Shown here: piece by piece, positions 1 through 64,000 of the stretch
Layout of the letters: every line of letters begins with the position of its first letter
How positions within the stretch are numbered: position 1 is the first letter of the stretch
From: Phycisphaera sp.
Lineage (GTDB): Bacteria; Planctomycetota; Phycisphaerae; Phycisphaerales; Phycisphaeraceae
DNA: 64,000 bases
Direction of reading: 5' to 3'
Assembly: GCA_016125215.1 (NCBI GenBank)
Contig: WGMF01000025.1
Coordinates: 1-64,000, forward strand
The notes under the pieces: generated by a model
The model's input: the letters and a program-made list of their open reading frames with translations, nothing else
Told to the model about the DNA's origin: nothing
The model's database searches: none
Translations under genes and position numbers: made by a program

Positions 1-80
1 CGCAGATGGCACAGATTCAAGGCAGGTATTCTCGATCTTCAATCTGTATCGATCTGTGAAATCTGCGCAATCTGCGGTTA
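1..80. repeat. AATCTG(T/C)G-rich intergenic tract
   Basis: The first 80 bases hold several near-copies of the word AATCTGTG/AATCTGCG, some in inverted orientation (CAGATT near base 13, AATCTGTA near 41, AATCTGCG near 60 and 70). Similar wording recurs at 37240-37400. It reads as a degenerate dispersed intergenic repeat, not a coding segment. Confidence 0.3.
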
Positions 81-119
81 CTTCCCCACTGCCGATGTGC
101 CTTATGTAACCGGCAAGAT

Positions 120-347
120 TCATTTTGATAGGTGTTCTAAGTAAATATTCGACATTGAGGTGACATATCCGCCATAGGTCATGACGCAGTTCGAGAGCGA
201 GGGCACCATCTGCGCCGCCATCAACAGCCGGGGTTCGAGCGGGGTCAGGCCTTCAAAACCGGGTGTGGCGGTGGAGGTGACAGGACGAGGACGGCATTTC
301 GCACGGCGGGTTCGATTTCGGTTTCGTGTCCGGCTTGGCTTGAACAT
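120..347 (-). pseudogene. Orphan N-terminus of a LEPR-XLL protein
   Basis: A 75-codon reading frame starts at an ATG (347) with a GGGAG ribosome site about 9 bases upstream. The N-terminus is very basic (KPSRTRNRNRTRR), and TPLEPRLLMAA follows at residues 36-46. This matches the LEPR-XLL motif known from the N-termini of large secreted planctomycete proteins, which normally run to many hundreds of residues. Here the frame stops 29 residues after the motif with no recognisable domain, so it is most likely the surviving 5' end of a truncated gene. The motif match is seen directly; the truncation is inferred from family length. Confidence 0.55.
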
Positions 348-1218
348 CAGAGGGTACTCCCGGTCCCCCAACCCGGCGTGGAAAGTATCTGGCGTGGAAA
401 GAAAGACCGAAACAGACCAAAGATGTCCACTCGTCACCCGTGATCCGCTGTGGGGGGAAGCGGTCGAGCGGCCAAGGGGACAGTGCTTACCTTGTGTAAG
501 TTACAAGCATGTTTCCCCGCGGTCAATAGTTTTTTACCGGTCTTGAGCAAAATATTCCGACGACTCCCTCCGGAGACGGCGGGTGTGGTTTTTGTCCTCT
601 CAAGGAAACCACAAACGCATGGGCGATTTGACGAACTTCACGATTCGGGGGTACATTAAGATTCTGTTACACGGGCGGGACCAGGGTCAACGAAGCTCAT
701 CCATACTGTTTCCGGATGGCTTGACGCATGATCCGCCCAGACGTTCGGGCTACAACGGCACGGGTGGCGCGGGTTAACCGCCGATTCGCCGGGATATCCG
801 GTGACGCCTGGCCGATCAGAACCGCGGGTTCATCTGTTTCGGCTCGCGGCCGTCTATGAAGGACGGAATAGATTGACGATGCTTCCACGACACACGTCGA
901 GTTCGACCGCCTCCACCCCGACCACGATGCTACGCGTCCGTGGCCGACGTGGAATCCTGTGCCCTTGTTGGTCCCCGTTGGTCTCCTGCCTGGATGTGCC
1001 ACCGCATCGCTTGGAGACCGGGGGCATTGAACCGTTTGGCCCGGCTTGGCCAGGGGTTCCCATGCGGGCCTGATGACGTGTGGTGTGTGAAGAGGTCAAT
1101 CGAAATCTGATCGCGCCGGGATGAAGGTCGGCCTGCGACCGCTCACCCCGTGCCCCAACCACGCCCCGGTACTCACGGCATGGGCGCCGTGAGCCGCGGC
1201 GATAGAAAGGGCCCGCGC
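348..1218. other. Gene-poor stretch, no gene recognised
   Basis: Only short overlapping frames on both strands are present, none with a recognisable protein motif or a good ribosome site. It may hold the decayed remainder of neighbouring sequence (see the LEPR-XLL fragment) and the promoter of rny, but I see no clear -35/-10 pair. Confidence 0.5.
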
Positions 1219-2856
1219 GTGAAGTATTTTCTCATCCATCCCCCGGTGACGAGCCTTGCCATCTCCGGCGCGACCGACGTGCTGTTGCTGCTCGTGTGCA
1301 TGGTGGTCGGCGTCGTCATCGGAATCGTGGCCATCCGTTTCCTGGGGGGCAAGTCGCTTGCCCAGGCCAAGACCGAGGCCGACAAGATGATCGAGGCCGC
1401 CCGTTCGCAGGCCCAGACGGTGACCAAGCAGGTCGAACTCGACGCCCGCAACGAGCTGGCCAAGAAGCGCGAGTCGTTCGAGAAAGAGCTTGCGGACCGC
1501 AACGCCGAGCAGGCGGAAAAAGAACGCAGGCTCGAGAAGCGCGAGGACAACCTCGACCGCAAGCTCGACGTGCTCACGACCAAAGAAAAATATCTTGACG
1601 ACCTTGAGGACAAGGTCAAGGACCGTGAGAAAGCCGCCGCCGCCAAGGAAGCGGAGATGGACAGCCTGCTCGTCCAGCAGCGCGAGCTGCTCGACAAGGC
1701 CCAGCAGGAACAGAAGCAGGCCCTGCTCAAGATCACCAACATGAGCGAAGAGGAGGCCAAGCGACAGGCGCTGCACCTGATCGAACGCGAGGTCCAGCAC
1801 GAGGCGGCCCAGATCATCCAACGCTCGCAACAGCACGCCGAGGAAGAGGCCAAGAACAACGCGCTCAAGATCACGCTCCAGGCCATCCAGCGTTACGCCT
1901 CCGAGCACACCGCCGATTCCACGGTGTCCGCGATTGCGATCCCATCCGACGACATGAAGGGCCGGGTCATCGGTCGTGAGGGCCGAAACATCCGTGCGTT
2001 CGAGAAGGCCACCGGCGTCGACGTCATCGTGGACGATACACCCGGTGTCGTCGTCGTATCGTGTTTCGACCCGGTCCGCCGAGCCATCGCAGCCGAGAGT
2101 CTTCAGAAGCTCCTCGACGACGGACGCATCCACCCCTCACGTATCGAGGAGGTCGTCGAGCAGATGACCAAAGAGATGGGCCAGCGGATCATCAAGTTCG
2201 GCAAGGACGCGTGCATCGAGGTCAACGTGCAGGGTCTGAACCCCAAGATCAGCGAGATGATGGGCAGGCTCTATTACCGCACGTCGTATGGCCAAAATAT
2301 CCTGCGCCACTCCATCGAGGTGGCCTACCTGTGCCAGGTGATAGCCGAGGAGCTTGGTCTTGACGGTGAGATCGCGCGGCGATGCGGCTTTTTGCACGAC
2401 ATCGGCAAGGCGATGGACCACGAGGTCGAGGGCGGCCACCCCGCCATCGGCGCGGAGTTCTGCAAAAAACTCGGCGAACGCGAGGAAGTGCTCAACGCCA
2501 TCGCCGGCCACCACAACGACATCCCAGCCACGTCGCCCTACACACCCATCGTCATGTCCGCCGACGCCATCTCCGGTGCCCGGCCCGGCGCCCGACGCGA
2601 GACGCTTGAAAAGTATGTCAAGCGGTTGGAACAACTCGAGGGCATTGCCACGAGCATCCGCGGCGTGAAGCAGGCCTTTGCGATCCAGGCCGGCCGCGAG
2701 GTGCGAGTCGTGGTCGACCCCGACACGGTGGACGACGCCAACTGCGTCTACATCGCCCGGGACATTGCCAAGCGCGTGAGCGAAGAGATGACCTTCCCCG
2801 GCGAGATCCGCGTCACCGTGCTGCGCGAGATGCGGACGGTGGAGTACGCGCGGTAA
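1219..2856 (+). CDS. rny: Ribonuclease Y
   Basis: Membrane-anchored endoribonuclease that starts mRNA decay. From a GTG start the order is: one transmembrane helix (about residues 18-41), a long charged coiled coil (about 45-225), a KH domain with [15 protein letters not shown] (about 243-300) and an HD domain (about 355-455) with HSIEVAYL, the HD pair in [12 protein letters not shown] and IAGHHND. At 545 residues it is slightly longer than the usual 510-530. GTG at 1219 is chosen because AAAGGG lies 7 bases upstream and the membrane helix then starts near the N-terminus. The frame is open upstream to ATG 1180 and ATG 1150, but that adds an unconserved-looking leader. Confidence 0.95.
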
Positions 2857-2872
2857 CATGGGGAGCGGTGCG

Positions 2873-3124
2873 ATGACTCAACAGCCAAAAAAATAACACG
2901 AATCTCAACTCAACCCGGACGGTTTCGAGTTTCCAAAACTTGATCGGAGCGTGTTGAGCGTGATTGATCGCCACGGACACGACCCCGCGAAAGAATGGTG
3001 GGCGCTGTCCTATCAGGAACGCTGGGCCGCCTGTGAAGCCGTCAGGAGGATCGCATTCGGACATGACTACCCTGCCCGAGGATTTCAGAGAGTTCTTGAG
3101 GTTGCTCAACGAACACGGGGTTAG
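2873..3124 (+). pseudogene. Small partner of the nucleotidyltransferase, broken by an in-frame stop
   Basis: One frame runs from ATG 2873 (reading MTQQPKK) into TAA at 2894 and continues in the same frame to TAG 3122. The remainder contains DGFEFPKLDRS, then WWALSYQERWAACEAVRRIAFG and FQRVLEVA. This is the pattern of the small protein often found just ahead of this nucleotidyltransferase type (a WLSRPPEERLxALExLRxxxYG core ending LQRVxEVxx). A single codon change at position 8 would restore a full-length 83-residue protein. A GTG restart at 2951 is possible and would keep the conserved core. It overlaps the next gene by 62 bases, typical of these pairs. Confidence 0.55.
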
Positions 3125-3509
3125 ATACCTGCTTGTCGGTGGGTATGCGGTGGTTCACCACGGTTATCCCCGCGCGACGGTTGATATCGGTATCTGGATC
3201 GCGTCAAGCCAAGCCAACGTGCGGCCGATACTCTCATCCTTGTCGGACTTTGGTTTTGGCTCGGTGCTGCCCCCCATCGAAAAACTTCTTGTGCCGGATC
3301 AGATCATCAGGATGGGGGTGCCGCCCTATCGCATCGAAGTCATGACCTCGATAGAAGGCGTGGATTTCGAGGCGTGCTATCGGAATCGATCCCACGCAGT
3401 GATAGACGGTCTTGACATCCCGGTGATCAGCCTCAAGGACCTCCGTAAAGCCAAGCGATCGGCCGGCAGGCTCAAGGACCTTGCCGACCTTGAAAACCTC
3501 CCCGAATAA
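3063..3509 (+). CDS. Nucleotidyltransferase-fold protein, likely catalytically impaired
   Basis: A 148-residue protein of the small nucleotidyltransferase-like family that travels with the short partner just upstream. The fold signature LLVGGYAVVHHGYPRAT is intact (residues about 22-38), as are RMGVPPYRIEVMTSI and the C-terminal ISLKDLRKAKRSAGRLKDL. The metal-binding pair that normally reads DxD (for example ADMDVWV) reads VDIGIWI, so the second Asp is Gly. ATG 3063 is preferred over the longer frame from 2964 because homologues begin LPEDFxEFLRLL. An AGGAGG lies 13 bases upstream. It could be inactive, or an unneutralised remnant of a toxin-antitoxin-like pair. Confidence 0.7.
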   Translation: MTTLPEDFREFLRLLNEHGVRYLLVGGYAVVHHGYPRATVDIGIWIASSQANVRPILSSLSDFGFGSVLPPIEKLLVPDQIIRMGVPPYRIEVMTSIEGVDFEACYRNRSHAVIDGLDIPVISLKDLRKAKRSAGRLKDLADLENLPE

Positions 3510-3614
3510 CGGATTTATTGAAGCCCCGGCAGGGATGGTCGGTGTCAGCTAGAATGCCGCGTCTATCATGAAGCGGATACAAGTCTCATTCACAACAACT
3601 CCGAAAGGCTCCCG

Positions 3615-4454
3615 ATGAAAGCGCTCTTCACCTCGTTTTTTTGCCTGATGATGATCTTGACCATGTGCTCGATGGCCCTTGCCGAGGACACAGCGCAGCA
3701 ACCGGCCGCGGAGCAAGCCCCCGCACAGGCCGACACCGCACAGACCGACGCCGCGCAGCCCGCCCCCGCGCCCAACGCCGACTTCCCCACAGCCAAAGAG
3801 AAGGTCAGTTACGCCATCGGCCTGAACATCGGCATGAACATGGCACAGCAGGGGATGACCGGTCTCGACGCCGACGCCATTGCCAAGGGCATCAAGGACA
3901 TGCTCGCCGGCGGTAAGCCCCGCCTCTCGCCCGAGGACATCCAGGCGGCCATGCTTGACTACCAGACGCAGATGCAGCAGGAGATGGCCGCCCAGGGCGA
4001 AGCCAACAAGCAAAAGGGCCAGGCCTTCCTCGCGGAGAACGGCAAGCGCGAGGGCGTGAAGACCACGGCGACCGGCCTGCAATATGAAGTCATCAAAGAG
4101 GGCGAGGGGCCGATGCCCAAGCCGACCGACACCGTCCGCGTCAACTACCGCGGCACGCTGGTCAACGGCGAGGAATTTGACAGCTCCTACGCACGGGGCG
4201 AACCGATCGAGTTCCCCGTCGGCGGCGTGATTGCCGGCTGGAGCGAGGCGTTGCAACTCATGAAGGTCGGCTCGAAGTACAAGCTCTACATCCCCTCCGA
4301 CCTGGCCTACGGCGCCCAGCAGCGTGGCCCGAAGATCACCCCGAATTCCACACTCGTCTTCGAGGTCGAACTGCTCGACATCCTGCCCCCCGAAAAGCAA
4401 GCGGACCAGGCTCTGGAACAGAAGCAGGACACCGCCCAGGACGCGGGCAAGTAA
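3615..4454 (+). CDS. Secreted FKBP-type peptidyl-prolyl cis-trans isomerase
   Basis: Catalyses proline isomerisation during folding of exported proteins. A Sec signal peptide covers about residues 1-23 (ending SMALA). A low-complexity Ala/Gln/Pro linker follows, then an FKBP N-terminal dimerisation domain (KVSYAIGLNIGMNM, about 55-150) and a catalytic FKBP domain (about 165-260) with VRVNYRGTLVNGEEFDSSY, GVIAGWSEALQLMKVGSKY and IPSDLAYG. This is the FkpA/Mip architecture and length. AAAGG lies 7 bases before the ATG. The downstream gene starts 6 bases after the stop, so the two are probably co-transcribed. Confidence 0.93.
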   Translation: MKALFTSFFCLMMILTMCSMALAEDTAQQPAAEQAPAQADTAQTDAAQPAPAPNADFPTAKEKVSYAIGLNIGMNMAQQGMTGLDADAIAKGIKDMLAGGKPRLSPEDIQAAMLDYQTQMQQEMAAQGEANKQKGQAFLAENGKREGVKTTATGLQYEVIKEGEGPMPKPTDTVRVNYRGTLVNGEEFDSSYARGEPIEFPVGGVIAGWSEALQLMKVGSKYKLYIPSDLAYGAQQRGPKITPNSTLVFEVELLDILPPEKQADQALEQKQDTAQDAGK

Positions 4455-4460
4455 TCACCC

Positions 4461-5345
4461 ATGAAACTGGCCGTCAGCACCTACAGCCTGGCCAAGTGGC
4501 GGTCTGAGCACAGGAAGACGCTCGCGCAGAGCTTCGAGGTCATCCGGTCGCTGGGTGTGGACGCCGTCGAGATCGCGGGCAACACGGACGTGCGCAAGCC
4601 CGTGGTGCATGACCCGGTCAGGCGTGCGAAGGAACTGCGCCGCGCTGCGGAGAATCGCGGCCTGGCCGTGTGCAGCTATTGCATAGGCGCGAACCTGCTC
4701 GTCCCCCGCAAGGAACAGCGGAAAGAAATCGACCGGATCAAGGTCGAGGTCGAAGCCGCGGCGGCGCTGGGCGTGCCGAGCATGAGGCACGACGTCGGTT
4801 GGGGCTTTGACCGTTACAAAAACTACCGTGGCCAGAAGACCGTCGAGGCTGCGATCGATATCGTCAAAGACGCCATCCGCGAAGTGACCGAGCACGCGCA
4901 ATCGCTCGGGGTCGTCACGTCGCTGGAAAACCACGGCTTTTTCTTTCAGGCGGGCACGGTGGTCGAGAGGCTGCTCAAAGCCGTCAACCACCCGAACTTC
5001 CGGCTCACCATCGACCTGGGTAATTTCCTGTGCGTCAACGACGACCCGGTCAAGGCCACCAGACGCCTGGCAAAATACGTCGTCATGGCGCACGCCAAGG
5101 ACTTCCACGTCAAGCCCAAGGAGCGTTCGCCGGGCGAGGGCTGGTTCAACACGCCAACGGACATCGCGCTGCGTGGCGCGGTCGCGGGCCACGGCGTGCT
5201 CGACCTGCCGGCTCAGTTGAAAATCCTACGCGACGCGGGTTACGACAGGTATCTCTCGCTCGAGTTCGAGGGCATCGAGGAACCGGTCAAGGCGGTCCGG
5301 ATGGGGCTGGACTACCTGCGGAAGGTTCTCGCAACGCCCCGGTAA
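4461..5345 (+). CDS. Sugar phosphate isomerase/epimerase (AP endonuclease 2 fold)
   Basis: A 294-residue TIM-barrel protein of the xylose isomerase-like superfamily. It opens with MKLAVSTYSLA and shows the usual metal-site neighbourhoods: SLENHGFFF (about residues 154-162), LTIDLGNFLCVN (about 178-189), VVMAHAKDFHVK (about 205-216) and YLSLEFEGIEEP (about 256-267). Family members isomerise or epimerise ketosugars or inositol derivatives, but the substrate cannot be read from sequence. It has no signal peptide, so it is cytoplasmic. A strong hairpin follows the stop. Confidence 0.8.
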   Translation: MKLAVSTYSLAKWRSEHRKTLAQSFEVIRSLGVDAVEIAGNTDVRKPVVHDPVRRAKELRRAAENRGLAVCSYCIGANLLVPRKEQRKEIDRIKVEVEAAAALGVPSMRHDVGWGFDRYKNYRGQKTVEAAIDIVKDAIREVTEHAQSLGVVTSLENHGFFFQAGTVVERLLKAVNHPNFRLTIDLGNFLCVNDDPVKATRRLAKYVVMAHAKDFHVKPKERSPGEGWFNTPTDIALRGAVAGHGVLDLPAQLKILRDAGYDRYLSLEFEGIEEPVKAVRMGLDYLRKVLATPR

Positions 5346-5362
5346 ACCCGCTGTTATCAATC

Positions 5363-5392
5363 AAAGCGGAGGGGTGGACATCCCTCCGCTTT
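5363..5392. terminator. Bidirectional hairpin terminator
   Basis: An 11-bp perfect stem AAAGCGGAGGG / CCCTCCGCTTT with an 8-base loop sits between two convergent genes (isomerase + and dnaA -). A/T runs at both ends allow it to act in both directions. Confidence 0.75.
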
Positions 5393-5427
5393 CACTATTC
5401 CATGAATAGGTATCACCTCAACCGGCG

Positions 5428-6936
5428 TCAGCGCAGGTCGTGCGTGACGGCTTCGACCAGTTCGCTGAGCGTGCCCACACCCGCGCCGGGGGGGAGCAGG
5501 ATCGGCCCGGTGTCCTTGAGCTGTTTGTCGATCCGCTGCGCGGCGGCGATCATCGACGAGTGCGACGCGTTGCCCAGGGCAGTGGCGATCTCGGGGTAGC
5601 TCATCACGGTGAGCTTTCGCGCGAGGTGGACGGTGAGCGAGCGGGCCAGCACGACCATCTTGTGGCGCGACCCGCTGCGCACGACGGCGGGCTCGAGCGT
5701 AAGACGTTTGCAGACGGCTTCGAGGATGGCGCTGATCGTGACCGGGCCGCGCGGCGCTGGCGCGGGCTGGGATTCGAGGTAACGGTTGAGCAGCGTGTGG
5801 CCGACGGTTCGGGACGTGGTGGGTGCGGACTTCGCCTCGGATTTCTCGGGGCAGAGAGTGGCCAGGGCGTGGAGTTTGGCCAGCGCGCCTTCGATCTCGC
5901 GCACGGAGCCTTTGGTGTGATCTGCCAGGACCTGGACAACAGTATCCATGAGCGAGAGTCCGCGCCGCTGCGCCAGGACCTGGAGGATGCGCATCCGCGT
6001 CACCGGGTCGGGCTGCCTGACCTCGACGACCAGCCCACGCAGGCATCGGCTCGACAGGGCTTCGGAGAATTGCTTGATGAGCCGGGGGTGCTCATCGCCG
6101 GCCATGACCAGGCGTGCCCCCTTGAGGTCCAGCGCATCGATGCAGTGGAGGAACTCCTTCTGTGTCGCGTTCTTGTCGGCTAAAAAATGGACATCGTCCA
6201 CCGCCAGCAGGTCGAGGCCCCGCACGGAGGCACGGAAGGCGGCCAGCGTGTTGCTGCGGACAGCGGTGATGTAACGGTTGGTGAAGACCTCGGCTGGGGT
6301 GTAGAGGACCCTGGCGTTGGGCTTGCGTTGGAGCAGACGTTTGCACAGGCCCTGGAGCAGGTGGGTCTTGCCCAGGCCACACCCGCCGTGGACGAAGAGC
6401 GTCCGTGCGTGGTTGTGGTGGGAGGGGTCTTGTGTCGAATCCTCGTCCGCCAGTTGCACAGCCGCGGCGTAGGCAAGTTCATTGGACGGGCCGACCACGA
6501 AAGTCTCCAGGTCGTGGCGCAGCGAGAGGTGCTTGGTGGCGACGGCGAACTCGGCGTGGGGGTGGGGGGCGGGGCGATACTGGGTCGTGGGGGCGACTGG
6601 AGATTGCTTATCGTTTGAAACCTCGCGGTCCGAATGTTTTTTAAGTGAGGGGTTGTGCGTGACCTCGATGTGGACGCCTTCACCCAGTTCCTCCTCGACA
6701 GCACGGCGGAGGTCGTCGCCCAGGTTTTTGTTGATCCACGAGACCGCGAACTGAGTAGGCACCGCCAGCTCGAACCGGGCGTTGTGCTCGGAAAAATCCA
6801 TCCGCGCCGTGCGGTCGAACCACATGGCAAACTTACGCTCGCCCACGCTCTTGCGCAGGTGCTGGGCGATGCGTTGCACAGCCTGATCCCCGATGAGTGA
6901 AGCGGTCGTCACGGACACCCCCTGACTTGGACCCAT
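5428..6936 (-). CDS. dnaA: Chromosomal replication initiator DnaA
   Basis: AAA+ initiator that binds DnaA boxes and opens the origin. Domain I is recognisable (KFAMWFDRTARMDF, PTQFAVSWINKNLGDDL). The ATPase has Walker A GGCGLGKTHLLQG (about residues 180-192), Walker B LLAVDDVHFLADK (about 241-253) and a sensor II region. Domain IV (about 405-502) has the helix-turn-helix SYPEIATALGNASHSSM, where the usual signature reads GGRDHTTV. ATG 6936 gives 502 residues. GTG 6918 and GTG 6912 are alternatives, the latter with AGGGGG 5 bases upstream. No dnaN or recF lies beside it. Confidence 0.93.
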   Translation of the reverse strand: MGPSQGVSVTTASLIGDQAVQRIAQHLRKSVGERKFAMWFDRTARMDFSEHNARFELAVPTQFAVSWINKNLGDDLRRAVEEELGEGVHIEVTHNPSLKKHSDREVSNDKQSPVAPTTQYRPAPHPHAEFAVATKHLSLRHDLETFVVGPSNELAYAAAVQLADEDSTQDPSHHNHARTLFVHGGCGLGKTHLLQGLCKRLLQRKPNARVLYTPAEVFTNRYITAVRSNTLAAFRASVRGLDLLAVDDVHFLADKNATQKEFLHCIDALDLKGARLVMAGDEHPRLIKQFSEALSSRCLRGLVVEVRQPDPVTRMRILQVLAQRRGLSLMDTVVQVLADHTKGSVREIEGALAKLHALATLCPEKSEAKSAPTTSRTVGHTLLNRYLESQPAPAPRGPVTISAILEAVCKRLTLEPAVVRSGSRHKMVVLARSLTVHLARKLTVMSYPEIATALGNASHSSMIAAAQRIDKQLKDTGPILLPPGAGVGTLSELVEAVTHDLR

Positions 6937-7581
6937 CCAGCGCACAGCACCCCTGACCCGACGCGCGGGCTTGGCCTCTTGAGCCGGTCTGGATGGAATC
7001 AATGGGACTGGGAAAAATGGAACCCCGGGTCCGTCCGCCGCTCCACGGGGTCTTGCGTGATCGATCCGCGGTGTCACGACTGGCAGCGGGAAACTCGGTT
7101 GACTTCGCCCAGCGACATCAACGCGCCCACGCCCTTCACGACACCGCGACCCACACCAGGCCTAACCCACAGCCGATCCGCTTGCCGTTGACCTGAAGAT
7201 CAGAACTATCGTCAGCACGATCATCAGACCACGGACACGACCGACCGCGTTCGCGGGGTGGCAATCCCTTGCCACGTTGTGAAGGATAAAGCACCGCGTC
7301 CTGCACGGCAACGCCTCGGTGGACTCCGCAGCGTTTGCATTGGCTCATGGTCTTGCGCTGACAGGGTTTGTCGAATGAAAAAATTTTTATCCACCCGACT
7401 CGCGTCGTGTCCGGAGATGTTGTGGAAAACGTGAGCGTCGCGTGAGCGCGGGATTTTCAAGCCCTTGCAAGATTCGAGTTTGTGTCAGCTTGAAGTCCAC
7501 GTGATGGTCGCGGCGATGCGGGCCGGGCCGCGCGTCGTTGCGGGGGAAAAAATTCAAGTTTTTCGAGGGTTGGTTTTGCGG
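6937..7581. other. Long intergenic region upstream of dnaA, candidate origin
   Basis: No gene is seen between the divergently facing dnaA 5' end and the GNAT 3' end. It contains an A/T run at 7376-7390 joined to TTATCCACC (7387-7395, one mismatch from the DnaA-box consensus), and TTTTCCACA on the minus strand (7421-7429, fits TTWTNCACA). Two near-boxes and an A/T stretch beside dnaA fit an oriC, but the box count is low, so this is tentative. Confidence 0.35.
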
Positions 7582-8580
7582 TCAGGCGCGCGTTTGGTTT
7601 GAAGCGATCATCGCACGCTTGCTTGCGGTGGCGTTGAACCCCAGCGAACGGTAGAGCCTAACCGCCGGGGCGTTGGCCTCATCGACCGCGAGGATCAGCG
7701 AGGTCACCCCGTGGTCGCGGGCCGTGCCTAGGCCGTGCTCGAGAAGCCGGTGTGCCAGGCCCTGTCCACGGAAGGGCACGCTCAGGCCGAGGTAGACCAC
7801 CTCCATCGCGGCGCGCTGGGGCACGGTGTTGAGGAGCATGACGCCCACCGGCTCGCCTTGCTTGTGCAGGGCCCACCACAATCGCGGGTCGAATCGCCCC
7901 GTGGCCATGTGGCCGGCAATGATGTCCCCGATCTCACGCAGGCCCAGCAAGCCCGGGCAGTCGAGCGTCTGTTCGTAGCTGGCCAGAATGGCGCGCTCGA
8001 AGATCGGGCGGGTCTGTTCGTCGAAGTGGACCGCCTCGATGCCTCTTTCGAGAGACATCGGCTTGCTCGGCAGATTGGCCCGGCGTTGCATGTAGACCAA
8101 TGTCGCCAGGTCGGTAAAGCCCGCCGACGCCATTGCGCGTGCTTCGAGTTTCTGGTGCGGATCGAGCAGCGCCTGCACGAGGTTCAGACGCATCGCGCCC
8201 TGTGATCGACAGGCCTCCCTAACGAGCTGCCCCGTCACCGCAACCTCGTCGGCCACGGACAACGGCGAGGTGAACACCATCCCCGCACGCCCCGCGCTGG
8301 GCACGAGCATGGCGCTGGCCATCACACGTTCACCCCGCATGGCGCACCACAACTGCTCCAGCGACAACCGGTGTGCCTGGGCAAAGGAGATGAACTGCGT
8401 GACCGCCACGTCCGCGGCGTCGGGTCGGCCGGTCAGGAGCACGCTCAACGCCACCCGGCGGAGTGGTTGATCGTCCATGGTGACCAGCCGGTAGCGGACC
8501 GATTCGCTGCCCGATCCGCCCGCGGTGGGTCGGACCGCGTTGCGGTGGGACAGGGGGTTGGTATCGAAAGGTTCGGGCAT
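7582..8580 (-). CDS. GNAT family N-acetyltransferase
   Basis: A 332-residue protein with a clear C-terminal GNAT domain (about residues 190-325). The acetyl-CoA binding segment reads YLGLSVPFRGQGLAHRLLEHGL, followed by VDEANAPAVRLYRSLGF, the usual motif B end. The N-terminal half (about 40-180) looks like a second, degenerate GNAT fold, as in tandem GNAT proteins. The acceptor substrate is unknown. ATG 8580 gives a 28-residue disordered leader before YRLVTMDD. Confidence 0.8.
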   Translation of the reverse strand: MPEPFDTNPLSHRNAVRPTAGGSGSESVRYRLVTMDDQPLRRVALSVLLTGRPDAADVAVTQFISFAQAHRLSLEQLWCAMRGERVMASAMLVPSAGRAGMVFTSPLSVADEVAVTGQLVREACRSQGAMRLNLVQALLDPHQKLEARAMASAGFTDLATLVYMQRRANLPSKPMSLERGIEAVHFDEQTRPIFERAILASYEQTLDCPGLLGLREIGDIIAGHMATGRFDPRLWWALHKQGEPVGVMLLNTVPQRAAMEVVYLGLSVPFRGQGLAHRLLEHGLGTARDHGVTSLILAVDEANAPAVRLYRSLGFNATASKRAMIASNQTRA

Positions 8581-8737
8581 GGTTAATGAGGATCAGCTCC
8601 ACACGGGTATCGGGCTTTGACCATTGGGCACTCAACTCTACAATGGAACATACCGTTTGGGCCAGTGGGACTTGCGGACGAATCGCCAACCCACCCGAGC
8701 CGACCCATCGTTCACCCTCTGTTGTGGGAGTGGTTGC

Positions 8738-9394
8738 ATGTTGACAATCGACCGGATCAAGCCTGGCATTGTGCTCACGGCCCTGGCGCTGACTGTGTTG
8801 GTCGGGCTCGCGGCTGTGCTCAGCTCTCCGCAGTCGGCCAGTGCCTACCCCGAGCCTGCGCTGGTGCCGCGTGCGTGGGAGCTGACTTTCACCCACGACA
8901 TGCCTCGCCCGATTGCGGTGCAGGACGCCGACGGGGCCTACCACTGGTTCTGGTATATGACCTACAAGGTCGTCAACCAGACCGAGGCGGAGCGCATCTT
9001 CGTGCCGACGATCACGATCACCGACGACGAGGGCCGGATCATCGACGCCAACAAAGACGTGCCCGCCAAGGTGTTCGACGCGATCAAAGAAAAAGTCGCC
9101 AACCCTTTGCTTGAGCCTCAGGAACAGATCATCGGCAAGGTCCTGCGGGGTGAGGACTACGCCCGTGATTCCGTTGCCATCTGGCCCGCCACGGTCAGCG
9201 AGCAGGACACGCTCCTGGTGAGCATCCTCGTCGAGGGCCTGAGCGGTGAAGCGGCCATTGTGAAAATCCCCGACAGCGACGAGACCACCGTGCTGCGCAA
9301 GACATTGATGATCGACTACGAAATGCCCGGCCGTCCGCCCACGCCGCAGTCCCAGCCCGTTGTGGCCAAAGGTGAACACTGGGTGATGCGGTAG
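8738..9394 (+). CDS. Secreted protein of unknown function
   Basis: 218 residues. A signal peptide or anchor covers about residues 10-36 (GIVLTALALTVLVGLAAVLS, then SASA). The mature part has WELTFTHDMPRPI, HWFWYMTYKVVNQTEAERIFVP and TITDDEGRIIDANKDVPAKVF, which read as a beta-sandwich-like domain with many aromatic positions. I do not recognise an enzymatic motif. ATG 8738 is chosen over 8624 because GGGAG lies 8 bases upstream and the signal peptide then begins near the start. Predicted outside the cytoplasmic membrane, possibly membrane-tethered. Confidence 0.65.
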   Translation: MLTIDRIKPGIVLTALALTVLVGLAAVLSSPQSASAYPEPALVPRAWELTFTHDMPRPIAVQDADGAYHWFWYMTYKVVNQTEAERIFVPTITITDDEGRIIDANKDVPAKVFDAIKEKVANPLLEPQEQIIGKVLRGEDYARDSVAIWPATVSEQDTLLVSILVEGLSGEAAIVKIPDSDETTVLRKTLMIDYEMPGRPPTPQSQPVVAKGEHWVMR

Positions 9395-9454
9395 AAATAG
9401 AAGCGGCCAAAGCTTGACCCCTCGACTCACTAATCTCAACTCTCTACTTTCTCC

Positions 9455-9967
9455 ATGCCCCACGTCCTCATCTTTGCCGGCGACGATTACGAAGACCTCG
9501 AACTCCAGGTTCCGCGCTACCGACTGCTCGAAGCCGGCTGCGGCGTGACCCTTGCCGGTCCGGAGGCCAACACCCTCTACCACGGCAAGCACGGCTACCC
9601 GGTCAAGAGCGACGCGGCCATCCGTGACATGGAAGAGGCTGACTTCGATGCGCTCGTGATCCCCGGCGGATGGATGCCCGACAAGCTCCGCCGTGACCCC
9701 AAGGTCCTCGACCTCACCGCAAAGTTCAATGCCAGCAAGAAGCCTATTGCCTCGATCTGCCACGGCCCGTGGATCGACATCTCCGCGAAGATCGTCAAGG
9801 GCGTGACCTACACGAGCACCCCGGCCATCAAGGACGACCTGACCAACGCCGGGGCGTTATGGGTCGACAAACCCCTCGTCATTGACGGCCACCACATCAC
9901 CAGCCGAAGGCCCGACGACCTGCCGCAGTTCTGCGCAGCGCTGGTCAAGATGCTCGGCTTGAAGTGA
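9455..9967 (+). CDS. DJ-1/PfpI family protein
   Basis: 170 residues of the PfpI/YhbO type glutamine-amidotransferase-like fold. Seen are FAGDDYEDLELQVPRYRL at the start (with the conserved Glu), ADFDALVIPGGWMPDKLR (about residues 66-83) and the nucleophile elbow IASICHGPW with Cys then His. Family members are stress-linked peptidases or deglycases that act on damaged proteins and nucleotides. There is no signal peptide. No ribosome site is visible before the ATG. Confidence 0.85.
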   Translation: MPHVLIFAGDDYEDLELQVPRYRLLEAGCGVTLAGPEANTLYHGKHGYPVKSDAAIRDMEEADFDALVIPGGWMPDKLRRDPKVLDLTAKFNASKKPIASICHGPWIDISAKIVKGVTYTSTPAIKDDLTNAGALWVDKPLVIDGHHITSRRPDDLPQFCAALVKMLGLK

Positions 9968-9987
9968 CCCACGCTGAAAGTGGTCGA

Positions 9988-10027
9988 GTGGCCAAGTGGC
10001 CAAGTGGCCAAGTGGCCAAGTGGCCAA
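9988..10027 (+). repeat. Five tandem copies of the 8-mer GTGGCCAA
   Basis: Five perfect head-to-tail copies of GTGGCCAA just after the pfpI-like stop. A related degenerate array in the opposite orientation lies at 10127-10166, so the two could pair across about 100 bases. Confidence 0.85.
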
Positions 10028-10126
10028 GAGATTATTGACAATCAATCGTTCACGGCAATACACGGCCACGCACGCCGTGCGAGCTTGTTCATGTGCGTAC
10101 CACTTCGGGTGCGAATTCACCTACTC

Positions 10127-10166
10127 GACCACTAGACCACTTGACCACTCGGTCACTCGGTCACTT
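10127..10166 (-). repeat. Degenerate GACCACT(N) array, inverted relative to 9988-10027
   Basis: Successive imperfect units GACCACTA, GACCACTT, GACCACTC, GGTCACTC, GGTCACTT. On the other strand these read AGTGGTC(A/T)AGTGG, the same pattern as the array upstream. The pair lies between the convergent pfpI-like gene and infC, where it could form a large stem and act as a terminator or insulator. Confidence 0.6.
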
Positions 10167-10172
10167 CCCCCC

Positions 10173-10835
10173 TCACCCCGCTGCGCTGGGCTCGGGCTGT
10201 GGCGCGGGTTTAGCCGGTGCGGGCTTGGCCGGCGCGGCCTGACCCTCGGTCGGGGGTTGCTCGGTCTTGGGCTTGGGTGCCGTCGAGCGTTTGTCCGGGG
10301 CCAGCAGCATGGTCATGCGTTTGCCCATCATTCGGGGCTCGGTCTCGACCTTGCTGATCTCCGCCAATTTGTCGCGGATCTCGTGGAGCGTCTGCAGGCC
10401 CAGCTCGCGGTGCGCCATCTCGCGACCACGGAACTGCATGGTGAACTGCACCTTGTCGCCGTCGTCGAGAAACTCTCGTGCGCGGTCGAGCTTGATCGAC
10501 AGGTCGTGTTCGTCGATCTTCGGGCGCAGGCGGACTTCTTTAAGCTCGCTCTTCTTCGAGTGGCTCTTGGCTTTGGATTCTTTCTTGCGCTGCTGGTACT
10601 TCCACTTGCCGTAGTCCATGATCCGGCAGACGGGCGGCGAGGATTGCGGCGCGACCTCGACGAGGTCCAGGCCCGCTTCGCGCGCGCGACGCTTGGCGTC
10701 TTCGAGTGAGACGACGCCCACCTGCTCGTCGTTGTCGTCGATGAGTCGGACGGGGGAGATGCGGATGAGTTCATTGAATCGCAGGCTCTTGCCGGTGTCG
10801 CGATTCGACGGTATGAAACGTCCTCGGGTAGCGAT
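10173..10835 (-). CDS. infC: Translation initiation factor IF-3, apparent ATC start codon
   Basis: Binds the 30S subunit and proofreads initiator tRNA and start codon. The N domain has FNELIRISPVRLIDDNDEQ, GVVSLEDAKRRAREAGLDLVEV and PPVCRIMDYGKWKYQ. The C domain has KEVRLRPKIDEHDLSIKLDR, FRGREMAHRELG and a Pro/Ala-rich tail. The frame is open upstream of GTG 10721 through the conserved N domain as far as TAA at 10844, with no ATG, GTG or TTG that would include the whole domain. ATC at 10835 has GGAG (10848-10845) 9 bases upstream and gives 220 residues. infC is the classic gene with rare AUU/AUC/AUA starts. rpmI and rplT do not follow. Confidence 0.88.
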   Translation of the reverse strand: MATRGRFIPSNRDTGKSLRFNELIRISPVRLIDDNDEQVGVVSLEDAKRRAREAGLDLVEVAPQSSPPVCRIMDYGKWKYQQRKKESKAKSHSKKSELKEVRLRPKIDEHDLSIKLDRAREFLDDGDKVQFTMQFRGREMAHRELGLQTLHEIRDKLAEISKVETEPRMMGKRMTMLLAPDKRSTAPKPKTEQPPTEGQAAPAKPAPAKPAPQPEPSAAG

Positions 10836-11115
10836 GAGCTCTTACTCCAAAACAAAAATCGACCGGCGACGCCCGGCCGTTCTCTTCTATGAGTCGGGCC
10901 CACGCGGACGCGCCTCCCGGTCCCCGGGCGGTGGGTTGTTGGACAACACGCACAATCGCCCCCGCGCGTTCCGGGCCACACGCGGATATGGGATTCTTCG
11001 TCAAGATAACCCACAGAAGTGATTCACACAAGCACGATCTGCCGAATTGGAAGCGAATTTCACAGGGATTTGACGTTCGCCCGCGCTCGCCCAGCCTTGA
11101 TGGCGCGTCTTCGAT

Positions 11116-11946
11116 TCACTTGCGAGACCGTTGCCGAACAGCTTCAAAGAGCACCACGGCAGCGGCGGTGGCGGCGTTGAGCGAATCGGTCGCGGTCGGG
11201 GCCATGGGGATGCGGACGCTCAGGCCGTGGTGCATTTCAATGGCCTCGAACCACTCCGGGGGCAGGCCGGTGTCCTCGGGTCCGACGACGAGGGCAATCG
11301 GACCGGTGAGGTCGGTTTCGGTATAGAGATTCGGTGCGTCGGGCGAGGTGGCCACGAGGCGGACAGAGTGTCGGTCGCACCATTTCACAATTTCATCAAG
11401 CGATCCGGCGATGCAAGGCGAGGAGAAGACCGCGCCGGTACTGGCACGGATGGCGTTGGGGTTGAACGGGTCGACGACCTGGTCGGCGATAACCAGCGCA
11501 TCGCCCCCGGCGGCGCTGAGCGTGCGGGCGATGGCCCCGAGGTTGCCGGGCTTGGCCAGGCCGACGGCGACGAGGATCAAAGGCGGTTTTTTAGCTGAAA
11601 TATCGATATTTTCCAGCTTCCGGGGTGGGGGTGCCTCGAAGACCGCGATCAGGCCCTCGGGGTTTTGTTGGTAACACATCCTGGCCAGGATCGGGGCGGT
11701 GACTTCGACGGGCCGTACTCCCCGGGATTCAGCCTGTTTGAGCAGGGGGGCGACCGTGGGAACCTGCTCGGTCGGGAGGTGGTAAAGTTCGATCAGAGAC
11801 AGGCCCGCGTCGAGGGCACGCTCGATCTCACGAGAGCGTTCGACCGTGAAAAGCCCGGTCTTTCGCCGTTCCCGCTGCTCGCGCAGACGGACGACCGCCT
11901 TGATGCGGGGGTTGTCGGGGCTGGTGATCCTCAAGGGGGTGGGCAT
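11116..11946 (-). CDS. RNA 2'-O-methyltransferase, SpoU/TrmH family
   Basis: SAM-dependent knot (SPOUT) methyltransferase for rRNA or tRNA ribose. A substrate-binding N-domain (about residues 8-105, with [19 protein letters not shown]) precedes the knot with motif 1 [18 protein letters not shown] (about 131-148), motif 2 [13 protein letters not shown] (about 220-232) and motif 3 [21 protein letters not shown] (about 245-265). The usual Glu ahead of KPGN is Ala. The precise RNA target cannot be told. It is followed on the same strand by infC, 280 bases away. Confidence 0.87.
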
Positions 11947-11973
11947 GGGGACATGCTAGCGACTGAACACGAT

Positions 11974-12001
11974 TTGACACAGGGCTGGGGTCTGGTACAC
12001 T
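11974..12001 (+). promoter_or_regulatory. Likely promoter of the ribosomal superoperon
   Basis: TTGACA at 11974-11979 (perfect -35) and TACACT at 11996-12001 (4 of 6 for the -10) with a 16-base spacer. It faces rpsJ with a leader of roughly 120 bases, long enough to hold a control element, although no known S10-leader fold is evident to me. Confidence 0.6.
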
Positions 12002-12126
12002 TTCCCGTCTTGCCCAAAACCCGTCGGTTCTGGGTGAAAACTCGGGTCAGGCGCGTAAGCTTACCCGTGAAATTCGGCTCTTTGACACGCAAAAACCCCG
12101 GTAAACCCTCGACAGGGAACTCATCG

Positions 12127-12435
12127 ATGACCGCAGGCAAGATCCGTATCCGGATGGAAGCGTACGACCACCAGGCCCTCGACGCCTCGGCGAAAGAGAT
12201 CGTCGACCACGCCAAGCGCACCAACGCCCGTGTGGCCGGTCCCGTCCCGCTGCCCACCCGATGCGAACGCTACACCGTCCTGCGCGGACCGCACATCGAC
12301 AAGAAGAGCCGGGAACAGTTCGAGATCCGCACCCACAAGCGGATCATTGACATCATGGAACCCAACGCCCGAACGGTCGAGGCCCTCAACCGCCTCGTCG
12401 TGCCCGCCGGCGTGTTTGTAAAAATTAAGGCTTAA
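12127..12435 (+). CDS. rpsJ: 30S ribosomal protein S10
   Basis: 102 residues, full family length. [22 protein letters not shown], the loop motif [21 protein letters not shown] and [11 protein letters not shown] are all present. First gene of the superoperon. Besides its place in the 30S head, S10 pairs with NusB in antitermination. A 12-base repeat cluster follows the stop. Confidence 0.97.
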
Positions 12436-12438
12436 CCC

Positions 12439-12470
12439 CCGGAAGTAAAACCGGAAGTAAAACCGGAAGT
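12439..12470 (+). repeat. Tandem CCGGAAGTAAAA units after rpsJ
   Basis: Two full 12-base units and a partial third (CCGGAAGT), beginning right after the rpsJ stop. The CCGGAA(GT) word also follows rplP, rpsN and the peroxiredoxin gene. Confidence 0.8.
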
Positions 12471-12606
12471 TCGTTAACGAGTAACGTTTTCAGGAATAAT
12501 CAGACTCAAGCAATCAATCAAACCACGATCCTCTGGCAGCACCAAAATGGCAATGCCAAGATCATCCCGGAGACGAGCGGCGTCTCGACCTTCGGGGGTT
12601 TAGGAG

Positions 12607-13299
12607 ATGACTCAAGTGCCCGCATTCCTCATTGGCAAAAAGATCGGCATGACCCGTTTCTTCGACGAAACGGGGAAGAACATCCCCGTCACCGTCATCC
12701 AGGCAGGCCCGTGTTTTGTGAGCCAGGTCAAGACCAGCGAAAAAGATGGCTACGACGCGCTGCAGTTGGCGTTTGACGATGTCAAGGCCCGCAACTCGAC
12801 GCAGCCCGTGATCGGTCACGACGGCAAAGCCGGCCTCGGCCCCAAGCGGCACCACCGCGAGGTCCGCTGCACCTCTCAGGAAGTCGCCGGTGCCGAGCTT
12901 GGCAAGGAAGTCAGCGTTGCGTCCTTCGAGAGTGTGAAGTTCGTCGACGTGGTCGGCACCAGCAAGGGCAAGGGGTTTGCCGGCACGATGAAGCGTCACA
13001 ACTTCAAGGGCATGTGCGCCAGCCACGGCACCGAACGCAAGCACCGCTCGCCCGGCTCGATCGGCGGCCACGCCACCAACCGTGGTTTCTCCGGTCGCCC
13101 CAAGAAGGGCAAACGCATGTCGGGCCACCTCGGTGACGAGCGCGTCACCGTCCGAAGTCTCGAAGTCGTCGGCCGCGATGCCGAGAAAAACTTGCTCATC
13201 GTCAAGGGCCCCGTGCCCGGAAGCAACCAGAGTCTACTCATGATTAAGGAGGCTGTGCGCCTGTACAAGACCAAGGCGAAAGTCGCCAAGGCGTCGTAA
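12607..13299 (+). CDS. rplC: 50S ribosomal protein L3
   Basis: 230 residues. IGKKIGMTRFFDETGKNIPVTVI at the start, the long loop reaching toward the peptidyl transferase centre (about residues 125-165: KGFAGTMKRHNF, ASHGTERKHRSPGSIG, GRPKKGKRMSGHLG) and the C-terminal barrel are intact. The loop glutamine methylated in E. coli falls in a region reading HGTERKH here. A 171-base gap with repeats separates it from rpsJ. Confidence 0.96.
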   Translation: MTQVPAFLIGKKIGMTRFFDETGKNIPVTVIQAGPCFVSQVKTSEKDGYDALQLAFDDVKARNSTQPVIGHDGKAGLGPKRHHREVRCTSQEVAGAELGKEVSVASFESVKFVDVVGTSKGKGFAGTMKRHNFKGMCASHGTERKHRSPGSIGGHATNRGFSGRPKKGKRMSGHLGDERVTVRSLEVVGRDAEKNLLIVKGPVPGSNQSLLMIKEAVRLYKTKAKVAKAS

Positions 13300-13308
13300 G
13301 TCCCCCCT

Positions 13309-13401
13309 TGCAAAGCCCCCGCGGCTCTGTGCATAGCCCCCACCGGCTCTGTGCAAAGCCCCCACCGGCTCTGTGCAAAGCCCCCACCGTCCAGGTGGGG
13401 G
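13309..13401 (+). repeat. Tandem 22-bp repeat ending in a perfect hairpin, rplC-rplD gap
   Basis: Four successive units start TGCA(A/T)AGCCCCC at 13309, 13330, 13352 and 13374. The first three end GGCTCTG and are 21-22 bases. The fourth runs into a perfect 8-bp stem CCCCCACC / GGTGGGGG (13381-13401) with loop GTCCA. The same TGCAAAG head and GTCCA loop occur at 15440, 25333 and 25774, which marks a small hairpin-repeat family. Confidence 0.9.
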
Positions 13402-13557
13402 ATGCCCCCGCTGGATGCAAAGGGAACAACCGATACTGCCACGCCACGACAAGACACCGCCCCAAACCGAGTCGCGCGACTCCACACCGGCCACGATCGG
13501 CCCGTCGCACGGCGAACCACGCGTAAGCCGCCTTTACAGGCCCGCAGGTAAAACACC

Positions 13558-14226
13558 ATGATCGACATCCCCGTCCACAATCTCCAAGGCAAGCAGATCG
13601 ATACCTTCCAACTCGACGAGCAACTGCTCGGCGGCGAGGTCCGTCCCGCGCTGCTTAAGCAAGCCTACGTCCGTTACCACGCCAACCAGCGCCTCGGCAC
13701 GAGCAAGACCAAGAAGCGCTCCGAGGTCGCCTACTCCACCCGCAAGCTCTACAAGCAAAAGGGCACCGGCAACGCCCGACGCGGCTCGGCCCAGACCAAC
13801 ATCCTCCGCCACGGTGCGCACGGCCACTCGAAAAAGCCGCACTCCTGGCGTCAGAAGATGCCCGTCAAGATGCGACGGCTGGCCAACCGCAACGCCCTTT
13901 TGGCCAAAGCCGTCGACGGACAGATCAAGCTCGTCGACCAGATCAAATTCGAAAAGCCCAGCACCAAGCAGTTTGCCGACCTCCTCGCCTCGCTCAACAT
14001 CGACCGCTCCTGCCTGCTCGCCCTGACGCACACCACCTCCACCGAAGCGCGGTCCGCCCGAAACCTCTCCGACATCAAGCTGACCAACGTCGAACAGCTC
14101 AACGCTTTCGACCTGCTCAACAACCGTTACGTCCTCGTCGAGAGGGCGGCGCTGGAGAATTGGATCGCCAAACAGACCGCCTCGCTCACCGAACAAGACG
14201 TCGACATCCCGACGGAGGCCAACTAA
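13558..14226 (+). CDS. rplD: 50S ribosomal protein L4
   Basis: 222 residues. The exit-tunnel loop is present (about residues 45-100: KKRSEVAYSTRKLYKQKGTGNARRGS, GAHGHSKKPHSWRQKMPVKMRRLA), followed by the globular core and C-terminal helix. In several bacteria L4 represses its own S10 operon, but no leader target is evident here. Confidence 0.95.
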   Translation: MIDIPVHNLQGKQIDTFQLDEQLLGGEVRPALLKQAYVRYHANQRLGTSKTKKRSEVAYSTRKLYKQKGTGNARRGSAQTNILRHGAHGHSKKPHSWRQKMPVKMRRLANRNALLAKAVDGQIKLVDQIKFEKPSTKQFADLLASLNIDRSCLLALTHTTSTEARSARNLSDIKLTNVEQLNAFDLLNNRYVLVERAALENWIAKQTASLTEQDVDIPTEAN

Positions 14227-14229
14227 ACC

Positions 14230-14514
14230 ATGACGCTCCACGCCACCCACATCATCAAGCGCCCGCTGGTCACCGAGAAATCGACCTGGGAGTCGACCGC
14301 GCGCAACCGTTACTCCTTCCTCGTCCCCATGACCGCCCGCAAGCCCGATATCAAGACCGCCGTCGAGGAGCTTTACAAGGTCCGCGTCGTCAGCGTCGCC
14401 ACGCAGGTCCGCAAGGGCAAGGACAAACGCACCAAGCACGGAGTCATCAACACCGGGAGCTGGAAAAAAGCCACCGTCGAAGTCCACCCCGACGACAAGA
14501 TTGAATTGTTCTGA
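14230..14514 (+). CDS. rplW: 50S ribosomal protein L23
   Basis: 94 residues beginning 3 bases after the rplD stop, so translationally coupled. HIIKRPLVTEKSTW near the N-terminus and SVATQVRKGKDKRTKHG in the flexible loop are typical. L23 forms the docking site at the tunnel exit for trigger factor and SRP. Confidence 0.95.
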   Translation: MTLHATHIIKRPLVTEKSTWESTARNRYSFLVPMTARKPDIKTAVEELYKVRVVSVATQVRKGKDKRTKHGVINTGSWKKATVEVHPDDKIELF

Positions 14515-14570
14515 GTAAGACCCTGACCCGGCGCGGCCCGATTGATTCAGCCGCCCCCGGAGAATGAACC

Positions 14571-15425
14571 ATGGCCATCCGCGTATACAAGAAAACATCC
14601 AACGGCCGACGCAACGCCTCGGTCAACCTCTACTCCGAGGTGACCAAGAAGACCCCCGAGAAGGCGCTGCTCAAGCCCAAGAAGCGTGCCAGCGGCCGCA
14701 ACCACCACGGCGTCATCACCGTTGCCAGTCGGGGCGGCGGCGCCAAGAAACGCTACCGCGTCATCGACTTCCAGCGCAGCCGACTCGATGAAACCGCCAC
14801 CGTCGTCGGCATCGAATACGACCCCAACCGCTCGAGCAACATCGCGCTGCTCGAATACGCAGACGGCAAGCGGGCCTACATCCTCGCGCCCATCGGCCTG
14901 ACCGACGGTCACAAGATCGTTTCTTCTACCAAGGCGGCTGAACCTAAGGTCGGCAACGCCATGCCGATCGCGTTCATCCCCTCGGGCCTGAACGTACACA
15001 ACATCGAACTCGTCCCCGGCCAGGGCGGCAAGCTCTGCCGATCGGCCGGCACCTACGCACGCCTGACCAACAAAGAGGGCGGCTGGGCCACGCTCGTGTT
15101 CCCCTCCGGTGAAATCCGCCAGGTCTCGCTCAAATGCCGGGCCACCATCGGGCAGGTCGGCAACACCGACCACGCGCTGGTCGTCATCGGCAAGGCTGGC
15201 CGCGCTAGGCACATGGGCATGCGGCCCCACACCCGCGGCGTCGCCAAGAACCACCACAACCACCCCCTCGGCGGTGGTGACGGTAAATCCAAGCACAACC
15301 GTCCGCCCGCTTCCAAGACCGGCGTCCCCGCCAAGGGCGGCCGAACCCGCAAGCGAGGCAAGCCCTCCGACGCCCGCATCATCCGCCGACGCAAGAGCGT
15401 CCGCTACGGCCAACTCGTTATCTAA
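14571..15425 (+). CDS. rplB: 50S ribosomal protein L2, variant histidine loop
   Basis: 284 residues, full length. RASGRNHHGVITVASRGGGAKKRYR, IEYDPNRSSNIALLEYADG and VPGQGGKLCRSAGTYARL are present. The loop near the peptidyl transferase centre, nearly always NPVDHPHGGGEG, reads NHHNHPLGGGDG (about residues 222-233): the Asp before the key His is Asn and the second His is Leu. The C-terminal tail is Lys/Arg-rich. A 56-base gap precedes it and a hairpin repeat follows. Confidence 0.95.
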   Translation: MAIRVYKKTSNGRRNASVNLYSEVTKKTPEKALLKPKKRASGRNHHGVITVASRGGGAKKRYRVIDFQRSRLDETATVVGIEYDPNRSSNIALLEYADGKRAYILAPIGLTDGHKIVSSTKAAEPKVGNAMPIAFIPSGLNVHNIELVPGQGGKLCRSAGTYARLTNKEGGWATLVFPSGEIRQVSLKCRATIGQVGNTDHALVVIGKAGRARHMGMRPHTRGVAKNHHNHPLGGGDGKSKHNRPPASKTGVPAKGGRTRKRGKPSDARIIRRRKSVRYGQLVI

Positions 15426-15439
15426 TCAAATGTAAGGAT

Positions 15440-15467
15440 TGCAAAGCCCACGCCGTCCAGGCGTGGG
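15440..15467 (+). repeat. TGCAAAG hairpin repeat, rplB-rpsS gap
   Basis: The head TGCAAAG is followed by a perfect 8-bp stem CCCACGCC / GGCGTGGG with loop GTCCA (15447-15467). The stem bases differ from other family copies, but head and loop are identical, so the fold is preserved by paired changes. Confidence 0.85.
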
Positions 15468-15509
15468 ATCACCACGAACGGATCTGACTCCCGACCCCGG
15501 ACCCACACC

Positions 15510-15800
15510 ATGCCACGATCACTCAAAAAAGGCCCCTTTGTCGATGAGAAGCTCTACCGCAAGGTCGAGAAGCTCAACCAGATGCAACGACGCGAACCGG
15601 TCAAGACCTGGGCGCGCGGCTGCACCATCGTGCCCGAGTTCGTCGGTCACACGTTCCTCGTCCACAACGGAAAGGTCTTCAACAACGTTTTCGTCACCGA
15701 GGACATGGTCGGCCACAAGCTCGGTGAGTTTTCCCTGACCCGAACCTTCCGAGGCCACACGACCGGCACCAAGGCCCAGCGTGCCACCGGCGCAGCTTAA
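15510..15800 (+). CDS. rpsS: 30S ribosomal protein S19
   Basis: 96 residues. [15 protein letters not shown] at the start, [23 protein letters not shown] and [22 protein letters not shown] are standard. Part of the 30S head, contacts the A-site region and pairs with S13. Confidence 0.96.
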
Positions 15801-15820
15801 AACGCATTCATGACCATTCG

Positions 15821-15839
15821 CCCCGGACTTTGCCCGGGG
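15821..15839 (+). repeat. CCCCGG hairpin, rpsS-rplV gap
   Basis: Stem CCCCGG / CCGGGG with a 7-base loop in the 59-base gap before rplV. It belongs with the similar hairpins at 16207 and 16989, all followed by GAC(A/G)CG. Confidence 0.7.
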
Positions 15840-15859
15840 ACACGCACGGACTTCAAACC

Positions 15860-16192
15860 ATGCCTTACAAGAACATCCACCGCAACGCACGCATCAGCCC
15901 CAAGAAGTGCCGACTCGTGGCCGACCTGGTCCGCGGCAAGTCCATCGGCGATGCCCTGGCCATCCTCGAACTGTCCAAGAAGCGCGGCGCGGTCTATGTC
16001 CGCCAGGCCCTGCTCGCGGCACAGGCCAATGCAGAGCAGGCCGAGGTCGATACCCGTTCGCTCTTCGTCTCCGAGGCCCGCGTGGACGACGGCGTCCGCC
16101 TCAAACGCTTCCAGCCCAAGGACCGTGGCCGGGCGCATTCGATCATCAAACGCTGCTCCAACATCACCATCACCGTGGACCCCCGGGTTTAA
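15860..16192 (+). CDS. rplV: 50S ribosomal protein L22
   Basis: 110 residues from ATG 15860. HRNARISPKKCRLVADLVRGKS, ALAILELSKKRGAVYVRQAL and the tunnel-lining loop with RLKRFQPKDRGRAHSI are present. An in-frame ATG at 15830 would add 10 unconserved residues, so the shorter start is used. Confidence 0.95.
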   Translation: MPYKNIHRNARISPKKCRLVADLVRGKSIGDALAILELSKKRGAVYVRQALLAAQANAEQAEVDTRSLFVSEARVDDGVRLKRFQPKDRGRAHSIIKRCSNITITVDPRV

Positions 16193-16206
16193 CACACGAT
16201 ATTTAG

Positions 16207-16225
16207 CCCCGGGATCCGCCCGGGG
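16207..16225 (+). repeat. CCCCGGG hairpin, rplV-rpsC gap
   Basis: Perfect 7-bp stem CCCCGGG / CCCGGGG with loop ATCCG, 15 bases after the rplV stop. Directly after it the decamer CACACGGACGCT is partly repeated. Confidence 0.8.
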
Positions 16226-16272
16226 ACGCTCACACGGACGCTCACACGGACCGCCACACGAAAGACACGCTC

Positions 16273-16977
16273 ATGGGACAAAAAGTTCATCCATTCGGTT
16301 TCAGGGTCGGCATCACCGAAGCCCACAAGTCGCGCTGGTACGCGCCCAAGGCTTTGTACGGTGAGCTGCTCGTCGAGGACGAGAAGATCCGCAAGCACCT
16401 CGACAAGCGTCTCAACCGCCAGCCCCCGTTTGCCTTCGTGAGCGACATCCACATCGAGCGCACCCGTGAGGAACTCAAGATCATCGTCAAGACCGCGCGT
16501 CCCGGCATGGTCATCGGCCCCAAGGGTCAGAACATCGAAGAACTCACCGCGGACCTCCAGGCCCTGACCGGGCGTAACGTGTCGATCAACTGCATCGAGA
16601 TTGGCCAGCCCGACGCCGACGCCCAGCTCATCGCCGAGGGCATTGCCGAACAGCTTGCCAAGCGTGCCAGCTTCCGCCGTGTGATGAAGATGAAGGGCGA
16701 CGCCGCGATGACCGCCGGCGCCAAGGGTGTGAAGATCATGCTCGCCGGCCGACTCGGTGGCCACGAGATGAGCCGAACCGAGGACATCCGCCTCGGCTCC
16801 ATCCCGCTGCAGACCCTGCAGGCCAACGTGGACTACGGCTTTGCCCAGTCCTACACGACCTACGGTGTGATCGGCGTGAAGGTGTGGGTCTACAAAGGTA
16901 TGTACGCCCAACTGACCGAGGCCGAGGTCGAATCCAAGGCCGCCGGTGCCCGACCCCGCGCCCGTGGCCGCCGTTGA
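16273..16977 (+). CDS. rpsC: 30S ribosomal protein S3
   Basis: 234 residues. GQKVHPFGFRVGI at the start, a KH domain with GMVIGPKGQNIEELTADLQ (about residues 77-95) and the C-terminal domain with GVKIMLAGRLGGHEMSRTED are present. The Arg-rich tail ends the protein. It lines the mRNA entry channel and helps helicase activity. Confidence 0.96.
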   Translation: MGQKVHPFGFRVGITEAHKSRWYAPKALYGELLVEDEKIRKHLDKRLNRQPPFAFVSDIHIERTREELKIIVKTARPGMVIGPKGQNIEELTADLQALTGRNVSINCIEIGQPDADAQLIAEGIAEQLAKRASFRRVMKMKGDAAMTAGAKGVKIMLAGRLGGHEMSRTEDIRLGSIPLQTLQANVDYGFAQSYTTYGVIGVKVWVYKGMYAQLTEAEVESKAAGARPRARGRR

Positions 16978-16988
16978 CCCCCCCTTAG

Positions 16989-17007
16989 CCCCGGGCTCTG
17001 CCCGGGG
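16989..17007 (+). repeat. CCCCGGG hairpin, rpsC-rplP gap
   Basis: Perfect 7-bp stem CCCCGGG / CCCGGGG with loop CTCTG, 11 bases after the rpsC stop. Same family as 16207-16225, with a different loop. Confidence 0.8.
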
Positions 17008-17077
17008 ACGCGTGAAACCTTCTGAAACTCACTACTTGTTATACGTACACGACCCTACGCGACTCGGAGTTTGAACC

Positions 17078-17494
17078 ATGCCCCTGATGCCCAAACGTGT
17101 CATCTTCCGCAAGCAGCAGCGCGGGAAAATCCGTGGCAACGCCACCAGCGGCAACTACGTCGCTTTTGGTGACTACGGTTTGCAGTGCCTCGGCAGCGGC
17201 TGGCTCAGCGCCCGGCAGATCGAAGCCGGCCGCGTCGCCGCCCGTCAGTTCGTCAGCCGCGAGGGCAAGCTCTTCGTGCGTGTCTTCCCCGACAAGCCCA
17301 TCAGCAAGAAGCCCCTGGAAACCCGAATGGGTAAGGGCAAGGCCGAGCCCGAGTTCTGGGCTGCCCGCGTGCGACCCGGCACGATCCTCTACGAACTGAC
17401 CGGCGTCCCCCGCGACGTGGCCGTCCGTGCTCTGACCCGCGTGGCCCACAAAATGCCTTACCGCTGCCGTTTCGTCGAAAGGCGCCACGTTTAA
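17078..17494 (+). CDS. rplP: 50S ribosomal protein L16
   Basis: 138 residues. [40 protein letters not shown] and [27 protein letters not shown] are standard. It sits next to the A-site tRNA elbow. A C-rich CCCCGGAA cluster follows the stop. Confidence 0.96.
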
Positions 17495-17520
17495 CCCCCG
17501 GAACACCCCCGGGAAGTATT
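17495..17520 (+). repeat. CCCCCGGAA cluster after rplP
   Basis: Directly after the stop codon the sequence repeats C-runs joined to GGAA (CCCCCGGAA, then CCCCCGGGAAGT), like the segments after rpsJ, rpsN and the peroxiredoxin. Confidence 0.6.
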
Positions 17521-17555
17521 CCCCCTGAACAAGCACGCCCCCCTCGAGTACGACC

Positions 17556-17753
17556 ATGAAAGCCAAAGAAGTCCACACACTCAACGATGAAGAACTCAAG
17601 ATCGAAGAGGGCAACCTCCGTCAGCAGCTCTTCACGCTCCGCTCCCAGGCGGTCACCGAGAAGCTGGAAAACCCACGCCAGCTCCGCAACCTCCGCAGGG
17701 ATATCGCCCGTGTCCTGACCGAACAAAGCGCACGCAAACAGAAAAAGGCCTGA
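17556..17753 (+). CDS. rpmC: 50S ribosomal protein L29
   Basis: 65 residues: two-helix protein with LNDEELKIEEGNLRQQLFTLRSQAVT and ENPRQLRNLRRDIARVLT. Usual length. Ends 6 bases before rpsQ. Confidence 0.94.
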   Translation: MKAKEVHTLNDEELKIEEGNLRQQLFTLRSQAVTEKLENPRQLRNLRRDIARVLTEQSARKQKKA

Positions 17754-17759
17754 CCCAAG

Positions 17760-18038
17760 ATGACCACCGCCACCACCGAAAAGCCCCGTGAACTCGTCGG
17801 CACCAAGACCGGTCTTGTCACCAGCGACAAGCGCGACAAGAGCCGAACCGTCGAGGTCCGTTACCAGTTCAAGCACCCCAAGTACGGGAAGATCATCACC
17901 CGTTCAAACAAGTTCCAGGTCCACGACGAACAGAACACCAGCAAGCTCGGCGACATGGTGGAGATCGTCTCCTGCCGACCGGTCAGCAAGACCAAGACCT
18001 GGCGACTGGTCAAAGTCGTCGAAGCCGCAAAAAACTAA
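17760..18038 (+). CDS. rpsQ: 30S ribosomal protein S17
   Basis: 92 residues. GLVTSDKRDKSRTVEVRYQ, HPKYGKIITRSNKFQVHDE and LGDMVEIVSCRPVSKTKTWRLV match the OB-fold protein that anchors 16S helix 11. Confidence 0.95.
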   Translation: MTTATTEKPRELVGTKTGLVTSDKRDKSRTVEVRYQFKHPKYGKIITRSNKFQVHDEQNTSKLGDMVEIVSCRPVSKTKTWRLVKVVEAAKN

Positions 18039-18086
18039 ACCCACAGAAGATTTACAGGCCCCACGGCCACGAGCGAGTAACGAGCC

Positions 18087-18473
18087 ATGATCCAGGCTGA
18101 ATCCAGAGTTGATGTCGCGGACAACACCGGCGCCAAGATCGCCTACGTGATCCGTGTGTTCGGCGGAACTTCCTCCAAGGGACGCTTCTCCCGCAACACC
18201 GCGTCCGTCGGTGACCGCGTCGTCTGCAGTGTCAAGAAGGCCCTGCCCGGCGGCGACCTCAAGCCCGGCACCGTCGTCAAGGCGGTCGTCGTCCGCACCA
18301 AGTACCCCGTGCGCAGGCAGGACGGTTCCTACGTCCGCTTCGACCGCAACGCGGTGGTGCTCATCGACGACGAGGGCAATCCGCGCGGCACCCGCATCTT
18401 CGGGGCGGTGGCGCGTGAACTGCGTGAAAAGAACTTCATGAAGATCGTCTCCCTCGCAAGCGAGGTTGTCTGA
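18087..18473 (+). CDS. rplN: 50S ribosomal protein L14
   Basis: 128 residues, about 6 longer than usual through an extra stretch at [74 protein letters not shown] and the C-terminal [11 protein letters not shown] are standard. First gene of the spc block. Confidence 0.96.
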
Positions 18474-18543
18474 GTTACAGCGAGCCGGGCCGTGCCGGCC
18501 CGGATACCCCAGGACTATTCACCCGACTGTTTGGAACACCACC

Positions 18544-18861
18544 ATGCCACGACACATCCGAAAAGGCGACCAGGTCATCGTGACCGCCGGCAAAGACCGC
18601 GGCAGGATCGGCACGGTCCTGCGCGTCATCCCCAAGGACTCGAAGGTCGTTGTCCAGGGTATCAACGTGAAGAAGCGCCACATGCGGCCGACCCAGACCA
18701 ACCCCCAGGGCGGCATCATCGACAAGGAGATGCCCCTGCACTGGTCCAACGTCTCCCCCGCGGTCGACGGCAAGCCCAGCCGTGTGCGTTTTCAAACCAA
18801 GGACGGCAAGAAGGTCCGCGTCGCGGTGCGGGGCGGCGGTCAGATCGGGCAGGCCCTCTAA
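18544..18861 (+). CDS. rplX: 50S ribosomal protein L24
   Basis: 105 residues from ATG 18544. [22 protein letters not shown] is the KOW motif (about residues 7-28), then [22 protein letters not shown]. It begins 50S assembly by binding the 5' end of 23S rRNA. The upstream in-frame ATG at 18466 would overlap rplN and is not used. Confidence 0.95.
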
Positions 18862-18908
18862 TCAACTGATGCACAAGGCGGGACACCCACCCGCAAGCGA
18901 GAAAAGTC

Positions 18909-19550
18909 ATGGCCAAGAAACAAGAACAAGAAAAATCAACCGAGAAAGCGCCCGTCGGCCCGAAGACGCCGCCGCGCATGAAGGTCCGCTTCAACCAGGA
19001 AGTCTCCGCGAAGGTCAAGGAGCAGTTCAAGGTGGCCAACCCCATGGCCCTGCCGCGCCTGGAGAAGGTGATCCTCAACGTCGGCCTGGGCAAGCAGCTC
19101 GAGGGCACCAAGCTCAACCCCAAGGCCAAGGAGCAGGTCATCAAGGACCTGACCGTGATCGCCGGCCAGAAGCCCGTGATGTGCATCGCCAAGAAGAGCG
19201 TCTCGAACTTCAAGCTCCGCGCGGGCTTTGAGATCGGTGCCCGGGTGACGCTCCGCGGCGACCGCATGTGGGAGTTCGTCGACCGTTTGATCTCGCTGGC
19301 CATCCCCCGCATCAAGGACTTCCGTGGGTTGCCCTTCAAGAGCTTCGACAAAGCCGGCAACTACGCGTTCGGCGTGCAGGAGCAGGGCATCTTCCCCGAG
19401 GTCGACATGGCCAACGCCGAGTTCCAGCACGGCCTGAACGTGCAGTTCTGCTTCAAAAACTCCAGCCCCGAGGTCAGCAAGTTTGTCCTGGCCGAGATGG
19501 GCGTGCCCTTTGTCAAGCCCGAAGACCTCAAACAGGGCCGACGACGCTGA
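18909..19550 (+). CDS. rplE: 50S ribosomal protein L5, N-terminal extension
   Basis: 213 residues against a usual 178-187. An extra Lys/Glu-rich N-terminus of about 25 residues (KKQEQEKSTEKAPVGPKTPP) precedes the conserved core. Core motifs: NPMALPRLEKVILNVGLG, IAGQKPVMCIAKKSVSNFKLR, LRGDRMWEFVDRLISLAIPR and DFRGLPFKSFDKAGNYAFGV. It binds 5S rRNA and touches P-site tRNA. ATG 18909 is the only start with sensible spacing to rplX. Confidence 0.95.
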   Translation: MAKKQEQEKSTEKAPVGPKTPPRMKVRFNQEVSAKVKEQFKVANPMALPRLEKVILNVGLGKQLEGTKLNPKAKEQVIKDLTVIAGQKPVMCIAKKSVSNFKLRAGFEIGARVTLRGDRMWEFVDRLISLAIPRIKDFRGLPFKSFDKAGNYAFGVQEQGIFPEVDMANAEFQHGLNVQFCFKNSSPEVSKFVLAEMGVPFVKPEDLKQGRRR

Positions 19551-19620
19551 ATGTGATCGCAGATCGTGATGAACACACTGTAAGTCCGAACCACGAGACC
19601 CCACCGACCCGAGGAAACAC

Positions 19621-19890
19621 ATGGCCTGCAAGTCCACGCTACTGAGAAACGAACGGATCAAGAAGACCGTTGCCAAGTACGCCGAGCTACGCAAGCAGCT
19701 CAAGGAAGCCGGCGACTACGCGGCGCTGCAGCGTCTTCCCCGCGACGCCAGCCCGACGCGCATCCGCAACTTCTGCGCCCTGACCGGTCGCTCACGCGGC
19801 AACTACCGCAAGTTCAAGGTCTGCCGAATCATGCTCCGTGAACTGGCGCTTCAGGGCAAAATCCCCGGCATGCGAAAGGCCTCCTGGTAA
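19621..19890 (+). CDS. rpsN: 30S ribosomal protein S14, long zinc-free form
   Basis: 89 residues, the long type. [20 protein letters not shown] at the start and [27 protein letters not shown] near the end. The CxxC pairs of the short zinc-binding type are absent. Confidence 0.95.
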
Positions 19891-19917
19891 CCCCCCCCGG
19901 AACTCCCCCCGGAAGTG
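19891..19917 (+). repeat. CCCCCCGGAA cluster after rpsN
   Basis: Immediately after the rpsN stop, two copies of a C-run plus GGAA, the second extended to GGAAGT. Confidence 0.6.
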
Positions 19918-19969
19918 AATACAAACACGCACCGCGTCACCACAACCCAGACGCGCTTCGGAGAACACA

Positions 19970-20368
19970 ATGTCCTTCACCGACTCCATCGCTGACATGC
20001 TCACCCGCGTACGCAACGCCGCGCGGAACAAGGCTGACAAGGTCGACTGCCGGAACTCCGGCGTCTGCCGCGGCATCGCCGAGGTTCTCAAGAGCGAGGG
20101 CTACATCACGTCCTACGACGTGATCGAAGACGGCCGACAGGGCATCCTGCGGATCGAACTCAAGTACGGCCCCAACGGCGAGCAGCTCTTCAGTGTCCTC
20201 AAGCGTCAGTCCACACCGGGCCGGCGCATGTATGTCAAGCGTGACGCCATCCCCCGACCGTTGGCCGGCATGGGCGTCTCGATCCTCACCACCCCCAAAG
20301 GCGTGCTCAGCGACCGACAGGCCCGCAAGGAACGTGTCGGCGGCGAACTGATCTGCACCGTTGAATAA
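19970..20368 (+). CDS. rpsH: 30S ribosomal protein S8
   Basis: 132 residues. FTDSIADMLTRVRNAARNK, the variable middle, and PRPLAGMGVSILTTPKGVLSDRQARKERVGGELICTVE at the end. In E. coli S8 regulates the spc operon, but I see no obvious target here. Confidence 0.96.
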   Translation: MSFTDSIADMLTRVRNAARNKADKVDCRNSGVCRGIAEVLKSEGYITSYDVIEDGRQGILRIELKYGPNGEQLFSVLKRQSTPGRRMYVKRDAIPRPLAGMGVSILTTPKGVLSDRQARKERVGGELICTVE

Positions 20369-20385
20369 GAAACCAAGAGGTTCCT

Positions 20386-20937
20386 ATGTCCCGCATCGGC
20401 AAAAAACCCGTACCCCTGCCCGGCAACGTCAAGTGCAGCGTCGCCAACCGCGTCGTCACGGTCGAGTCCGGCCAGAACAAGCTCTCGATCACGCACCGGC
20501 CCGAGGTCAGCGTCAAGGTCGACGACAAGACCAAGACCATCGTCGTCGAACGCCGGGACGACACCCGCGTCTCCAAGGCGATGCACGGCCTGACCCGCGC
20601 GCTGCTCAACAACATGGTGACCGGCGTGACCAAGGGTTTTGTCAAAGAACTCGAACTCAACGGTGTGGGTTGGACCGCCAAGGTTCAGGGCATGAAGGTC
20701 CTGCTCAATGTCGGTTACGCCGACACACGCGAGGTCACGATCCCCGCCGGCGTCAAGGTCGAGATCGTGCAGAACAAGATCACCGTCAAGGGGGCTGACC
20801 GTCAGATGGTCGGCCAGGTCGCGGCCCAGATCCGTGCCCACCGCCCACCCGAACCGTATAACGCCAAGGGCATCAAGTACGCCGACGAAGTCATCATCCG
20901 CAAGCAGGGCAAGGCCTTTGCCGGCGGTGGGGCCTAA
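20386..20937 (+). CDS. rplF: 50S ribosomal protein L6
   Basis: 183 residues with the duplicated L6 fold. SRIGKKPVPLPGNVKCSV begins it; LELNGVGWTAKVQGMKVLLNVGYADTREV is mid-protein; VGQVAAQIRAHRPPEPYNAKGIKYADE is the C-terminal signature. Located near the sarcin-ricin loop and GTPase-factor site. Confidence 0.96.
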   Translation: MSRIGKKPVPLPGNVKCSVANRVVTVESGQNKLSITHRPEVSVKVDDKTKTIVVERRDDTRVSKAMHGLTRALLNNMVTGVTKGFVKELELNGVGWTAKVQGMKVLLNVGYADTREVTIPAGVKVEIVQNKITVKGADRQMVGQVAAQIRAHRPPEPYNAKGIKYADEVIIRKQGKAFAGGGA

Positions 20938-20987
20938 GCGAATAACCCGGTCGAGAGATCGCACGGGCATGAAACAGGATTCAAACC

Positions 20988-21338
20988 ATGAGCAACACCC
21001 TCCTCAACGAAAAGCGTCGCGTCCGTCGGAAGGCCGGCATCAGGAAGCACGTCATCGGCACGCCCGAACGTCCGCGCCTGACGGTCTTCCGCAGCATCAA
21101 GTATGTCTACGCCCAGGTGATCGACGATTACACGGGCAAGACCCTTGTGGCCGCCTCGTCGGTCAAGAGCGAAAAAGGCTCGAACAAGGCCGCGGCCGCG
21201 GCGGTCGGCAAGGAACTGGCCGAGAAGGCCAGGGCCGCCGGCGTGACGCACGTCGCTTTCGACCGCAACGCCTTCAAGTACCACGGCCGGGTCAAGGCCC
21301 TGGCCGACGCCGCACGCGAGGCGGGGCTCAAGTTCTAA
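20988..21338 (+). CDS. rplR: 50S ribosomal protein L18
   Basis: 116 residues. [48 protein letters not shown] and [26 protein letters not shown] are standard. Binds 5S rRNA together with L5. Confidence 0.96.
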
Positions 21339-21380
21339 TCAATTGTCACAACACGCCCCAGGGCGAAAAAAGGGATCGCA

Positions 21381-22097
21381 ATGGCTGAAGCACTGATGAA
21401 CACCGAAGAATCGCAGGGACTCGAGTCGACGACCGTCGGCATCTACCGCACCGCGACCGTGGTCAAGGGCGGTAGACGGTTCAGCTTCGCGGCGCTGGTC
21501 GTCGTGGGCGACCGGCACGGGAGCGTCGGCGTGGGCTACGGCAAGGCCGGCGGCGTGCCCGCGGCCATCGAGAAGGCCCAGAAAGACGCCAAGAAGCGCA
21601 TGCTCAAGGTCAACCTCCTCGAGGGCACCTTGCCCCACCCGGTGACCGCACGCTTCGGCGCGTCGATCGTCAAGCTCATGCCCGCCGCCCCCGGCACGGG
21701 CGTGATCGCCGGCGGCACGGTCCGCGCGGTCCTCGAGATGGCCGGCGTACACGACTGCCTCACCAAGTCCACCGGCTCGACCAACCAGAAGAACCTGTGC
21801 AAAGCGGCTCTGACGGGCCTCTCGTCGCTGCGGTCCAAGGCGCAGGTCGAGAAGATCCGCGGCGTCCAGCTCGAACCGACCCGTGTCGAGCGCGTGCTCG
21901 AAAAGGGACGCAAGTTCATGACGCAGCGCACCGAGAGCGTCAAGGCCAAGGGCCCGGTCAACCGCGTGGGCGAGAAGAGCGCCAAAGGCGGTCGTGGCCG
22001 CGGCCGAGACCGTTCCGCCGAGGGCCAGGCCGAAAGCAAGTCCCAGAGCGACACGACCCAGACGACCGACGCCGGAGCCACCCCCGCCACCGAATAA
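21381..22097 (+). CDS. rpsE: 30S ribosomal protein S5, C-terminal extension
   Basis: 238 residues against about 165. The dsRBD-like domain (VVKGGRRFSFAALVVVGDRHG, about residues 29-49) and second domain (GTGVIAGGTVRAVLEMAGVHD, about 108-128) are normal. A roughly 60-residue hydrophilic tail (NRVGEKSAKGGRGRGRDRS, then Ser/Thr/Asp-rich) follows. S5 guards decoding accuracy. The next gene is rplO, with no rpmD between. Confidence 0.95.
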   Translation: MAEALMNTEESQGLESTTVGIYRTATVVKGGRRFSFAALVVVGDRHGSVGVGYGKAGGVPAAIEKAQKDAKKRMLKVNLLEGTLPHPVTARFGASIVKLMPAAPGTGVIAGGTVRAVLEMAGVHDCLTKSTGSTNQKNLCKAALTGLSSLRSKAQVEKIRGVQLEPTRVERVLEKGRKFMTQRTESVKAKGPVNRVGEKSAKGGRGRGRDRSAEGQAESKSQSDTTQTTDAGATPATE

Positions 22098-22139
22098 TCG
22101 CAGGATAACACCTTGTTAGTCCTGACGGAGATACCCGCC

Positions 22140-22595
22140 ATGATGATCCATGAAATCACAGAAAAAGTCGGCAAGAAGAAGCACAAGAAGCGCATCGGGC
22201 GCGGCATCGGTTCGGGTCACGGCAAGACCTCCGGCCGCGGGACCAAGGGCGCGGGCTCGCGCTCGGGCTGGACCGGCTCGATCCGCGCCAGCCGAGAGGG
22301 TGGGCAGATGCCGCTGTTCCGTCGCGTGCCCAAGCGAGGGTTTTCCAACTTCAACTTCCGTACCGAATACATGGTTGTGAACCTCAAGGCCCTCGACGCA
22401 CGGTTCGAGGACGGAGCCGAGGTCAACGCCGAGATGCTCGTGAAGGTCGGCCTGGTTCCCGACACCACGATGCCCATCAAGGTGCTCGGCGAGGGCGAGT
22501 TGAAGAAGAAACTGACCGTGACCGCCGCGGCGTTCAGCGCCAGCGCAAAAGACAAGATCGAAAAAGCCGGCGGGACCGCGACCGTTGCCAAGTGA
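22140..22595 (+). CDS. rplO: 50S ribosomal protein L15
   Basis: 151 residues from ATG 22140 with GGAG 9 bases upstream. KKKHKKRIGRGIGSGHGKTSGRGTKG and GGQMPLFRRVPKRGFSN are the hallmark stretches. The usual rpmD (L30) neighbour is missing: only 42 bases separate rpsE and rplO. Confidence 0.95.
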   Translation: MMIHEITEKVGKKKHKKRIGRGIGSGHGKTSGRGTKGAGSRSGWTGSIRASREGGQMPLFRRVPKRGFSNFNFRTEYMVVNLKALDARFEDGAEVNAEMLVKVGLVPDTTMPIKVLGEGELKKKLTVTAAAFSASAKDKIEKAGGTATVAK

Positions 22596-22656
22596 CGACA
22601 GAGCGGGAGCGATATAGGTTCATTGCAAGGACGCAGCGAGGAGCAGTTGAGCTACG

Positions 22657-24045
22657 ATGCTAGAAGCATTCTTAAACATCTGGAAGGTCGCCGAGCTGAG
22701 GACGAAGATCCTCTTCACCCTCGGCATGTTGGCGATCTACCGCATCGGTTACTTCATCCCGCTGCCGGGGGTGAACCAGGAGAGCCTGCGCGAGTGGGCG
22801 GAGAAGCAGTCCGGCTCGGCCGCGGGGAACTTCGTCGCCTTCATCGGCATGTTCACCGGCGGCACGCTCGGGCACTCGACGATCTTCGGCTTGGGCATCA
22901 TGCCCTACATCTCCTCGGCGATCATCTTCCAGCTTTTGGCCACCGTCTGGCCCACGCTCGTCGACCTCAAGAAAGAGGGCGCGACTGGGTATCAGAAGAT
23001 CACCGAATGGACGCGCTACGCCACCGTGCCCCTGTGTCTGATCCAGGGCATCGTGTGGATGAAGGTCATGGTCAGCTCGCAACTGGTCTACCCGCAGTTC
23101 ACCGAGTACCCCAACATCATTTTCTTCTGGCTCGCGGGGCTCCTGGGGCTGACCGCCGGGACGATCTTCCTCATGTGGCTGGGCGAGCAGGTTGACAAGT
23201 ACGGCATCGGCAACGGCGTGTCCCTGATCATCACGGCCGGCATCGTCGCACGCATGCCCCAGGCTATCCGCTGGGTCGCGGACAACTTCAGTCTGTCATC
23301 GAATGCCGGCACCGACAAGCCCCTGGGCATCGGCGCGGTCATCATGCTCGCCGCCGCTTTCGTCACCGTCGTCGCAGGGGCGATCATCATCACCCAGGGC
23401 CAGCGCCGCATCCCGATCCAGCAGGCCAAGCACACGCGCGGTCGCAGGGTCTACGGTGGACAGAAGAGCTATCTGCCGTTGCGTGTGAACCACGGCGGGG
23501 TCATGCCTATCATCTTCGCCAGCGCCATGATGATGTTCCCCACGCTCGTGATCTCCTACATCCGCGGCGCGTTTCCGAGTTCGGGTTTCGTGGCTTTCAT
23601 GGACCGCAACATCCACATGGGCCAGTACCCGTACGAACTGATCTTCATCGTGCTGATCTATTTCTTTGCCTACTTCTGGACGACCGTGCAGTTCCAGCCC
23701 AAAGAGATGGCGACGCAGCTGCGCGACCACGGCAGCTTCATCCCCGGCCTGCGCCCCGGGCCGAGGACCGCGGAGTATCTCGAAACCGTCATGGAACGCA
23801 TCACCTACGTCGGCGCGGGCTTCCTGGCGATTATTGCCGTGGTCCCGTCGGTCGTGGCCGGGGCGTTCAAGATCGACTGGGTCGTGGCCAGCTTCCTCGG
23901 CGGTACGGGTCTGCTGATCGTGGTGAGCGTGATGCTCGACTTTGTCCAGCGGATCGAGGCCAATTTGATGATGCGAAACTACAGCGGCTTCCTCGGCGGA
24001 TCGTCCGGCGGGGGCAAGGGCACCCGCATCCGCGGGGCACGGTAA
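22657..24045 (+). CDS. secY: Preprotein translocase channel subunit SecY
   Basis: 462 residues, ten predicted membrane helices. Core of the Sec channel. Seen are the plug region after TM1, GFFIPLPG-like RIGYFIPLPGVNQESL (about residues 26-40), LGIMPYISSAIIFQLL, GIGNGVSLIITAGIVARMP, INHGGV-like RVNHGGVMPIIFASAMM and the cytoplasmic loop LRDHGSFIPGLRPGPRTAEYLE that contacts SecA and the ribosome. ATG 22657. adk, the common next gene, is absent. Confidence 0.96.
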   Translation: MLEAFLNIWKVAELRTKILFTLGMLAIYRIGYFIPLPGVNQESLREWAEKQSGSAAGNFVAFIGMFTGGTLGHSTIFGLGIMPYISSAIIFQLLATVWPTLVDLKKEGATGYQKITEWTRYATVPLCLIQGIVWMKVMVSSQLVYPQFTEYPNIIFFWLAGLLGLTAGTIFLMWLGEQVDKYGIGNGVSLIITAGIVARMPQAIRWVADNFSLSSNAGTDKPLGIGAVIMLAAAFVTVVAGAIIITQGQRRIPIQQAKHTRGRRVYGGQKSYLPLRVNHGGVMPIIFASAMMMFPTLVISYIRGAFPSSGFVAFMDRNIHMGQYPYELIFIVLIYFFAYFWTTVQFQPKEMATQLRDHGSFIPGLRPGPRTAEYLETVMERITYVGAGFLAIIAVVPSVVAGAFKIDWVVASFLGGTGLLIVVSVMLDFVQRIEANLMMRNYSGFLGGSSGGGKGTRIRGAR

Positions 24046-24093
24046 AGCCGTTCCGGGGCTGCTGGGCCGTGGTGGCACGGACGCCGCGACAAT

Positions 24094-24122
24094 TTGAGGA
24101 ATTCGGCGGTGTAGAGTAAACT
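24094..24122 (+). promoter_or_regulatory. Candidate internal promoter before map
   Basis: TTGAGG (24094-24099) and TAAACT (24117-24122) with a 17-base spacer in the 124-base secY-map gap, the right place for an internal promoter of the alpha block. Four of six matches at each box. Confidence 0.35.
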
Positions 24123-24169
24123 ACTCGATTCTCGCCTGAGGCTGGGAATGAGCGTTTGGCGAGGTCTGG

Positions 24170-24940
24170 ATGGCGATCAAACTCAAGAGCAAGGAGCAGA
24201 TCGAAAAGATGCGGTTGGCTGGGCGGGTCGTGCATCAGGTGCTCGACCACTGCGGCAAGATGCTCAGGCCCGGCGTGACCACGAAGGAGATCGACGACGA
24301 GGCGCTGCGGGTCATGACCCACGCCGGTGCCAAGGGACTCTTCAAGGGCTACCCCGGCAAGGTCCCGTTCCCGTCGAACCTTTGCATCAGTGTCAACGAG
24401 GTCGTCGTGCATGGAATCGCGGACGACAGGGTGGTCAAGGACGGCGACATCGTCGGGATCGACTGCGGAGTGGAACTCGACGGATGGTGTGGCGACTCGG
24501 CCAGGACGTTCCTGGTCGGCAACGTGAAACCGGAGGTGCGCAGGCTCTGTGAAGTGACGAAGCTCGTGCTCGAAGTGGCGATTGAAAACATCCGGCCGGG
24601 CAGGAAGTGGAGCCAGGTCGCAAGGCTCATGCAGAGCTACGCCGAATCGCACGCACTGGGCGTCGTCAGGGATTTTGTCGGTCACGGCATCGGATCGAAG
24701 ATGCACGAGGACCCCAAGGTGCCCAACTTCGACAGTGCCGAACTGCGTCGCAACGACATCCTCCTCCGCGAGGGGCTTGTGCTGGCGATCGAGCCGATGT
24801 GCAACCTCGGCGTGAAAGAGGTCGTCACCCTCGACGACGGATGGACGGTCGTTACCGCCGACCGATTGCCTTCGGCTCACTATGAACACACCGTCGCTGT
24901 CACCGACACCGGCGCAGACGTATTGACCAACGGACAGTAA
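24170..24940 (+). CDS. map: Methionine aminopeptidase, type I
   Basis: 256 residues. Removes the N-terminal Met from new proteins. The pita-bread fold has the metal ligands visible: Asp in [16 protein letters not shown] (two Asp), His in [12 protein letters not shown], Glu in [10 protein letters not shown] and Glu in [17 protein letters not shown] holds the conserved substrate-side His. Co-transcribed with infA, whose TTG start lies 23 bases downstream. Confidence 0.96.
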
Positions 24941-24963
24941 GCACAAACAAGAACAGGAACACA

Positions 24964-25179
24964 TTGGCCAAGGAAGAAAAAATCACGGTTGAGGGCGAGG
25001 TGATCGACGCGCTGCCCAACGCGATGTTCCGCGTACGCCTCGAAAACAACCACGAGATGGTCGCCCACATCTCCGGCAAGATGCGTATGCACTACATCCG
25101 CATCCTCCCCGGCGACAAAGTCACCATCGAGATCAGCCCCTACGATTTATCCAAAGGACGCATCACCTACCGCCATTAA
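24964..25179 (+). CDS. infA: Translation initiation factor IF-1
   Basis: 71 residues, OB fold: [47 protein letters not shown] and [14 protein letters not shown]. The start is TTG at 24964, with AGGA 5 to 6 bases upstream. No ATG in frame would include the conserved N-terminus, so the TTG is convincing. The weak codon may keep IF-1 below ribosomal-protein levels. Confidence 0.95.
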
Positions 25180-25211
25180 TCACGACTACACGACCAGACA
25201 CGAGGTTTGCC

Positions 25212-25325
25212 ATGAAAGTCCGAAGCTCCATCCGACGCATCTGTGAAAACTGCAAGATCATCCGACGCAAGGGCGTCGTGCGCGTCATCTGCACCAACCC
25301 CAAACACAAACAACGCCAAGGTTGA
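25212..25325 (+). CDS. rpmJ: 50S ribosomal protein L36
   Basis: 37 residues, read directly between infA and rpsM: starts [19 protein letters not shown] and ends [11 protein letters not shown]. The zinc ligands Cys-x2-Cys (residues 11, 14), a later Cys (27) and His (32) are present, so this is the zinc-binding form. Typical map-infA-rpmJ-rpsM order. Confidence 0.95.
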
Positions 25326-25332
25326 TTCCAAC

Positions 25333-25360
25333 TGCAAAGCCCACCGCGTCCAGCGGTGGG
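25333..25360 (+). repeat. TGCAAAG hairpin repeat, rpmJ-rpsM gap
   Basis: TGCAAAG head, perfect 8-bp stem CCCACCGC / GCGGTGGG and loop GTCCA (25340-25360), lying 24 bases before the rpsM start. Confidence 0.85.
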
Positions 25361-25383
25361 TCCCCCACAAAGGACCCCACACC

Positions 25384-25767
25384 ATGCCCCGACTCGCAGG
25401 CGTCGACATCCCGGACAACAAGCCCATCCGCATCGCGCTCCGTTACATCTACGGCGTCGGGCCGGCCAATGCCGAGCTGGTGCTCAAGGAGGCCAACATC
25501 GACGGCCAGACCCGCGCCAACAAGCTGACCGAAGACCAGCTTGCCCAGATCGCGGTCATCATCGACAACAACTACATCGTCGAGGGTGCCCTGCGTCGGC
25601 AGGTGGCGCAGAACGTCACACGCCTGCGTGAGATCCGCTGCTACCGCGGCGACCGTCACCGCCGGGGCCTGCCCGTCAACGGTCAGCGTACCCGCACCAA
25701 CGCCCGCACACGCAAGGGCAAACGCAAGACCGTCGCCGGCAAGAAGGGCGTCAAGGCAATGAAGTAA
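25384..25767 (+). CDS. rpsM: 30S ribosomal protein S13
   Basis: 127 residues. PRLAGVDIPDNKPIRIALRYIYGVG, EGALRRQVAQNVTRLREIRCYRGDRHRRGLPV and the basic tail GQRTRTNARTRKGKRKTVAGKK. ATG 25384 is used, since the frame upstream runs through rpmJ. Confidence 0.96.
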   Translation: MPRLAGVDIPDNKPIRIALRYIYGVGPANAELVLKEANIDGQTRANKLTEDQLAQIAVIIDNNYIVEGALRRQVAQNVTRLREIRCYRGDRHRRGLPVNGQRTRTNARTRKGKRKTVAGKKGVKAMK

Positions 25768-25773
25768 CCCCAT

Positions 25774-25884
25774 TGCAATGCCCACCGCGTCCATCGGTGG
25801 GACGAGAAAATGCAATGCCCGCCGCGTCCATCGGTGGGACGAGAAAATGCAAAGCCCGCCGTGTCCAGCGGTGGGATACCCAAA
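25774..25884 (+). repeat. Three tandem 37-bp hairpin repeats, rpsM-rpsK gap
   Basis: Units begin TGCAA(T/A)G at 25774, 25811 and 25848, a constant 37-base period. Each contains a hairpin C(A/G)CCG-(C/T)GTCCA(T/G)-CGGTGGG, and the first two end ACGAGAAAA. The stems are variants of the rpmJ-rpsM and rplB-rpsS elements, so the family has been tandemly amplified here inside an essential operon. Confidence 0.9.
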
Positions 25885-25962
25885 GTTGGAGACTGTCTCC
25901 CACTGCAACCCACACCGAAGCCAGTTGCCGGCAACACGGCAACGCCCAACTTCGAGGAAACC

Positions 25963-26340
25963 ATGGCCAAGAAAACCAAGAAAGTCCGACGCAACGTCAC
26001 ACGCGGCATCGCCCACGTCAAGGCGACGTTCAACAACACCCTCGTCACCATCACCGACATGAACGGCGAGACGCTCTGCCACGACTCGGCCGGCACGATG
26101 GGCTTCAAAGGCTCACGCAAGAGCACGCCTTTTGCCGCCACCCGCGCCGCGGAGAACTGTGCCGGCAAGGCTAAAAAACTCGGCGTCACCGAGGTCGAGG
26201 TCCGCGTCAAGGGCGCCGGCTCAGGCCGTGAGTCCGCCGTCACCGCCCTGCAGAACGCCGGCATTAAGGTCACCGCCGTCGAAGACCGCACCGCCATCCC
26301 GCACAACGGCTGCCGACCCCGCAAGAAACGCCGGGTCTAA
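25963..26340 (+). CDS. rpsK: 30S ribosomal protein S11
   Basis: 125 residues. [60 protein letters not shown] and [18 protein letters not shown] are standard. ATG 25963, preceded by GAGGAAA. rpsD, which often follows, is not here. Confidence 0.96.
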
Positions 26341-26482
26341 TCCATTGTTAGTTGGCTGTTGCACTTTGTTTCACGACTCAACACCGTCCCCCGTCACAGA
26401 AGCCCCCGGCCGATCAGCGCAGCCGGCGAGCGATAGGACGCGGGCGTCACAAGACTCGAAACGCTGAACTGGAGCACTTGTT

Positions 26483-27511
26483 ATGCGTATCCGATGGCGC
26501 GGCCTGGAACTTCCCAACCGGATCGTCCCCGACCCCGAGCTCAACAACGCCAAGTACGGCAAGTTTGTCATCGAGCCTTTCGAGCGCGGCTTCGGCACCA
26601 CCGTGGGCAACAGCCTCCGGCGGATCCTCCTCTCGAGCCTCGAGGGCGCGGCGGGCACGTCCGTCAAGATCAAGGGTGCCGAACACGAGTTCTGCAGCAT
26701 CGAGGGCGTGATGGAAGACGCCACCGACATCGTCCTGAACATCAAAAACATGATCGTCAGCTCCGAGAGCGACGAGGTCAAGACCATGCACCTCTCGGCT
26801 GAAGGCCCCGGCGAGGTCACCTGTGAACTCATCGAAGCCGACACCTCGATCACCATCCACAACAAGGAACTCGTCCTGGCGACGCTGACCAAGCAGGTCG
26901 GCTTCGACATGGAGTTCACCGTCAAGAAGGGGCGTGGCTACGTCCCGGCGAGCGAGCAGCTCGAATCGGGCGAGGACCAGGAGATCGGTTGGATCCCGGT
27001 CGACGCGATCTACTCCCCCGTGCAGCGCGTGCGTTACAAGGTCGAGGACACCCGCGTCGGCCAGAAGACCAACTTCGACAAGCTGACGCTCGAGGTCTGG
27101 ACCAACGGCACGGTCACGCCGGAGATGGCGCTGGTCGAGGCCGCCAAGATCCTGCGCAAGCATCTCAACCCGTTTGTGCAATACTTCGAGCTTGGCCAGG
27201 CTGTGGCCTCCGACAGCGCCGCTGCCGCCGCTCGCATCGAGGAAGAACTCATCGGCAAGCTCAAGACGCCGATCAGCGAGCTTGAACTGTCCGTGCGTGC
27301 GAGCAACTGCCTCGAATCGGCCAAGATCAACACCGTGGCGGACCTCGTCTCCCGGACCGAGGCCGAGCTGCTCAAGGTCCGCAGTTTCGGCAAGACCTCG
27401 CTGCGTGAGGTCAAGCGCAAGGTCGCTGACATGGGTCTGACGTTTGGCATGGAGATGCCCGCCGAGCTGAAGCAGGAACAACCCGCCGCCGCCGCGGAAG
27501 AAGAGGAATAA
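26483..27511 (+). CDS. rpoA: RNA polymerase alpha subunit
   Basis: 342 residues. The N-terminal assembly domain (about 1-235) has FVIEPFERGFGTTVGNSLRRILLSSLEGAA and VRYKVEDTRVGQKTNFDKLTLEVWT. The C-terminal domain (about 265-335) has the helix-hairpin-helix ELSVRASNCLESAKINTVADLV, then KVRSFGKTSLREVKRKVADMGL. Acidic tail. A 142-base gap from rpsK. Confidence 0.96.
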   Translation: MRIRWRGLELPNRIVPDPELNNAKYGKFVIEPFERGFGTTVGNSLRRILLSSLEGAAGTSVKIKGAEHEFCSIEGVMEDATDIVLNIKNMIVSSESDEVKTMHLSAEGPGEVTCELIEADTSITIHNKELVLATLTKQVGFDMEFTVKKGRGYVPASEQLESGEDQEIGWIPVDAIYSPVQRVRYKVEDTRVGQKTNFDKLTLEVWTNGTVTPEMALVEAAKILRKHLNPFVQYFELGQAVASDSAAAAARIEEELIGKLKTPISELELSVRASNCLESAKINTVADLVSRTEAELLKVRSFGKTSLREVKRKVADMGLTFGMEMPAELKQEQPAAAAEEEE

Positions 27512-27572
27512 ACCCGTTCGGACGAACCCTGACACTTTGTTACTTCACCCCACTCCCACGGGGAGCTAAACC

Positions 27573-28223
27573 ATGAGACACCGCGTATCCGGCTACAAAC
27601 TCGCCCGCACCTCCGAGCACCGCAAGAGCGACCGCCGAAACCTGGCGATCGCCGTCTTCACGCACGGGCAGATCACCACGACGATCCCCAAGGCCAAGGC
27701 CGTCAAGCCCTTTGTCGAAAAGCTCATCACCGCCGCTCGCAAGGGCGATCTTGCCTCGCGCCGTAAGGTCCTCAAGGCGCTGGGCGACCCGATCCTGGTC
27801 GACCGTGACCTCAAGGACTTCGACCGTAAAGAGCTTGCCGCCGACGGGTACAAGGTCAACCGTTACCACGAGCTCGAAGACGGCCCGCGCGTGGTGAAGA
27901 AGCTCTTCGACGAGATCGCCCCCAAGTTCGCTGACCGCGCGGGCGGGTACACCCGCATCGTCCGACTCGGCAAGCACCGCATCGGCGACGGCTCGGACCT
28001 GTGCGTACTGCAACTCGTCGGTGACGAAGACGGCCCGCAGGTGTCCGGCCAGACCTCGCGCCGCCGCGAGAAGGCCAACAAGCGCATGGAGTTCGCCGCC
28101 AAGGTCCGCAAGGGCTGGAAGAAGTCGGACACCCCGGCCCCGCAAGTCCCCGCTGATGAATCCGCCACGGCAACCGCCGAACCCGAGAAGCATGAGGGCG
28201 ATATGGAAGCCAAGGCTGAGTGA
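27573..28223 (+). CDS. rplQ: 50S ribosomal protein L17, extended
   Basis: 216 residues against about 120 in E. coli. The conserved part is MRHRVSGYKLARTSEHRKSDRRNLA, then HGQITTTIPKAKAVKPFVEKLITAARKG. It carries an insertion of about 40 residues mid-protein (IEVDRD-like DPILVDRDLKDFDRKELAADGYK) before KLFDEIAPKFADRAGGYTRIVRLGKHRIGDG. A Pro/Glu-rich tail follows. Last gene of the superoperon. Confidence 0.94.
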   Translation: MRHRVSGYKLARTSEHRKSDRRNLAIAVFTHGQITTTIPKAKAVKPFVEKLITAARKGDLASRRKVLKALGDPILVDRDLKDFDRKELAADGYKVNRYHELEDGPRVVKKLFDEIAPKFADRAGGYTRIVRLGKHRIGDGSDLCVLQLVGDEDGPQVSGQTSRRREKANKRMEFAAKVRKGWKKSDTPAPQVPADESATATAEPEKHEGDMEAKAE

Positions 28224-28264
28224 CTTCACACGGGTCATCCTGACAACTTGTGACCAGACCACCA

Positions 28265-28288
28265 CCCCGTCCGCGCGGGGTTTTTCTT
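28265..28288 (+). terminator. Rho-independent terminator of the ribosomal superoperon
   Basis: Stem CCCCG (28265-28269) / CGGGG (28276-28280), loop TCCGCG, then TTTTTCTTT. It lies 42 bases after the rplQ stop. Confidence 0.75.
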
Positions 28289-28385
28289 TGTCCTGTGGTT
28301 AGGCGGATCCGTACACCCGCATCGCTCTTGGGTGACCTCGAGTGATGATGTTGTCAGTCACAGTGAGAGGGATTACGCTCACGCC

Positions 28386-29579
28386 ATGTCAAGCTCAGAG
28401 AAGCCCATCCCGGATACTGTTGTTCGTGGGCGTGACCGGACACCGATCGCGGTCAGTTACATGCCCAACGAGGCGCTGGCGACGCGGCTGCTTGAGATCG
28501 CGGACGAATACCGTTGGCGGCTGATCGGGTTGGAGGTGTTCCTCGGACAATTGCCGACCAACCTGGATGTGGGCGGGGCTTTGGTAGCCACTGGACCGCA
28601 GTCCCAACTCGTCGTGAACCTGCTGGAGCGGAATATCCCGGTCGTGCGTCTGGGTCGGATGCCGCATCCCCTGGACGAACTGGTGCCCGCGGTCATGCCG
28701 GACCGGTTCGCGGTGGGGCAACTCGCGGCCGAACATTTCGCGGAGCGTGGGTTTGGGCATGTGGCTTTCGTCGGGCATCCCATGTGGAGATACAACCGCC
28801 CCTTTTTTCGCGGCCTCAAGACACGCGCGCGTGAATTGGGTTGCGAGTGTTACCTCAAGCGGATGCACGGGGAAGAGCGTCCGCCCGACTCTAAAGGCTC
28901 GCCGGAGAGTTGGCGTTATCAACAGGACGACTTTACACAGGACCTGCTCAAGATGCCCAAGCCGCTCGGGCTTCTGGCGGTGTCGGATGTGACGGCCGGG
29001 CGATACTGCCGGTGGCTCATGGAGGCGGGGCTGCGCGTGCCCGAGGACGTGGCGGTGCTGGGCATCGGCAATGACCGCTTTTTGTGCAAGTCGGCCCTGG
29101 TGTCGATCTCCTCGGTGGCGCACAATTGGGATCAGATTCTGGAGACCGCGGTCGGGATGCTTCGCGAGCGGATGGAGGGAAAGCCCATCGACCGGACGTG
29201 CGTGCAGGTTCCCCCGTTGGGCGTGGTGACGCGGCCGAGCACCGATGTGCTTGCGGTGTCGGACCCAAACGTCGTCAAGGCCCTGCGTTACATGTGGGAC
29301 CACATCGACCGGGACCTCACCGTCGAAAAGGTTGTTGAGCATGTGCTGATCTCACGCCGATCGTTGGAGCGTGCGTTTGAGCGTGAACTTGGCCGGGGGA
29401 TTTTCGCCGAGTTCCAGCGCAGGCGTCTGGACCGGGCGTGCGAGATGCTGAACCAGACCGACCTGCGTATTGCGCAGGTCTCCGCCGCACTGGGCTTTAG
29501 TTCTCAAAACTATTTCAGCCAGGTATTTAAAAGGTCTTTTGGGGTAAGCCCCGTCCATTACCGATCGCGCCAGCACTAA
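28386..29579 (+). CDS. XylR-type transcriptional regulator (sugar-binding + AraC domain)
   Basis: 397 residues. The first about 285 form a LacI-like periplasmic-binding fold (VPRLGRMPHPLDELVPAVMPDRFAVGQLAAEHFAERGFGHVAFVG, LLAVSDVTAGRYCRWLMEAGLRVPEDVAVLGIGND). The last about 105 form an AraC/XylS DNA-binding domain with two helix-turn-helices (VEKVVEHVLISRRSLERAFERELG and LRIAQVSAALGFSSQNYFSQVFKRSFGVSPVHYR). This matches XylR-type sugar-responsive activators. ATG 28386 is preferred over 28332. The gene beside it encodes a PEP-CTERM protein, but no sugar pathway is adjacent, so the effector is unknown. Confidence 0.88.
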   Translation: MSSSEKPIPDTVVRGRDRTPIAVSYMPNEALATRLLEIADEYRWRLIGLEVFLGQLPTNLDVGGALVATGPQSQLVVNLLERNIPVVRLGRMPHPLDELVPAVMPDRFAVGQLAAEHFAERGFGHVAFVGHPMWRYNRPFFRGLKTRARELGCECYLKRMHGEERPPDSKGSPESWRYQQDDFTQDLLKMPKPLGLLAVSDVTAGRYCRWLMEAGLRVPEDVAVLGIGNDRFLCKSALVSISSVAHNWDQILETAVGMLRERMEGKPIDRTCVQVPPLGVVTRPSTDVLAVSDPNVVKALRYMWDHIDRDLTVEKVVEHVLISRRSLERAFERELGRGIFAEFQRRRLDRACEMLNQTDLRIAQVSAALGFSSQNYFSQVFKRSFGVSPVHYRSRQH

Positions 29580-29659
29580 CCAATCGTCCCCATTTGACGA
29601 TACCATCCTTCGTTCTGTGTCTGGCGTGATATCTTAAAATTAATTGCGCTATATTATTC

Positions 29660-29688
29660 TTGACGCCTGAAAATAGAGACTTTATGAT
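29660..29688 (+). promoter_or_regulatory. Strong promoter of the PEP-CTERM gene
   Basis: TTGACG (29660-29665) and TATGAT (29683-29688), each 5 of 6, with a 17-base spacer, in an AT-rich island (29626-29700) unlike its surroundings. Leader of about 90 bases. Confidence 0.65.
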
Positions 29689-29785
29689 TTGGAATAGAAT
29701 TTTACCCTATTCCCTCGCATCCGGAACCCTTTCGACTTAATCACCCAACCTGACCCCAATCCCCAATCCCAAGGAGGAATTAAGC

Positions 29786-30625
29786 ATGTTCATGAACAAA
29801 ACCAACACCCTGATTGCAACTGCGGCGGTTGTCGTGATCGGTATCGGAACCGCAAGTGCTGCGTCGATCTACTCCGAGAGCTTCGACTACGGCAGTTCCG
29901 ATCTTCCCTTCAACGGAGGCAACGTCGGCACCTGGACCTCCAACTCGGGCGTCCTGAAATATGACGCGGACGGTGGCCTGGCGAGTTCACAACTCACCGG
30001 TGAGACCGGTGGGTCCATGTGGCTTGACTACACGGCAGCCCGGACCGGGAATGACTCCAGCCTGAATTACGCAATGTCCTCAATGGGCATCGGTAACACG
30101 GTCTGGGTCGCGGCGCTGTTCCAGTATGTCACCGGCACCGGCACGGACCACATCCTGACGATTGGCGGAGGGGTGATCTCCAGCCTTGGCATCGCCATCA
30201 CCTCCGGCGGCAACGTCGTGGTATCTGCGGCTGACCCCTCGAATACAAACGGAGCGGTCGGGAGCAACTCTACGGGCATCACCAACGTGGCCAACGGAAC
30301 CTACCTGGTGCTCCTCCGCGCGACGGTCGGTTCAAACTCATACAACAACACCGGCTCACCCGACTCCACGGTGGACTTCTGGTTCGACCCGAGCGACGTG
30401 ACCAACCTCGGCACACCCGACTGGACCAGCACCGGCGGTTCCAAGTTCGGTCGCAGCACCGATACCTTCAGCAGCGTCTCCGCAACACCCTCCGAGCAGG
30501 GCCGAACCGACGAAATCCGCATCGCTAATTCACTCGCGGAACTCGGTGCCAATATCCCCGAGCCGGCGTCGTTGGCGCTGTTTGCTCTGGGTGGCCTGAT
30601 GGTACTTAGTCGGCGACGCAAGTGA
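29786..30625 (+). CDS. PEP-CTERM sorting domain protein
   Basis: 279 residues, secreted. A signal peptide covers about 1-26 (ATAAVVVIGIGTASAAS). A beta-rich, Gly/Ser/Thr/Asn-rich middle reads like a concanavalin-type binding domain (SESFDYGSSDLPFNGGNVGTW; VDFWFDPSDVTNLG). The C-terminus is a canonical PEP-CTERM tail: IPEPASLALFALGGLMVLSRRRK, with the PEP motif, a hydrophobic stretch and a basic end, processed by an exosortase in organisms that have one. AGGAGG lies 8 bases before the ATG. The function is not readable, but attachment to matrix or cell surface is the family norm. Confidence 0.9.
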   Translation: MFMNKTNTLIATAAVVVIGIGTASAASIYSESFDYGSSDLPFNGGNVGTWTSNSGVLKYDADGGLASSQLTGETGGSMWLDYTAARTGNDSSLNYAMSSMGIGNTVWVAALFQYVTGTGTDHILTIGGGVISSLGIAITSGGNVVVSAADPSNTNGAVGSNSTGITNVANGTYLVLLRATVGSNSYNNTGSPDSTVDFWFDPSDVTNLGTPDWTSTGGSKFGRSTDTFSSVSATPSEQGRTDEIRIANSLAELGANIPEPASLALFALGGLMVLSRRRK

Positions 30626-30671
30626 AACGCATCCGGCGGATGCGCATGAACTGATTCCCAATGTCCTCCGA

Positions 30672-30711
30672 GCGGCTGGGTGTATAACCATACCACCCAG
30701 CCGTTTTGTTT
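30672..30711 (+). terminator. Terminator after the PEP-CTERM gene
   Basis: Perfect 10-bp stem CGGCTGGGTG / CACCCAGCCG with an 11-base loop, followed by TTTTGTTT. Confidence 0.85.
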
Positions 30712-30757
30712 CCCGGGCAGGTCATTGCCTGATCGATCTCTTCCGGAACGCAATACC

Positions 30758-30901
30758 ATGTAACAGTCTCGTTTCCCATCGCGGGCGTTTACCCTCGTCG
30801 AACTCCTTGTGGTCATTTCGATCGTTGCGGTCCTTGTTGCCCTGTTGCTCCCGAGCCTGAGGTACCGCGGGTCGTTCAATGATTACGACGACTGGTGGTA
30901 A
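30758..30901 (+). pseudogene. Wrecked prepilin-like gene (in-frame stop and internal deletion)
   Basis: ATG 30758 is followed at once by TAA, then in the same frame [19 protein letters not shown] and [14 protein letters not shown], an almost perfect planctomycete prepilin N-terminus (peptidase site before FTLVE, Glu at +5). After that only [13 protein letters not shown] and a stop at 30899 remain, where the intact neighbour at 31209 continues for over 200 residues. So the codon-2 stop and a large deletion have destroyed it. It ends 5 bases before a hairpin that is duplicated after the intact gene. Confidence 0.75.
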
Positions 30902-30906
30902 ATAAT

Positions 30907-30936
30907 AAAGCCGAGGGACGGTTGTCCCTCGGCTTT
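30907..30936. terminator. Hairpin terminator, copy 1 of a duplicated element
   Basis: Perfect 13-bp stem AAAGCCGAGGGAC / GTCCCTCGGCTTT with loop GGTT. Identical stem at 32081-32110 (loop GGCT). A- and T-ends make it bidirectional. Confidence 0.9.
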
Positions 30937-30971
30937 GTGTCTGCCGATCGACTCATACCGGTAGAGGATTT

Positions 30972-31063
30972 TCAGCTCGGGCGCTTGATCGGCGTCAGGG
31001 TGAAGTCCTTGATGGTCAGGCCTTTGACCTCGCCGTGGCGGAAAAAGTGAAGGAAGGGTTGCT
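30972..31063 (-). pseudogene. C-terminal remnant of a transglutaminase-like gene
   Basis: Minus-strand reading gives HFFRHGEVKGLTIKDFTLTP and then IKRPS and a stop, against HFSRTGEVKGLTIKDFTLTP, TKQPS at the end of the intact 639-residue gene at 32150-34069. Only about 30 codons are left; upstream sequence is unrelated. Together with the wrecked prepilin and the shared terminator this is a truncated duplicate of the neighbouring module. Confidence 0.85.
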
Positions 31064-31130
31064 TTGTGCGCAGAACTCCCCGGGTGTCAGGCCGGGACAC
31101 AGCACATCCATCTGCGCGGTAGCCTTGGTA

Positions 31131-31159
31131 TTGGCTTACCGTCGATTCGACTTTATAAT
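31131..31159 (+). promoter_or_regulatory. Promoter of the intact prepilin gene
   Basis: Perfect -10 TATAAT (31154-31159), spacer 17, weak -35 TTGGCT (31131-31136), 50 bases ahead of the ATG. Confidence 0.6.
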
Positions 31160-31208
31160 CATTTTGTCATTTCATTCCGATGCGTGTTCCCACACAGGAG
31201 CGTTTGGC

Positions 31209-32024
31209 ATGGGCCACACCGCGAGCCGACACAGCGGGTTTACGTTGATCGAACTTCTCGTGGTGATATCCATTGTCGTACTTCTGATCGCGGTATTGCT
31301 GCCCGCGCTAGGCAAGGCCCGGTACGTCGCAAGGACGACCGTGTGCTCAGCCAACCTCCGGCAGGTGGGGACGGGTGTGACGACGTACGCGTACGACAAT
31401 GATACGCACTATCCCTACAACGGCGGTCGGTATACCTATCGTGGCATTGACTACCGCTGGGACCTCAAGCCATGGTCGATCCGCAGCAAAGGTTTCTGGG
31501 ACAACATCCCCCTCATCAGCCCGTACATCAACAACATGGCTGATATCTTCATGTGCCCGCACATCAAGGCGGTTTGGACGGACAACGTTTACAAGCCATC
31601 CACGAATGACACGCAAACCCCATTCGGGATGTTTTACTGTGTGATGCAGGGCGGTTCGTCTGTCGTGGCGGTACCGATGCTGCGGGTCGGTGATGGCTGG
31701 GGCCCGGGCACCGCGTCGGACGGCGGGGGGATCACGTCAAAAAGCCGGTACCGCATCCTCGGCATGGATTACATGCGGATCGTCAACGGCAATTTCGAGG
31801 CCAACCACCCGCCATTCAACGGCGCATACACCTATGTCTCCCGGGGTAATGCCGATGGTACGGGATACAGCTTCACCAACGGCAACATAGGCAATGCCAA
31901 CTACCTCTACGACGACGGCAGCGTCGTCAATCACAATAACATCAGCTACTACGACGTCAGCGATCTGGGCCACTACCGTAACGCCGGCCGAACGCTGGTA
32001 ACAGTCGACAGGGTTGAGCGATGA
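31209..32024 (+). CDS. Prepilin-like secreted protein (type II/IV pilin N-terminus)
   Basis: 271 residues. The class III-type leader MGHTASRHSG is followed by [20 protein letters not shown]: prepilin peptidase site G|F, Glu at +5, then a hydrophobic helix. LLPALGKARYVARTTVCSANLRQVG is the usual planctomycete continuation; the rest is Tyr/Gly/Asn-rich and ends with DDGSVVNHNN. Such genes are often present in dozens of copies per planctomycete genome as pseudopilin-like secreted proteins. ATG 31209 has AGGAG 8 bases upstream; the longer frame from 31035 is rejected. Confidence 0.85.
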   Translation: MGHTASRHSGFTLIELLVVISIVVLLIAVLLPALGKARYVARTTVCSANLRQVGTGVTTYAYDNDTHYPYNGGRYTYRGIDYRWDLKPWSIRSKGFWDNIPLISPYINNMADIFMCPHIKAVWTDNVYKPSTNDTQTPFGMFYCVMQGGSSVVAVPMLRVGDGWGPGTASDGGGITSKSRYRILGMDYMRIVNGNFEANHPPFNGAYTYVSRGNADGTGYSFTNGNIGNANYLYDDGSVVNHNNISYYDVSDLGHYRNAGRTLVTVDRVER

Positions 32025-32080
32025 AAAACGTACTGCATCTGTGACGGGGAAACACCGCCTTTCAAAATCCATTGAAATGA

Positions 32081-32110
32081 AAAGCCGAGGGACGGCTGTC
32101 CCTCGGCTTT
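32081..32110. terminator. Hairpin terminator, copy 2 of a duplicated element
   Basis: Perfect 13-bp stem identical to 30907-30936, loop GGCT. It lies between the convergent prepilin (+) and transglutaminase-like (-) genes. Confidence 0.9.
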
Positions 32111-32149
32111 GGGGTGGTTGATGCGTTGCTCTGACGCGGTGGGCTACGG

Positions 32150-34069
32150 TCAGCTTGGCTGCTTGGTCGGCGTCAGTGTGAAGTCCTTGATGGTCAGGCC
32201 CTTGACTTCGCCGGTGCGGGAGAAGTGCAGGACATTTTGGCCTTTGTTGAGCTTGATCTCGACCGCGGGGGTCTTGTCCCACATGCCGACGGTGAACGGC
32301 ACGTCGATGGTGATCGGTTCGCCACCGTTGACCGCGACGGTGAGTGTTTGTTTGTCGCTGGTGGTGACGACTCGGGCGGTCAGGGCGTAGGTGCCCGCGG
32401 CCGGTGCGTCGAAGGTGTATTCAAAATCTTCAGCCACACCGAGGCGGGCGTAGTGCAGTTGCATCCCGCCGAGGCTGCAGGGCATGAAGATGATCTTCGG
32501 CGTGCTCTCCTTGGGGGTGCTGCACGCGACGGCGGGGATCGTGATGACACCGGTCGAGCTGATTTCGATCTTGCGGTCGGCGTCGGTGACGGTCGAAGCG
32601 ACGAGGGTTTCCTTTTCCTTGGACTCGTTGGCTTCACCGATGTCGGTGCCGACGGCGGCGATGGTCTTGGCCTGCGATTCCTCGACGATCTGGCGTTGCT
32701 CATAGAGCGCCACACCGTTCCAGAAGCCCGACGGGTCGGCGTGGAAACCAAACGCGGGTGCTTCGCCCTCGACTTGGCCGACCCACTTGGCGCGCATGAC
32801 TTTCTCGAAGGGTTCGCCGGTCATCCGTGCCTGGGTGTAAGCGAGGAAGTCGCGGTCCTGGCCGTATTTGGTCCAGCCCCAGGTCCAACCGGCACCGAGG
32901 TTGATGACCCAGCCCTCGGGCGACCAGTGGACGAGCGTCGCGTGGCCCTTCTGCGGACGGGCGGTGGTCGGGATGCCGAAGCATCGTAGGATGAATCGAC
33001 CGAAGAACGCACGTCGGCCACAGACGCCGCCGTTCATAATCATGTTCTGGTAGCCCTGCAGGTCTTCGCGGTCGTACTTCTGGTCCGCCGAGCCGTATTT
33101 CACTTCGGTCTTGACCGACTGGACGTACCGCCAGCGTGTGTCGGGCGTGGAGATCAGGTCGGGGCGGTAGTTGTGGAGCATCTGTCGGCCCCAGGCCAGG
33201 GTTTCATCCGGCTCGTCGCCGTTGACCACGTTGCGCAGGTCCCAGATGGTGAGGTCTTTGAAGTTGGGGTCGAGTTCGTTGTTGAGATAGGCCTGTTCAA
33301 AGCCCTGGTAACGCTTGACGGGGTCGACGAACTCAGGGGCATTGGTTGCGGACTTGGGGTTGGCTTGCTTGATGGGCGTGGCGTGTTCGAGGGCCACGGC
33401 CAGCGCCAGACGCTGGAGCAAACCCTCGTGCGACTTGGGGCAGGTCTTTTCGATCTCGGTGTAGATCTTCATCGCCTGGCCATACTTGCCGCTGTCGGCT
33501 CCCTCAGCCATGACCATCTGTTTCATCAGGGCGTTGTCGCTGAGCAACTGATCGACCAGCGCCTTCTCGGCGGTGCCTTGCTCGGCAAACTCGGCCAATC
33601 CGTGCGGGGTGGCCTGGGCTAGGACGATAAACTTCACGAGCTTGTCGTCGAGTTTGTCGCTGGAGAGGAAAGGCTGGACGTGGGTCATCACCGTCTTGAC
33701 CGGGGCTGTCGCGGCGGCCTGGGCCGACTCGAGGGCCTTGACCGCTTCTTCATGTTTCTGTTCGGTTTCGGGCTTTTTCTTGTCCACGCCGCGGACGGTC
33801 TTGAGTTCTTCCGCCGACGCCAGCGCCTCGGCCTGGTAGGCCTTTACGAAGTCGGATTTCTGGGCTGCGTCGGTCTTGGGCAGGGCGGCGACGATCTGGG
33901 CCTTGAGACCCTCGAGCGTTGCGGTGTATTCGGCGGCGAGTTTGTTGCCGACCTCGGTGAGGGGCGTGGCCACAGGCTCGGCTTCTTTCGACTTTGCCGG
34001 CTTAGCCTGGGCCAGGCTGACGGTCATCGTCAGCGCCATGATCGTGCAGGTCATCCATCGTGCGTTCAT
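32150..34069 (-). CDS. Secreted transglutaminase-like domain protein with C-terminal beta domain
   Basis: 639 residues. A signal peptide covers about 1-22 (MALTMTVSLAQA). A charged helical region (about 25-230) leads into a transglutaminase-like core (about 330-420): MNGGVCGRRAFFGRFILRCFG holds the candidate nucleophile Cys, and RPQKGHATLVHWSPEGWVINLG the His, with a later Asn/Asp to complete a Cys-His-Asp triad. About 500-639 looks like a carbohydrate-binding-type beta sandwich (YTFDAPAAGTYALTARVVT, IDVPFTVGMWDKT, KGLTIKDFTLTP). It could be a peptidase or cross-linking enzyme on the cell surface. A truncated duplicate lies at 30972-31063. Confidence 0.72.
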   Translation of the reverse strand: MNARWMTCTIMALTMTVSLAQAKPAKSKEAEPVATPLTEVGNKLAAEYTATLEGLKAQIVAALPKTDAAQKSDFVKAYQAEALASAEELKTVRGVDKKKPETEQKHEEAVKALESAQAAATAPVKTVMTHVQPFLSSDKLDDKLVKFIVLAQATPHGLAEFAEQGTAEKALVDQLLSDNALMKQMVMAEGADSGKYGQAMKIYTEIEKTCPKSHEGLLQRLALAVALEHATPIKQANPKSATNAPEFVDPVKRYQGFEQAYLNNELDPNFKDLTIWDLRNVVNGDEPDETLAWGRQMLHNYRPDLISTPDTRWRYVQSVKTEVKYGSADQKYDREDLQGYQNMIMNGGVCGRRAFFGRFILRCFGIPTTARPQKGHATLVHWSPEGWVINLGAGWTWGWTKYGQDRDFLAYTQARMTGEPFEKVMRAKWVGQVEGEAPAFGFHADPSGFWNGVALYEQRQIVEESQAKTIAAVGTDIGEANESKEKETLVASTVTDADRKIEISSTGVITIPAVACSTPKESTPKIIFMPCSLGGMQLHYARLGVAEDFEYTFDAPAAGTYALTARVVTTSDKQTLTVAVNGGEPITIDVPFTVGMWDKTPAVEIKLNKGQNVLHFSRTGEVKGLTIKDFTLTPTKQPS

Positions 34070-34330
34070 CTGGTTTGCCTTTCCTTTGAGGAGGGTTGAG
34101 GGGTGATCGATCTTTCACAACACCCCGGCGGGAGCTTGCTGAAAACCATTTTTAAGTAGCTATTTTAATTTGAATTACAATATTTTTGGGTCGGACCGAT
34201 GGGGATCATGGGGGGGTGTCATCCAGCAGGGTGGGCGTGGGGTCAACTGGATTAGAACGCACGCGGTTTGATTTTCTTGCATGACTCGCTTGGGGGTACG
34301 CTTAACGATCACGGGCCAACCATCGGGACC
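34070..34330. other. AT-rich upstream region of the transglutaminase-like gene
   Basis: No gene. Bases 34140-34195 are strikingly AT-rich for this genome (long A and T runs), consistent with a promoter reading minus toward 34069, but no box pair is clear. Confidence 0.4.
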
Positions 34331-34846
34331 TTACCCCTTTGCTTCGTCGATCATTCGATCAAAATATCGCAACACGTTGAGCGACACCCGGCAGCGGGCG
34401 AGCAGGGGGGGGCGGTCGGCCTGGGGCATCGGTCCTGCTTGCGTGAGCAGTTCAGCCACCCCTCGCAGGGCCTCTTCACGCTGGTCACGTGCCCATCTGG
34501 CGATCTCATCGAGTTTCTTTTGGTTTCCCCCGGCCTTGGCCTCTTCCATCGACTCGCGGGTTTCCATGACCTCCATGAGCAGTTCGGGGGGGAGGCTTTT
34601 ATCGTCCCCTTTCGCTGACCCACCCCAGCGAGCCATCAACGCCTCGGCCCGCAGTTCGGGCGACTTGAGCACACGGTAGGCCTCGTTGAGGCGCGCGGTG
34701 CGTTCGGCGGCGTCGGCCTGGTCGAGCGGGTCGGTGAAGCGGTCGGGGTGGTTCGCCGCCCCTTGCTCGATGTAACGCCGGTGCATCGCTCGGTCATCGA
34801 GGTCGTAACGGGGTTCGAGGCCAAGCACGTCAAAGGGGTCGTCCAT
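34331..34846 (-). CDS. hscB: HscB-like Fe-S co-chaperone (J-domain protein)
   Basis: 171 residues, the same length as E. coli HscB. The N-terminal J domain (about 1-75) has the HPD motif in AANHPDRFTDP and ARLNEAYRVLKSPELRAEALM. The C-terminal domain (about 90-165) has LLMEVMETRESMEEAKAGG and LLARCRVSLNVLRYFDRMIDE, the three-helix region that holds IscU in the family. It would stimulate an Hsp70 during iron-sulfur cluster transfer. No isc or suf genes adjoin, so the symbol is by similarity of architecture. Confidence 0.75.
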   Translation of the reverse strand: MDDPFDVLGLEPRYDLDDRAMHRRYIEQGAANHPDRFTDPLDQADAAERTARLNEAYRVLKSPELRAEALMARWGGSAKGDDKSLPPELLMEVMETRESMEEAKAGGNQKKLDEIARWARDQREEALRGVAELLTQAGPMPQADRPPLLARCRVSLNVLRYFDRMIDEAKG

Positions 34847-34875
34847 GCCCCAAGTTTAGCCTGTCTTTCGCGAAC

Positions 34876-34909
34876 AAAAAACCACCCCGGCCATCCGGCG
34901 CCGGGGTGT
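34876..34909 (-). terminator. Rho-independent terminator for the 34939 gene
   Basis: On the minus strand: stem CACCCCGGC / GCCGGGGTG with an 8-base loop, then GGTTTTTTGTT. It lies 30 bases past the stop of the secreted hypothetical. Confidence 0.85.
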
Positions 34910-34938
34910 TGAGGGCGGTTCCTCAAACTGACATTGTG

Positions 34939-35511
34939 TTAGTCGCACACCCACACCCGCGTCGTTCGGCATTCGTAGACCGGCTCGACCCACACACGCT
35001 CGCAGTGGCCCGGCTCCACAACGATCGTGTACGCGCGGCCGCACTGATCGAATACCGTACGCGTCCGCTCGGGCACCCAGATGTCCCTGTAGTAACCGGG
35101 GGTGACGAGGACCTGCTCGGTACGCAGCTCGTAATGACCACACGGCGCGGAGGAGTATCCCACCCCGATGCGTGAGCGGTCCCCGCCGAGGATCAGGCTG
35201 AAGCTGAAGCTCGAACGGTTGTCACGGTCATCGCGGCCGCGGTAGTCTGGCTGAGCGTTGTCGTGACGGTCGCGGTCGTATCGCCCGCTGCTGAAATTGT
35301 CGCGACGCTCGTCGTGGCCACGGTCTGAACGGTTGTCGTTTCGACGGGCGTCCTGGCCTCGGTCGTTGTGGCTGTTGTTGACCACAACCACCGGCGAGGT
35401 GGGTTGGCTGGGGCGGTGGGTGCCTCCCGCCAGGGCGGGGTTGGCGTAACCGAGCGTCAATCCCGCGAGTGTCAGGGCGCTTGCCACAATCATTGTTCTC
35501 TTGCGTGTCAT
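34939..35511 (-). CDS. Secreted Arg/Asp-rich hypothetical protein
   Basis: 190 residues. A signal peptide covers about 1-28 (ALTLAGLTLGYANPALAG). A long disordered stretch (about 45-110) is dominated by Arg, Asp and Asn (GQDARRNDNRSDRGHDERRD). A C-terminal domain has CGHYELRTEQVLVTPGYYRD, IWVPERTRTVF and CERVWVEPVYECRTTRVWV, i.e. repeated YxxxWVPE/V-type strands seen in other planctomycete secreted proteins of unknown role. The three Cys could pair. No function assigned. Confidence 0.65.
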   Translation of the reverse strand: MTRKRTMIVASALTLAGLTLGYANPALAGGTHRPSQPTSPVVVVNNSHNDRGQDARRNDNRSDRGHDERRDNFSSGRYDRDRHDNAQPDYRGRDDRDNRSSFSFSLILGGDRSRIGVGYSSAPCGHYELRTEQVLVTPGYYRDIWVPERTRTVFDQCGRAYTIVVEPGHCERVWVEPVYECRTTRVWVCD

Positions 35512-35658
35512 GGCTGGACTCCTTTCAAGTGTTGCCAGTTGTTTGTCAGGGACTATCCCTGCTTGGCTTCCGGGGGGGCACGTTGCCTCCCGTCACAAGG
35601 TATAACCGGCAAGCCCCCGCCCATCCCGCACTAACCCCCGTGAAAATACGGGTTTAGA

Positions 35659-35710
35659 TTTCACGGGTCTTGTGAAAGTCACCGGGGTTTGATTTCACGA
35701 AAGCTGTGAA
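35659..35710 (+). promoter_or_regulatory. Two matched operator-like palindromes
   Basis: TTTCAC-N7-GTGAAA (35659-35677) and TTCAC-N7-GTGAA (35694-35710), same spacing, about 34 bases centre to centre, roughly three helical turns. A TTATAT box at 35735-35740 follows, so the second site would abut the -35 region of the gene starting at 35810. This is the layout of a dimeric repressor or activator site. Confidence 0.6.
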
Positions 35711-35809
35711 GAAATGTTTTGGCCTTCACACGTGTTATATGTCTAGAAGGGCACACGCCCGGGCTTGAAACCAGGCCACCCGTTGAATCGCCAGCAGAAA
35801 GGGTCCGAC

Positions 35810-37153
35810 ATGAAAACCTCTTCCCGCAACGTGACGGTGGATGAAACACTTGATGAGAGCCTTGCACCGCTCACAGCCGAGCAGGCCACCCTCGCCGAGC
35901 GCGAGCGCCACCAGCGCGTAGTCAAGACGGTGTTTGAGTGGCTTGCCAAGACACACGCCACGCAGCAGAAACTCGTGCAACTTGTGGAGGAGCACTACCA
36001 CCACAAGGGCGATACCACTTTCCACTGCGACCACGCGATGCTCTCGCGCATCCTCAACCCCGTGGCCCCGTACATCCCCACCGCGCGTCGCAAACGCGCG
36101 GTGCAGATCCTCACCGCGCTGTCGGTCATCTGCAGCCGACCCGACGACGCCAACCTGATCCAGAGCCTGCCCGACAACGACCACCTGCCCCTTGGCGATG
36201 ACGAACAGGCCTTTGTCCGCCACCGTGCCCGCCTGCGCCAGGTGCGCGAGCGGTTCATCGGCTCGCCTTACGAGGCGCTGCACTTTGTCGGCGAGTTCTG
36301 CGCGGTCGCGTCGTGGATGGATGACCAAGAGCACTCCAACGATCTTGGTGAATCGCTCCGCCAGCGGGCCGTCGAAAACACGCTCATGACCCTGGCGTCC
36401 ATCGTCGACAGCGGCGCGGTGATCGAGCGCCTCGCAGACCGCCTGGAAAGAGCCGGCCTGTCACACGAAGAGGCTGTCGAAGTCGAACGCAAACAAGTCG
36501 AACGCATCGAACGGCTGCTGGAATCGCTCAAACAGCCCGGTGTTAACGCGGAGGCCTACGCAGGTGCAGCCCTGTTCTTCCTCGATCAAAACGAGCGCGG
36601 CATGACCATGCTGCAAAACGCGGTGGGCAAGGGCGTCGACGCCGAGCACCGCCACGACATGCACTGGGAGACGCTGCTCGACCTGCTCGAACGGCTGCTC
36701 AAGTCAGACCACGCCGACGCGACGCGCTGGACCAAACAAGCCCTCCAGATTGCCCAGCGCCTGTTAGCCGATCGCCCCTCGCCAGCCTGGGAACTGCTCC
36801 ACAACGCGTGGTACAACGTCGAAGCGCCCCACGTGCGTGAACTCTGGACCGACCGCGACCCGAACGTCACCGACGCCCTCGATGCCACCCAATCCCCCGT
36901 CAAAAACCGCGAGGCCGCGGCTAATCCCCCTCATCCCGTGCGAAAAGTCGGCGTCATCGCGTCGATGATCCTCGGGGCCTTGCTCCTGCTGCCGGGTTTG
37001 GCTCAATCATCCATCCCCACACACACGACAGGCGTTCAAAGCCAGGCTTTTGTGAACGGTATCGACCACCGCCAGGCCTCGATCCGCGGCCGCGAAGCCA
37101 GCTCCGGCGACCCCGGCCCCTCGACTGGATCACCCGACAGCGTCCCGGCCTGA
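35810..37153 (+). CDS. Putative DNA-binding protein with C-terminal membrane anchor
   Basis: 447 residues, not recognised. No N-terminal signal. About residues 45-105 (THATQQKLVQLVEEHYHHKG, DHAMLSRILNPVAPYIP, RRKRAVQILTALSVIC) resemble the spacing of an XRE-like helix-turn-helix, with LSRILN as recognition helix. The middle is helical and charged. One hydrophobic segment near residue 385-405 (VGVIASMILGALLLLPGLA) is followed by about 45 disordered residues that would lie outside. ATG 35810 has AAAGGG 6 bases upstream. The paired palindromes before it suggest autoregulation (inference). Confidence 0.5.
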   Translation: MKTSSRNVTVDETLDESLAPLTAEQATLAERERHQRVVKTVFEWLAKTHATQQKLVQLVEEHYHHKGDTTFHCDHAMLSRILNPVAPYIPTARRKRAVQILTALSVICSRPDDANLIQSLPDNDHLPLGDDEQAFVRHRARLRQVRERFIGSPYEALHFVGEFCAVASWMDDQEHSNDLGESLRQRAVENTLMTLASIVDSGAVIERLADRLERAGLSHEEAVEVERKQVERIERLLESLKQPGVNAEAYAGAALFFLDQNERGMTMLQNAVGKGVDAEHRHDMHWETLLDLLERLLKSDHADATRWTKQALQIAQRLLADRPSPAWELLHNAWYNVEAPHVRELWTDRDPNVTDALDATQSPVKNREAAANPPHPVRKVGVIASMILGALLLLPGLAQSSIPTHTTGVQSQAFVNGIDHRQASIRGREASSGDPGPSTGSPDSVPA

Positions 37154-37482
37154 TGGAAGGCTCCTACGGCACCCGATCGGACCGAAATCAGGAATAAACC
37201 ACAGAAAGACACAGAGACACTGAGCAAACAGGAGATGCACGATCCGCAGATCACGCAGGTTTCCCAGATCCATACAGAAGTTTTCTAACACAGAGATCGC
37301 AGAGGTCGCAGAGAGAGGCTTGCTTTATCAGGAAATTCTGGCCTTCCCCTCTGTGTTCTCCGTGTCCTCTATGTTTAATCTTCTTGTTTAGAAATCTGCG
37401 AAATCGGCGGATGTCATCCACGGCTTTTTCTTTGTGTCTCTGTGGTTAGTTTTTCTGCCCGGTAGGAGTACAATATCTCTTC
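37154..37482. repeat. Intergenic CAGAG/CTCTG dispersed-repeat region
   Basis: No gene. It contains ACACAGAGACAC (37205), AGATCACGCAGG, CACAGAGATCGCAGAGG (37290), CTCTGTGTTCTCCGTG (37352), AATCTGCGAAAT (37392) and GTGTCTCTGTGG (37434). The first and last words are inverted copies, so the region could fold on itself. The wording matches repeats at 1-80 in style. Confidence 0.5.
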
Positions 37483-38271
37483 ATGTCCGGTTCGATCCGC
37501 GCCATCCTCTTCGACCTCGGCGACACGCTGATCCAATACGGACAGATCGACCACGCCCAGCTCTTTGAGATTGCTGCGCGACGGACCTATCGGCTCTGGT
37601 CGCGCAACCAGAAACGCATGCCCGGTTACCGGCGTTACTACCTCCACCAGTGGTTTGCCATGCACTGGGGGTTCCTCAAGATGAAACTCCTCCGCCGGGA
37701 GATGAGCGCGATGCGCTACATCCGACGCGCATCCCGAAAGCTCTGGCTCGATGCCCAGGACGACGGCTTCTACGAGGAACTCGCCTGGAACTGGTACAAA
37801 CCCTTGGCTGACGTCTCGCACATCGAACCGGATACCGTGGCCACTATTCAACTGTTGCGCGAGCGCGGCTACCGCCTCGGGATCGTGAGCAACACCTTCG
37901 TGCCCGGCTTCGTCCTCGACCGTCACCTCGAGATGCTCGGCCTGCTCGACGCCTTCCCCGTGCGCGTCTATTCCTGCGACGTGGGATACCGAAAGCCCGA
38001 CCCACGCATCTTCGAGGAAGCTTTGCGCCTTCTCGATGTCGGACCGGCCGAAGCCATCTTCATCGGCGACCTGCTCGACGCGGACATCCACGGCTCGCAA
38101 CGGGTGGGCATGGTCCCCATCCTCAAGCGCGCCGCCGACGCCACATATCCCTCACCCCCGGTCCACGAAGAAGTCCCCGTCATCCGCACGCTCGGCGAAT
38201 TGCCCGAACTCATCGACAGGATCGAAGAATCCCGCAGCCATCGGTTGCAGATCAAACAACACCGCGCCTGA
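37483..38271 (+). CDS. HAD superfamily hydrolase
   Basis: 262 residues. Motif I AILFDLGDTLI (residues 7-17; nucleophile Asp, with Gly in place of the second Asp as in the DLGDTL subgroup), motif II GIVSNTF (about 131-137), motif III Lys in VGYRKPDPRIF (about 167-177) and motif IV IFIGDLLDADI (about 193-203). An alpha-helical cap lies between motifs I and II, unusually rich in Arg, Trp and Tyr. Likely a phosphatase on a small phosphorylated metabolite; substrate unknown. Confidence 0.87.
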   Translation: MSGSIRAILFDLGDTLIQYGQIDHAQLFEIAARRTYRLWSRNQKRMPGYRRYYLHQWFAMHWGFLKMKLLRREMSAMRYIRRASRKLWLDAQDDGFYEELAWNWYKPLADVSHIEPDTVATIQLLRERGYRLGIVSNTFVPGFVLDRHLEMLGLLDAFPVRVYSCDVGYRKPDPRIFEEALRLLDVGPAEAIFIGDLLDADIHGSQRVGMVPILKRAADATYPSPPVHEEVPVIRTLGELPELIDRIEESRSHRLQIKQHRA

Positions 38272-38282
38272 ACAGGCTGTTA

Positions 38283-39665
38283 TCAATCCGGTGTTTTCTT
38301 GATCGGCTGGACCACCATCAGCGCGGCTTGTTCGCCCACCGCCGAGACGGGCACACGCACCACCATCTCCGCGCTGTCGCCTTCAGGCAGAGCGACCTTT
38401 AGCGAATAATCCCCCGCAAAGACGCGTGTCCGGACGTTGCCCAGTTCGTCGGTGTTGAGCGTGGTGTCGGTCCACCACAAGTCGTGAATCAACCCATCGA
38501 AGACCAGCCCCGCGGGTGTCGGCTCACCGCTTTCACCGATTAACGCCGACGCCGCATCGTAGGTATGCGGTGCCTGCACACCCGTGAGATAAATGCCCGC
38601 CACGTTCGGGCTGGCAAAAAGCACGCGCAGCGCTGTCTCCAGATTGTTGGCAGCGGCCTGCGGTGAGGAACCCGTCACGGACAGGCCCGCGATCACCACG
38701 GGTTTAGCGAACGGTTCGAGCCATTCGAGTGTCCGCTCCAACGGCGTGGGGACCACGGTGCCGGCGAGCGTCGCGGTGATGGCTATGCCATCGTATGGGA
38801 CAAAAGCCTCACCCAGGTTGCTCAGCCGCTGCACCATCGTCTGCACGCCCTGACCGTCCAGGGCGTCATCAAATCTGAGGTAGACACGATCGGACGACGC
38901 ACTCGGCTCTGCGCGCAGCGCGTGACACAACCCACGCACGCCGGCCTGCCCCGCAAGCGACGTGATGTAATCCACGTCGCCTGTCGTTCGCGTGAGGTCC
39001 CACTCGTTGACCTCCGAACCATAACGCTCTTGTCTGTCACGCAGACTTTGCTTGCAGGCTTCAAATAGATTGTTCCCCGAAAGCTCGGCCACCCAGCCGG
39101 GCGTGTGTCCCGCGTCGAACATGAACAGCCCGCCCCACCTCCGAACGATCAAACCGTGAGATCGGCCCCAACGCACCGCCGATTCGATCAGCTTGTCATC
39201 CACCCCGCCCCGCACCGGTTCGATGCGCGACCACTCGGTCAGTTTGTCCAGCGCCACGGAGTTGAAGCACCTCCAGACGGGGGCGTTGTTGGCATAAGGC
39301 GCGTCGGGTTGCAAGGGCGAGACTTGAAAGCCAAAAGCAAAAGCGTGACGGAGCATCTTGATCCGCACCGGCTGGTTTGCCACGGGTTGGCCGGCCGCGT
39401 CGAGCACCAGCACATGCAGGTTCCCCATGCGACACTCGGCGATGCGCTGCTCCGACTTGTCGACCCACGGCCCGGCCATGACCTGGGCGTGAACTGTGCT
39501 TGTGAGAAACGTCACCGCAAACGGCAGGATGAGCAAGCACAGAAAATGTCTGAGCAACAAAAGGGTGCCATTGGCGGCTTGCCCGCCAGTGAAATAGGCG
39601 ATCGTTTCTTGCACTGGCGGGCAAGCCGCCAGTGGCACCCGATTGTTTAGCATCATTCCGCTCAT
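38283..39665 (-). CDS. Secreted GH10-like protein, probable loss of catalytic nucleophile
   Basis: About 460 residues. A hydrophobic signal (LCLLILPFAVTFLTSTVHAQ) is followed by a small beta region (about 75-105) and a TIM-barrel that resembles glycoside hydrolase family 10: HAFAFGFQVSP, FNSVALDKLTEWSRIEP (family: FNxVxxEN.MKW) and SEVNEWDLTRTTG (acid/base region VNE). Where GH10 has the nucleophile (PIHITELDV) this reads PVVIAGLSV, so Glu is Gly. The first codons overlap a palindromic repeat, so the real start may be a later TTG near 39560. It could be a non-catalytic glycan binder. Confidence 0.55.
   Translation of the reverse strand: MSGMMLNNRVPLAACPPVQETIAYFTGGQAANGTLLLLRHFLCLLILPFAVTFLTSTVHAQVMAGPWVDKSEQRIAECRMGNLHVLVLDAAGQPVANQPVRIKMLRHAFAFGFQVSPLQPDAPYANNAPVWRCFNSVALDKLTEWSRIEPVRGGVDDKLIESAVRWGRSHGLIVRRWGGLFMFDAGHTPGWVAELSGNNLFEACKQSLRDRQERYGSEVNEWDLTRTTGDVDYITSLAGQAGVRGLCHALRAEPSASSDRVYLRFDDALDGQGVQTMVQRLSNLGEAFVPYDGIAITATLAGTVVPTPLERTLEWLEPFAKPVVIAGLSVTGSSPQAAANNLETALRVLFASPNVAGIYLTGVQAPHTYDAASALIGESGEPTPAGLVFDGLIHDLWWTDTTLNTDELGNVRTRVFAGDYSLKVALPEGDSAEMVVRVPVSAVGEQAALMVVQPIKKTPD
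39564..39644. repeat. Long inverted repeat (TTGCCCGCCAGT / ACTGGCGGGCAA)
   Basis: GGGTGCCATTGGCGGCTTGC... at 39566 is matched by ...GCAAGCCGCCAGTGGCACCC at 39621-39641 in inverted order, with smaller palindromes GGCGGCTTGCCCGCC and GGCGGGCAAGCCGCC inside each arm. The spacer is short. It lies at the 5' end of the GH10-like frame and looks like a dispersed REP-type element inserted there. Confidence 0.75.
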
Positions 39666-39670
39666 GTGAG

Positions 39671-41122
39671 TCACGCCAACAGTTCAATCGCCCGGTCGAG
39701 GTTGCTCACGGGCACAAGCTCGCACCCCTTGGGCAGCCCGCTCATCTTCTTCGGCAATCCGGGGCAGATCACGTGCTTAAAACCCAGCCTCCCCGCTTCG
39801 ACAACGCGCTGCGCCAGTTGTTGCACGTGTCGTAGCTCACCGCCGAGCCCGACCTCGCCCACCGCGCAGACGCCCCGGTCGAGTTGACGGTTGTGGTGTG
39901 CCCCGGCAATCGCCAGCGCCACCGCGAGGTCGGCTGCGGGCTCGGCCACCTTCATCCCGCCGACCGAGGAAGCAAAGACATCCTGGTCGGCCAACCGCAG
40001 GCCGGCCCGTTTCTCCAGCACCGCGATGAGCATCGCTAAGCGGTTGCCGTCGAGCCCCGAAACCTTGCGCTTGGCAGACCCGAGAAACCCCGTCGCGGTC
40101 AGCGCCTGGATTTCAATCAGCAGGCAACGCGACCCCTGCAACACGGGGCAGACCACACTCCCCGGGGCGGGTTTGTATTCCGCAGCCAGCAGGCCCGATC
40201 CGTCCGCGACTTCCGCAAGGCCCGTGCCCGTCATCTCGAAAAGCCCGACTTCGAGCGTCGTGCCGAAGCGGTTCTTGATGGCGCGCACGATGCGGTGCGC
40301 GTGGTAGCGGTCGCCCTCGAAGTAGAGCACCGCGTCGACCATGTGTTCGATGAGCCTCGGGCCGGCCAGGCGTCCCTCCTTGGTGACGTGCCCGACGAGC
40401 ACCACCGCGCAGCCCATGAGCTTGGCGAGGTAGGTCAGTTCCAGGCAACACGCGCGCAGTTGTGTGACACTTCCGGGGGCCGCGGGCAGGTCGCCCTTGT
40501 AGACCATCTGGATCGAATCGATCACGACCAGTTGCGGGTTGACCTGGCGGACCTGTTCGACGATGCGTGCGAGGTTGGTATCTGCCAGGACGAAGAGCGA
40601 GGCGCTCTGGTCGGTTAATGCGCCGAGTCTTGCGGCGCGGAGTTGCAGTTGCTGGGCGGACTCTTCACTGGTGACGTAGAGAACCCTGACCCCCTGCGTG
40701 GCCAGCCGGTGTGCCGCCTGGAGCATGAGCGTGCTCTTGCCCACGCCGGGGTCGCCGCCGATGAGCACGGTTGAACCGGGCACGAATCCCGCGCGGTCGT
40801 TCGGGGATTTCGATTCCCCGTTCCACGAACCGTTGGACCCCAGCACGCGGTCGAGTTCGCCTATGCCGGTGGGCAGGCGTTTGAGGTGGGTCAGCCCGTC
40901 GGGTGAGTCCTGTGACCGGGCGACTTGTGTGATCGGCTGCGCTTTGGCGGGTGTGTTGATCGCCGCCGCGACGGACTCGATGGGGTCTTTGCTTGCCGAT
41001 CCCCCCGGGGCGTTGAACGACTCGAGCGCGTCCCACGCGCCGCAATCGGGGCACTTGCCGAACCACTTGGACTGCACCGCCCCGCAGGTCCGGCAGATAA
41101 ATTGCGTGCGCGTCCGTGCCAT
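39671..41122 (-). CDS. radA: DNA repair protein RadA (Sms)
   Basis: 483 residues from ATG 41122. A C4 zinc finger (FICRTCGAVQSKWFGKCPDCGAW, residues about 8-30) precedes a RecA-like ATPase with Walker A GGDPGVGKSTLML (about 105-117) and Walker B LVVIDSIQ. The RadA-specific KNRFG motif (IKNRFGTT, about 280) and a C-terminal Lon-protease-like domain (SVGGMKVAEPAADLAVALAI) complete it. It drives branch migration of recombination intermediates. The frame is open upstream to 41479 but without homology. Confidence 0.95.
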   Translation of the reverse strand: MARTRTQFICRTCGAVQSKWFGKCPDCGAWDALESFNAPGGSASKDPIESVAAAINTPAKAQPITQVARSQDSPDGLTHLKRLPTGIGELDRVLGSNGSWNGESKSPNDRAGFVPGSTVLIGGDPGVGKSTLMLQAAHRLATQGVRVLYVTSEESAQQLQLRAARLGALTDQSASLFVLADTNLARIVEQVRQVNPQLVVIDSIQMVYKGDLPAAPGSVTQLRACCLELTYLAKLMGCAVVLVGHVTKEGRLAGPRLIEHMVDAVLYFEGDRYHAHRIVRAIKNRFGTTLEVGLFEMTGTGLAEVADGSGLLAAEYKPAPGSVVCPVLQGSRCLLIEIQALTATGFLGSAKRKVSGLDGNRLAMLIAVLEKRAGLRLADQDVFASSVGGMKVAEPAADLAVALAIAGAHHNRQLDRGVCAVGEVGLGGELRHVQQLAQRVVEAGRLGFKHVICPGLPKKMSGLPKGCELVPVSNLDRAIELLA

Positions 41123-41150
41123 GGGGTGAGTATATCGGGGAAGAGGTGCT

Positions 41151-41226
41151 TCTCGCGAAGCCACGAAGGACGCGAAGTAGAATCGTACTATCCGTATCTC
41201 TTCGCGCTCTTCGCGGCTTCGCGAGA
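41151..41226. repeat. Large palindrome TTCTCGCGAAGCCACGAAGG...
   Basis: Arms at 41151-41178 and 41200-41226 are inverted near-copies (TCTCGCGAAGCC-ACGAAGGACGCGAAG against CTTCGCGCTCTTCGCGGCTTCGCGAGA) separated by about 21 bases. It could form a strong hairpin between glcF and radA. The same kind of Ser/Glu-coding palindrome is common as a dispersed intergenic element. Confidence 0.75.
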
Positions 41227-41228
41227 AA

Positions 41229-42599
41229 TCACTTCCCCAGATACGCCCGGTGCAGGATCGTGACGGGGTGGAGGAGCTTGAGGTCGAGTCCCGCGTGGTG
41301 TGCCTCGCTTTCGATCTGCATCGCGCAGCCGACGTTGCCGGTGACGCAGGCCTCGGCCTCGGTCGAGCGGATGTGGGCGAGTTTGCGTTCTGCCAGTTGC
41401 GTGGCCATCTCGGGCTGTGACAGGTTGTAAGTCCCCGCGGCGCCGCAGCAGGTGTCCGACTCGGGGAGCGTGATGACATTGAGTCCCTTGACCCACGACA
41501 ACACCCGCCGGGGCGCAGCGGTGACTTTTCGCGCGTGTGCGAGGTGGCAGGCGTCGTGGTAGGTGACGGTCAGGTTCACCTCGTGCCCGGGCGGCGGCGG
41601 AGCGAGCGTGACGAGAACCTCGGTCACGTCGCGCACACGCAGGGCAAAAGCGGCCGCTTTATCACGGTATTTTTCGTCGTCCCGCAGCAGGTGGTCGTAC
41701 TCGTGGAGCATCGCGCCGCAGCCGGCGATGTTGGTCACGACCCAGTCCGGCCAATCCCGCGGGTCATCGCCGGGGAGCAGGGCGTCGATGTTTTGACGCG
41801 CTAAGCTCCGGGCTTTCGTCGGCGCAGCCGCGTGGTGGTGGATCGCGCCGCAACAGGTTTGTTCAACGGGCGACCGTACCTCGCAACCCAGGTGCGTGAG
41901 CAGCTCGACCGCTTGGCGATTGACATCCTGATAGAGCACGCTGCCAACACACCCGGTCAATAGCGCCACACTCATGTGTTTTTCTTTGGGTTGATTCGTC
42001 CCCGTGATGGGCTTTTCCCACCACGGCAGGCGACGGTCGGGCAACATCCGTTGCATCTTGACGAGTTGTGCCGGTAGAAACCGGGTCAGGAAAGAACGGG
42101 TCAGGGGTTTCCAAAGCCCGATCCGCTGCAGCGCGATGGCGGGCAGGAGCACGAGTTTGAGTCGCACGGGATAGGGGAAGACGTGGTGGATGAACGCCTC
42201 GATCAAGCGTTGCGACAATGATCCTTTGCGCAATGGGGCAAGTTGGGTGCGTGCCTCTTCGATCAGTTCGTGATAAACCACGCCCGACGGGCAGGCCGTC
42301 TCGCACGCCCGGCAATCCAGGCACAGGTCCAGGTGCTTGTGCACCGCGTCGGTCAACTCGACCCGTCCGTCCGCGAGGCCCTTGATGAGGTGGATGCGTC
42401 CGCGTGGCGAGTCGGTTTCCAGACCGTTTTGCGTGTACGTCGGACAGGCGGGCAGGCAGAGGCCGCAATGGACGCAATCCAAAGCGCGGCCATAGACCCG
42501 CTCGTCAAGACCGAGCACCTTCAACGGCATCGAATCCACGGCATCCCCCAATCCACTGACGTGATGCGCTTGGTGCGGGATGGCGGGTGATTGTGTCAT
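41229..42599 (-). CDS. glcF: Glycolate oxidase iron-sulfur subunit (GlcF-like)
   Basis: 456 residues from ATG 42599 (a TTG at 42611 is also in frame). Two 4Fe-4S motifs: CVHCGLCLPACPTY (about residues 37-50) and CLDCRACETACPSG (about 88-101). Two CCG domains follow: LTGCVGSVLYQDVNRQ...CCGAIHHHA and YHDACHLAHARKV...CCGAAGTYNLSQP. It accepts electrons from the flavin subunits encoded just upstream and passes them to the membrane. Last gene of the glcDEF-like operon. Confidence 0.9.
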   Translation of the reverse strand: MTQSPAIPHQAHHVSGLGDAVDSMPLKVLGLDERVYGRALDCVHCGLCLPACPTYTQNGLETDSPRGRIHLIKGLADGRVELTDAVHKHLDLCLDCRACETACPSGVVYHELIEEARTQLAPLRKGSLSQRLIEAFIHHVFPYPVRLKLVLLPAIALQRIGLWKPLTRSFLTRFLPAQLVKMQRMLPDRRLPWWEKPITGTNQPKEKHMSVALLTGCVGSVLYQDVNRQAVELLTHLGCEVRSPVEQTCCGAIHHHAAAPTKARSLARQNIDALLPGDDPRDWPDWVVTNIAGCGAMLHEYDHLLRDDEKYRDKAAAFALRVRDVTEVLVTLAPPPPGHEVNLTVTYHDACHLAHARKVTAAPRRVLSWVKGLNVITLPESDTCCGAAGTYNLSQPEMATQLAERKLAHIRSTEAEACVTGNVGCAMQIESEAHHAGLDLKLLHPVTILHRAYLGK

Positions 42600-42652
42600 A
42601 GCGTGTGACAAGAGAACGGGTCGTCTCTGAGATCATCAATCATCAATGGTTT

Positions 42653-43807
42653 TCACAGCATCCGCCCCGGGTTGAGCAGGTTGTCCGGGTCGAGCGCGTG
42701 CTTGAGTTTACGCAGCACGGTCATTTCGCTCGGCTCCGGTGAGAAGGGCGTGATCGACGGGTCGTTGCCCGGTCGTGCGTGCCACACCGCAAAGCCCCCC
42801 AGCGACCGCCTGACATCACGCACCACACGGTCCAGCGAGCGGGCCTGCTCCGCGCTCAGGTGGCCCCCGGTCATGACGCAGCCGAACGGGGGCAGGGCGT
42901 CGATGTGCAGCGGGTGATTAGAGTCCGACCACTCTTTGAGAAGTCGACAGGCGCGACCGGTCGTGTTGGGGGGCACGACAAGTTTCACCAAGGCGCCCGC
43001 CGTCCTGCGCCAGGCGCGGGTGATGGAGAGTTCGCGTGTGAGGTCGCGCATGTCCCCGTGGCCGGTGTGGGTGACGTGCAGGTCGGGGTGTGCGTCGTCG
43101 AGCGTTTCGAGGCTGCGGACCTGCACGGCTGTGGCGGCGCTCTTGCCGAGGTAGCCCATCCTGAGAACCCATCGCGGGGCGTCGTATCGGCAGTCCACGA
43201 GTTGCGGGTTGGCATCGGTCAACAGAGCGGCACGGACCAGGGCATCGAACGGGCCGGGGTCGTGGCCGGTCAGTTCGACCCATGTGGCCTGCGGGGGCAG
43301 GGCGCTTGTGCGCAGCGTCACCGTGTGGACGATGCCGAATTGGCCGAGGCTGCCGACCATGAAGCGTGAGACATCCAGGCCCGCGACGTTCTTGACCGTG
43401 CGCCCGCCGACCGCGATGTCGTCGCCCCGGCCGTCGATGAAAGAGAGCCCCAGCACGAGGTCGCGCACCGAGCCGAAGCCCTGGCGCAGCGCACCATACA
43501 CGTTGTGAGTGAGAATCTCGCCCAGCGACAGGTCGTCGTCGGCGTCGATGGGCAGGAGCTGGTTGTTCTCTCGCAGCGTTGCCTGGAGTTCGCCGAGTTT
43601 CATACCCGCGTGGGCACGGACGGTCATATCGGGGACGTGGTGCTCGATGAGGCCGCCGGTGAGTTGGATGGCTGTGTGTGAGTTGGGTGGGGCATGACCC
43701 AGGCCCCGGTGGGCAAGGCCGTAGTCCACAAGGGGGGTCTTCGTCTCGCGGGACTTGCGGACAAGTTCAGCGATGTCTTGGGAGTATGTAAGGGCCGTCG
43801 TGGACAT
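42653..43807 (-). CDS. glcE: Glycolate oxidase FAD-binding subunit (GlcE-like)
   Basis: 384 residues. The FAD-binding PCMH domain (about 25-200) is recognisable in LIEHHVPDMTVRAHAGMKLGELQATL, LTHNVYGALRQGFGSVRDLVLGLSFIDGRG and VGGRTVKNVAGLDVSRFMVGSLGQFGIV. The C-terminal signature is VLRKLKHALDPDNLLNPGRM. Shorter than GlcD, as expected for GlcE. It starts 10 bases after the glcD-like stop. Confidence 0.88.
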   Translation of the reverse strand: MSTTALTYSQDIAELVRKSRETKTPLVDYGLAHRGLGHAPPNSHTAIQLTGGLIEHHVPDMTVRAHAGMKLGELQATLRENNQLLPIDADDDLSLGEILTHNVYGALRQGFGSVRDLVLGLSFIDGRGDDIAVGGRTVKNVAGLDVSRFMVGSLGQFGIVHTVTLRTSALPPQATWVELTGHDPGPFDALVRAALLTDANPQLVDCRYDAPRWVLRMGYLGKSAATAVQVRSLETLDDAHPDLHVTHTGHGDMRDLTRELSITRAWRRTAGALVKLVVPPNTTGRACRLLKEWSDSNHPLHIDALPPFGCVMTGGHLSAEQARSLDRVVRDVRRSLGGFAVWHARPGNDPSITPFSPEPSEMTVLRKLKHALDPDNLLNPGRML

Positions 43808-43817
43808 GGCGTGCGTG

Positions 43818-45281
43818 TTACCCGATCACCATCGCGCCGCCGGGAGATCTTGGCGTGGCGGGTTGCATGAGTTCGATGTGGAGTGTGTCGCTGGGGATGA
43901 GTTTGCCGTCGTTGATGTGGTGTCCGGGGTCGAGGGCGGTTTTGATGTCGGTAAAGGTCCGGAGGGTTTGAGGGGAAAAGAGCTTGGGCATGAGGTGGAG
44001 TTTTTCGACGCCCACGCCGTGCTCCCCGGTGATGGTGCCGCCGAGCGTGATGCAGTATTCGAGGATTTCTTCGGAGCAGCGGAGCGTGTTCTGAACCTCG
44101 TCGGGGTTGTCTTCATCAAAGAGCAGGATCGGGTGGACGTTGCCGTCGCCGGCGTGGAAGACGTTGGAGAGGGTGATGCCGAAGCGCCTGCCGATCTCGG
44201 TGATTTCTTTGATGGCCTTGGCCAGTGCGGAGCGGGGGAGGCAGGCGTCCTGCGTGCAGTAGCTGCGTGCGAGTCGTCCGATGGCGCCGAAGGCGCGTTT
44301 GCGTGCGCTCCAGAGTTCAGCCCTTCTCGTCGGGTCGGAGCAGTGTTGGATATCGCAAGCGCCGTTGTGTTTGCAGATACTCACAACCTGTTGGAGTTGG
44401 CCGTCGAGGGTCCGTTCGACGCCGTCGATCTCGATAAGCAGGAGGGCCTGGGCATCGGTGGGGAATCCGTAGTGGAAGGCTTCCTCGACGACGCGGACCA
44501 TCTGGCCGTCCATCATCTCCATGCTCGCGGGGACCAGGCCGGCGGCGATCACGTCGGCGACGCTCCGGCAGGCGGCCTGCGAGTCGTTGAACACGGCGTA
44601 CATGGTGCGGAAGTGGCGGGGGATGGGGACAAGCCGACACCAGATGCGTGTGAGGATGCCCAGAATCCCCTCGCTGCCGCAGAGCAGGGCGGGCAGGTCG
44701 GGGCCGACACCGTCGTAGAGGCCCGTGGCCCGGGTCTGGACGATTTCGCCCTGCGCGGTGACGAACTCGACCCCTAACACATGGTTAGTCGTGACGCCGT
44801 GCTTGAGCGTGTTGATCCCGCCGGCGTTGGTCGCGGCGTTGCCGCCGATGGTCGAGGCCCTCTGGCTTGAGGGGTCGGGGGAAAAGCGTAGCCCGGAGTG
44901 TAGGATGGCGTCTGAGAGGGCGGTGTTGAGCACGCCGGCCTGGACGACAGCCACGCGGTTGTCGAGGTCGATCGATTCGATCCTGGTCATTCGGCTGGTG
45001 CAGACGATGACGCCCGACCCATACGCCACCGCGCCGCCGGCCAGCCCGGTGCCCGATCCGCGTGGGATCACCTGGAGGTTGTGGCGTGTGATGATCCCGA
45101 CGGCCTGTGCCACCTGAACAGTATCGCGTGGGAAGATGACCGCTGTGGGCAGGCCTTTAGCAATCGGGAAGCCGTCGCACTCGTAGACGCGCAGTTCCTG
45201 TGGGTCGGTTAAAACCGCGTCCGGTCCCAGCAGGCGGATGAGTTCGGGGATGACGGGGTGCGTGGGGGCACTTGCGGGCAT
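43818..45281 (-). CDS. glcD: Glycolate/lactate oxidase FAD-linked subunit (GlcD-like)
   Basis: 487 residues from ATG 45281. Oxidises glycolate or a related 2-hydroxyacid. The PCMH FAD site is RGSGTGLAGGAVAYGSGVIVCTSRM (about residues 72-96), FSPDPSSQRASTIGGNAATNAGG (about 133-155), and the C-terminal cap has FHAGDGNVHPILLFD with catalytic His and GTITGEHGVGVEKLHLMPKLF. First gene of glcD-glcE-glcF. The organism could use it in photorespiration-product or algal glycolate use (inference). Confidence 0.9.
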   Translation of the reverse strand: MPASAPTHPVIPELIRLLGPDAVLTDPQELRVYECDGFPIAKGLPTAVIFPRDTVQVAQAVGIITRHNLQVIPRGSGTGLAGGAVAYGSGVIVCTSRMTRIESIDLDNRVAVVQAGVLNTALSDAILHSGLRFSPDPSSQRASTIGGNAATNAGGINTLKHGVTTNHVLGVEFVTAQGEIVQTRATGLYDGVGPDLPALLCGSEGILGILTRIWCRLVPIPRHFRTMYAVFNDSQAACRSVADVIAAGLVPASMEMMDGQMVRVVEEAFHYGFPTDAQALLLIEIDGVERTLDGQLQQVVSICKHNGACDIQHCSDPTRRAELWSARKRAFGAIGRLARSYCTQDACLPRSALAKAIKEITEIGRRFGITLSNVFHAGDGNVHPILLFDEDNPDEVQNTLRCSEEILEYCITLGGTITGEHGVGVEKLHLMPKLFSPQTLRTFTDIKTALDPGHHINDGKLIPSDTLHIELMQPATPRSPGGAMVIG

Positions 45282-45390
45282 CAACCTATTTTAGGGGGCG
45301 TCCCTCGGTTTGAAAACACCACGCCCAGCCGCGCAGAAGTGTGGTCATGGGTGAACTAATCAAATGTAAGTAACGCCGGCGTGCGTCGGG

Positions 45391-45777
45391 TCACCGGGCT
45401 GCGCGGGTTACGGAATAGGTCGTGGAGTGACGGTGGTAGCTGTCGTATACCCGCCCATGTGAGGACGATTCCCGGTCGTAGGTGACGGTGTAGGTGGATT
45501 GATAGGTTTGGCCCAGATAGCCGGCCTGGACGGTGGGGGGGGTATCGTTACGCGAGGTGTACCATGCCTGGGCTGTGGCGGGTGAGTCGGACTTTTGCCA
45601 AGCCCGTGTCAGCCGGGGGCTGTCGAGTGCGATCGAAGTGGGCCTGGCGTGTATTGTTGGGTAACGCAAGGTATCGTTCCCCCGTGCCCACGACCCGGGC
45701 GTGCCGCAACCCGTTGTGATGAAGAGGATCATCCCCAATGTGAGACACGACAGGATTCGGAACGTGCGCAACATCAT
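45391..45777 (-). CDS. Small lipoprotein of unknown function
   Basis: 128 residues from ATG 45777. A type II signal with lipobox ITTGC (Cys at about residue 24), then CGTPGSW. The rest is Ser/Thr/Tyr-rich and ends with TYSVTRAAR. No domain recognised. Predicted lipid-anchored. Confidence 0.55.
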   Translation of the reverse strand: MMLRTFRILSCLTLGMILFITTGCGTPGSWARGNDTLRYPTIHARPTSIALDSPRLTRAWQKSDSPATAQAWYTSRNDTPPTVQAGYLGQTYQSTYTVTYDRESSSHGRVYDSYHRHSTTYSVTRAAR

Positions 45778-45965
45778 GGTGCTGTTTGTGTCACGAGATG
45801 CGTGCCATAGATGCCTGCGGGGGGCATGACAGCTTTTAACCACGGTCATGGCTGGCTTTGCATCACCAGGCCGGTCTTGGGCCGACTTGTCGGATTAGGA
45901 CGGACGTTGACGCAAAACAACCCGCAGCGACGTTGATGACCCCATCTTTGTAATCCCATGATGCG

Positions 45966-45991
45966 GGTTGGACTTTAGAACCATTCCAACC
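45966..45991 (+). promoter_or_regulatory. Palindrome upstream of the peroxiredoxin gene
   Basis: GGTTGGA-N12-TCCAACC, a perfect 7-base inverted repeat, 111 bases before the peroxiredoxin ATG. Could be an operator for a redox regulator; the regulator is not identified. Confidence 0.35.
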
Positions 45992-46102
45992 TAGCATGTC
46001 CGCTCCACGGGACGACGGCCCCCGTCATGGCCCCCGTCGGAAACCGGTATCGAGTCAAACAATCCGTCAACCCATCCCACCCCATCACAGGAGTCTCGCA
46101 TC

Positions 46103-46636
46103 ATGGCAGTGCAAGTCGGTTCACCCGCCCCCAAATTCAAAGCCCAGGCCTACCTCCGCAGCAGCGACGAGTTCAAAGAGATCAAACTCGAAGACTACAA
46201 AGGCAAGTGGCTCTATTTCTACTTCTACCCGATGGACTTCACCTTTGTCTGCCCGACCGAGATCAAGGCCTTCGACGACGCGCTGGGCGAGTTCCAGGAC
46301 CGCGACTGCGAAATCCTCACCTGCTCGACCGACAGCCACTTCGTCCACAAGGGCTGGTGCGAAGCCAAGGACGAACTCAAGAACCTCAAGCACCCGATGC
46401 TCGCTGACATCACCAAGCGCGTGAGCATGGACTTCGGCGTCCTCCTGCCCGAAAAAGGCGTCGCCCTCCGCGGGTCGTTCATCATCGACCCCGATGGCAT
46501 CGTCCGCTGGACCAACATCAACGACCTGCCCGTCGGCAGAAACGTCGAAGAAGTCCTCCGCGTTCTCGACGCCCTGCAGACCAACGAACTGTGCCCCTGC
46601 AACTGGAAAAAAGGCGAAGAGACCCTGAAAGTCTAA
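46103..46636 (+). CDS. 2-Cys peroxiredoxin (AhpC/TSA family)
   Basis: 177 residues. Reduces hydrogen peroxide and organic peroxides. The peroxidatic Cys is in PMDFTFVCPTEIKAF (about residue 51), with the Thr and the later Arg in FIIDPDGIVRW. The resolving Cys is in ELCPCNWKKGEETL near the C-terminus. AGGAG lies 9 bases before the ATG. No ahpF or thioredoxin gene adjoins. Confidence 0.93.
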   Translation: MAVQVGSPAPKFKAQAYLRSSDEFKEIKLEDYKGKWLYFYFYPMDFTFVCPTEIKAFDDALGEFQDRDCEILTCSTDSHFVHKGWCEAKDELKNLKHPMLADITKRVSMDFGVLLPEKGVALRGSFIIDPDGIVRWTNINDLPVGRNVEEVLRVLDALQTNELCPCNWKKGEETLKV

Positions 46637-46672
46637 CCCCCCCCGGAATTAACCCGGAAGTCCCCCGGAAGT
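46637..46672 (+). repeat. CCCCGGAA(GT) cluster after the peroxiredoxin
   Basis: Right after the stop: CCCCCCCCGGAA, then CCCGGAAGT and CCCCCGGAAGT. Same word family as after rpsJ, rplP and rpsN. Confidence 0.65.
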
Positions 46673-46694
46673 ATGCTTATTAAAGTTGCCTCCC

Positions 46695-46733
46695 TGCAAA
46701 GCCCGGGGCCTCCAAGCCCCGGGTTTTCTTGAC
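46695..46733 (+). terminator. Terminator built on a TGCAAAG hairpin element
   Basis: TGCAAAG head, perfect 8-bp stem CCCGGGGC / GCCCCGGG with loop CTCCAA, then TTTTCTT. It shares head and near-identical loop with the superoperon hairpin repeats but has gained a T-run, so it can terminate the peroxiredoxin transcript. Confidence 0.8.
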
Positions 46734-46766
46734 CCACAGCAGGCCACCCACACCGCATTCCTCCGT

Positions 46767-46795
46767 TTGCATCCCCCCGCCCGGCATGGCATAAT
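46767..46795 (+). promoter_or_regulatory. Promoter of rpsT
   Basis: TTGCAT (46767-46772) and CATAAT (46790-46795) with a 17-base spacer, plus an extended -10 TGG just before the -10 box. 32 bases from the rpsT ATG. Confidence 0.6.
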
Positions 46796-46827
46796 ACTCG
46801 GCTCGAATCCACACAGGACCCAGCCCC

Positions 46828-47115
46828 ATGGCACACAGCCTCAGCGCCCGTAAACGTGTCCGTCAGAACGAAGCCCACCGCGCCCGAAACCGCTGGCGGA
46901 AAAACCGCGTGCGCAACGCCGTGAAGCAATACAACGAGACCATCCTCCACGGATCGGCCGAGGACGCACAGAAACAACTCCGCGACCTCTACAAGCTGCT
47001 CGACCAGGTAGCCGCGTCGGGTTCGATCCACAAGAACGCCGCGTCACGCACCAAGTCCCGTCTCGCCGCCAAGCTCAACACCAAGCAAAACCCCACCGCC
47101 CCGGCCGCGGCCTGA
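46828..47115 (+). CDS. rpsT: 30S ribosomal protein S20
   Basis: 95 residues, all-helical and basic: AHSLSARKRVRQNEAHRARNRWRKNRVR at the start and GSIHKNAASRTKSRLAAKLN near the end. Single-gene transcription unit with its own promoter and terminator, as is common for rpsT. Confidence 0.95.
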   Translation: MAHSLSARKRVRQNEAHRARNRWRKNRVRNAVKQYNETILHGSAEDAQKQLRDLYKLLDQVAASGSIHKNAASRTKSRLAAKLNTKQNPTAPAAA

Positions 47116-47146
47116 CCGTTTCCCCCCCCTCAATCCTCGATCAAAT

Positions 47147-47181
47147 AAAACGCCCCACTGTGATGTGGGGTGTTTTTTTTT
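47147..47181 (+). terminator. Rho-independent terminator of rpsT
   Basis: Stem CCCCAC / GTGGGG (47153-47170) with loop TGTGAT, extended by A/T pairing and followed by nine T. It may also end the facing gene. Confidence 0.88.
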
Positions 47182-47207
47182 GCAATGTCGAACGGGCGGT
47201 CGTGACC

Positions 47208-47714
47208 TCACGCCGACCTCGAAAGGTGGCTTGAACGGATGCGGTGGAGCACCGGGTCCTGCCCGCGGTCGGTCTCCGTGTAAACCACCTTCTTGCGCCG
47301 CTTGAGCTGCTCCTCGTGCGCACGCCAGGCTCGGTTGCCCACGCTGTTGCGCGAGCGGTGCTCCATCACCATGAGCATGGCCAGCGAGATGTTGTAAAGA
47401 ATCAAGATGCCAAAGAGTCCGTGCAGCGCGTACTCGAGCGGCTGCGCATCGAGCGAGGCGTGGAAGAAGAAGAGGTTGCCGATCTTGTGAAGAAAGATTT
47501 CCAGGTCCCGGCTGCCCAGCGTGTGGGCAAACCCGAGGGTCGGGAAGTCCTCACGGAAAACGCGGGGCATGTCGGGCACCAGCGCCCAGAACCCGCCGAG
47601 CGTCATCAACGCCGGCACCCAACGCCAGCCCTTGCGCATCAACAGACAGACGAGTCCAGCCGCGGCCCCGGTGCAGGCCATCCCCACAGCAAAATGCATC
47701 GATGTCCACGCCAT
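47208..47714 (-). CDS. Integral membrane protein of unknown function
   Basis: 168 residues with about three or four hydrophobic segments: MHFAVGMACTGAAAGLVCLLM, VPALMTLGGFWALVPDMP and EYALHGLFGILILYNISLAMLMV. The early His and the ALVPDMP turn recall membrane-bound metal-dependent hydrolases of the YdjM/DUF457 kind, but the match is partial. Basic cytoplasmic tail. Confidence 0.55.
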   Translation of the reverse strand: MAWTSMHFAVGMACTGAAAGLVCLLMRKGWRWVPALMTLGGFWALVPDMPRVFREDFPTLGFAHTLGSRDLEIFLHKIGNLFFFHASLDAQPLEYALHGLFGILILYNISLAMLMVMEHRSRNSVGNRAWRAHEEQLKRRKKVVYTETDRGQDPVLHRIRSSHLSRSA

Positions 47715-47912
47715 CTCCCATCCTCCAACGGATTGGGCTGATCCCCCGATGCCAGCCGGTTATCCGCTAAGAGGCTGATCGACCACCGGTTTGGCCGGGT
47801 TGGGAAAATCAAGCGACGGGATGAAGATTGACCACCGTCCGTAACGGATGTGCGGGCTGCAACGGATGGATGAGTCGTCTGTATACCGGTTCAGGTCAGG
47901 TCGGCTAAGCGC

Positions 47913-49262
47913 CTACGCCGCTTCTCGGACCCTCAAGCCCTCGGGCGTGCTCAACCCCAAGCCGGCCGGCGTCAGGCGATCGATCCAACCGACCAGTTCA
48001 CCCGCCGCGCCAGACCACGAATACTCCCGCTCGACCCAGTCTCGTGCCCTGCGCCCCAGGTCCATCGCGTAAACCCCGTCCGCCCAAAGCCTCCGGATCG
48101 AATCGACATAACCCCTTACACTCGTACACACCACCACGGGCTTGACCTGTTCATTCAAACCAAGGCCCCTGACCGCGCGTGGCGAAGCCACGATCGGCCT
48201 CGCCATCGCCGCCGCTTCGAGCAGCTTGTTCTTGATCCCCCCGCCGCAGCGCATCGGCAGGACCGTCACGCCACCCGACATCGCCCACGGACGGATATCC
48301 GCAACCTCGCCCACCACCTCCACGCCACCGATCGAGCTGAGGGTCCGGACCTCTCTTGTCGGGTTCTTGCCGACGATCAGGAAACGCGCATCCCCAAACC
48401 GCCACGCAAGCTCGGGCCAGACCTTCCGGGCAAACCAGCACACCGCGTCCACGTTCGGCAGGAAATCCAGCCGACCCCAGAACACCACCGAGCGCTGTAA
48501 ACCCACCGGCGGTGACTTGGATTGGCCCGGGTCCCTCTCCTGATTCCCACCGGCGTGGCCCCCCTCCGTCAACGCCAGCGGTGAGTATTGAACCGTATCG
48601 ACACCGTTGCGGATCACCACGCTCCTTCTGGCCCCACCGATTAATCGCAGCATCGTCGCGTCACCCGGACTCACACCCACCACACCGTCCACGCCAGGCG
48701 AAAAGAGACGCTCGATCAATGTGTGAGCCGCCATCGGCCGAACACGCCCGGGCCATTGTGAGATGGGCAGCCGACGGAGGCACGTGAGGTGATACGCGAG
48801 CAACTCGTCCGCGGCGTACCACACCGTCACGGGAAGCTCCGCTTCGGGCAAGCCGTTCAATGCGCGAAGAAGCATCACGCTGTGAGTGCCGATGCCCACG
48901 ACCGCGCGGGGCCTGTATCTTCTCACCAGCCCCACCACACCCGCGGCGTTGCGTGCGTCGATCCCCTCATGTGCCGCCAGTTTGTTCCGCAATGACAACA
49001 GTCGGCCCGACCAGCCCGACCGAAAAACCCTCACGTCCTCGTCGCACGCCGGGGGCCACGGGATAACAAGTTGTTTGACCCGCGTCGGGAGGGGGCCGGC
49101 CGGATCCCGCGTGGAACACAGGCCCACCGACAACCCACGCTCCGCAAGTGACAAAGCCAGGTGATAACCGATCAGCGAAGACCCGTGGTCCACAGGCCAG
49201 ATCGGCTGCGTCGAAACAAACAGGACATCACGATGGGGCGCGAGAGTGTGCATGGTTTTCAT
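47913..49262 (-). CDS. Glycosyltransferase, GT4/GT1-like
   Basis: 449 residues, two-domain GT-B fold. N-domain: VLFVSTQPIWPVDHGSSLIGYHLALSLAERG. C-domain: VVIRNGVDTVQYSP, SVVFWGRLDFLPNVDAVCWFARKVWPEL, RFLIVGKNP and LPMRCGGGIKNKLLEAAAMARPIVAS, the nucleotide-sugar site with the family Glu. The C-terminus ends RVREAA. Sits at the downstream edge of the polysaccharide cluster and overlaps no neighbour. Confidence 0.87.
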   Translation of the reverse strand: MKTMHTLAPHRDVLFVSTQPIWPVDHGSSLIGYHLALSLAERGLSVGLCSTRDPAGPLPTRVKQLVIPWPPACDEDVRVFRSGWSGRLLSLRNKLAAHEGIDARNAAGVVGLVRRYRPRAVVGIGTHSVMLLRALNGLPEAELPVTVWYAADELLAYHLTCLRRLPISQWPGRVRPMAAHTLIERLFSPGVDGVVGVSPGDATMLRLIGGARRSVVIRNGVDTVQYSPLALTEGGHAGGNQERDPGQSKSPPVGLQRSVVFWGRLDFLPNVDAVCWFARKVWPELAWRFGDARFLIVGKNPTREVRTLSSIGGVEVVGEVADIRPWAMSGGVTVLPMRCGGGIKNKLLEAAAMARPIVASPRAVRGLGLNEQVKPVVVCTSVRGYVDSIRRLWADGVYAMDLGRRARDWVEREYSWSGAAGELVGWIDRLTPAGLGLSTPEGLRVREAA

Positions 49263-49302
49263 AAGCGATCCCGGTGTTTCACGATCCCCAACCCATCAAC
49301 GC

Positions 49303-50451
49303 TTACGCCGCGACGCGCGAATCCTCCACAAGCCCCGCGACCCGCTCCATCACCCGGATAAAACGCTCGGCCGTCGACTGCCAGGAGTATTTTTCAAGCC
49401 TCCGCGTGCCCCTCACCATAAGGTCGTTGCGTAAAAGCGAATCGCTGAGCAACCGAGACAACCCACGCGCGATCCCACAGGTATCCGTCGGGTCGACCAG
49501 CACCGCCGCGTCACCCGCGACCTCGGGGATCGACGTGTTCGCACTGGCAAGCACGGGGGTCAAAGTGGCCCAGGCGTCGAGGATGGGCAACCCAAACCCC
49601 TCCGACAGGCTCGGGTACGCCAGCAAGCCCGCCGCGCTGAGCAGCGTCGGGATATCCCCCTCTTCCGCAAAGCCGTGCAACACCACGGAATTTTGCACGC
49701 ATAATTTTTCACACAACCCACGCAGGCCCATGATCCCGTTTTCGTTCAGACCGACCACGAGCAACTGCCAACGCCTGCGCAAAGCAGGCTCAATGGTTGC
49801 CCACGCTTCGATGAGCCTTCTGGTATTCTTCCTGCCCGTGCCCGAACCAAAGTGCAGCACCATCGAGCGGTTCACACCATACTTCTTCAGCACCGGTCCC
49901 CACAAGTCCTCGGGCACCCGTCGCACCGAGCTGTCCGCCGCCCACGGGTTGACCGTGATGCGCGAGGCGTCCGCGCTGTACTCTTCGACCAGCCGATTCT
50001 TCGTGTATGCCGATGGCGTGATGACCCATGATGCCCGACGGCAGGCCTGACGGATGCCTCTCTCAAACCGCCTTGCCTGTTCGACGCCGCCCGCGTCCTG
50101 CGGGTGATCGATGGGGATCAGGTCGTGGATGGTCACCACCGTCGGCAACGGCAGCCACGACGGGCAGCCATTCGACGGGCAATGCATCACGTCCGCACCG
50201 CCGCGCCAGGCGGCAAACGGCAGCATCCATCGTCCCCACACGTCCAGACGATCACCCGGTGATTCCAGCCTTGTTCCCCTCAGAAACGACTCGGGCAGCC
50301 CGGTTGTGTTCGGGTGGCTTGTACGGTGAAAGCCCGTAACGGACCAACCCGGTCGCATGTCAGCCACCGTCCGATAAAGATCGATCAGGTTTTTGCCCGT
50401 CCCCCTGCGCTGGGGCCGATACATCGTTCTGGCGTCGAGGGCGATGCGCAT
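49303..50451 (-). CDS. Glycosyltransferase, GT4 family
   Basis: 382 residues from ATG 50451. Starts MRIALDARTMYRPQRRGTGKNL, the usual N-domain with a glycine loop. VVTIHDLIPIDHP, MVLHFGSGTGRKNTRRLIEAWA and the donor-site motif YPSLSEGFGLPILDAWATLTPVLAS follow, where the second acidic residue of EGFGLPxLEA is Asp. Likely a mannosyl- or similar hexosyltransferase. Ends EDSRVAA. Confidence 0.88.
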   Translation of the reverse strand: MRIALDARTMYRPQRRGTGKNLIDLYRTVADMRPGWSVTGFHRTSHPNTTGLPESFLRGTRLESPGDRLDVWGRWMLPFAAWRGGADVMHCPSNGCPSWLPLPTVVTIHDLIPIDHPQDAGGVEQARRFERGIRQACRRASWVITPSAYTKNRLVEEYSADASRITVNPWAADSSVRRVPEDLWGPVLKKYGVNRSMVLHFGSGTGRKNTRRLIEAWATIEPALRRRWQLLVVGLNENGIMGLRGLCEKLCVQNSVVLHGFAEEGDIPTLLSAAGLLAYPSLSEGFGLPILDAWATLTPVLASANTSIPEVAGDAAVLVDPTDTCGIARGLSRLLSDSLLRNDLMVRGTRRLEKYSWQSTAERFIRVMERVAGLVEDSRVAA

Positions 50452-50626
50452 GAGAGGCTTGGGGGTAGGGAACCACACGTCCTATCGGGTGCTCTCCAAG
50501 CCCCCTTAACCGCACAACCCCGTCACTCGCTACAAATGCGCTAATCCCTTGAAACGGACATGGTCGATAACGCGAACGGGGGCACGTCACAGGAGGGGTA
50601 CCTGGTTCACTGACCGGAGCCACCCG

Positions 50627-51220
50627 ATGGTCCAAGTCAAACTCCCCGCGATCCAACGATTCTTCAGGTTCATGTCACACGTGGACGATAGCGGCCGTCC
50701 GCATCCATCCTCGTCCCACAAAGCGCGTCCCCACTTTACAATCGAGTGCCGTCGGCGTTTGTATGGTACGACGCTGCGTTTGAAAATCCGCGACCACACG
50801 GACGACGCTATCAGGGCCCGGAATATCCTGCGCGATAATTCCTCGCTCGACCTGGGCCCCCTCGGAGCCGGCAGTGTCATCGTGGACCTTGGCGCGGGCG
50901 TCGGTCTGGCGTCGGTCTATTACGCCATCCGGTACCCCCAGGCCAGGCTATACAGTTTTGAAAGCGACCCCAGAGTTGCAGAGATTCTACGATTCAATGC
51001 AAACCGATACTCGACTCATATCAAAGTATATGAGTCCCGCAACCCCTGGCCGATCCTGAAAGCGGATGGAGTAAATCACTTGACCGTTGTGGCCTATCCC
51101 CCTGACCCGGTCGGCGAGAATTGGGTCGCATCCCTGCCTGAATCCAAACTGGCCGACGCAAGATTGATTCACAACGACCAGCCTGCTGAAACAGTCTGGA
51201 TCACCAAAAAGGCGGGTTGA
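50627..51220 (+). CDS. FkbM-like SAM-dependent methyltransferase, short
   Basis: 197 residues from ATG 50627. The SAM-binding strand-loop VIVDLGAGVGLASVYYAIRYPQARLYSFESDP (about residues 85-116) is clear. The FkbM C-terminal half (…KIDxEGxE…) is replaced by a short tail ending WITKKAG, so it is shorter than the usual 230-280. It is the only plus-strand gene of the cluster. Possibly degenerate or a separate small subfamily. Confidence 0.6.
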   Translation: MVQVKLPAIQRFFRFMSHVDDSGRPHPSSSHKARPHFTIECRRRLYGTTLRLKIRDHTDDAIRARNILRDNSSLDLGPLGAGSVIVDLGAGVGLASVYYAIRYPQARLYSFESDPRVAEILRFNANRYSTHIKVYESRNPWPILKADGVNHLTVVAYPPDPVGENWVASLPESKLADARLIHNDQPAETVWITKKAG

Positions 51221-51222
51221 GA

Positions 51223-52119
51223 TCAGGCAGCATTTCTTCTGTTTGCACGCTCGACCGTGAACAACGCCGCCCGGACCTGCTGCGAAGCGAGCCACCACGG
51301 CTTACTCACCACTTTAGCTAACAGCTCACGCTTGCCCGCCGACGACTGCACCGCCAGCGCCCGACGCTGGTAGCCCATCATCCTGTGAAGGGTCATCTTC
51401 TGTACCCATGGCAGGTTCGGTGCGTACCATCCTTCAATACGGATTAACGCTTCGATAAACCTGGATTGTTCCGCGCACGATTTGCTGTGGGCGTGCATGC
51501 GATAGGTGGCTAACTCTTCAAACTCGAAATGGGGTTCGATCCCGTTGGCAAGGAATCGGCACCACAATTCAAAATCCATGCAGTGATGCAGCGACTCATC
51601 AAGGTAGCCCAGGTGACTGTGCAGTGAGCGTCGCCAGAACGTCGCGGGCTGGGGCACCTCGAACCGGGATTGGCGAACCAGTGCGCCGGCCAGTGTGAAT
51701 TCCCCCGTCGGGGTAATCGCTCCGATCCTCTGTCCGTGTTCATCGATCACACGGCAACGACCGATCAGCCAGTTACAAGCGGGATCCTCCCTGAAAACAG
51801 TCGCAACACGCTCGAGCGCCCCCGGTAGAAGTGTGTCGTCCGAGTTCAGATAGCCCACGACCTCGCCGTCACACCGCGCAAGCCCCTTATTGATCGCCTG
51901 ACTCTGGCCATCGTCCTTTTCTATCACCACATAGTCGAGGCGGTCTCGGTAACGCTCAAGCACCTCGACCGACCCATCCGTTGATCCGCCGTCTACCACA
52001 CCGTATTGGAGATTCGGGTATTTCTGGTCGAGCACACTGCGCAAAGTCTCTTCCAGAAAGTCCTTCTGATTAAATGATGGTGTAACCAGCGAAATCCGTG
52101 GGAATGTAGAGGTGGACAT
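51223..52119 (-). CDS. Glycosyltransferase, GT2 family
   Basis: 298 residues, GT-A fold. RISLVTPSFNQKDFLEETLRSVLDQKYPNL, VVDGGSTDGSVEVLERY and the metal site GEVVGYLNSDDTLLPGAL (DxD-type, about residues 90-107) are canonical. GGAGAG precedes the ATG. Ends RANRRNAA. Its stop lies 3 bases from that of the convergent methyltransferase gene. Confidence 0.9.
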   Translation of the reverse strand: MSTSTFPRISLVTPSFNQKDFLEETLRSVLDQKYPNLQYGVVDGGSTDGSVEVLERYRDRLDYVVIEKDDGQSQAINKGLARCDGEVVGYLNSDDTLLPGALERVATVFREDPACNWLIGRCRVIDEHGQRIGAITPTGEFTLAGALVRQSRFEVPQPATFWRRSLHSHLGYLDESLHHCMDFELWCRFLANGIEPHFEFEELATYRMHAHSKSCAEQSRFIEALIRIEGWYAPNLPWVQKMTLHRMMGYQRRALAVQSSAGKRELLAKVVSKPWWLASQQVRAALFTVERANRRNAA

Positions 52120-52141
52120 AATCTCTCCGGGATGTTGTCAA

Positions 52142-53197
52142 TCAGGCGGCCTTGTTGGTCATCATGGCCATCCCGCGCATTGTCGCTTCACGCAGTGCCA
52201 GGATCGGTCGTAAGTAAGGCTCGGCGTGAACAGGTGTGGTGATGGGGCCAAATTGGAGAAGGGTGTGTCCGTAGAGCAAGAGTCGGGCTATGTCTCTGCG
52301 ATTGACCGGTGAGGTCAGCCTGAGATTGCCCGTGTCCGTGACGGCAAAACGCCGCATCTGTGCCCGTAATTCAGCGAGATATGGGGCGTAAACCCGCTGA
52401 ACGATCACGGGGTCGTGGCCGACACCGTAGTGATGCAATCCCGGGTCGAACAGGTGGGGCGTGACAATCTTGAGCCTGTGGAAGTGGTAAAAGATCAATG
52501 GGTCGCCGTCGATGGCGACGCAACCGTCTTCCTCACGGATAACCGCGTCCGCCAGGTTCCACGGCGCGGCGTTCGCACCGTGATTCTGGATTTCCACAAT
52601 GCCCTTGTAGCGTTCTTTCCAACTATCAAGATACCCTTGATCCGCGTACCGGCCGTGGTCGATTTTTTCATAGCACCAGTCGAGACATTGCTCGTGCCAG
52701 TCCCGCAGGCAGAGCAGCCCCGTCAGGTCGTTTTTGAATACAAGCAGCCCCACATTGTATTTGCCGTAGACCCCCAGGTGACGCAGGGATTCAGGATAGC
52801 GGTGTTCGATGATGGCGACCGATCCATCCCCCAGTTCGCGGTAGATCGGCTCGGGGCTGGCAAAGAAGCACAGGTCCGAATCAAGATACGTGACCGACTC
52901 GACACCGCCGACGTGTTCGAGCACGTAGAGCGCCAGCGCGGGTGTGCAGGTGAAGTAATACTCCACGGCCGAGCGATTGGCTTTGGCGTCGAGCAGCGCG
53001 GGGTAAGCCCTTTCGAGCTGCTGCAGTGAGATCGGTCGGAGGTTGGGGATGGCCAGGCGCATGAGCTGGGCCTGGGCTTCTCGACTCAGGCACAGCGCGT
53101 GCAACACGAACGATTCCTCGTGCCGACAGAGCGATTCATAAAGAACCATCGCTCGGGGAAGGTATCGGTGGTCAAAATAGGTGCAGTAGTGCCGCAT
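52142..53197 (-). CDS. Glycosyltransferase, GT8-like
   Basis: 351 residues from ATG 53197. MRHYCTYFDHRYLPRAMVLYESL opens like other GT-A enzymes of the GT8/LPS type. The metal motif is VTYLDSDLCFFASPEPIY (about residues 95-112), then YNVGLLVFKND, GYLDSW and a His in IFYHFHRLKI. An upstream TTG (53233) would overlap the previous gene. Ends MMTNKAA after a basic, amphipathic tail. Confidence 0.8.
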   Translation of the reverse strand: MRHYCTYFDHRYLPRAMVLYESLCRHEESFVLHALCLSREAQAQLMRLAIPNLRPISLQQLERAYPALLDAKANRSAVEYYFTCTPALALYVLEHVGGVESVTYLDSDLCFFASPEPIYRELGDGSVAIIEHRYPESLRHLGVYGKYNVGLLVFKNDLTGLLCLRDWHEQCLDWCYEKIDHGRYADQGYLDSWKERYKGIVEIQNHGANAAPWNLADAVIREEDGCVAIDGDPLIFYHFHRLKIVTPHLFDPGLHHYGVGHDPVIVQRVYAPYLAELRAQMRRFAVTDTGNLRLTSPVNRRDIARLLLYGHTLLQFGPITTPVHAEPYLRPILALREATMRGMAMMTNKAA

Positions 53198-53205
53198 GGG
53201 AAGGT

Positions 53206-54348
53206 CTATCCGGCTTGTTTCGAGTTCGACCAATTGAGAATCACGTCCGCGGCACGGTTTGCATCCGCAGCCGTCAACTCGGGATACATCGGCAAACTCA
53301 ACACCCTGCGTGCAACAGACTCGGTATGGGGCAGTGGACAGGGCAGGGGCAGCCTGTCTTGATAAGCCGGCTGAAGGTGAACGGGCACGGGGTAATGGAT
53401 ACCGGTGCCGATGCCCTGGTCGGCCAGGTGACTGCGAAGAGCATCACGTTCATCGGTTTGAACCACATAGAGGTGAAATACATGCTCACGTTGAGGCGCA
53501 ACCCCCGGCAGGGTGAGGGATGAACGGACGAGAGTTTGACCGTAGACATCCGCCAGTTCCCGCCTCCGCGCGTTTTCACGGTCCAGTGCGGGGAGCCTGG
53601 CGTGGAGGATCGCGGCCTGCATTTCGTCCAGTCGGCTGTTGATGCCGGGGACATCACTGATATACCGCTGTTTCCAACCATACTCCCGCAACGATCGGAC
53701 TCGCTGCGCGATATTGTCGTCGTTCGTCGTGACCATGCCTCCGTCACCCAATGCGCCGAGGTTCTTTGTCGGGTAAAAGCTGAAGGCGGCAGCCTTACCC
53801 CACGTCCCAGCGCTTTTGCCGGCAAAGGACGCCCCGTGCGCCTGGGCGCAGTCTTCGATCACAGTGAGGTCATACCGACCCGCGATGTCCATGATGGCGG
53901 GCATATCGCATACCTGACCGTAAAGATGGACCGCAACAATGGCTTTGGGTCGAACATAAAATATGCTGTTATGAGTAAGCACAAACTTTATGGATTCTTC
54001 AAGCTTGTTAGCATCGAGGGTATACGTACTCGGATTGATATCCACAAAAATAGGAGTCGCCCCGGCACGTTCGATCCCGACCGTGGTGGCTACCGCCGTG
54101 TGCGAGACCGTGAAGACGCCATCGCCCGGTCCGATCCCACAGCCGCGCAGGGCGAGCTCGACCGCGTCGGTCCCATTGGCCACTCCGATGCCGTGACCTA
54201 CGCCCACATACTGAGAAAACGCCTCTTCAAACGCCTGGACGCGCTTGCCGAGGATGTACCAGCCGCTGTCGAGGACATCGTGGATGGCCCGGTCAATGGC
54301 TTCTTTATGCACAAGGTAGCCGGCTTTGGGATTGACGGGTAGGAGCAT
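53206..54348 (-). CDS. DegT/DnrJ/EryC1/StrS sugar aminotransferase
   Basis: 380 residues, PLP enzyme that aminates a nucleotide keto-sugar. GIGVANGTDAVELALRGCGIGPGD (phosphate loop), VIEDCAQAHGASFAGKSAGTWG (Asp that holds the PLP nitrogen) and FSFYPTKNLGALGDGGMVTT with the Schiff-base Lys (about residue 191). EYGWKQRY and GINSRLDEMQAAIL are also typical. It starts 3 bases after the epimerase gene stop and probably acts on that pathway's product. Ends NSKQAG. Confidence 0.93.
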   Translation of the reverse strand: MLLPVNPKAGYLVHKEAIDRAIHDVLDSGWYILGKRVQAFEEAFSQYVGVGHGIGVANGTDAVELALRGCGIGPGDGVFTVSHTAVATTVGIERAGATPIFVDINPSTYTLDANKLEESIKFVLTHNSIFYVRPKAIVAVHLYGQVCDMPAIMDIAGRYDLTVIEDCAQAHGASFAGKSAGTWGKAAAFSFYPTKNLGALGDGGMVTTNDDNIAQRVRSLREYGWKQRYISDVPGINSRLDEMQAAILHARLPALDRENARRRELADVYGQTLVRSSLTLPGVAPQREHVFHLYVVQTDERDALRSHLADQGIGTGIHYPVPVHLQPAYQDRLPLPCPLPHTESVARRVLSLPMYPELTAADANRAADVILNWSNSKQAG

Positions 54349-54351
54349 GGC

Positions 54352-55344
54352 TTAAAGGTATTGCTGGAGGTTCTGTCTGTAGTAATCGAGAGTCTTTTGA
54401 AAGCCGTCACGCAGGCTTGTTGTAGGTTCCCACTTGAGTAAGGACTTGATTTCAAAGTAATCCGCAAAGTAGTCACCGATATCGATGCGCTTGCGGTCGG
54501 CCGGGAATGATTTCACGGTAAACTCGCCCTTGCCGTTGGCGTCGATCATGGCCTTGGCGGTTTCTTCGAGGGAGTAAACGTCGTCACCACCGAGGTTGAA
54601 GATGCGTCCGTCGGCCTTGGGGTTCTCGGCTGCGAGCAGCATGGCCTCCACCGCGTCATCGACGTAGGTGTAGTCGCGTTTCTGTTCACCGCCCCAGACC
54701 TCGAAGGGTTTGTCTTCGAGCAGGAGCTTGATCCAGATACCCAGGAAGGTCTGCCTGGCGTCCTTGACGCGCATGCGAGGGCCGTAGGTGTTGGTCAGTC
54801 GCAGCGCGCAGGCGCGGATACCATACACATTGTTATAGAGGATGTGGTATCCCTCGCCCGCCATCTTGTTGACGCCGTTGACATCGACGGGGCGGAGGAT
54901 GTGTTTCTCATCAACAGGGAGGTAGTCGGGTTTACCGTAGAGCTGGCGAGTGGAGGCAAAGACGAGCTTGACGCCCGGGTTGTACTGCCTGCAGGCTTCG
55001 AGGATGGAGAGCTGGCTTGTGCAGTTGATTTCAAGGTCGGTGAAGGGGTTGGCCATCGAGTCCATGTGGCTGGTCTGGCCGGCGAGGTTGAAAAGGTAGT
55101 CCTGTCCCTGGACGAGGTACTTCATGGCGTGAGCGTCGCGGACGTCGGAGATGTTGACACGGACCTTGCCCTCGAGGTGGGCGATGTTGAAAAGATTCCC
55201 GCCGTATTCAGGGATGAGGCTGTCGATGAGCGTGACGTGGGTGCCCGCTTCGACGAGCCGTGTGGCAAGGTTTGAGCCGATGAAGCCCAGCCCACCGGTG
55301 ATGAGCGCTTTTCGGTCTTTGAAAGCTTCGGTACGCAGAGTCAT
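54352..55344 (-). CDS. NAD-dependent epimerase/dehydratase, variant catalytic motif
   Basis: 330 residues, extended short-chain dehydrogenase fold. Rossmann motif ALITGGLGFIGSNLATRL (about residues 13-30), DSLIPEYGGN, FNLAGQTSHMDSMANP and RLTNTYGPRMRVKDARQ are clear. The catalytic YxxxK reads NGVNK (about 158-162), so the usual Tyr is Asn while the Lys is kept; the preceding ASTRQLYG still offers the Ser/Thr and Tyr. Nucleotide-sugar 4-epimerase or 4,6-dehydratase type; substrate unknown. Confidence 0.85.
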   Translation of the reverse strand: MTLRTEAFKDRKALITGGLGFIGSNLATRLVEAGTHVTLIDSLIPEYGGNLFNIAHLEGKVRVNISDVRDAHAMKYLVQGQDYLFNLAGQTSHMDSMANPFTDLEINCTSQLSILEACRQYNPGVKLVFASTRQLYGKPDYLPVDEKHILRPVDVNGVNKMAGEGYHILYNNVYGIRACALRLTNTYGPRMRVKDARQTFLGIWIKLLLEDKPFEVWGGEQKRDYTYVDDAVEAMLLAAENPKADGRIFNLGGDDVYSLEETAKAMIDANGKGEFTVKSFPADRKRIDIGDYFADYFEIKSLLKWEPTTSLRDGFQKTLDYYRQNLQQYL

Positions 55345-55461
55345 ATCGGGCCTTGAGTGAAGGTCGCGGGATGGATCGGGACTGTATCTTTGGATCGGCT
55401 AAATCCGGGACATTTCAAGAGAGACGGTCCGTCCCGGCACCCATAGGCTTGCATGGCACCG

Positions 55462-56478
55462 TCAGGCCGCCTTGTGCATGGGTAGAACCCGACCAACGAC
55501 CCGCCTCAACCGACGAAATTGCCTTTGTCGATTCGTGGCACGGGCATGTTGGGCGTGTGATCGTTGGATCGCATCGGTCGCAATGGTGTTCAGCTCTAGC
55601 CCTAGCTTTTGATCGCCCGGACGATCGGCCACGGCCCTTGCCACGTCGAGGGCAAAGCCGCACTGACCGTCGATCATGGCAAAGGCCCACAGGAGCGCGT
55701 GGTCACGGGTTGTCTCGCGGTGCGGAGCGAGGGCATCGACAGACCTGAGGTACCGGGCCTCGACCCAGCCGGGGCTTTTACGCACGCTGTTCCCGATGCC
55801 GTCGACATCCATGCCTGGGTTGCGTTGCATGAGGTCTTTGGCGGTATCGCGGTTGATCCGGACCGACCCGCAGACGCGCATGTCGCTGAGCCAGTATCCC
55901 TGTTGGGTGAGATCGGTGTGGACCTGTGTGAAGGTGTCTTCACCCTCGTAGGCGGGGATCAGGCCGGGCTCGATGTCGATCGCCAGGGGTCGTGCCTGTT
56001 CGGGGAGGCTTTTGAATATGCGCAGGTCCGTGCCCTGTGTGTCGACCTTAAGCCAGTCGATGCGGTCGAGACCGACGCGATGCAACGCACGGTTGAGTGT
56101 GGTGGCGCGGGCTTGTGTAGTGCGTTGCACGTCGAACCAGGGGGCAAAGATGTAGTTGGACAACCCTTCACGGTCCGGCGGGAGTGTGCTCGAACAAAAC
56201 GGGCTGCGAGTGAGGTGGAAGGTCACGGAGTGTTGACTGTCGTCGGGACAGACCGCTTCGTTGAGGACAAACGATTGTTTGAAGATCCCGCCCGATTCGT
56301 TGCGTATCTCGCGGAGGTCGGGGTCGAAACCGAGGTAGACCGACTGGTCGGCAAGGGGTTGCCAGACCTCGGGCGCGGCACCCGAAGCGCCGACGTCTGC
56401 GAGGATGGGTGTGATGGACAACTCGCGGAGCACTTCCGTGGCCTCTTGCTGATGGTGGGTCTTGTCGGTTGGGGTCAT
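55462..56478 (-). CDS. FkbM family methyltransferase
   Basis: 338 residues. SAM motif ITPILADVGASGAAPEVWQPL (about 20-40) and the FkbM hallmark IDWLKVDTQGTDLRIFKSL (about 137-155). The region from about residue 235 is not part of the family core; it ends in a strongly basic stretch NRQRQFRRLRRVVGRVLP followed by MHKAA. O-methylation of a sugar in the glycan is the likely role. Confidence 0.83.
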   Translation of the reverse strand: MTPTDKTHHQQEATEVLRELSITPILADVGASGAAPEVWQPLADQSVYLGFDPDLREIRNESGGIFKQSFVLNEAVCPDDSQHSVTFHLTRSPFCSSTLPPDREGLSNYIFAPWFDVQRTTQARATTLNRALHRVGLDRIDWLKVDTQGTDLRIFKSLPEQARPLAIDIEPGLIPAYEGEDTFTQVHTDLTQQGYWLSDMRVCGSVRINRDTAKDLMQRNPGMDVDGIGNSVRKSPGWVEARYLRSVDALAPHRETTRDHALLWAFAMIDGQCGFALDVARAVADRPGDQKLGLELNTIATDAIQRSHAQHARATNRQRQFRRLRRVVGRVLPMHKAA

Positions 56479-56508
56479 GTGTTGAGTTCCGGTGTGGGCG
56501 TAAGGCGA

Positions 56509-57348
56509 TTACTTCCGGGGGCGTTCGAGGATGAACCCCTTGAAGATCGGCCGAGCGTTTTCGCAGTTGAGCACGGCGGTGTCGGCGTCGAACTCGCTGA
56601 GGATTCGGTAATCGGTGTGCGAGGCGAGGTGTTGCCTGAATCGGTCGAGGTTGAAGAACCACGCGGGGTAGCTGGTGGGTTGCCCGTAGATGTGGTTCCC
56701 GACGTGCTGAACGGTGAGGAAATCGTCCTGCATCCGCACCACCGCCAATCGGTCGATGACGACGTGTCGGACGCTCAGCTCCAGGAGCCTGTCTAACATG
56801 GTGTAAGGCTCGGGGAGGTACTGGAGCACGCCGGACGCCAGGAGCACGTTGACGGGGCGCTGGGCCAGGCACGCCTCGGGGGTTTCGTAGAAGCGCAGGT
56901 GGTCGTTGGTGAAATTGGATCGACCCTCGTCTACGAAGCTCGGCTGTTCGACGATGTTCCACTGTGGCTGGACCGGGGCCAGAAATGGTCGGCAGGCCAG
57001 GTACGTCCCGCCCAGTGCGCCGCCGAAGTCGAGGACCTCGACGTGGCCCTTATCGAGTATCGCGGCGCGCAGGAGTGTGGACAACAAAGCGTGCGGGTGG
57101 AGGGTGTGGTCGAGGGTCGTGCCGTCGCGTTCGCAATCGGCCATGCCCTCGATCACGCTGCGTACCGCCGCGGCCACGCGGTTGACGATGAAACGCGAGT
57201 CATACCCCTCGCTGTCCGCCACGGCACGGGCCCAGTTGGCGTAGCGTCCCGTGTAGTCCGTCCGACGGTGTCGCATGGAACCGAGCCTGCGCAGCCACGA
57301 GGCGCGAGGGGGGTTTACGGCGAGGGTTGTTGAGGGGTTCGATTTCAT
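56509..57348 (-). CDS. TIGR04325-type methyltransferase
   Basis: 279 residues. The family's N-terminal box appears as RRTDYTGRYANWARAVADSEGYDS. The SAM loop is EVLDFGGALGGTYLACRPFL (about 104-123), then WNIVEQPSFVDEGR, LLASGVLQYLPEPYTMLDRLL and IYGQPTSYPAWFFN. Members occur in surface-polysaccharide loci. It lacks the AA C-terminus of its neighbours, ending ERPRK. Start 18 bases after the stop of the CgeB-like gene. Confidence 0.85.
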   Translation of the reverse strand: MKSNPSTTLAVNPPRASWLRRLGSMRHRRTDYTGRYANWARAVADSEGYDSRFIVNRVAAAVRSVIEGMADCERDGTTLDHTLHPHALLSTLLRAAILDKGHVEVLDFGGALGGTYLACRPFLAPVQPQWNIVEQPSFVDEGRSNFTNDHLRFYETPEACLAQRPVNVLLASGVLQYLPEPYTMLDRLLELSVRHVVIDRLAVVRMQDDFLTVQHVGNHIYGQPTSYPAWFFNLDRFRQHLASHTDYRILSEFDADTAVLNCENARPIFKGFILERPRK

Positions 57349-57366
57349 CGGGTTTGATCGCTGGAT

Positions 57367-58518
57367 TCATGCGGCCAGTGCGGGCCAGCGCTTGCGGGAG
57401 GCGGGGAGTCTGTGTTCGAAGATGTCGATGAGTTGGTCGATCCTGCCGCGGTAGGTGTGATCGCGCAGGGTCCGATTTTGCCCTGCGAGTGCCATCTTTT
57501 CACGCAGGGTGTCATCGCGTACCAGTCGGTCGATCTGGCCGAGGCAGTCCACCGGGGAGTGGTAGGTGGCGACTTGGACCTGCGGTGTGAACATCTCGTG
57601 GAGGTTGCGCTTTTCTTCGGTGAGCAGGGCGGTGCCGACACCGGTGGTCTCGTAGAGGCGCATGTTGTTGGCAAAGGGGCCGGCCACGTCGCTGTGGTAG
57701 TTGATGACGACTTTGGCTGACGCGAGTGCGCGGTACATGTCGAGTCCCCAGAGTTCCCCGCCGTGGACCGCGCGGAGGGGGGAGTTTTTGTCGAGCTTCT
57801 CGAGGCCGTACCCGAACACGCCGACGCGGTAGCGTTCGCAGAGGCTTTCGAGCAAGGTTGTGCGTCGCGTGTGCGGTTGGCCGACGCCGCCGACGAAGAT
57901 CACGTCGTAGCGTTTGTGTTGGGTGGGGACGAAGTCAAGGACACGCTCGTCGAACCCGAGTTTGAAGTGTTCGCTCGGCACACCCAGGCTGCGGAAGTAT
58001 TCGACCTGGTTGGGCAGTGACGAGAGGATCAGGTCGTACATCGACAGGTCGTGCGAGGGCAGTTCCGCGGCGTGTTGGCCGACGAGCAGGGGGATGCGGG
58101 GCTTGATCTGTGTGAAGAACGCCGAGTCGAGTCCGATGTGGTGGTTCAGGACGATGTCGGGCTGGTAGTGGTCGATCTGTGCGCGGAGGATGTCGTACAT
58201 CCACGTGCTGTCGGGCCTGCGTGCGACCCAGGGGACGAGGCCTTTTCGCAAGCGGAAACGGATCGGGCGTTCGGGGGTGACGCGCACGTTGTGCTCGCTT
58301 GCCCAGGCGCGTTGCATGGGTGCGTTGTTGGCAAAGACTTCGACCGCGTCGTGGCCTCGTTCGCGCAGGAGTCTGGGGTAGACATCGGAGATGCCGAAGA
58401 AGCTTTGTGCGCGGGCGACCTGTTGTTCCTCGAAATTTTGTGAAGCCAGCCCGGGGTTCTGTGCGTAGAGGTGGCTGAGGAACTTGGGGTAGTCCGCGTT
58501 GATGATGAAGATTTTCAT
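57367..58518 (-). CDS. CgeB-like glycosyltransferase
   Basis: 383 residues from ATG 58518. MKIFIINADYPKFLSHLYAQNP opens it. YDVIFVGGVGQPHTRRTTLLESLC, GYGLEKLDKNSPLRAVHGGELWGLDMYRALASAKVVIN and NMRLYETTGVGTALLTEEKRNL (the glycosyltransferase C-domain of the Glyco_trans_1_2 kind) are typical. Ends RWPALAA. It overlaps or nearly abuts the sulfotransferase stop (58523). Confidence 0.83.
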   Translation of the reverse strand: MKIFIINADYPKFLSHLYAQNPGLASQNFEEQQVARAQSFFGISDVYPRLLRERGHDAVEVFANNAPMQRAWASEHNVRVTPERPIRFRLRKGLVPWVARRPDSTWMYDILRAQIDHYQPDIVLNHHIGLDSAFFTQIKPRIPLLVGQHAAELPSHDLSMYDLILSSLPNQVEYFRSLGVPSEHFKLGFDERVLDFVPTQHKRYDVIFVGGVGQPHTRRTTLLESLCERYRVGVFGYGLEKLDKNSPLRAVHGGELWGLDMYRALASAKVVINYHSDVAGPFANNMRLYETTGVGTALLTEEKRNLHEMFTPQVQVATYHSPVDCLGQIDRLVRDDTLREKMALAGQNRTLRDHTYRGRIDQLIDIFEHRLPASRKRWPALAA

Positions 58519-58522
58519 CGTG

Positions 58523-59143
58523 TCAGGCCGCCTTTTGGGTATGCGTGAGGGTTCGGGCTTTGCGGACGACACGGTTGCAAGCGCTTCGCCACCAGCTCCG
58601 CCCCGCGGCGGTGTTGAGGCGGGGGAAATCGCATTGTGGCGTCTGGCAACCGAGGAAGGGGCAGAGCTTTTCCCAGCCCTCGCCCCTGGTGAGTTTCATC
58701 ACGATCAGGTCGTCGGGTCGGCGTGCAAAGTATTCAAGCACACGGGCGTTGTGTGCGCGGTATCGGTTGAGGTAGGCCTCTTCGTGACCCTTCGGGCTTG
58801 CGTAACCGTAAATCCATTTCTGCATGTCGGAGGGTTCCGAGCCGAAGTGTTTGAGGACGCTGCGGAGCCAGGATTGTTCATCGCGCAGGGTGAGGATGAA
58901 CTTCGAGCCGGGGTGGCGTTCGTCAAGCTCGCGGTAGAGCAAGGCCCAGGGGTTGTCCTGGAAGGCGTCGTATTCGTCGGCCACGGCCAGTGCGACCTTG
59001 CGGATGTGTCGGTCGAAGTCAGGTCCGCAAACACTGACATAACCGCACACGTCGTAGCCCAGCAGCTCCAGCGCCGCGCCCAGCGACGTGGTGCCGGTCT
59101 TCTGAAAGCCGATGGCAAATATTTTTCCGGTGTGGCGCTTCAT
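58523..59143 (-). CDS. Sulfotransferase
   Basis: 206 residues from ATG 59143. Transfers sulfate from PAPS. The 5'-phosphosulfate loop IFAIGFQKTGTTSLGAALELLG (about residues 7-28) and the 3'-phosphate motif FILTLRDEQSWLRSVLKHFG (about 90-109) are both present. Soluble, no signal anchor. Implies a sulfated cluster product. Ends LTHTQKAA after a basic region. Confidence 0.88.
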   Translation of the reverse strand: MKRHTGKIFAIGFQKTGTTSLGAALELLGYDVCGYVSVCGPDFDRHIRKVALAVADEYDAFQDNPWALLYRELDERHPGSKFILTLRDEQSWLRSVLKHFGSEPSDMQKWIYGYASPKGHEEAYLNRYRAHNARVLEYFARRPDDLIVMKLTRGEGWEKLCPFLGCQTPQCDFPRLNTAAGRSWWRSACNRVVRKARTLTHTQKAA

Positions 59144-59190
59144 AGTCAGATTTCGATCCGTGTCGTGATCCACGTTAAAACTTCCGGGGG

Positions 59191-60444
<1,254 letters not shown>

Positions 60445-60446
60445 GG

Positions 60447-61319
60447 TCACACCACGTCCCCGAATCGCCGTTCGACTCGCCCGAAGTAGCCCAGCGCGAT
60501 GACGAGCAGCGTCAGACTGACACTCAGTGAGATCACAAGAGACCGCGTGTCGACCACCCCGCCGATCACCGCCGCCCGCATGGCCTGGATTGGCCCCGTC
60601 ACCGGGTTGAGCGACAGCACCCACCGCCACCGCTCGGGCACGACGCTCACCGGGTAGATCACCGGTGTCACAAAGAACAACACCTGCACCACGAACGGCA
60701 CGACATGCCGAAAGTCACGGTAAGAAACACTCAGCGCCGCAAACCCGATCCCCACCCCCAGCGACGAGAGCATCACGAGCACCACCAGCACAGGCACCCA
60801 CAAAAGCGACCAGCCCAGCGCCACGCCCGTGATGAGCATCATCCCGATGAGCACAATAAAACTCACCGCCATGTCCACCAGCGGCGCGCCGACCGCGCCG
60901 AGCGGCATCAGCAACCTCGGGAAATAAACCTTCGTCAGGATCGATGCGTTGGCGACAAGGCTCTGGCTCGAAGCCGTCACACTCGAAGCGAAAAACGTCC
61001 AGGGCAGCAAACCCGCAAACACAAACACGGGGTAAGGCACGTTTCCCGTGCTCTTGCTCACACCGAGCATGTGCCCGAAGAAGAGCGTGAAGACCCCCAT
61101 CATCACGATCGGCTGGATCACCGCCCAGAGCACACCGAGCGCCGTCTGCTTGTATCGGATCGAGATATCCCGGCAGGCCCACAGCAGCAGCAGGTCGCGC
61201 CGCTTCCATAGTTCGCCAAGCTCGATGCTCGACCACCCGGTGCGCGGGACGAGCATCGTGACACGCCGGTCGCCGACGACATCGTGTGCGCGGGGATCGA
61301 GTGCGGGGGATGAGGACAT
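60447..61319 (-). CDS. wzm: Polysaccharide ABC exporter permease (Wzm-type)
   Basis: 290 residues from ATG 61319, six predicted membrane helices of the ABC-2 type. ELWKRRDLLLLWACRDISIRYKQTALGVLWAVIQP is the gate-helix start; LPWTFFASSVTASSQSLVANASILTKVYFPRLLMP holds the coupling-helix region, and VVPERWRWVLSLNPVTGPIQAMRA the extracellular segment. Forms the channel with the ATPase encoded next. Confidence 0.93.
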   Translation of the reverse strand: MSSSPALDPRAHDVVGDRRVTMLVPRTGWSSIELGELWKRRDLLLLWACRDISIRYKQTALGVLWAVIQPIVMMGVFTLFFGHMLGVSKSTGNVPYPVFVFAGLLPWTFFASSVTASSQSLVANASILTKVYFPRLLMPLGAVGAPLVDMAVSFIVLIGMMLITGVALGWSLLWVPVLVVLVMLSSLGVGIGFAALSVSYRDFRHVVPFVVQVLFFVTPVIYPVSVVPERWRWVLSLNPVTGPIQAMRAAVIGGVVDTRSLVISLSVSLTLLVIALGYFGRVERRFGDVV

Positions 61320-61492
61320 GCCGGTCAACCCTTCGGCTTATGGGTTCATCAGCCGTCACGGTCGGTACAACCGTTACAAACGGCCCAACACCTATCGTCG
61401 AAGTTGGGCGTCCACTTAATCGATGTCCGTGGATAACCGCCGCAGTCGCGGCAAGAGGAGGGGATGCAGAGAGGCCAGGAGTTATCGGCTGT

Positions 61493-61936
61493 TTATTCGC
61501 TGTCGTTGTCGCGGTGGACGAAGCGTTTTTCGATGGCCCGAACCGGATAGAGGATGAGCAGGACCCCCGCCATCGACAGCCCGGCAATCATGTAAAAGCC
61601 CGCGCCGCACGCCACGCCGATCGCGCCGACCATCCAGACACCCGCGGCCGTCGTGATGCCACGCACGTTGCCCGGTGCCTGGATGATTGCCCCCGCGCCG
61701 AGGAATCCGATGCCGCCGATAATCCCCGCGACGAGTCGGAGCGGGTCGTAGTTCTGCCCCGTGGGCATCGTTCTGAGAAACTCAAGCGAGATCAGCGTGA
61801 ACGTGGCCGACCCCAGCGCCACGAGCGCGTGTGTCTTCAGGCCGGCCGGCTTGTGGTGGACCTCGCGGTCGCAACCGACCAGGGCACCCATCAGGAGCGC
61901 CACGCCAAGCCTCAACGCCATCTCGGTCCATTCCAT
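61493..61936 (-). CDS. MgtC/SapB family membrane protein
   Basis: 147 residues. MALRLGVALLMGALVGCDREVHHKPAGLKTHALVALGSATFTLIS is the family N-terminus with the conserved Asp/Glu and Lys residues. GIIGGIGFLGAGAIIQAPGNVRGITTAAGVWMVGAIGVACGAGFY is the core. Short form, no C-terminal ACT domain. Linked in other bacteria to magnesium limitation or acid tolerance. Confidence 0.88.
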   Translation of the reverse strand: MEWTEMALRLGVALLMGALVGCDREVHHKPAGLKTHALVALGSATFTLISLEFLRTMPTGQNYDPLRLVAGIIGGIGFLGAGAIIQAPGNVRGITTAAGVWMVGAIGVACGAGFYMIAGLSMAGVLLILYPVRAIEKRFVHRDNDSE

Positions 61937-61975
61937 CGCAGTCTCGCTTTGGGCCCCATGCCGACGATGTTTATT

Positions 61976-63037
61976 CTAATCAATCTCCACAGCCACTCCC
62001 TTGCTTGCCGACTCATACGCCGCGTCGAAGATTTTCTGGATGACCATGGCCTGATCGATCGAGGTACGTGTCGGCCTGCCCTCACGGATCGCGGCTGCAA
62101 AATCCCGGACGGGCATCAGGAATTGAACATCCTCAGCGTGTTTTTCAAGGACGACCCGGCTGGTCAACCCGTTTTGCGCATCAGCGGTGTCAAGCGTTAC
62201 AGCCGGGGTCTGGCCGCGCGGGAGCATGTTCAGGCGCAGGCTCCCCTTGTCGCCGGTGACCTGCCACGATAACTCACTGGCCATCGCCACCGACTCGCCG
62301 CGTTCGTGCAGGATCACCTCGCCCCCCTCGCATCGGACCATGAGCACCGCATGGTTCTCGGCGTCGGAATCGGGTGCGATGCGACCGGCGCGCAGACTTT
62401 GTTCGATGGGCCAGGTCTGCGCGAGGACGGTCCTGGGCCTGAGCGTCCATGCGGTGACGTGCATGATGTAATCCAGGTCGTACACGCCCCAGTTCACGAG
62501 GTACCCGCCGCCGTTGAGCCGATGACTGACGCGCCACGGCGGCGGGGTCCAGTTTTCTTTGATGGCCGTGGCAGCCGTGATGCCCTTCATCCGTGCCACG
62601 CGGACCTTGCCCAACGCGCCTGACTCGAAGACTTCTCTTGCCTTGTCCGCCCCTTCGAGGTACGAGAGCCTGCTTGAGCAGCAACCCACGACCTTGCCTC
62701 CGCCGGCGACGCGGATGCTTTCGAGGTCGTGCCGGTTCATCGCGGGGGGCTTTTCGAGCAGCACGTGTTTACCCGCTTTAAGCGCCTCAAGCGCGATGGA
62801 TTTTCGCTCACTCGTGACCAGCGCAAGGACCACCGCGTCCACGTCGGGGTTGTTGATGAGTTCTCTTGCGCTGCTGTAGGCATTGGGGACGCTGTGCTCC
62901 CTGGCAGAGTTGATCGCCCTGTCGTGCATGATGTCCGCGACGGCCAGAAGTTCGATCCCCGGGTCGTCGCTGGCCGACTGGATGTGTGTCCTGCCGATCA
63001 CCCCGCAGCCGATGATCCCGATTTTCACACGGTTCAT
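61976..63037 (-). CDS. Gfo/Idh/MocA family oxidoreductase
   Basis: 353 residues from ATG 63037, with GGAG 6 bases upstream. NAD(P)-binding KIGIIGCGVIGRTHIQSA (residues 4-21), ALVTSERKSIALEALKAGKHVLLEKPPAMN with the catalytic-site Lys in EKP, and LNGGGYLVNWGVYDLDYIMH with the conserved Asp of the second motif. Typical sugar dehydrogenase or inositol-like substrate; not identifiable. The last gene read toward MgtC on this strand. Confidence 0.9.
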   Translation of the reverse strand: MNRVKIGIIGCGVIGRTHIQSASDDPGIELLAVADIMHDRAINSAREHSVPNAYSSARELINNPDVDAVVLALVTSERKSIALEALKAGKHVLLEKPPAMNRHDLESIRVAGGGKVVGCCSSRLSYLEGADKAREVFESGALGKVRVARMKGITAATAIKENWTPPPWRVSHRLNGGGYLVNWGVYDLDYIMHVTAWTLRPRTVLAQTWPIEQSLRAGRIAPDSDAENHAVLMVRCEGGEVILHERGESVAMASELSWQVTGDKGSLRLNMLPRGQTPAVTLDTADAQNGLTSRVVLEKHAEDVQFLMPVRDFAAAIREGRPTRTSIDQAMVIQKIFDAAYESASKGVAVEID

Positions 63038-63113
63038 AGCCAACTCCAATCAGACCCCAGTTAACAAAAGGCGCCCCTGACACGATTGATACAATACCCG
63101 ACGCACACCCCTT

Positions 63114-63187
63114 GCGCTCGTAGCTCAGCAGGATAGAGCAGCGGTTTCCTAAATCGCAGGTCGGAGGTTCGAATCCTCCCGGGCGCA
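63114..63187 (+). tRNA. tRNA-Arg (anticodon CCT)
   Basis: 74 bases forming a full cloverleaf: acceptor GCGCTCG / CGGGCGC with discriminator A, D-arm GCTC...GAGC, anticodon stem GCGGT / ATCGC with loop TTCCTAA (anticodon CCT at positions 34-36), T-arm GGAGG-TTCGAAT-CCTCC. CCA is not encoded. Decodes AGG. Confidence 0.96.
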
Positions 63188-63262
63188 TTCACGTCACATC
63201 ACGTCCGTGGCGCGGTCGGCACGGGGTATCACGCGGCCATTGAATGGGATTTGGGTTCCGGA

Positions 63263-64000
63263 TCATCCTGCCACGAGCGGGAACATCTCGCCCTCGAGTT
63301 TGCTTCCTGGGGTGAGGTTGAGCGGGTCGGTGACGACGTGGCCTTTGCCCGAGTAGGTCGTGGTGGTGGGCATGTAGATGACCACGTGGGCCACGCGGGG
63401 GTCCTGGGTGATGTTGGACGTGGCGCTGTGGGCGCAGCGGCCGTGGTGGAACGTGCAGTCGCCGGCTTTGAGGGGCAGGGTCACGCGCGGGGACCACTCA
63501 AGATCGGGGCAGATCGTGAAGAGGCTGCGGCTGTCGCGGAGGTTCTGTCCCTGCAGGTCTCGCCTGCGGTGAGAGCCGGGGATGAACGACATGCAGCCTC
63601 GCTCGGGCGGCACGTCGCACAGGGCGATCCACGCGGAGATCGGGTCGGGCCCGTCGGCGTGGGGCCAGTAGGGCTGGTCCTGGTGGAACTCGGTGGGGCG
63701 GGAGTCCTTGGGGCGTTTGATGAGGATCTGGTCGTGCCAGAGGCGCAGCGGGATGCCCGCAAGCCGGTGGGCCGCTTTGGCAATGGCGTTGTGCAGCGTC
63801 AGGGCTTTCATCGCTTCGTCGTCGCGCCAGACGTTGACGACCTGTTTAAAGATTTCGCTGTCGGTCCGGGCCTTGCTTTTATCTGCAACTTCCAGGGCCG
63901 CTTGTCGGAAGTGGTCGGCTTCTTCCTTGCTCAGGATGTTGCGTACCGCGATAAAGCCGTGGTCACGGTAGCTCTTGACCGCGTCGTCGTGGATGTCGTG
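63263..64000 (-). CDS. Phytanoyl-CoA dioxygenase family protein, partial
   Basis: The frame stays open to the window end, so the N-terminus is missing; at least 245 residues are visible. Fe(II)/2-oxoglutarate oxygenase of the PhyH kind: YRDHGFIAVRNILSKEEADHFRQ (N-terminal helix), EFHQDQPYWPHADGP with the HxD iron ligands, DVPPERGCMSFIPGSHRRRD, and LKAGDCTFHHGRCAHSAT with the distal iron His. The 2-oxoglutarate-binding Arg is expected about 10 residues after that His (PRVAHVV region). Hydroxylates an unidentified small molecule. Confidence 0.88.
   Translation of the reverse strand, partial: HDIHDDAVKSYRDHGFIAVRNILSKEEADHFRQAALEVADKSKARTDSEIFKQVVNVWRDDEAMKALTLHNAIAKAAHRLAGIPLRLWHDQILIKRPKDSRPTEFHQDQPYWPHADGPDPISAWIALCDVPPERGCMSFIPGSHRRRDLQGQNLRDSRSLFTICPDLEWSPRVTLPLKAGDCTFHHGRCAHSATSNITQDPRVAHVVIYMPTTTTYSGKGHVVTDPLNLTPGSKLEGEMFPLVAG

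Follow-up and report, generated by a model that had tools for sequence, protein, structure and literature searches.

An ATC start codon predicted for infC in a Phycisphaera genome and conserved across its family

We found that infC, the gene for translation initiation factor IF-3, is very probably translated from an ATC codon in a Phycisphaera genome. The codon lies at 10835-10833 on the minus strand of the window (the whole 64,000-nucleotide stretch of DNA analysed here), and its placement is read from the sequence and from conservation among relatives. The fuller explanation, in which translation from ATC has been selected for IF-3 feedback, we consider likely, with the feedback argued by analogy to other bacteria. 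It ranks below the placement of the start because it includes that feedback, and an alternative in which the codon is neutral takes a small share of the probability.

The infC locus and its start region

The gene and the elements around its start are as follows.

10173..10835, minus strand: infC (translation initiation factor IF-3), 220 codons from the ATC plus the stop, without internal stops
10833..10835, minus strand: predicted ATC start codon, at a place where protein conservation rises and where 36/36 distinct family genes have ATC
10842..10844, minus strand: in-frame TAA closing the frame upstream, three codons before the ATC, read directly
10845..10848, minus strand: GGAG, Shine–Dalgarno sequence, nine bases before the ATC; 35/36 family genes have a match at normalised spacing 5-8
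10569..10775, minus strand: IF-3 N-terminal domain IF3_N (Pfam PF05198), residues 21-89 of the ATC-opened frame
10296..10547, minus strand: IF-3 C-terminal domain IF3_C (Pfam PF00707), residues 97-180 of the ATC-opened frame

On the minus strand the start reads ...TTTTGGAGTAAGAGCTC-ATC-GCT-ACC-CGA-GGA..., and the stretch 10860-10780 reads GATTTTTGTTTTGGAGTAAGAGCTC ATC GCT ACC CGA GGA CGT TTC ATA CCG .... No ATG, GTG or TTG occurs in the infC frame between the TAA at 10844-10842 and a GTG at 10721, and in a list of open reading frames with standard starts (ATG, GTG, TTG) this frame appears as 10173-10721, opening at that GTG. Because GTG 10721 is residue 39, a start there would cost the protein 38 residues, the beginning of IF3_N among them. 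The first-pass annotation had described an IF-3 N-domain that runs in frame up to the TAA at 10844 and is covered by no ATG, GTG or TTG, and both the codon reading and the list agree with it; it had also placed an ATC at 10835-10833 behind a GGAG, with nine bases between, and these coordinates are correct.

The identity of the product is clear from a profile search of the genome, in which TIGR00168 matched it with 212.6 bits (6.8e-63), above the cut-off of 60. This was the sole TIGR00168 match at E ≤ 0.001 in the whole assembly, and no second infC copy was found; the product also matches IF-3 chains from solved structures. Among thirteen E. coli IF-3 residues considered important for 30S binding or fidelity, the window protein shares seven (Y70, G71, Y75, R99, K110, R131 and E134), K97R and R168K keep the charge, and Y107L, R112D, R116E and R147E are not conservative. 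Past IF3_C the protein continues for about 37 residues, a C-terminal tail in which Pro, Ala and Lys are abundant (window 10176-10286, minus strand).

Upstream of infC lies a gene for a SpoU-type rRNA methyltransferase, and downstream is a convergent gene for a DJ-1/PfpI protein; neither was found beside infC in 43 other loci, which had limited flanks and included some genes twice. Between infC and the DJ-1/PfpI gene, at 9970-10170, short repeats with units like TTGGCCAC and GAGTGACC (minus strand) were seen by eye. The gene rplT sits on contig C42 and the infC window on C16, so the infC-rpmI-rplT arrangement is not encountered here. Searches for an L20 leader or any other Rfam family at the gathering threshold (positions 5000-20000) and for a sigma-70-like promoter (10100-11200) found no match.

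Directly before the Shine–Dalgarno sequence, at 10850-10879 on the minus strand, a terminator-like GC hairpin is followed by ATTTTTGTTTT. Similar hairpins occur in 7/58 infC leaders of the family and order, compared with about one in shuffled sequences. We considered a conserved leader structure or attenuator and rejected it as part of the explanation, because the hairpin is absent from 51/58 leaders. Folding of the start region across the family genes gave nothing clear (0.49 unpaired versus 0.45, higher in 23/36). The 16S rRNA match of the assembly (G000:C48:12092-13091) stops near the end of its contig, and neither the 3′ end of the 16S rRNA nor the anti-Shine–Dalgarno sequence was found.

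infC starts in the family, the order and beyond

A first search of relatives covered 61 genomes, 58 of which had an infC match. The same-family set comprised 39 genomes; two (G010 and G020) had no match and in a third (G029) the gene is split between contigs, and 36 distinct genes were read. At the homologous place, 15-18 codons ahead of the first IF-3 domain motif, every one of these 36 genes has ATC and none has ATG, GTG or TTG. The split gene of G029, a 37th family member read by eye, shows GGAG and then ATC-Gly-Lys. For the order's other families we counted 23 infC genes from five families, leaving 12 further order members outside the count. Here the homologous codon is ATC in 18 genes, ATA in 3 and ATT in 1, with ATG, GTG or TTG in 0/22; the 23rd gene (L052) carries an ATT farther upstream, preceded by AAGGA. 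The first-pass annotation had named ATC 10835 as the infC start and proposed aligning infC starts among relatives, and the alignment supports that start: ATC in the whole family, and ATC, ATA or ATT in 22 of the 23 genes from the rest of the order.

The context of the codon is conserved as well. In 35/36 family genes it follows a Shine–Dalgarno match 4 to 6 bases long, at normalised spacing 5-8, and in the exception (L013) there are two consecutive ATC codons, with GGAG at spacing 10 to one and 7 to the other. Across family and order, matches of at least 4 bases at this spacing precede 57/58 homologous codons (L052 excluded), compared with 224/2552 control codons, defined as the remaining in-frame codons up to 45 positions ahead of the domain. 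Residue conservation also rises at the start codon among the 36 family genes, with Ile in 36/36, then Ala in 28/36, Arg in 26/36 and Gly or Arg in 35/36. Upstream of the ATC the residues are mixed, except for Gly or Glu at the Shine–Dalgarno sequence (29/36) and Thr, Ala or Pro just before the ATC (31/36), the latter reflecting the bases CC that precede it. The base immediately before the ATC (window 10836, minus strand) is C in 36/36 family and 22/22 order genes; for comparison, C holds this position in 22/30 cases before the rplT ATG of the same group and in 91/157 before Shine–Dalgarno-called infC Ile starts elsewhere.

As a control, we read the rplT start in the best 30 of 57 genomes with a match, among the 61 searched, and found ATG in 30/30 genes of family and order, indicating that the reading method does not itself generate ATC starts. 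Over the stretch that separates the domain from the in-frame stop ahead of it, 12/36 family genes contain no ATG, GTG or TTG. In the other 24 the open frame either holds a canonical codon at some upstream position or extends beyond the locus, so that in these genes the case for ATC rests on position and conservation.

We then extended the survey to 290 infC loci, of which 19 were dropped as same-sequence duplicates. The 271 distinct genes comprised 36 from the family, 23 from the order, 84 from other orders of the class (192/198 genomes with a match, part of them read), 66 from other classes of the phylum (141/147 with a match, part read) and 62 named records, kept from 80, that span several phyla and include many Planctomycetota. 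Starts were called by homologous position in the family and order, with L052 entered as ATT, and by a Shine–Dalgarno caller in the other groups; this caller gives canonical codons a half-point bonus and so slightly favours them. The choice of homology for the close relatives followed from a trial in the family of calling by Shine–Dalgarno strength alone, which disagreed with homology in 6/36 genes (L001, L006, L010, L013, L022 and L044), each time between 4-base matches of equal length.

Ile codons accounted for 216 of the 248 called starts; a further 27 were canonical and 5 were CTG, and 23 of the 271 genes were left uncalled. Ile-codon starts formed the majority of called genes in each group sampled, and in 114/271 genes the open frame ahead of the domain is free of canonical starts. 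Among the named records are additional Phycisphaeraceae whose infC has ATC in the corresponding position (L212, L219, L221, L222 and L231, among others). Six spirochaete-labelled records (L249, L254, L263, L272, L283 and L289) were called at TTG, not Ile, six codons before the domain and with a strong AGGAGG at short spacing.

Alternative starts and the choice of codon

Could translation begin at an internal codon instead? The candidates are GTG 10721, which is the first canonical start in the infC frame, ATA 10814, which has a 4-base Shine–Dalgarno-like match and was picked by the strength-only caller, and a CTG just before the RFN motif. None of these places is conserved as a start. In an ungapped comparison, the place of GTG 10721 holds GTG, TTG or ATG in only 8/36 family genes; ATA at the place of 10814 occurs in 1/36, the window's own; and the CTG place has CTG in 16/36 and TTG in 1/36, the rest being other Leu codons. 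Given that a start at GTG 10721 would also cut into IF3_N, and that the stretch right after the ATC is conserved as protein in the family, we regard an internal start as very improbable. Even less probable, to the point of being hardly credible, is translation that enters from upstream, through a longer N-terminus, a frameshift or stop read-through, with the Ile codon internal. The frame does stay open upstream in many relatives (151 codons in L005, for example), and 24/36 family genes have an upstream canonical codon or a frame running off; however, in the window a TAA closes the frame three codons before the ATC, 12/36 family genes lack a canonical start in the open frame, the residues upstream of the ATC are little conserved, and an internal Ile would not be expected to retain a Shine–Dalgarno match in 57/58 genes.

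A different kind of alternative accepts the ATC start and treats it as a frozen, inherited codon of no regulatory effect. Most infC genes with a called start have an Ile codon there, and inheritance alone could account for its presence here. Yet ATC is a single base change from ATG, and ATG, GTG or TTG stands at the homologous place in 0/36 family and 0/22 order genes. In addition, changing AUU to AUG in E. coli infC reportedly abolishes autocontrol, to judge by the title of a 1987 report by Butler. We therefore think that neutrality is unlikely, and that translation from an ATC under selection for IF-3 feedback is the better account.

Whether ATC is favoured over other Ile codons is a separate matter. 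Internal Ile codons of the 36 family infC genes are ATC in 292/346 cases, ATT in 50 and ATA in 4, so usage makes the argument for ATC over ATT a modest one. Locus L026 retains the ATC start although its internal Ile codons are 8 ATT and 3 ATC, and the chance of ATC at all 36 starts under each gene's own usage would be about 0.0003 if the genes were independent, which they are not. These data suggest, without proving, that ATC is preferred to ATT; the evidence is clearer that ATG, a single base away, is avoided.

Proposed IF-3 feedback and the origin of the start

We propose that the GGAG nine bases upstream would select ATC 10835-10833 and place it in the P site, where the initiator tRNA would read it as formyl-methionine. 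IF-3 would destabilise the resulting mismatch: an ample supply would reject 30S complexes formed on the infC mRNA, and a shortage would let translation of infC rise. IF-3 would discriminate against the non-canonical codon, and selection would retain the codon for that reason. Self-limiting expression of infC through IF-3 is plausible by analogy with E. coli and Streptomyces. Given that infC lies apart from rplT, control at the start codon may weigh more here than in operons in which L20 acts as well.

Myxococcus xanthus infC (dsg) starts at AUC, as the window gene is predicted to do. The E. coli record (L294) has ATT as the first infC codon with GGAGG upstream, and the E. coli gene shares with the window gene an Ile-codon start, a Shine–Dalgarno sequence and a short basic N-terminal tail before the domain. 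The two differ in the codon (AUU versus AUC) and in setting: E. coli infC belongs to thrS-infC-rpmI-rplT, whereas in the Phycisphaera genome rplT is on another contig and infC is flanked by the methyltransferase and DJ-1/PfpI genes. According to excerpts of the literature, infC starts at ATT in E. coli and at ATC in Streptomyces, IF-3 autoregulates its own translation through this non-standard start, and the start is misannotated in most Streptomyces species (PMC5472188); AUU is also given for E. coli and B. subtilis (PMC1805508). Streptomyces therefore offers the same ATC codon in a different phylum, although IF-3 repression of a non-canonical start was tested in Streptomyces on sigR (GTC) and not on infC of the present group. 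An excerpt of PMC5559785 reports a peptide-supported ATT start for infC in Xanthomonas and notes that Deinococcus deserti also has an ATT start, in a gene it does not name. In Xanthomonas euvesicatoria, ATT was taken as the start because no canonical start lies between the peptide-covered part and the stop (PMC5559785, excerpt); the window gene likewise has no canonical alternative, but it has ATC and is known from sequence, not from peptides. The PMC5472188 and PMC5559785 excerpts together provide the precedent for IF-3 feedback. Within the portions of the searched literature that were available, we found no treatment of the planctomycete infC start codon, or of its AUC/ATC form.

The first-pass annotation had regarded the start as an independent use of AUC in planctomycetes, a claim that is not supported: Streptomyces infC already has ATC, as given in the excerpt of PMC5472188, and Ile starts are the majority in all groups sampled. 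Mapped on a FastTree phylogeny of IF-3 proteins, the three start states (Ile, canonical and CTG) require a minimum of 18 changes, a count taken without a shuffled baseline and in which gain and loss are indistinguishable. Inheritance with drift at the third base explains the Ile starts better than a separate origin does, with the tree unable to tell gain from loss. More tentatively, and with less than even confidence, we suggest that the Ile start is ancestral in Planctomycetota, and probably in much of bacteria, and that this order has retained it within a weak, tuned context (C at -1 in 58/58 genes, ATC in 54/58). Control of the IF-3 level would then have been under continuous selection in this lineage even where, as in the window, infC lies outside the thrS-infC-rpmI-rplT operon.

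The window gene joins the known habit of infC to use unusual starts, with no new mechanism. Its reading corrects the start of the gene, which a finder limited to ATG, GTG and TTG would begin 38 codons late, inside the N-domain, and it adds a conserved group to the known rule for infC starts. It also lends weight to the idea that self-regulation of IF-3 by way of a poor start codon is common across bacteria.
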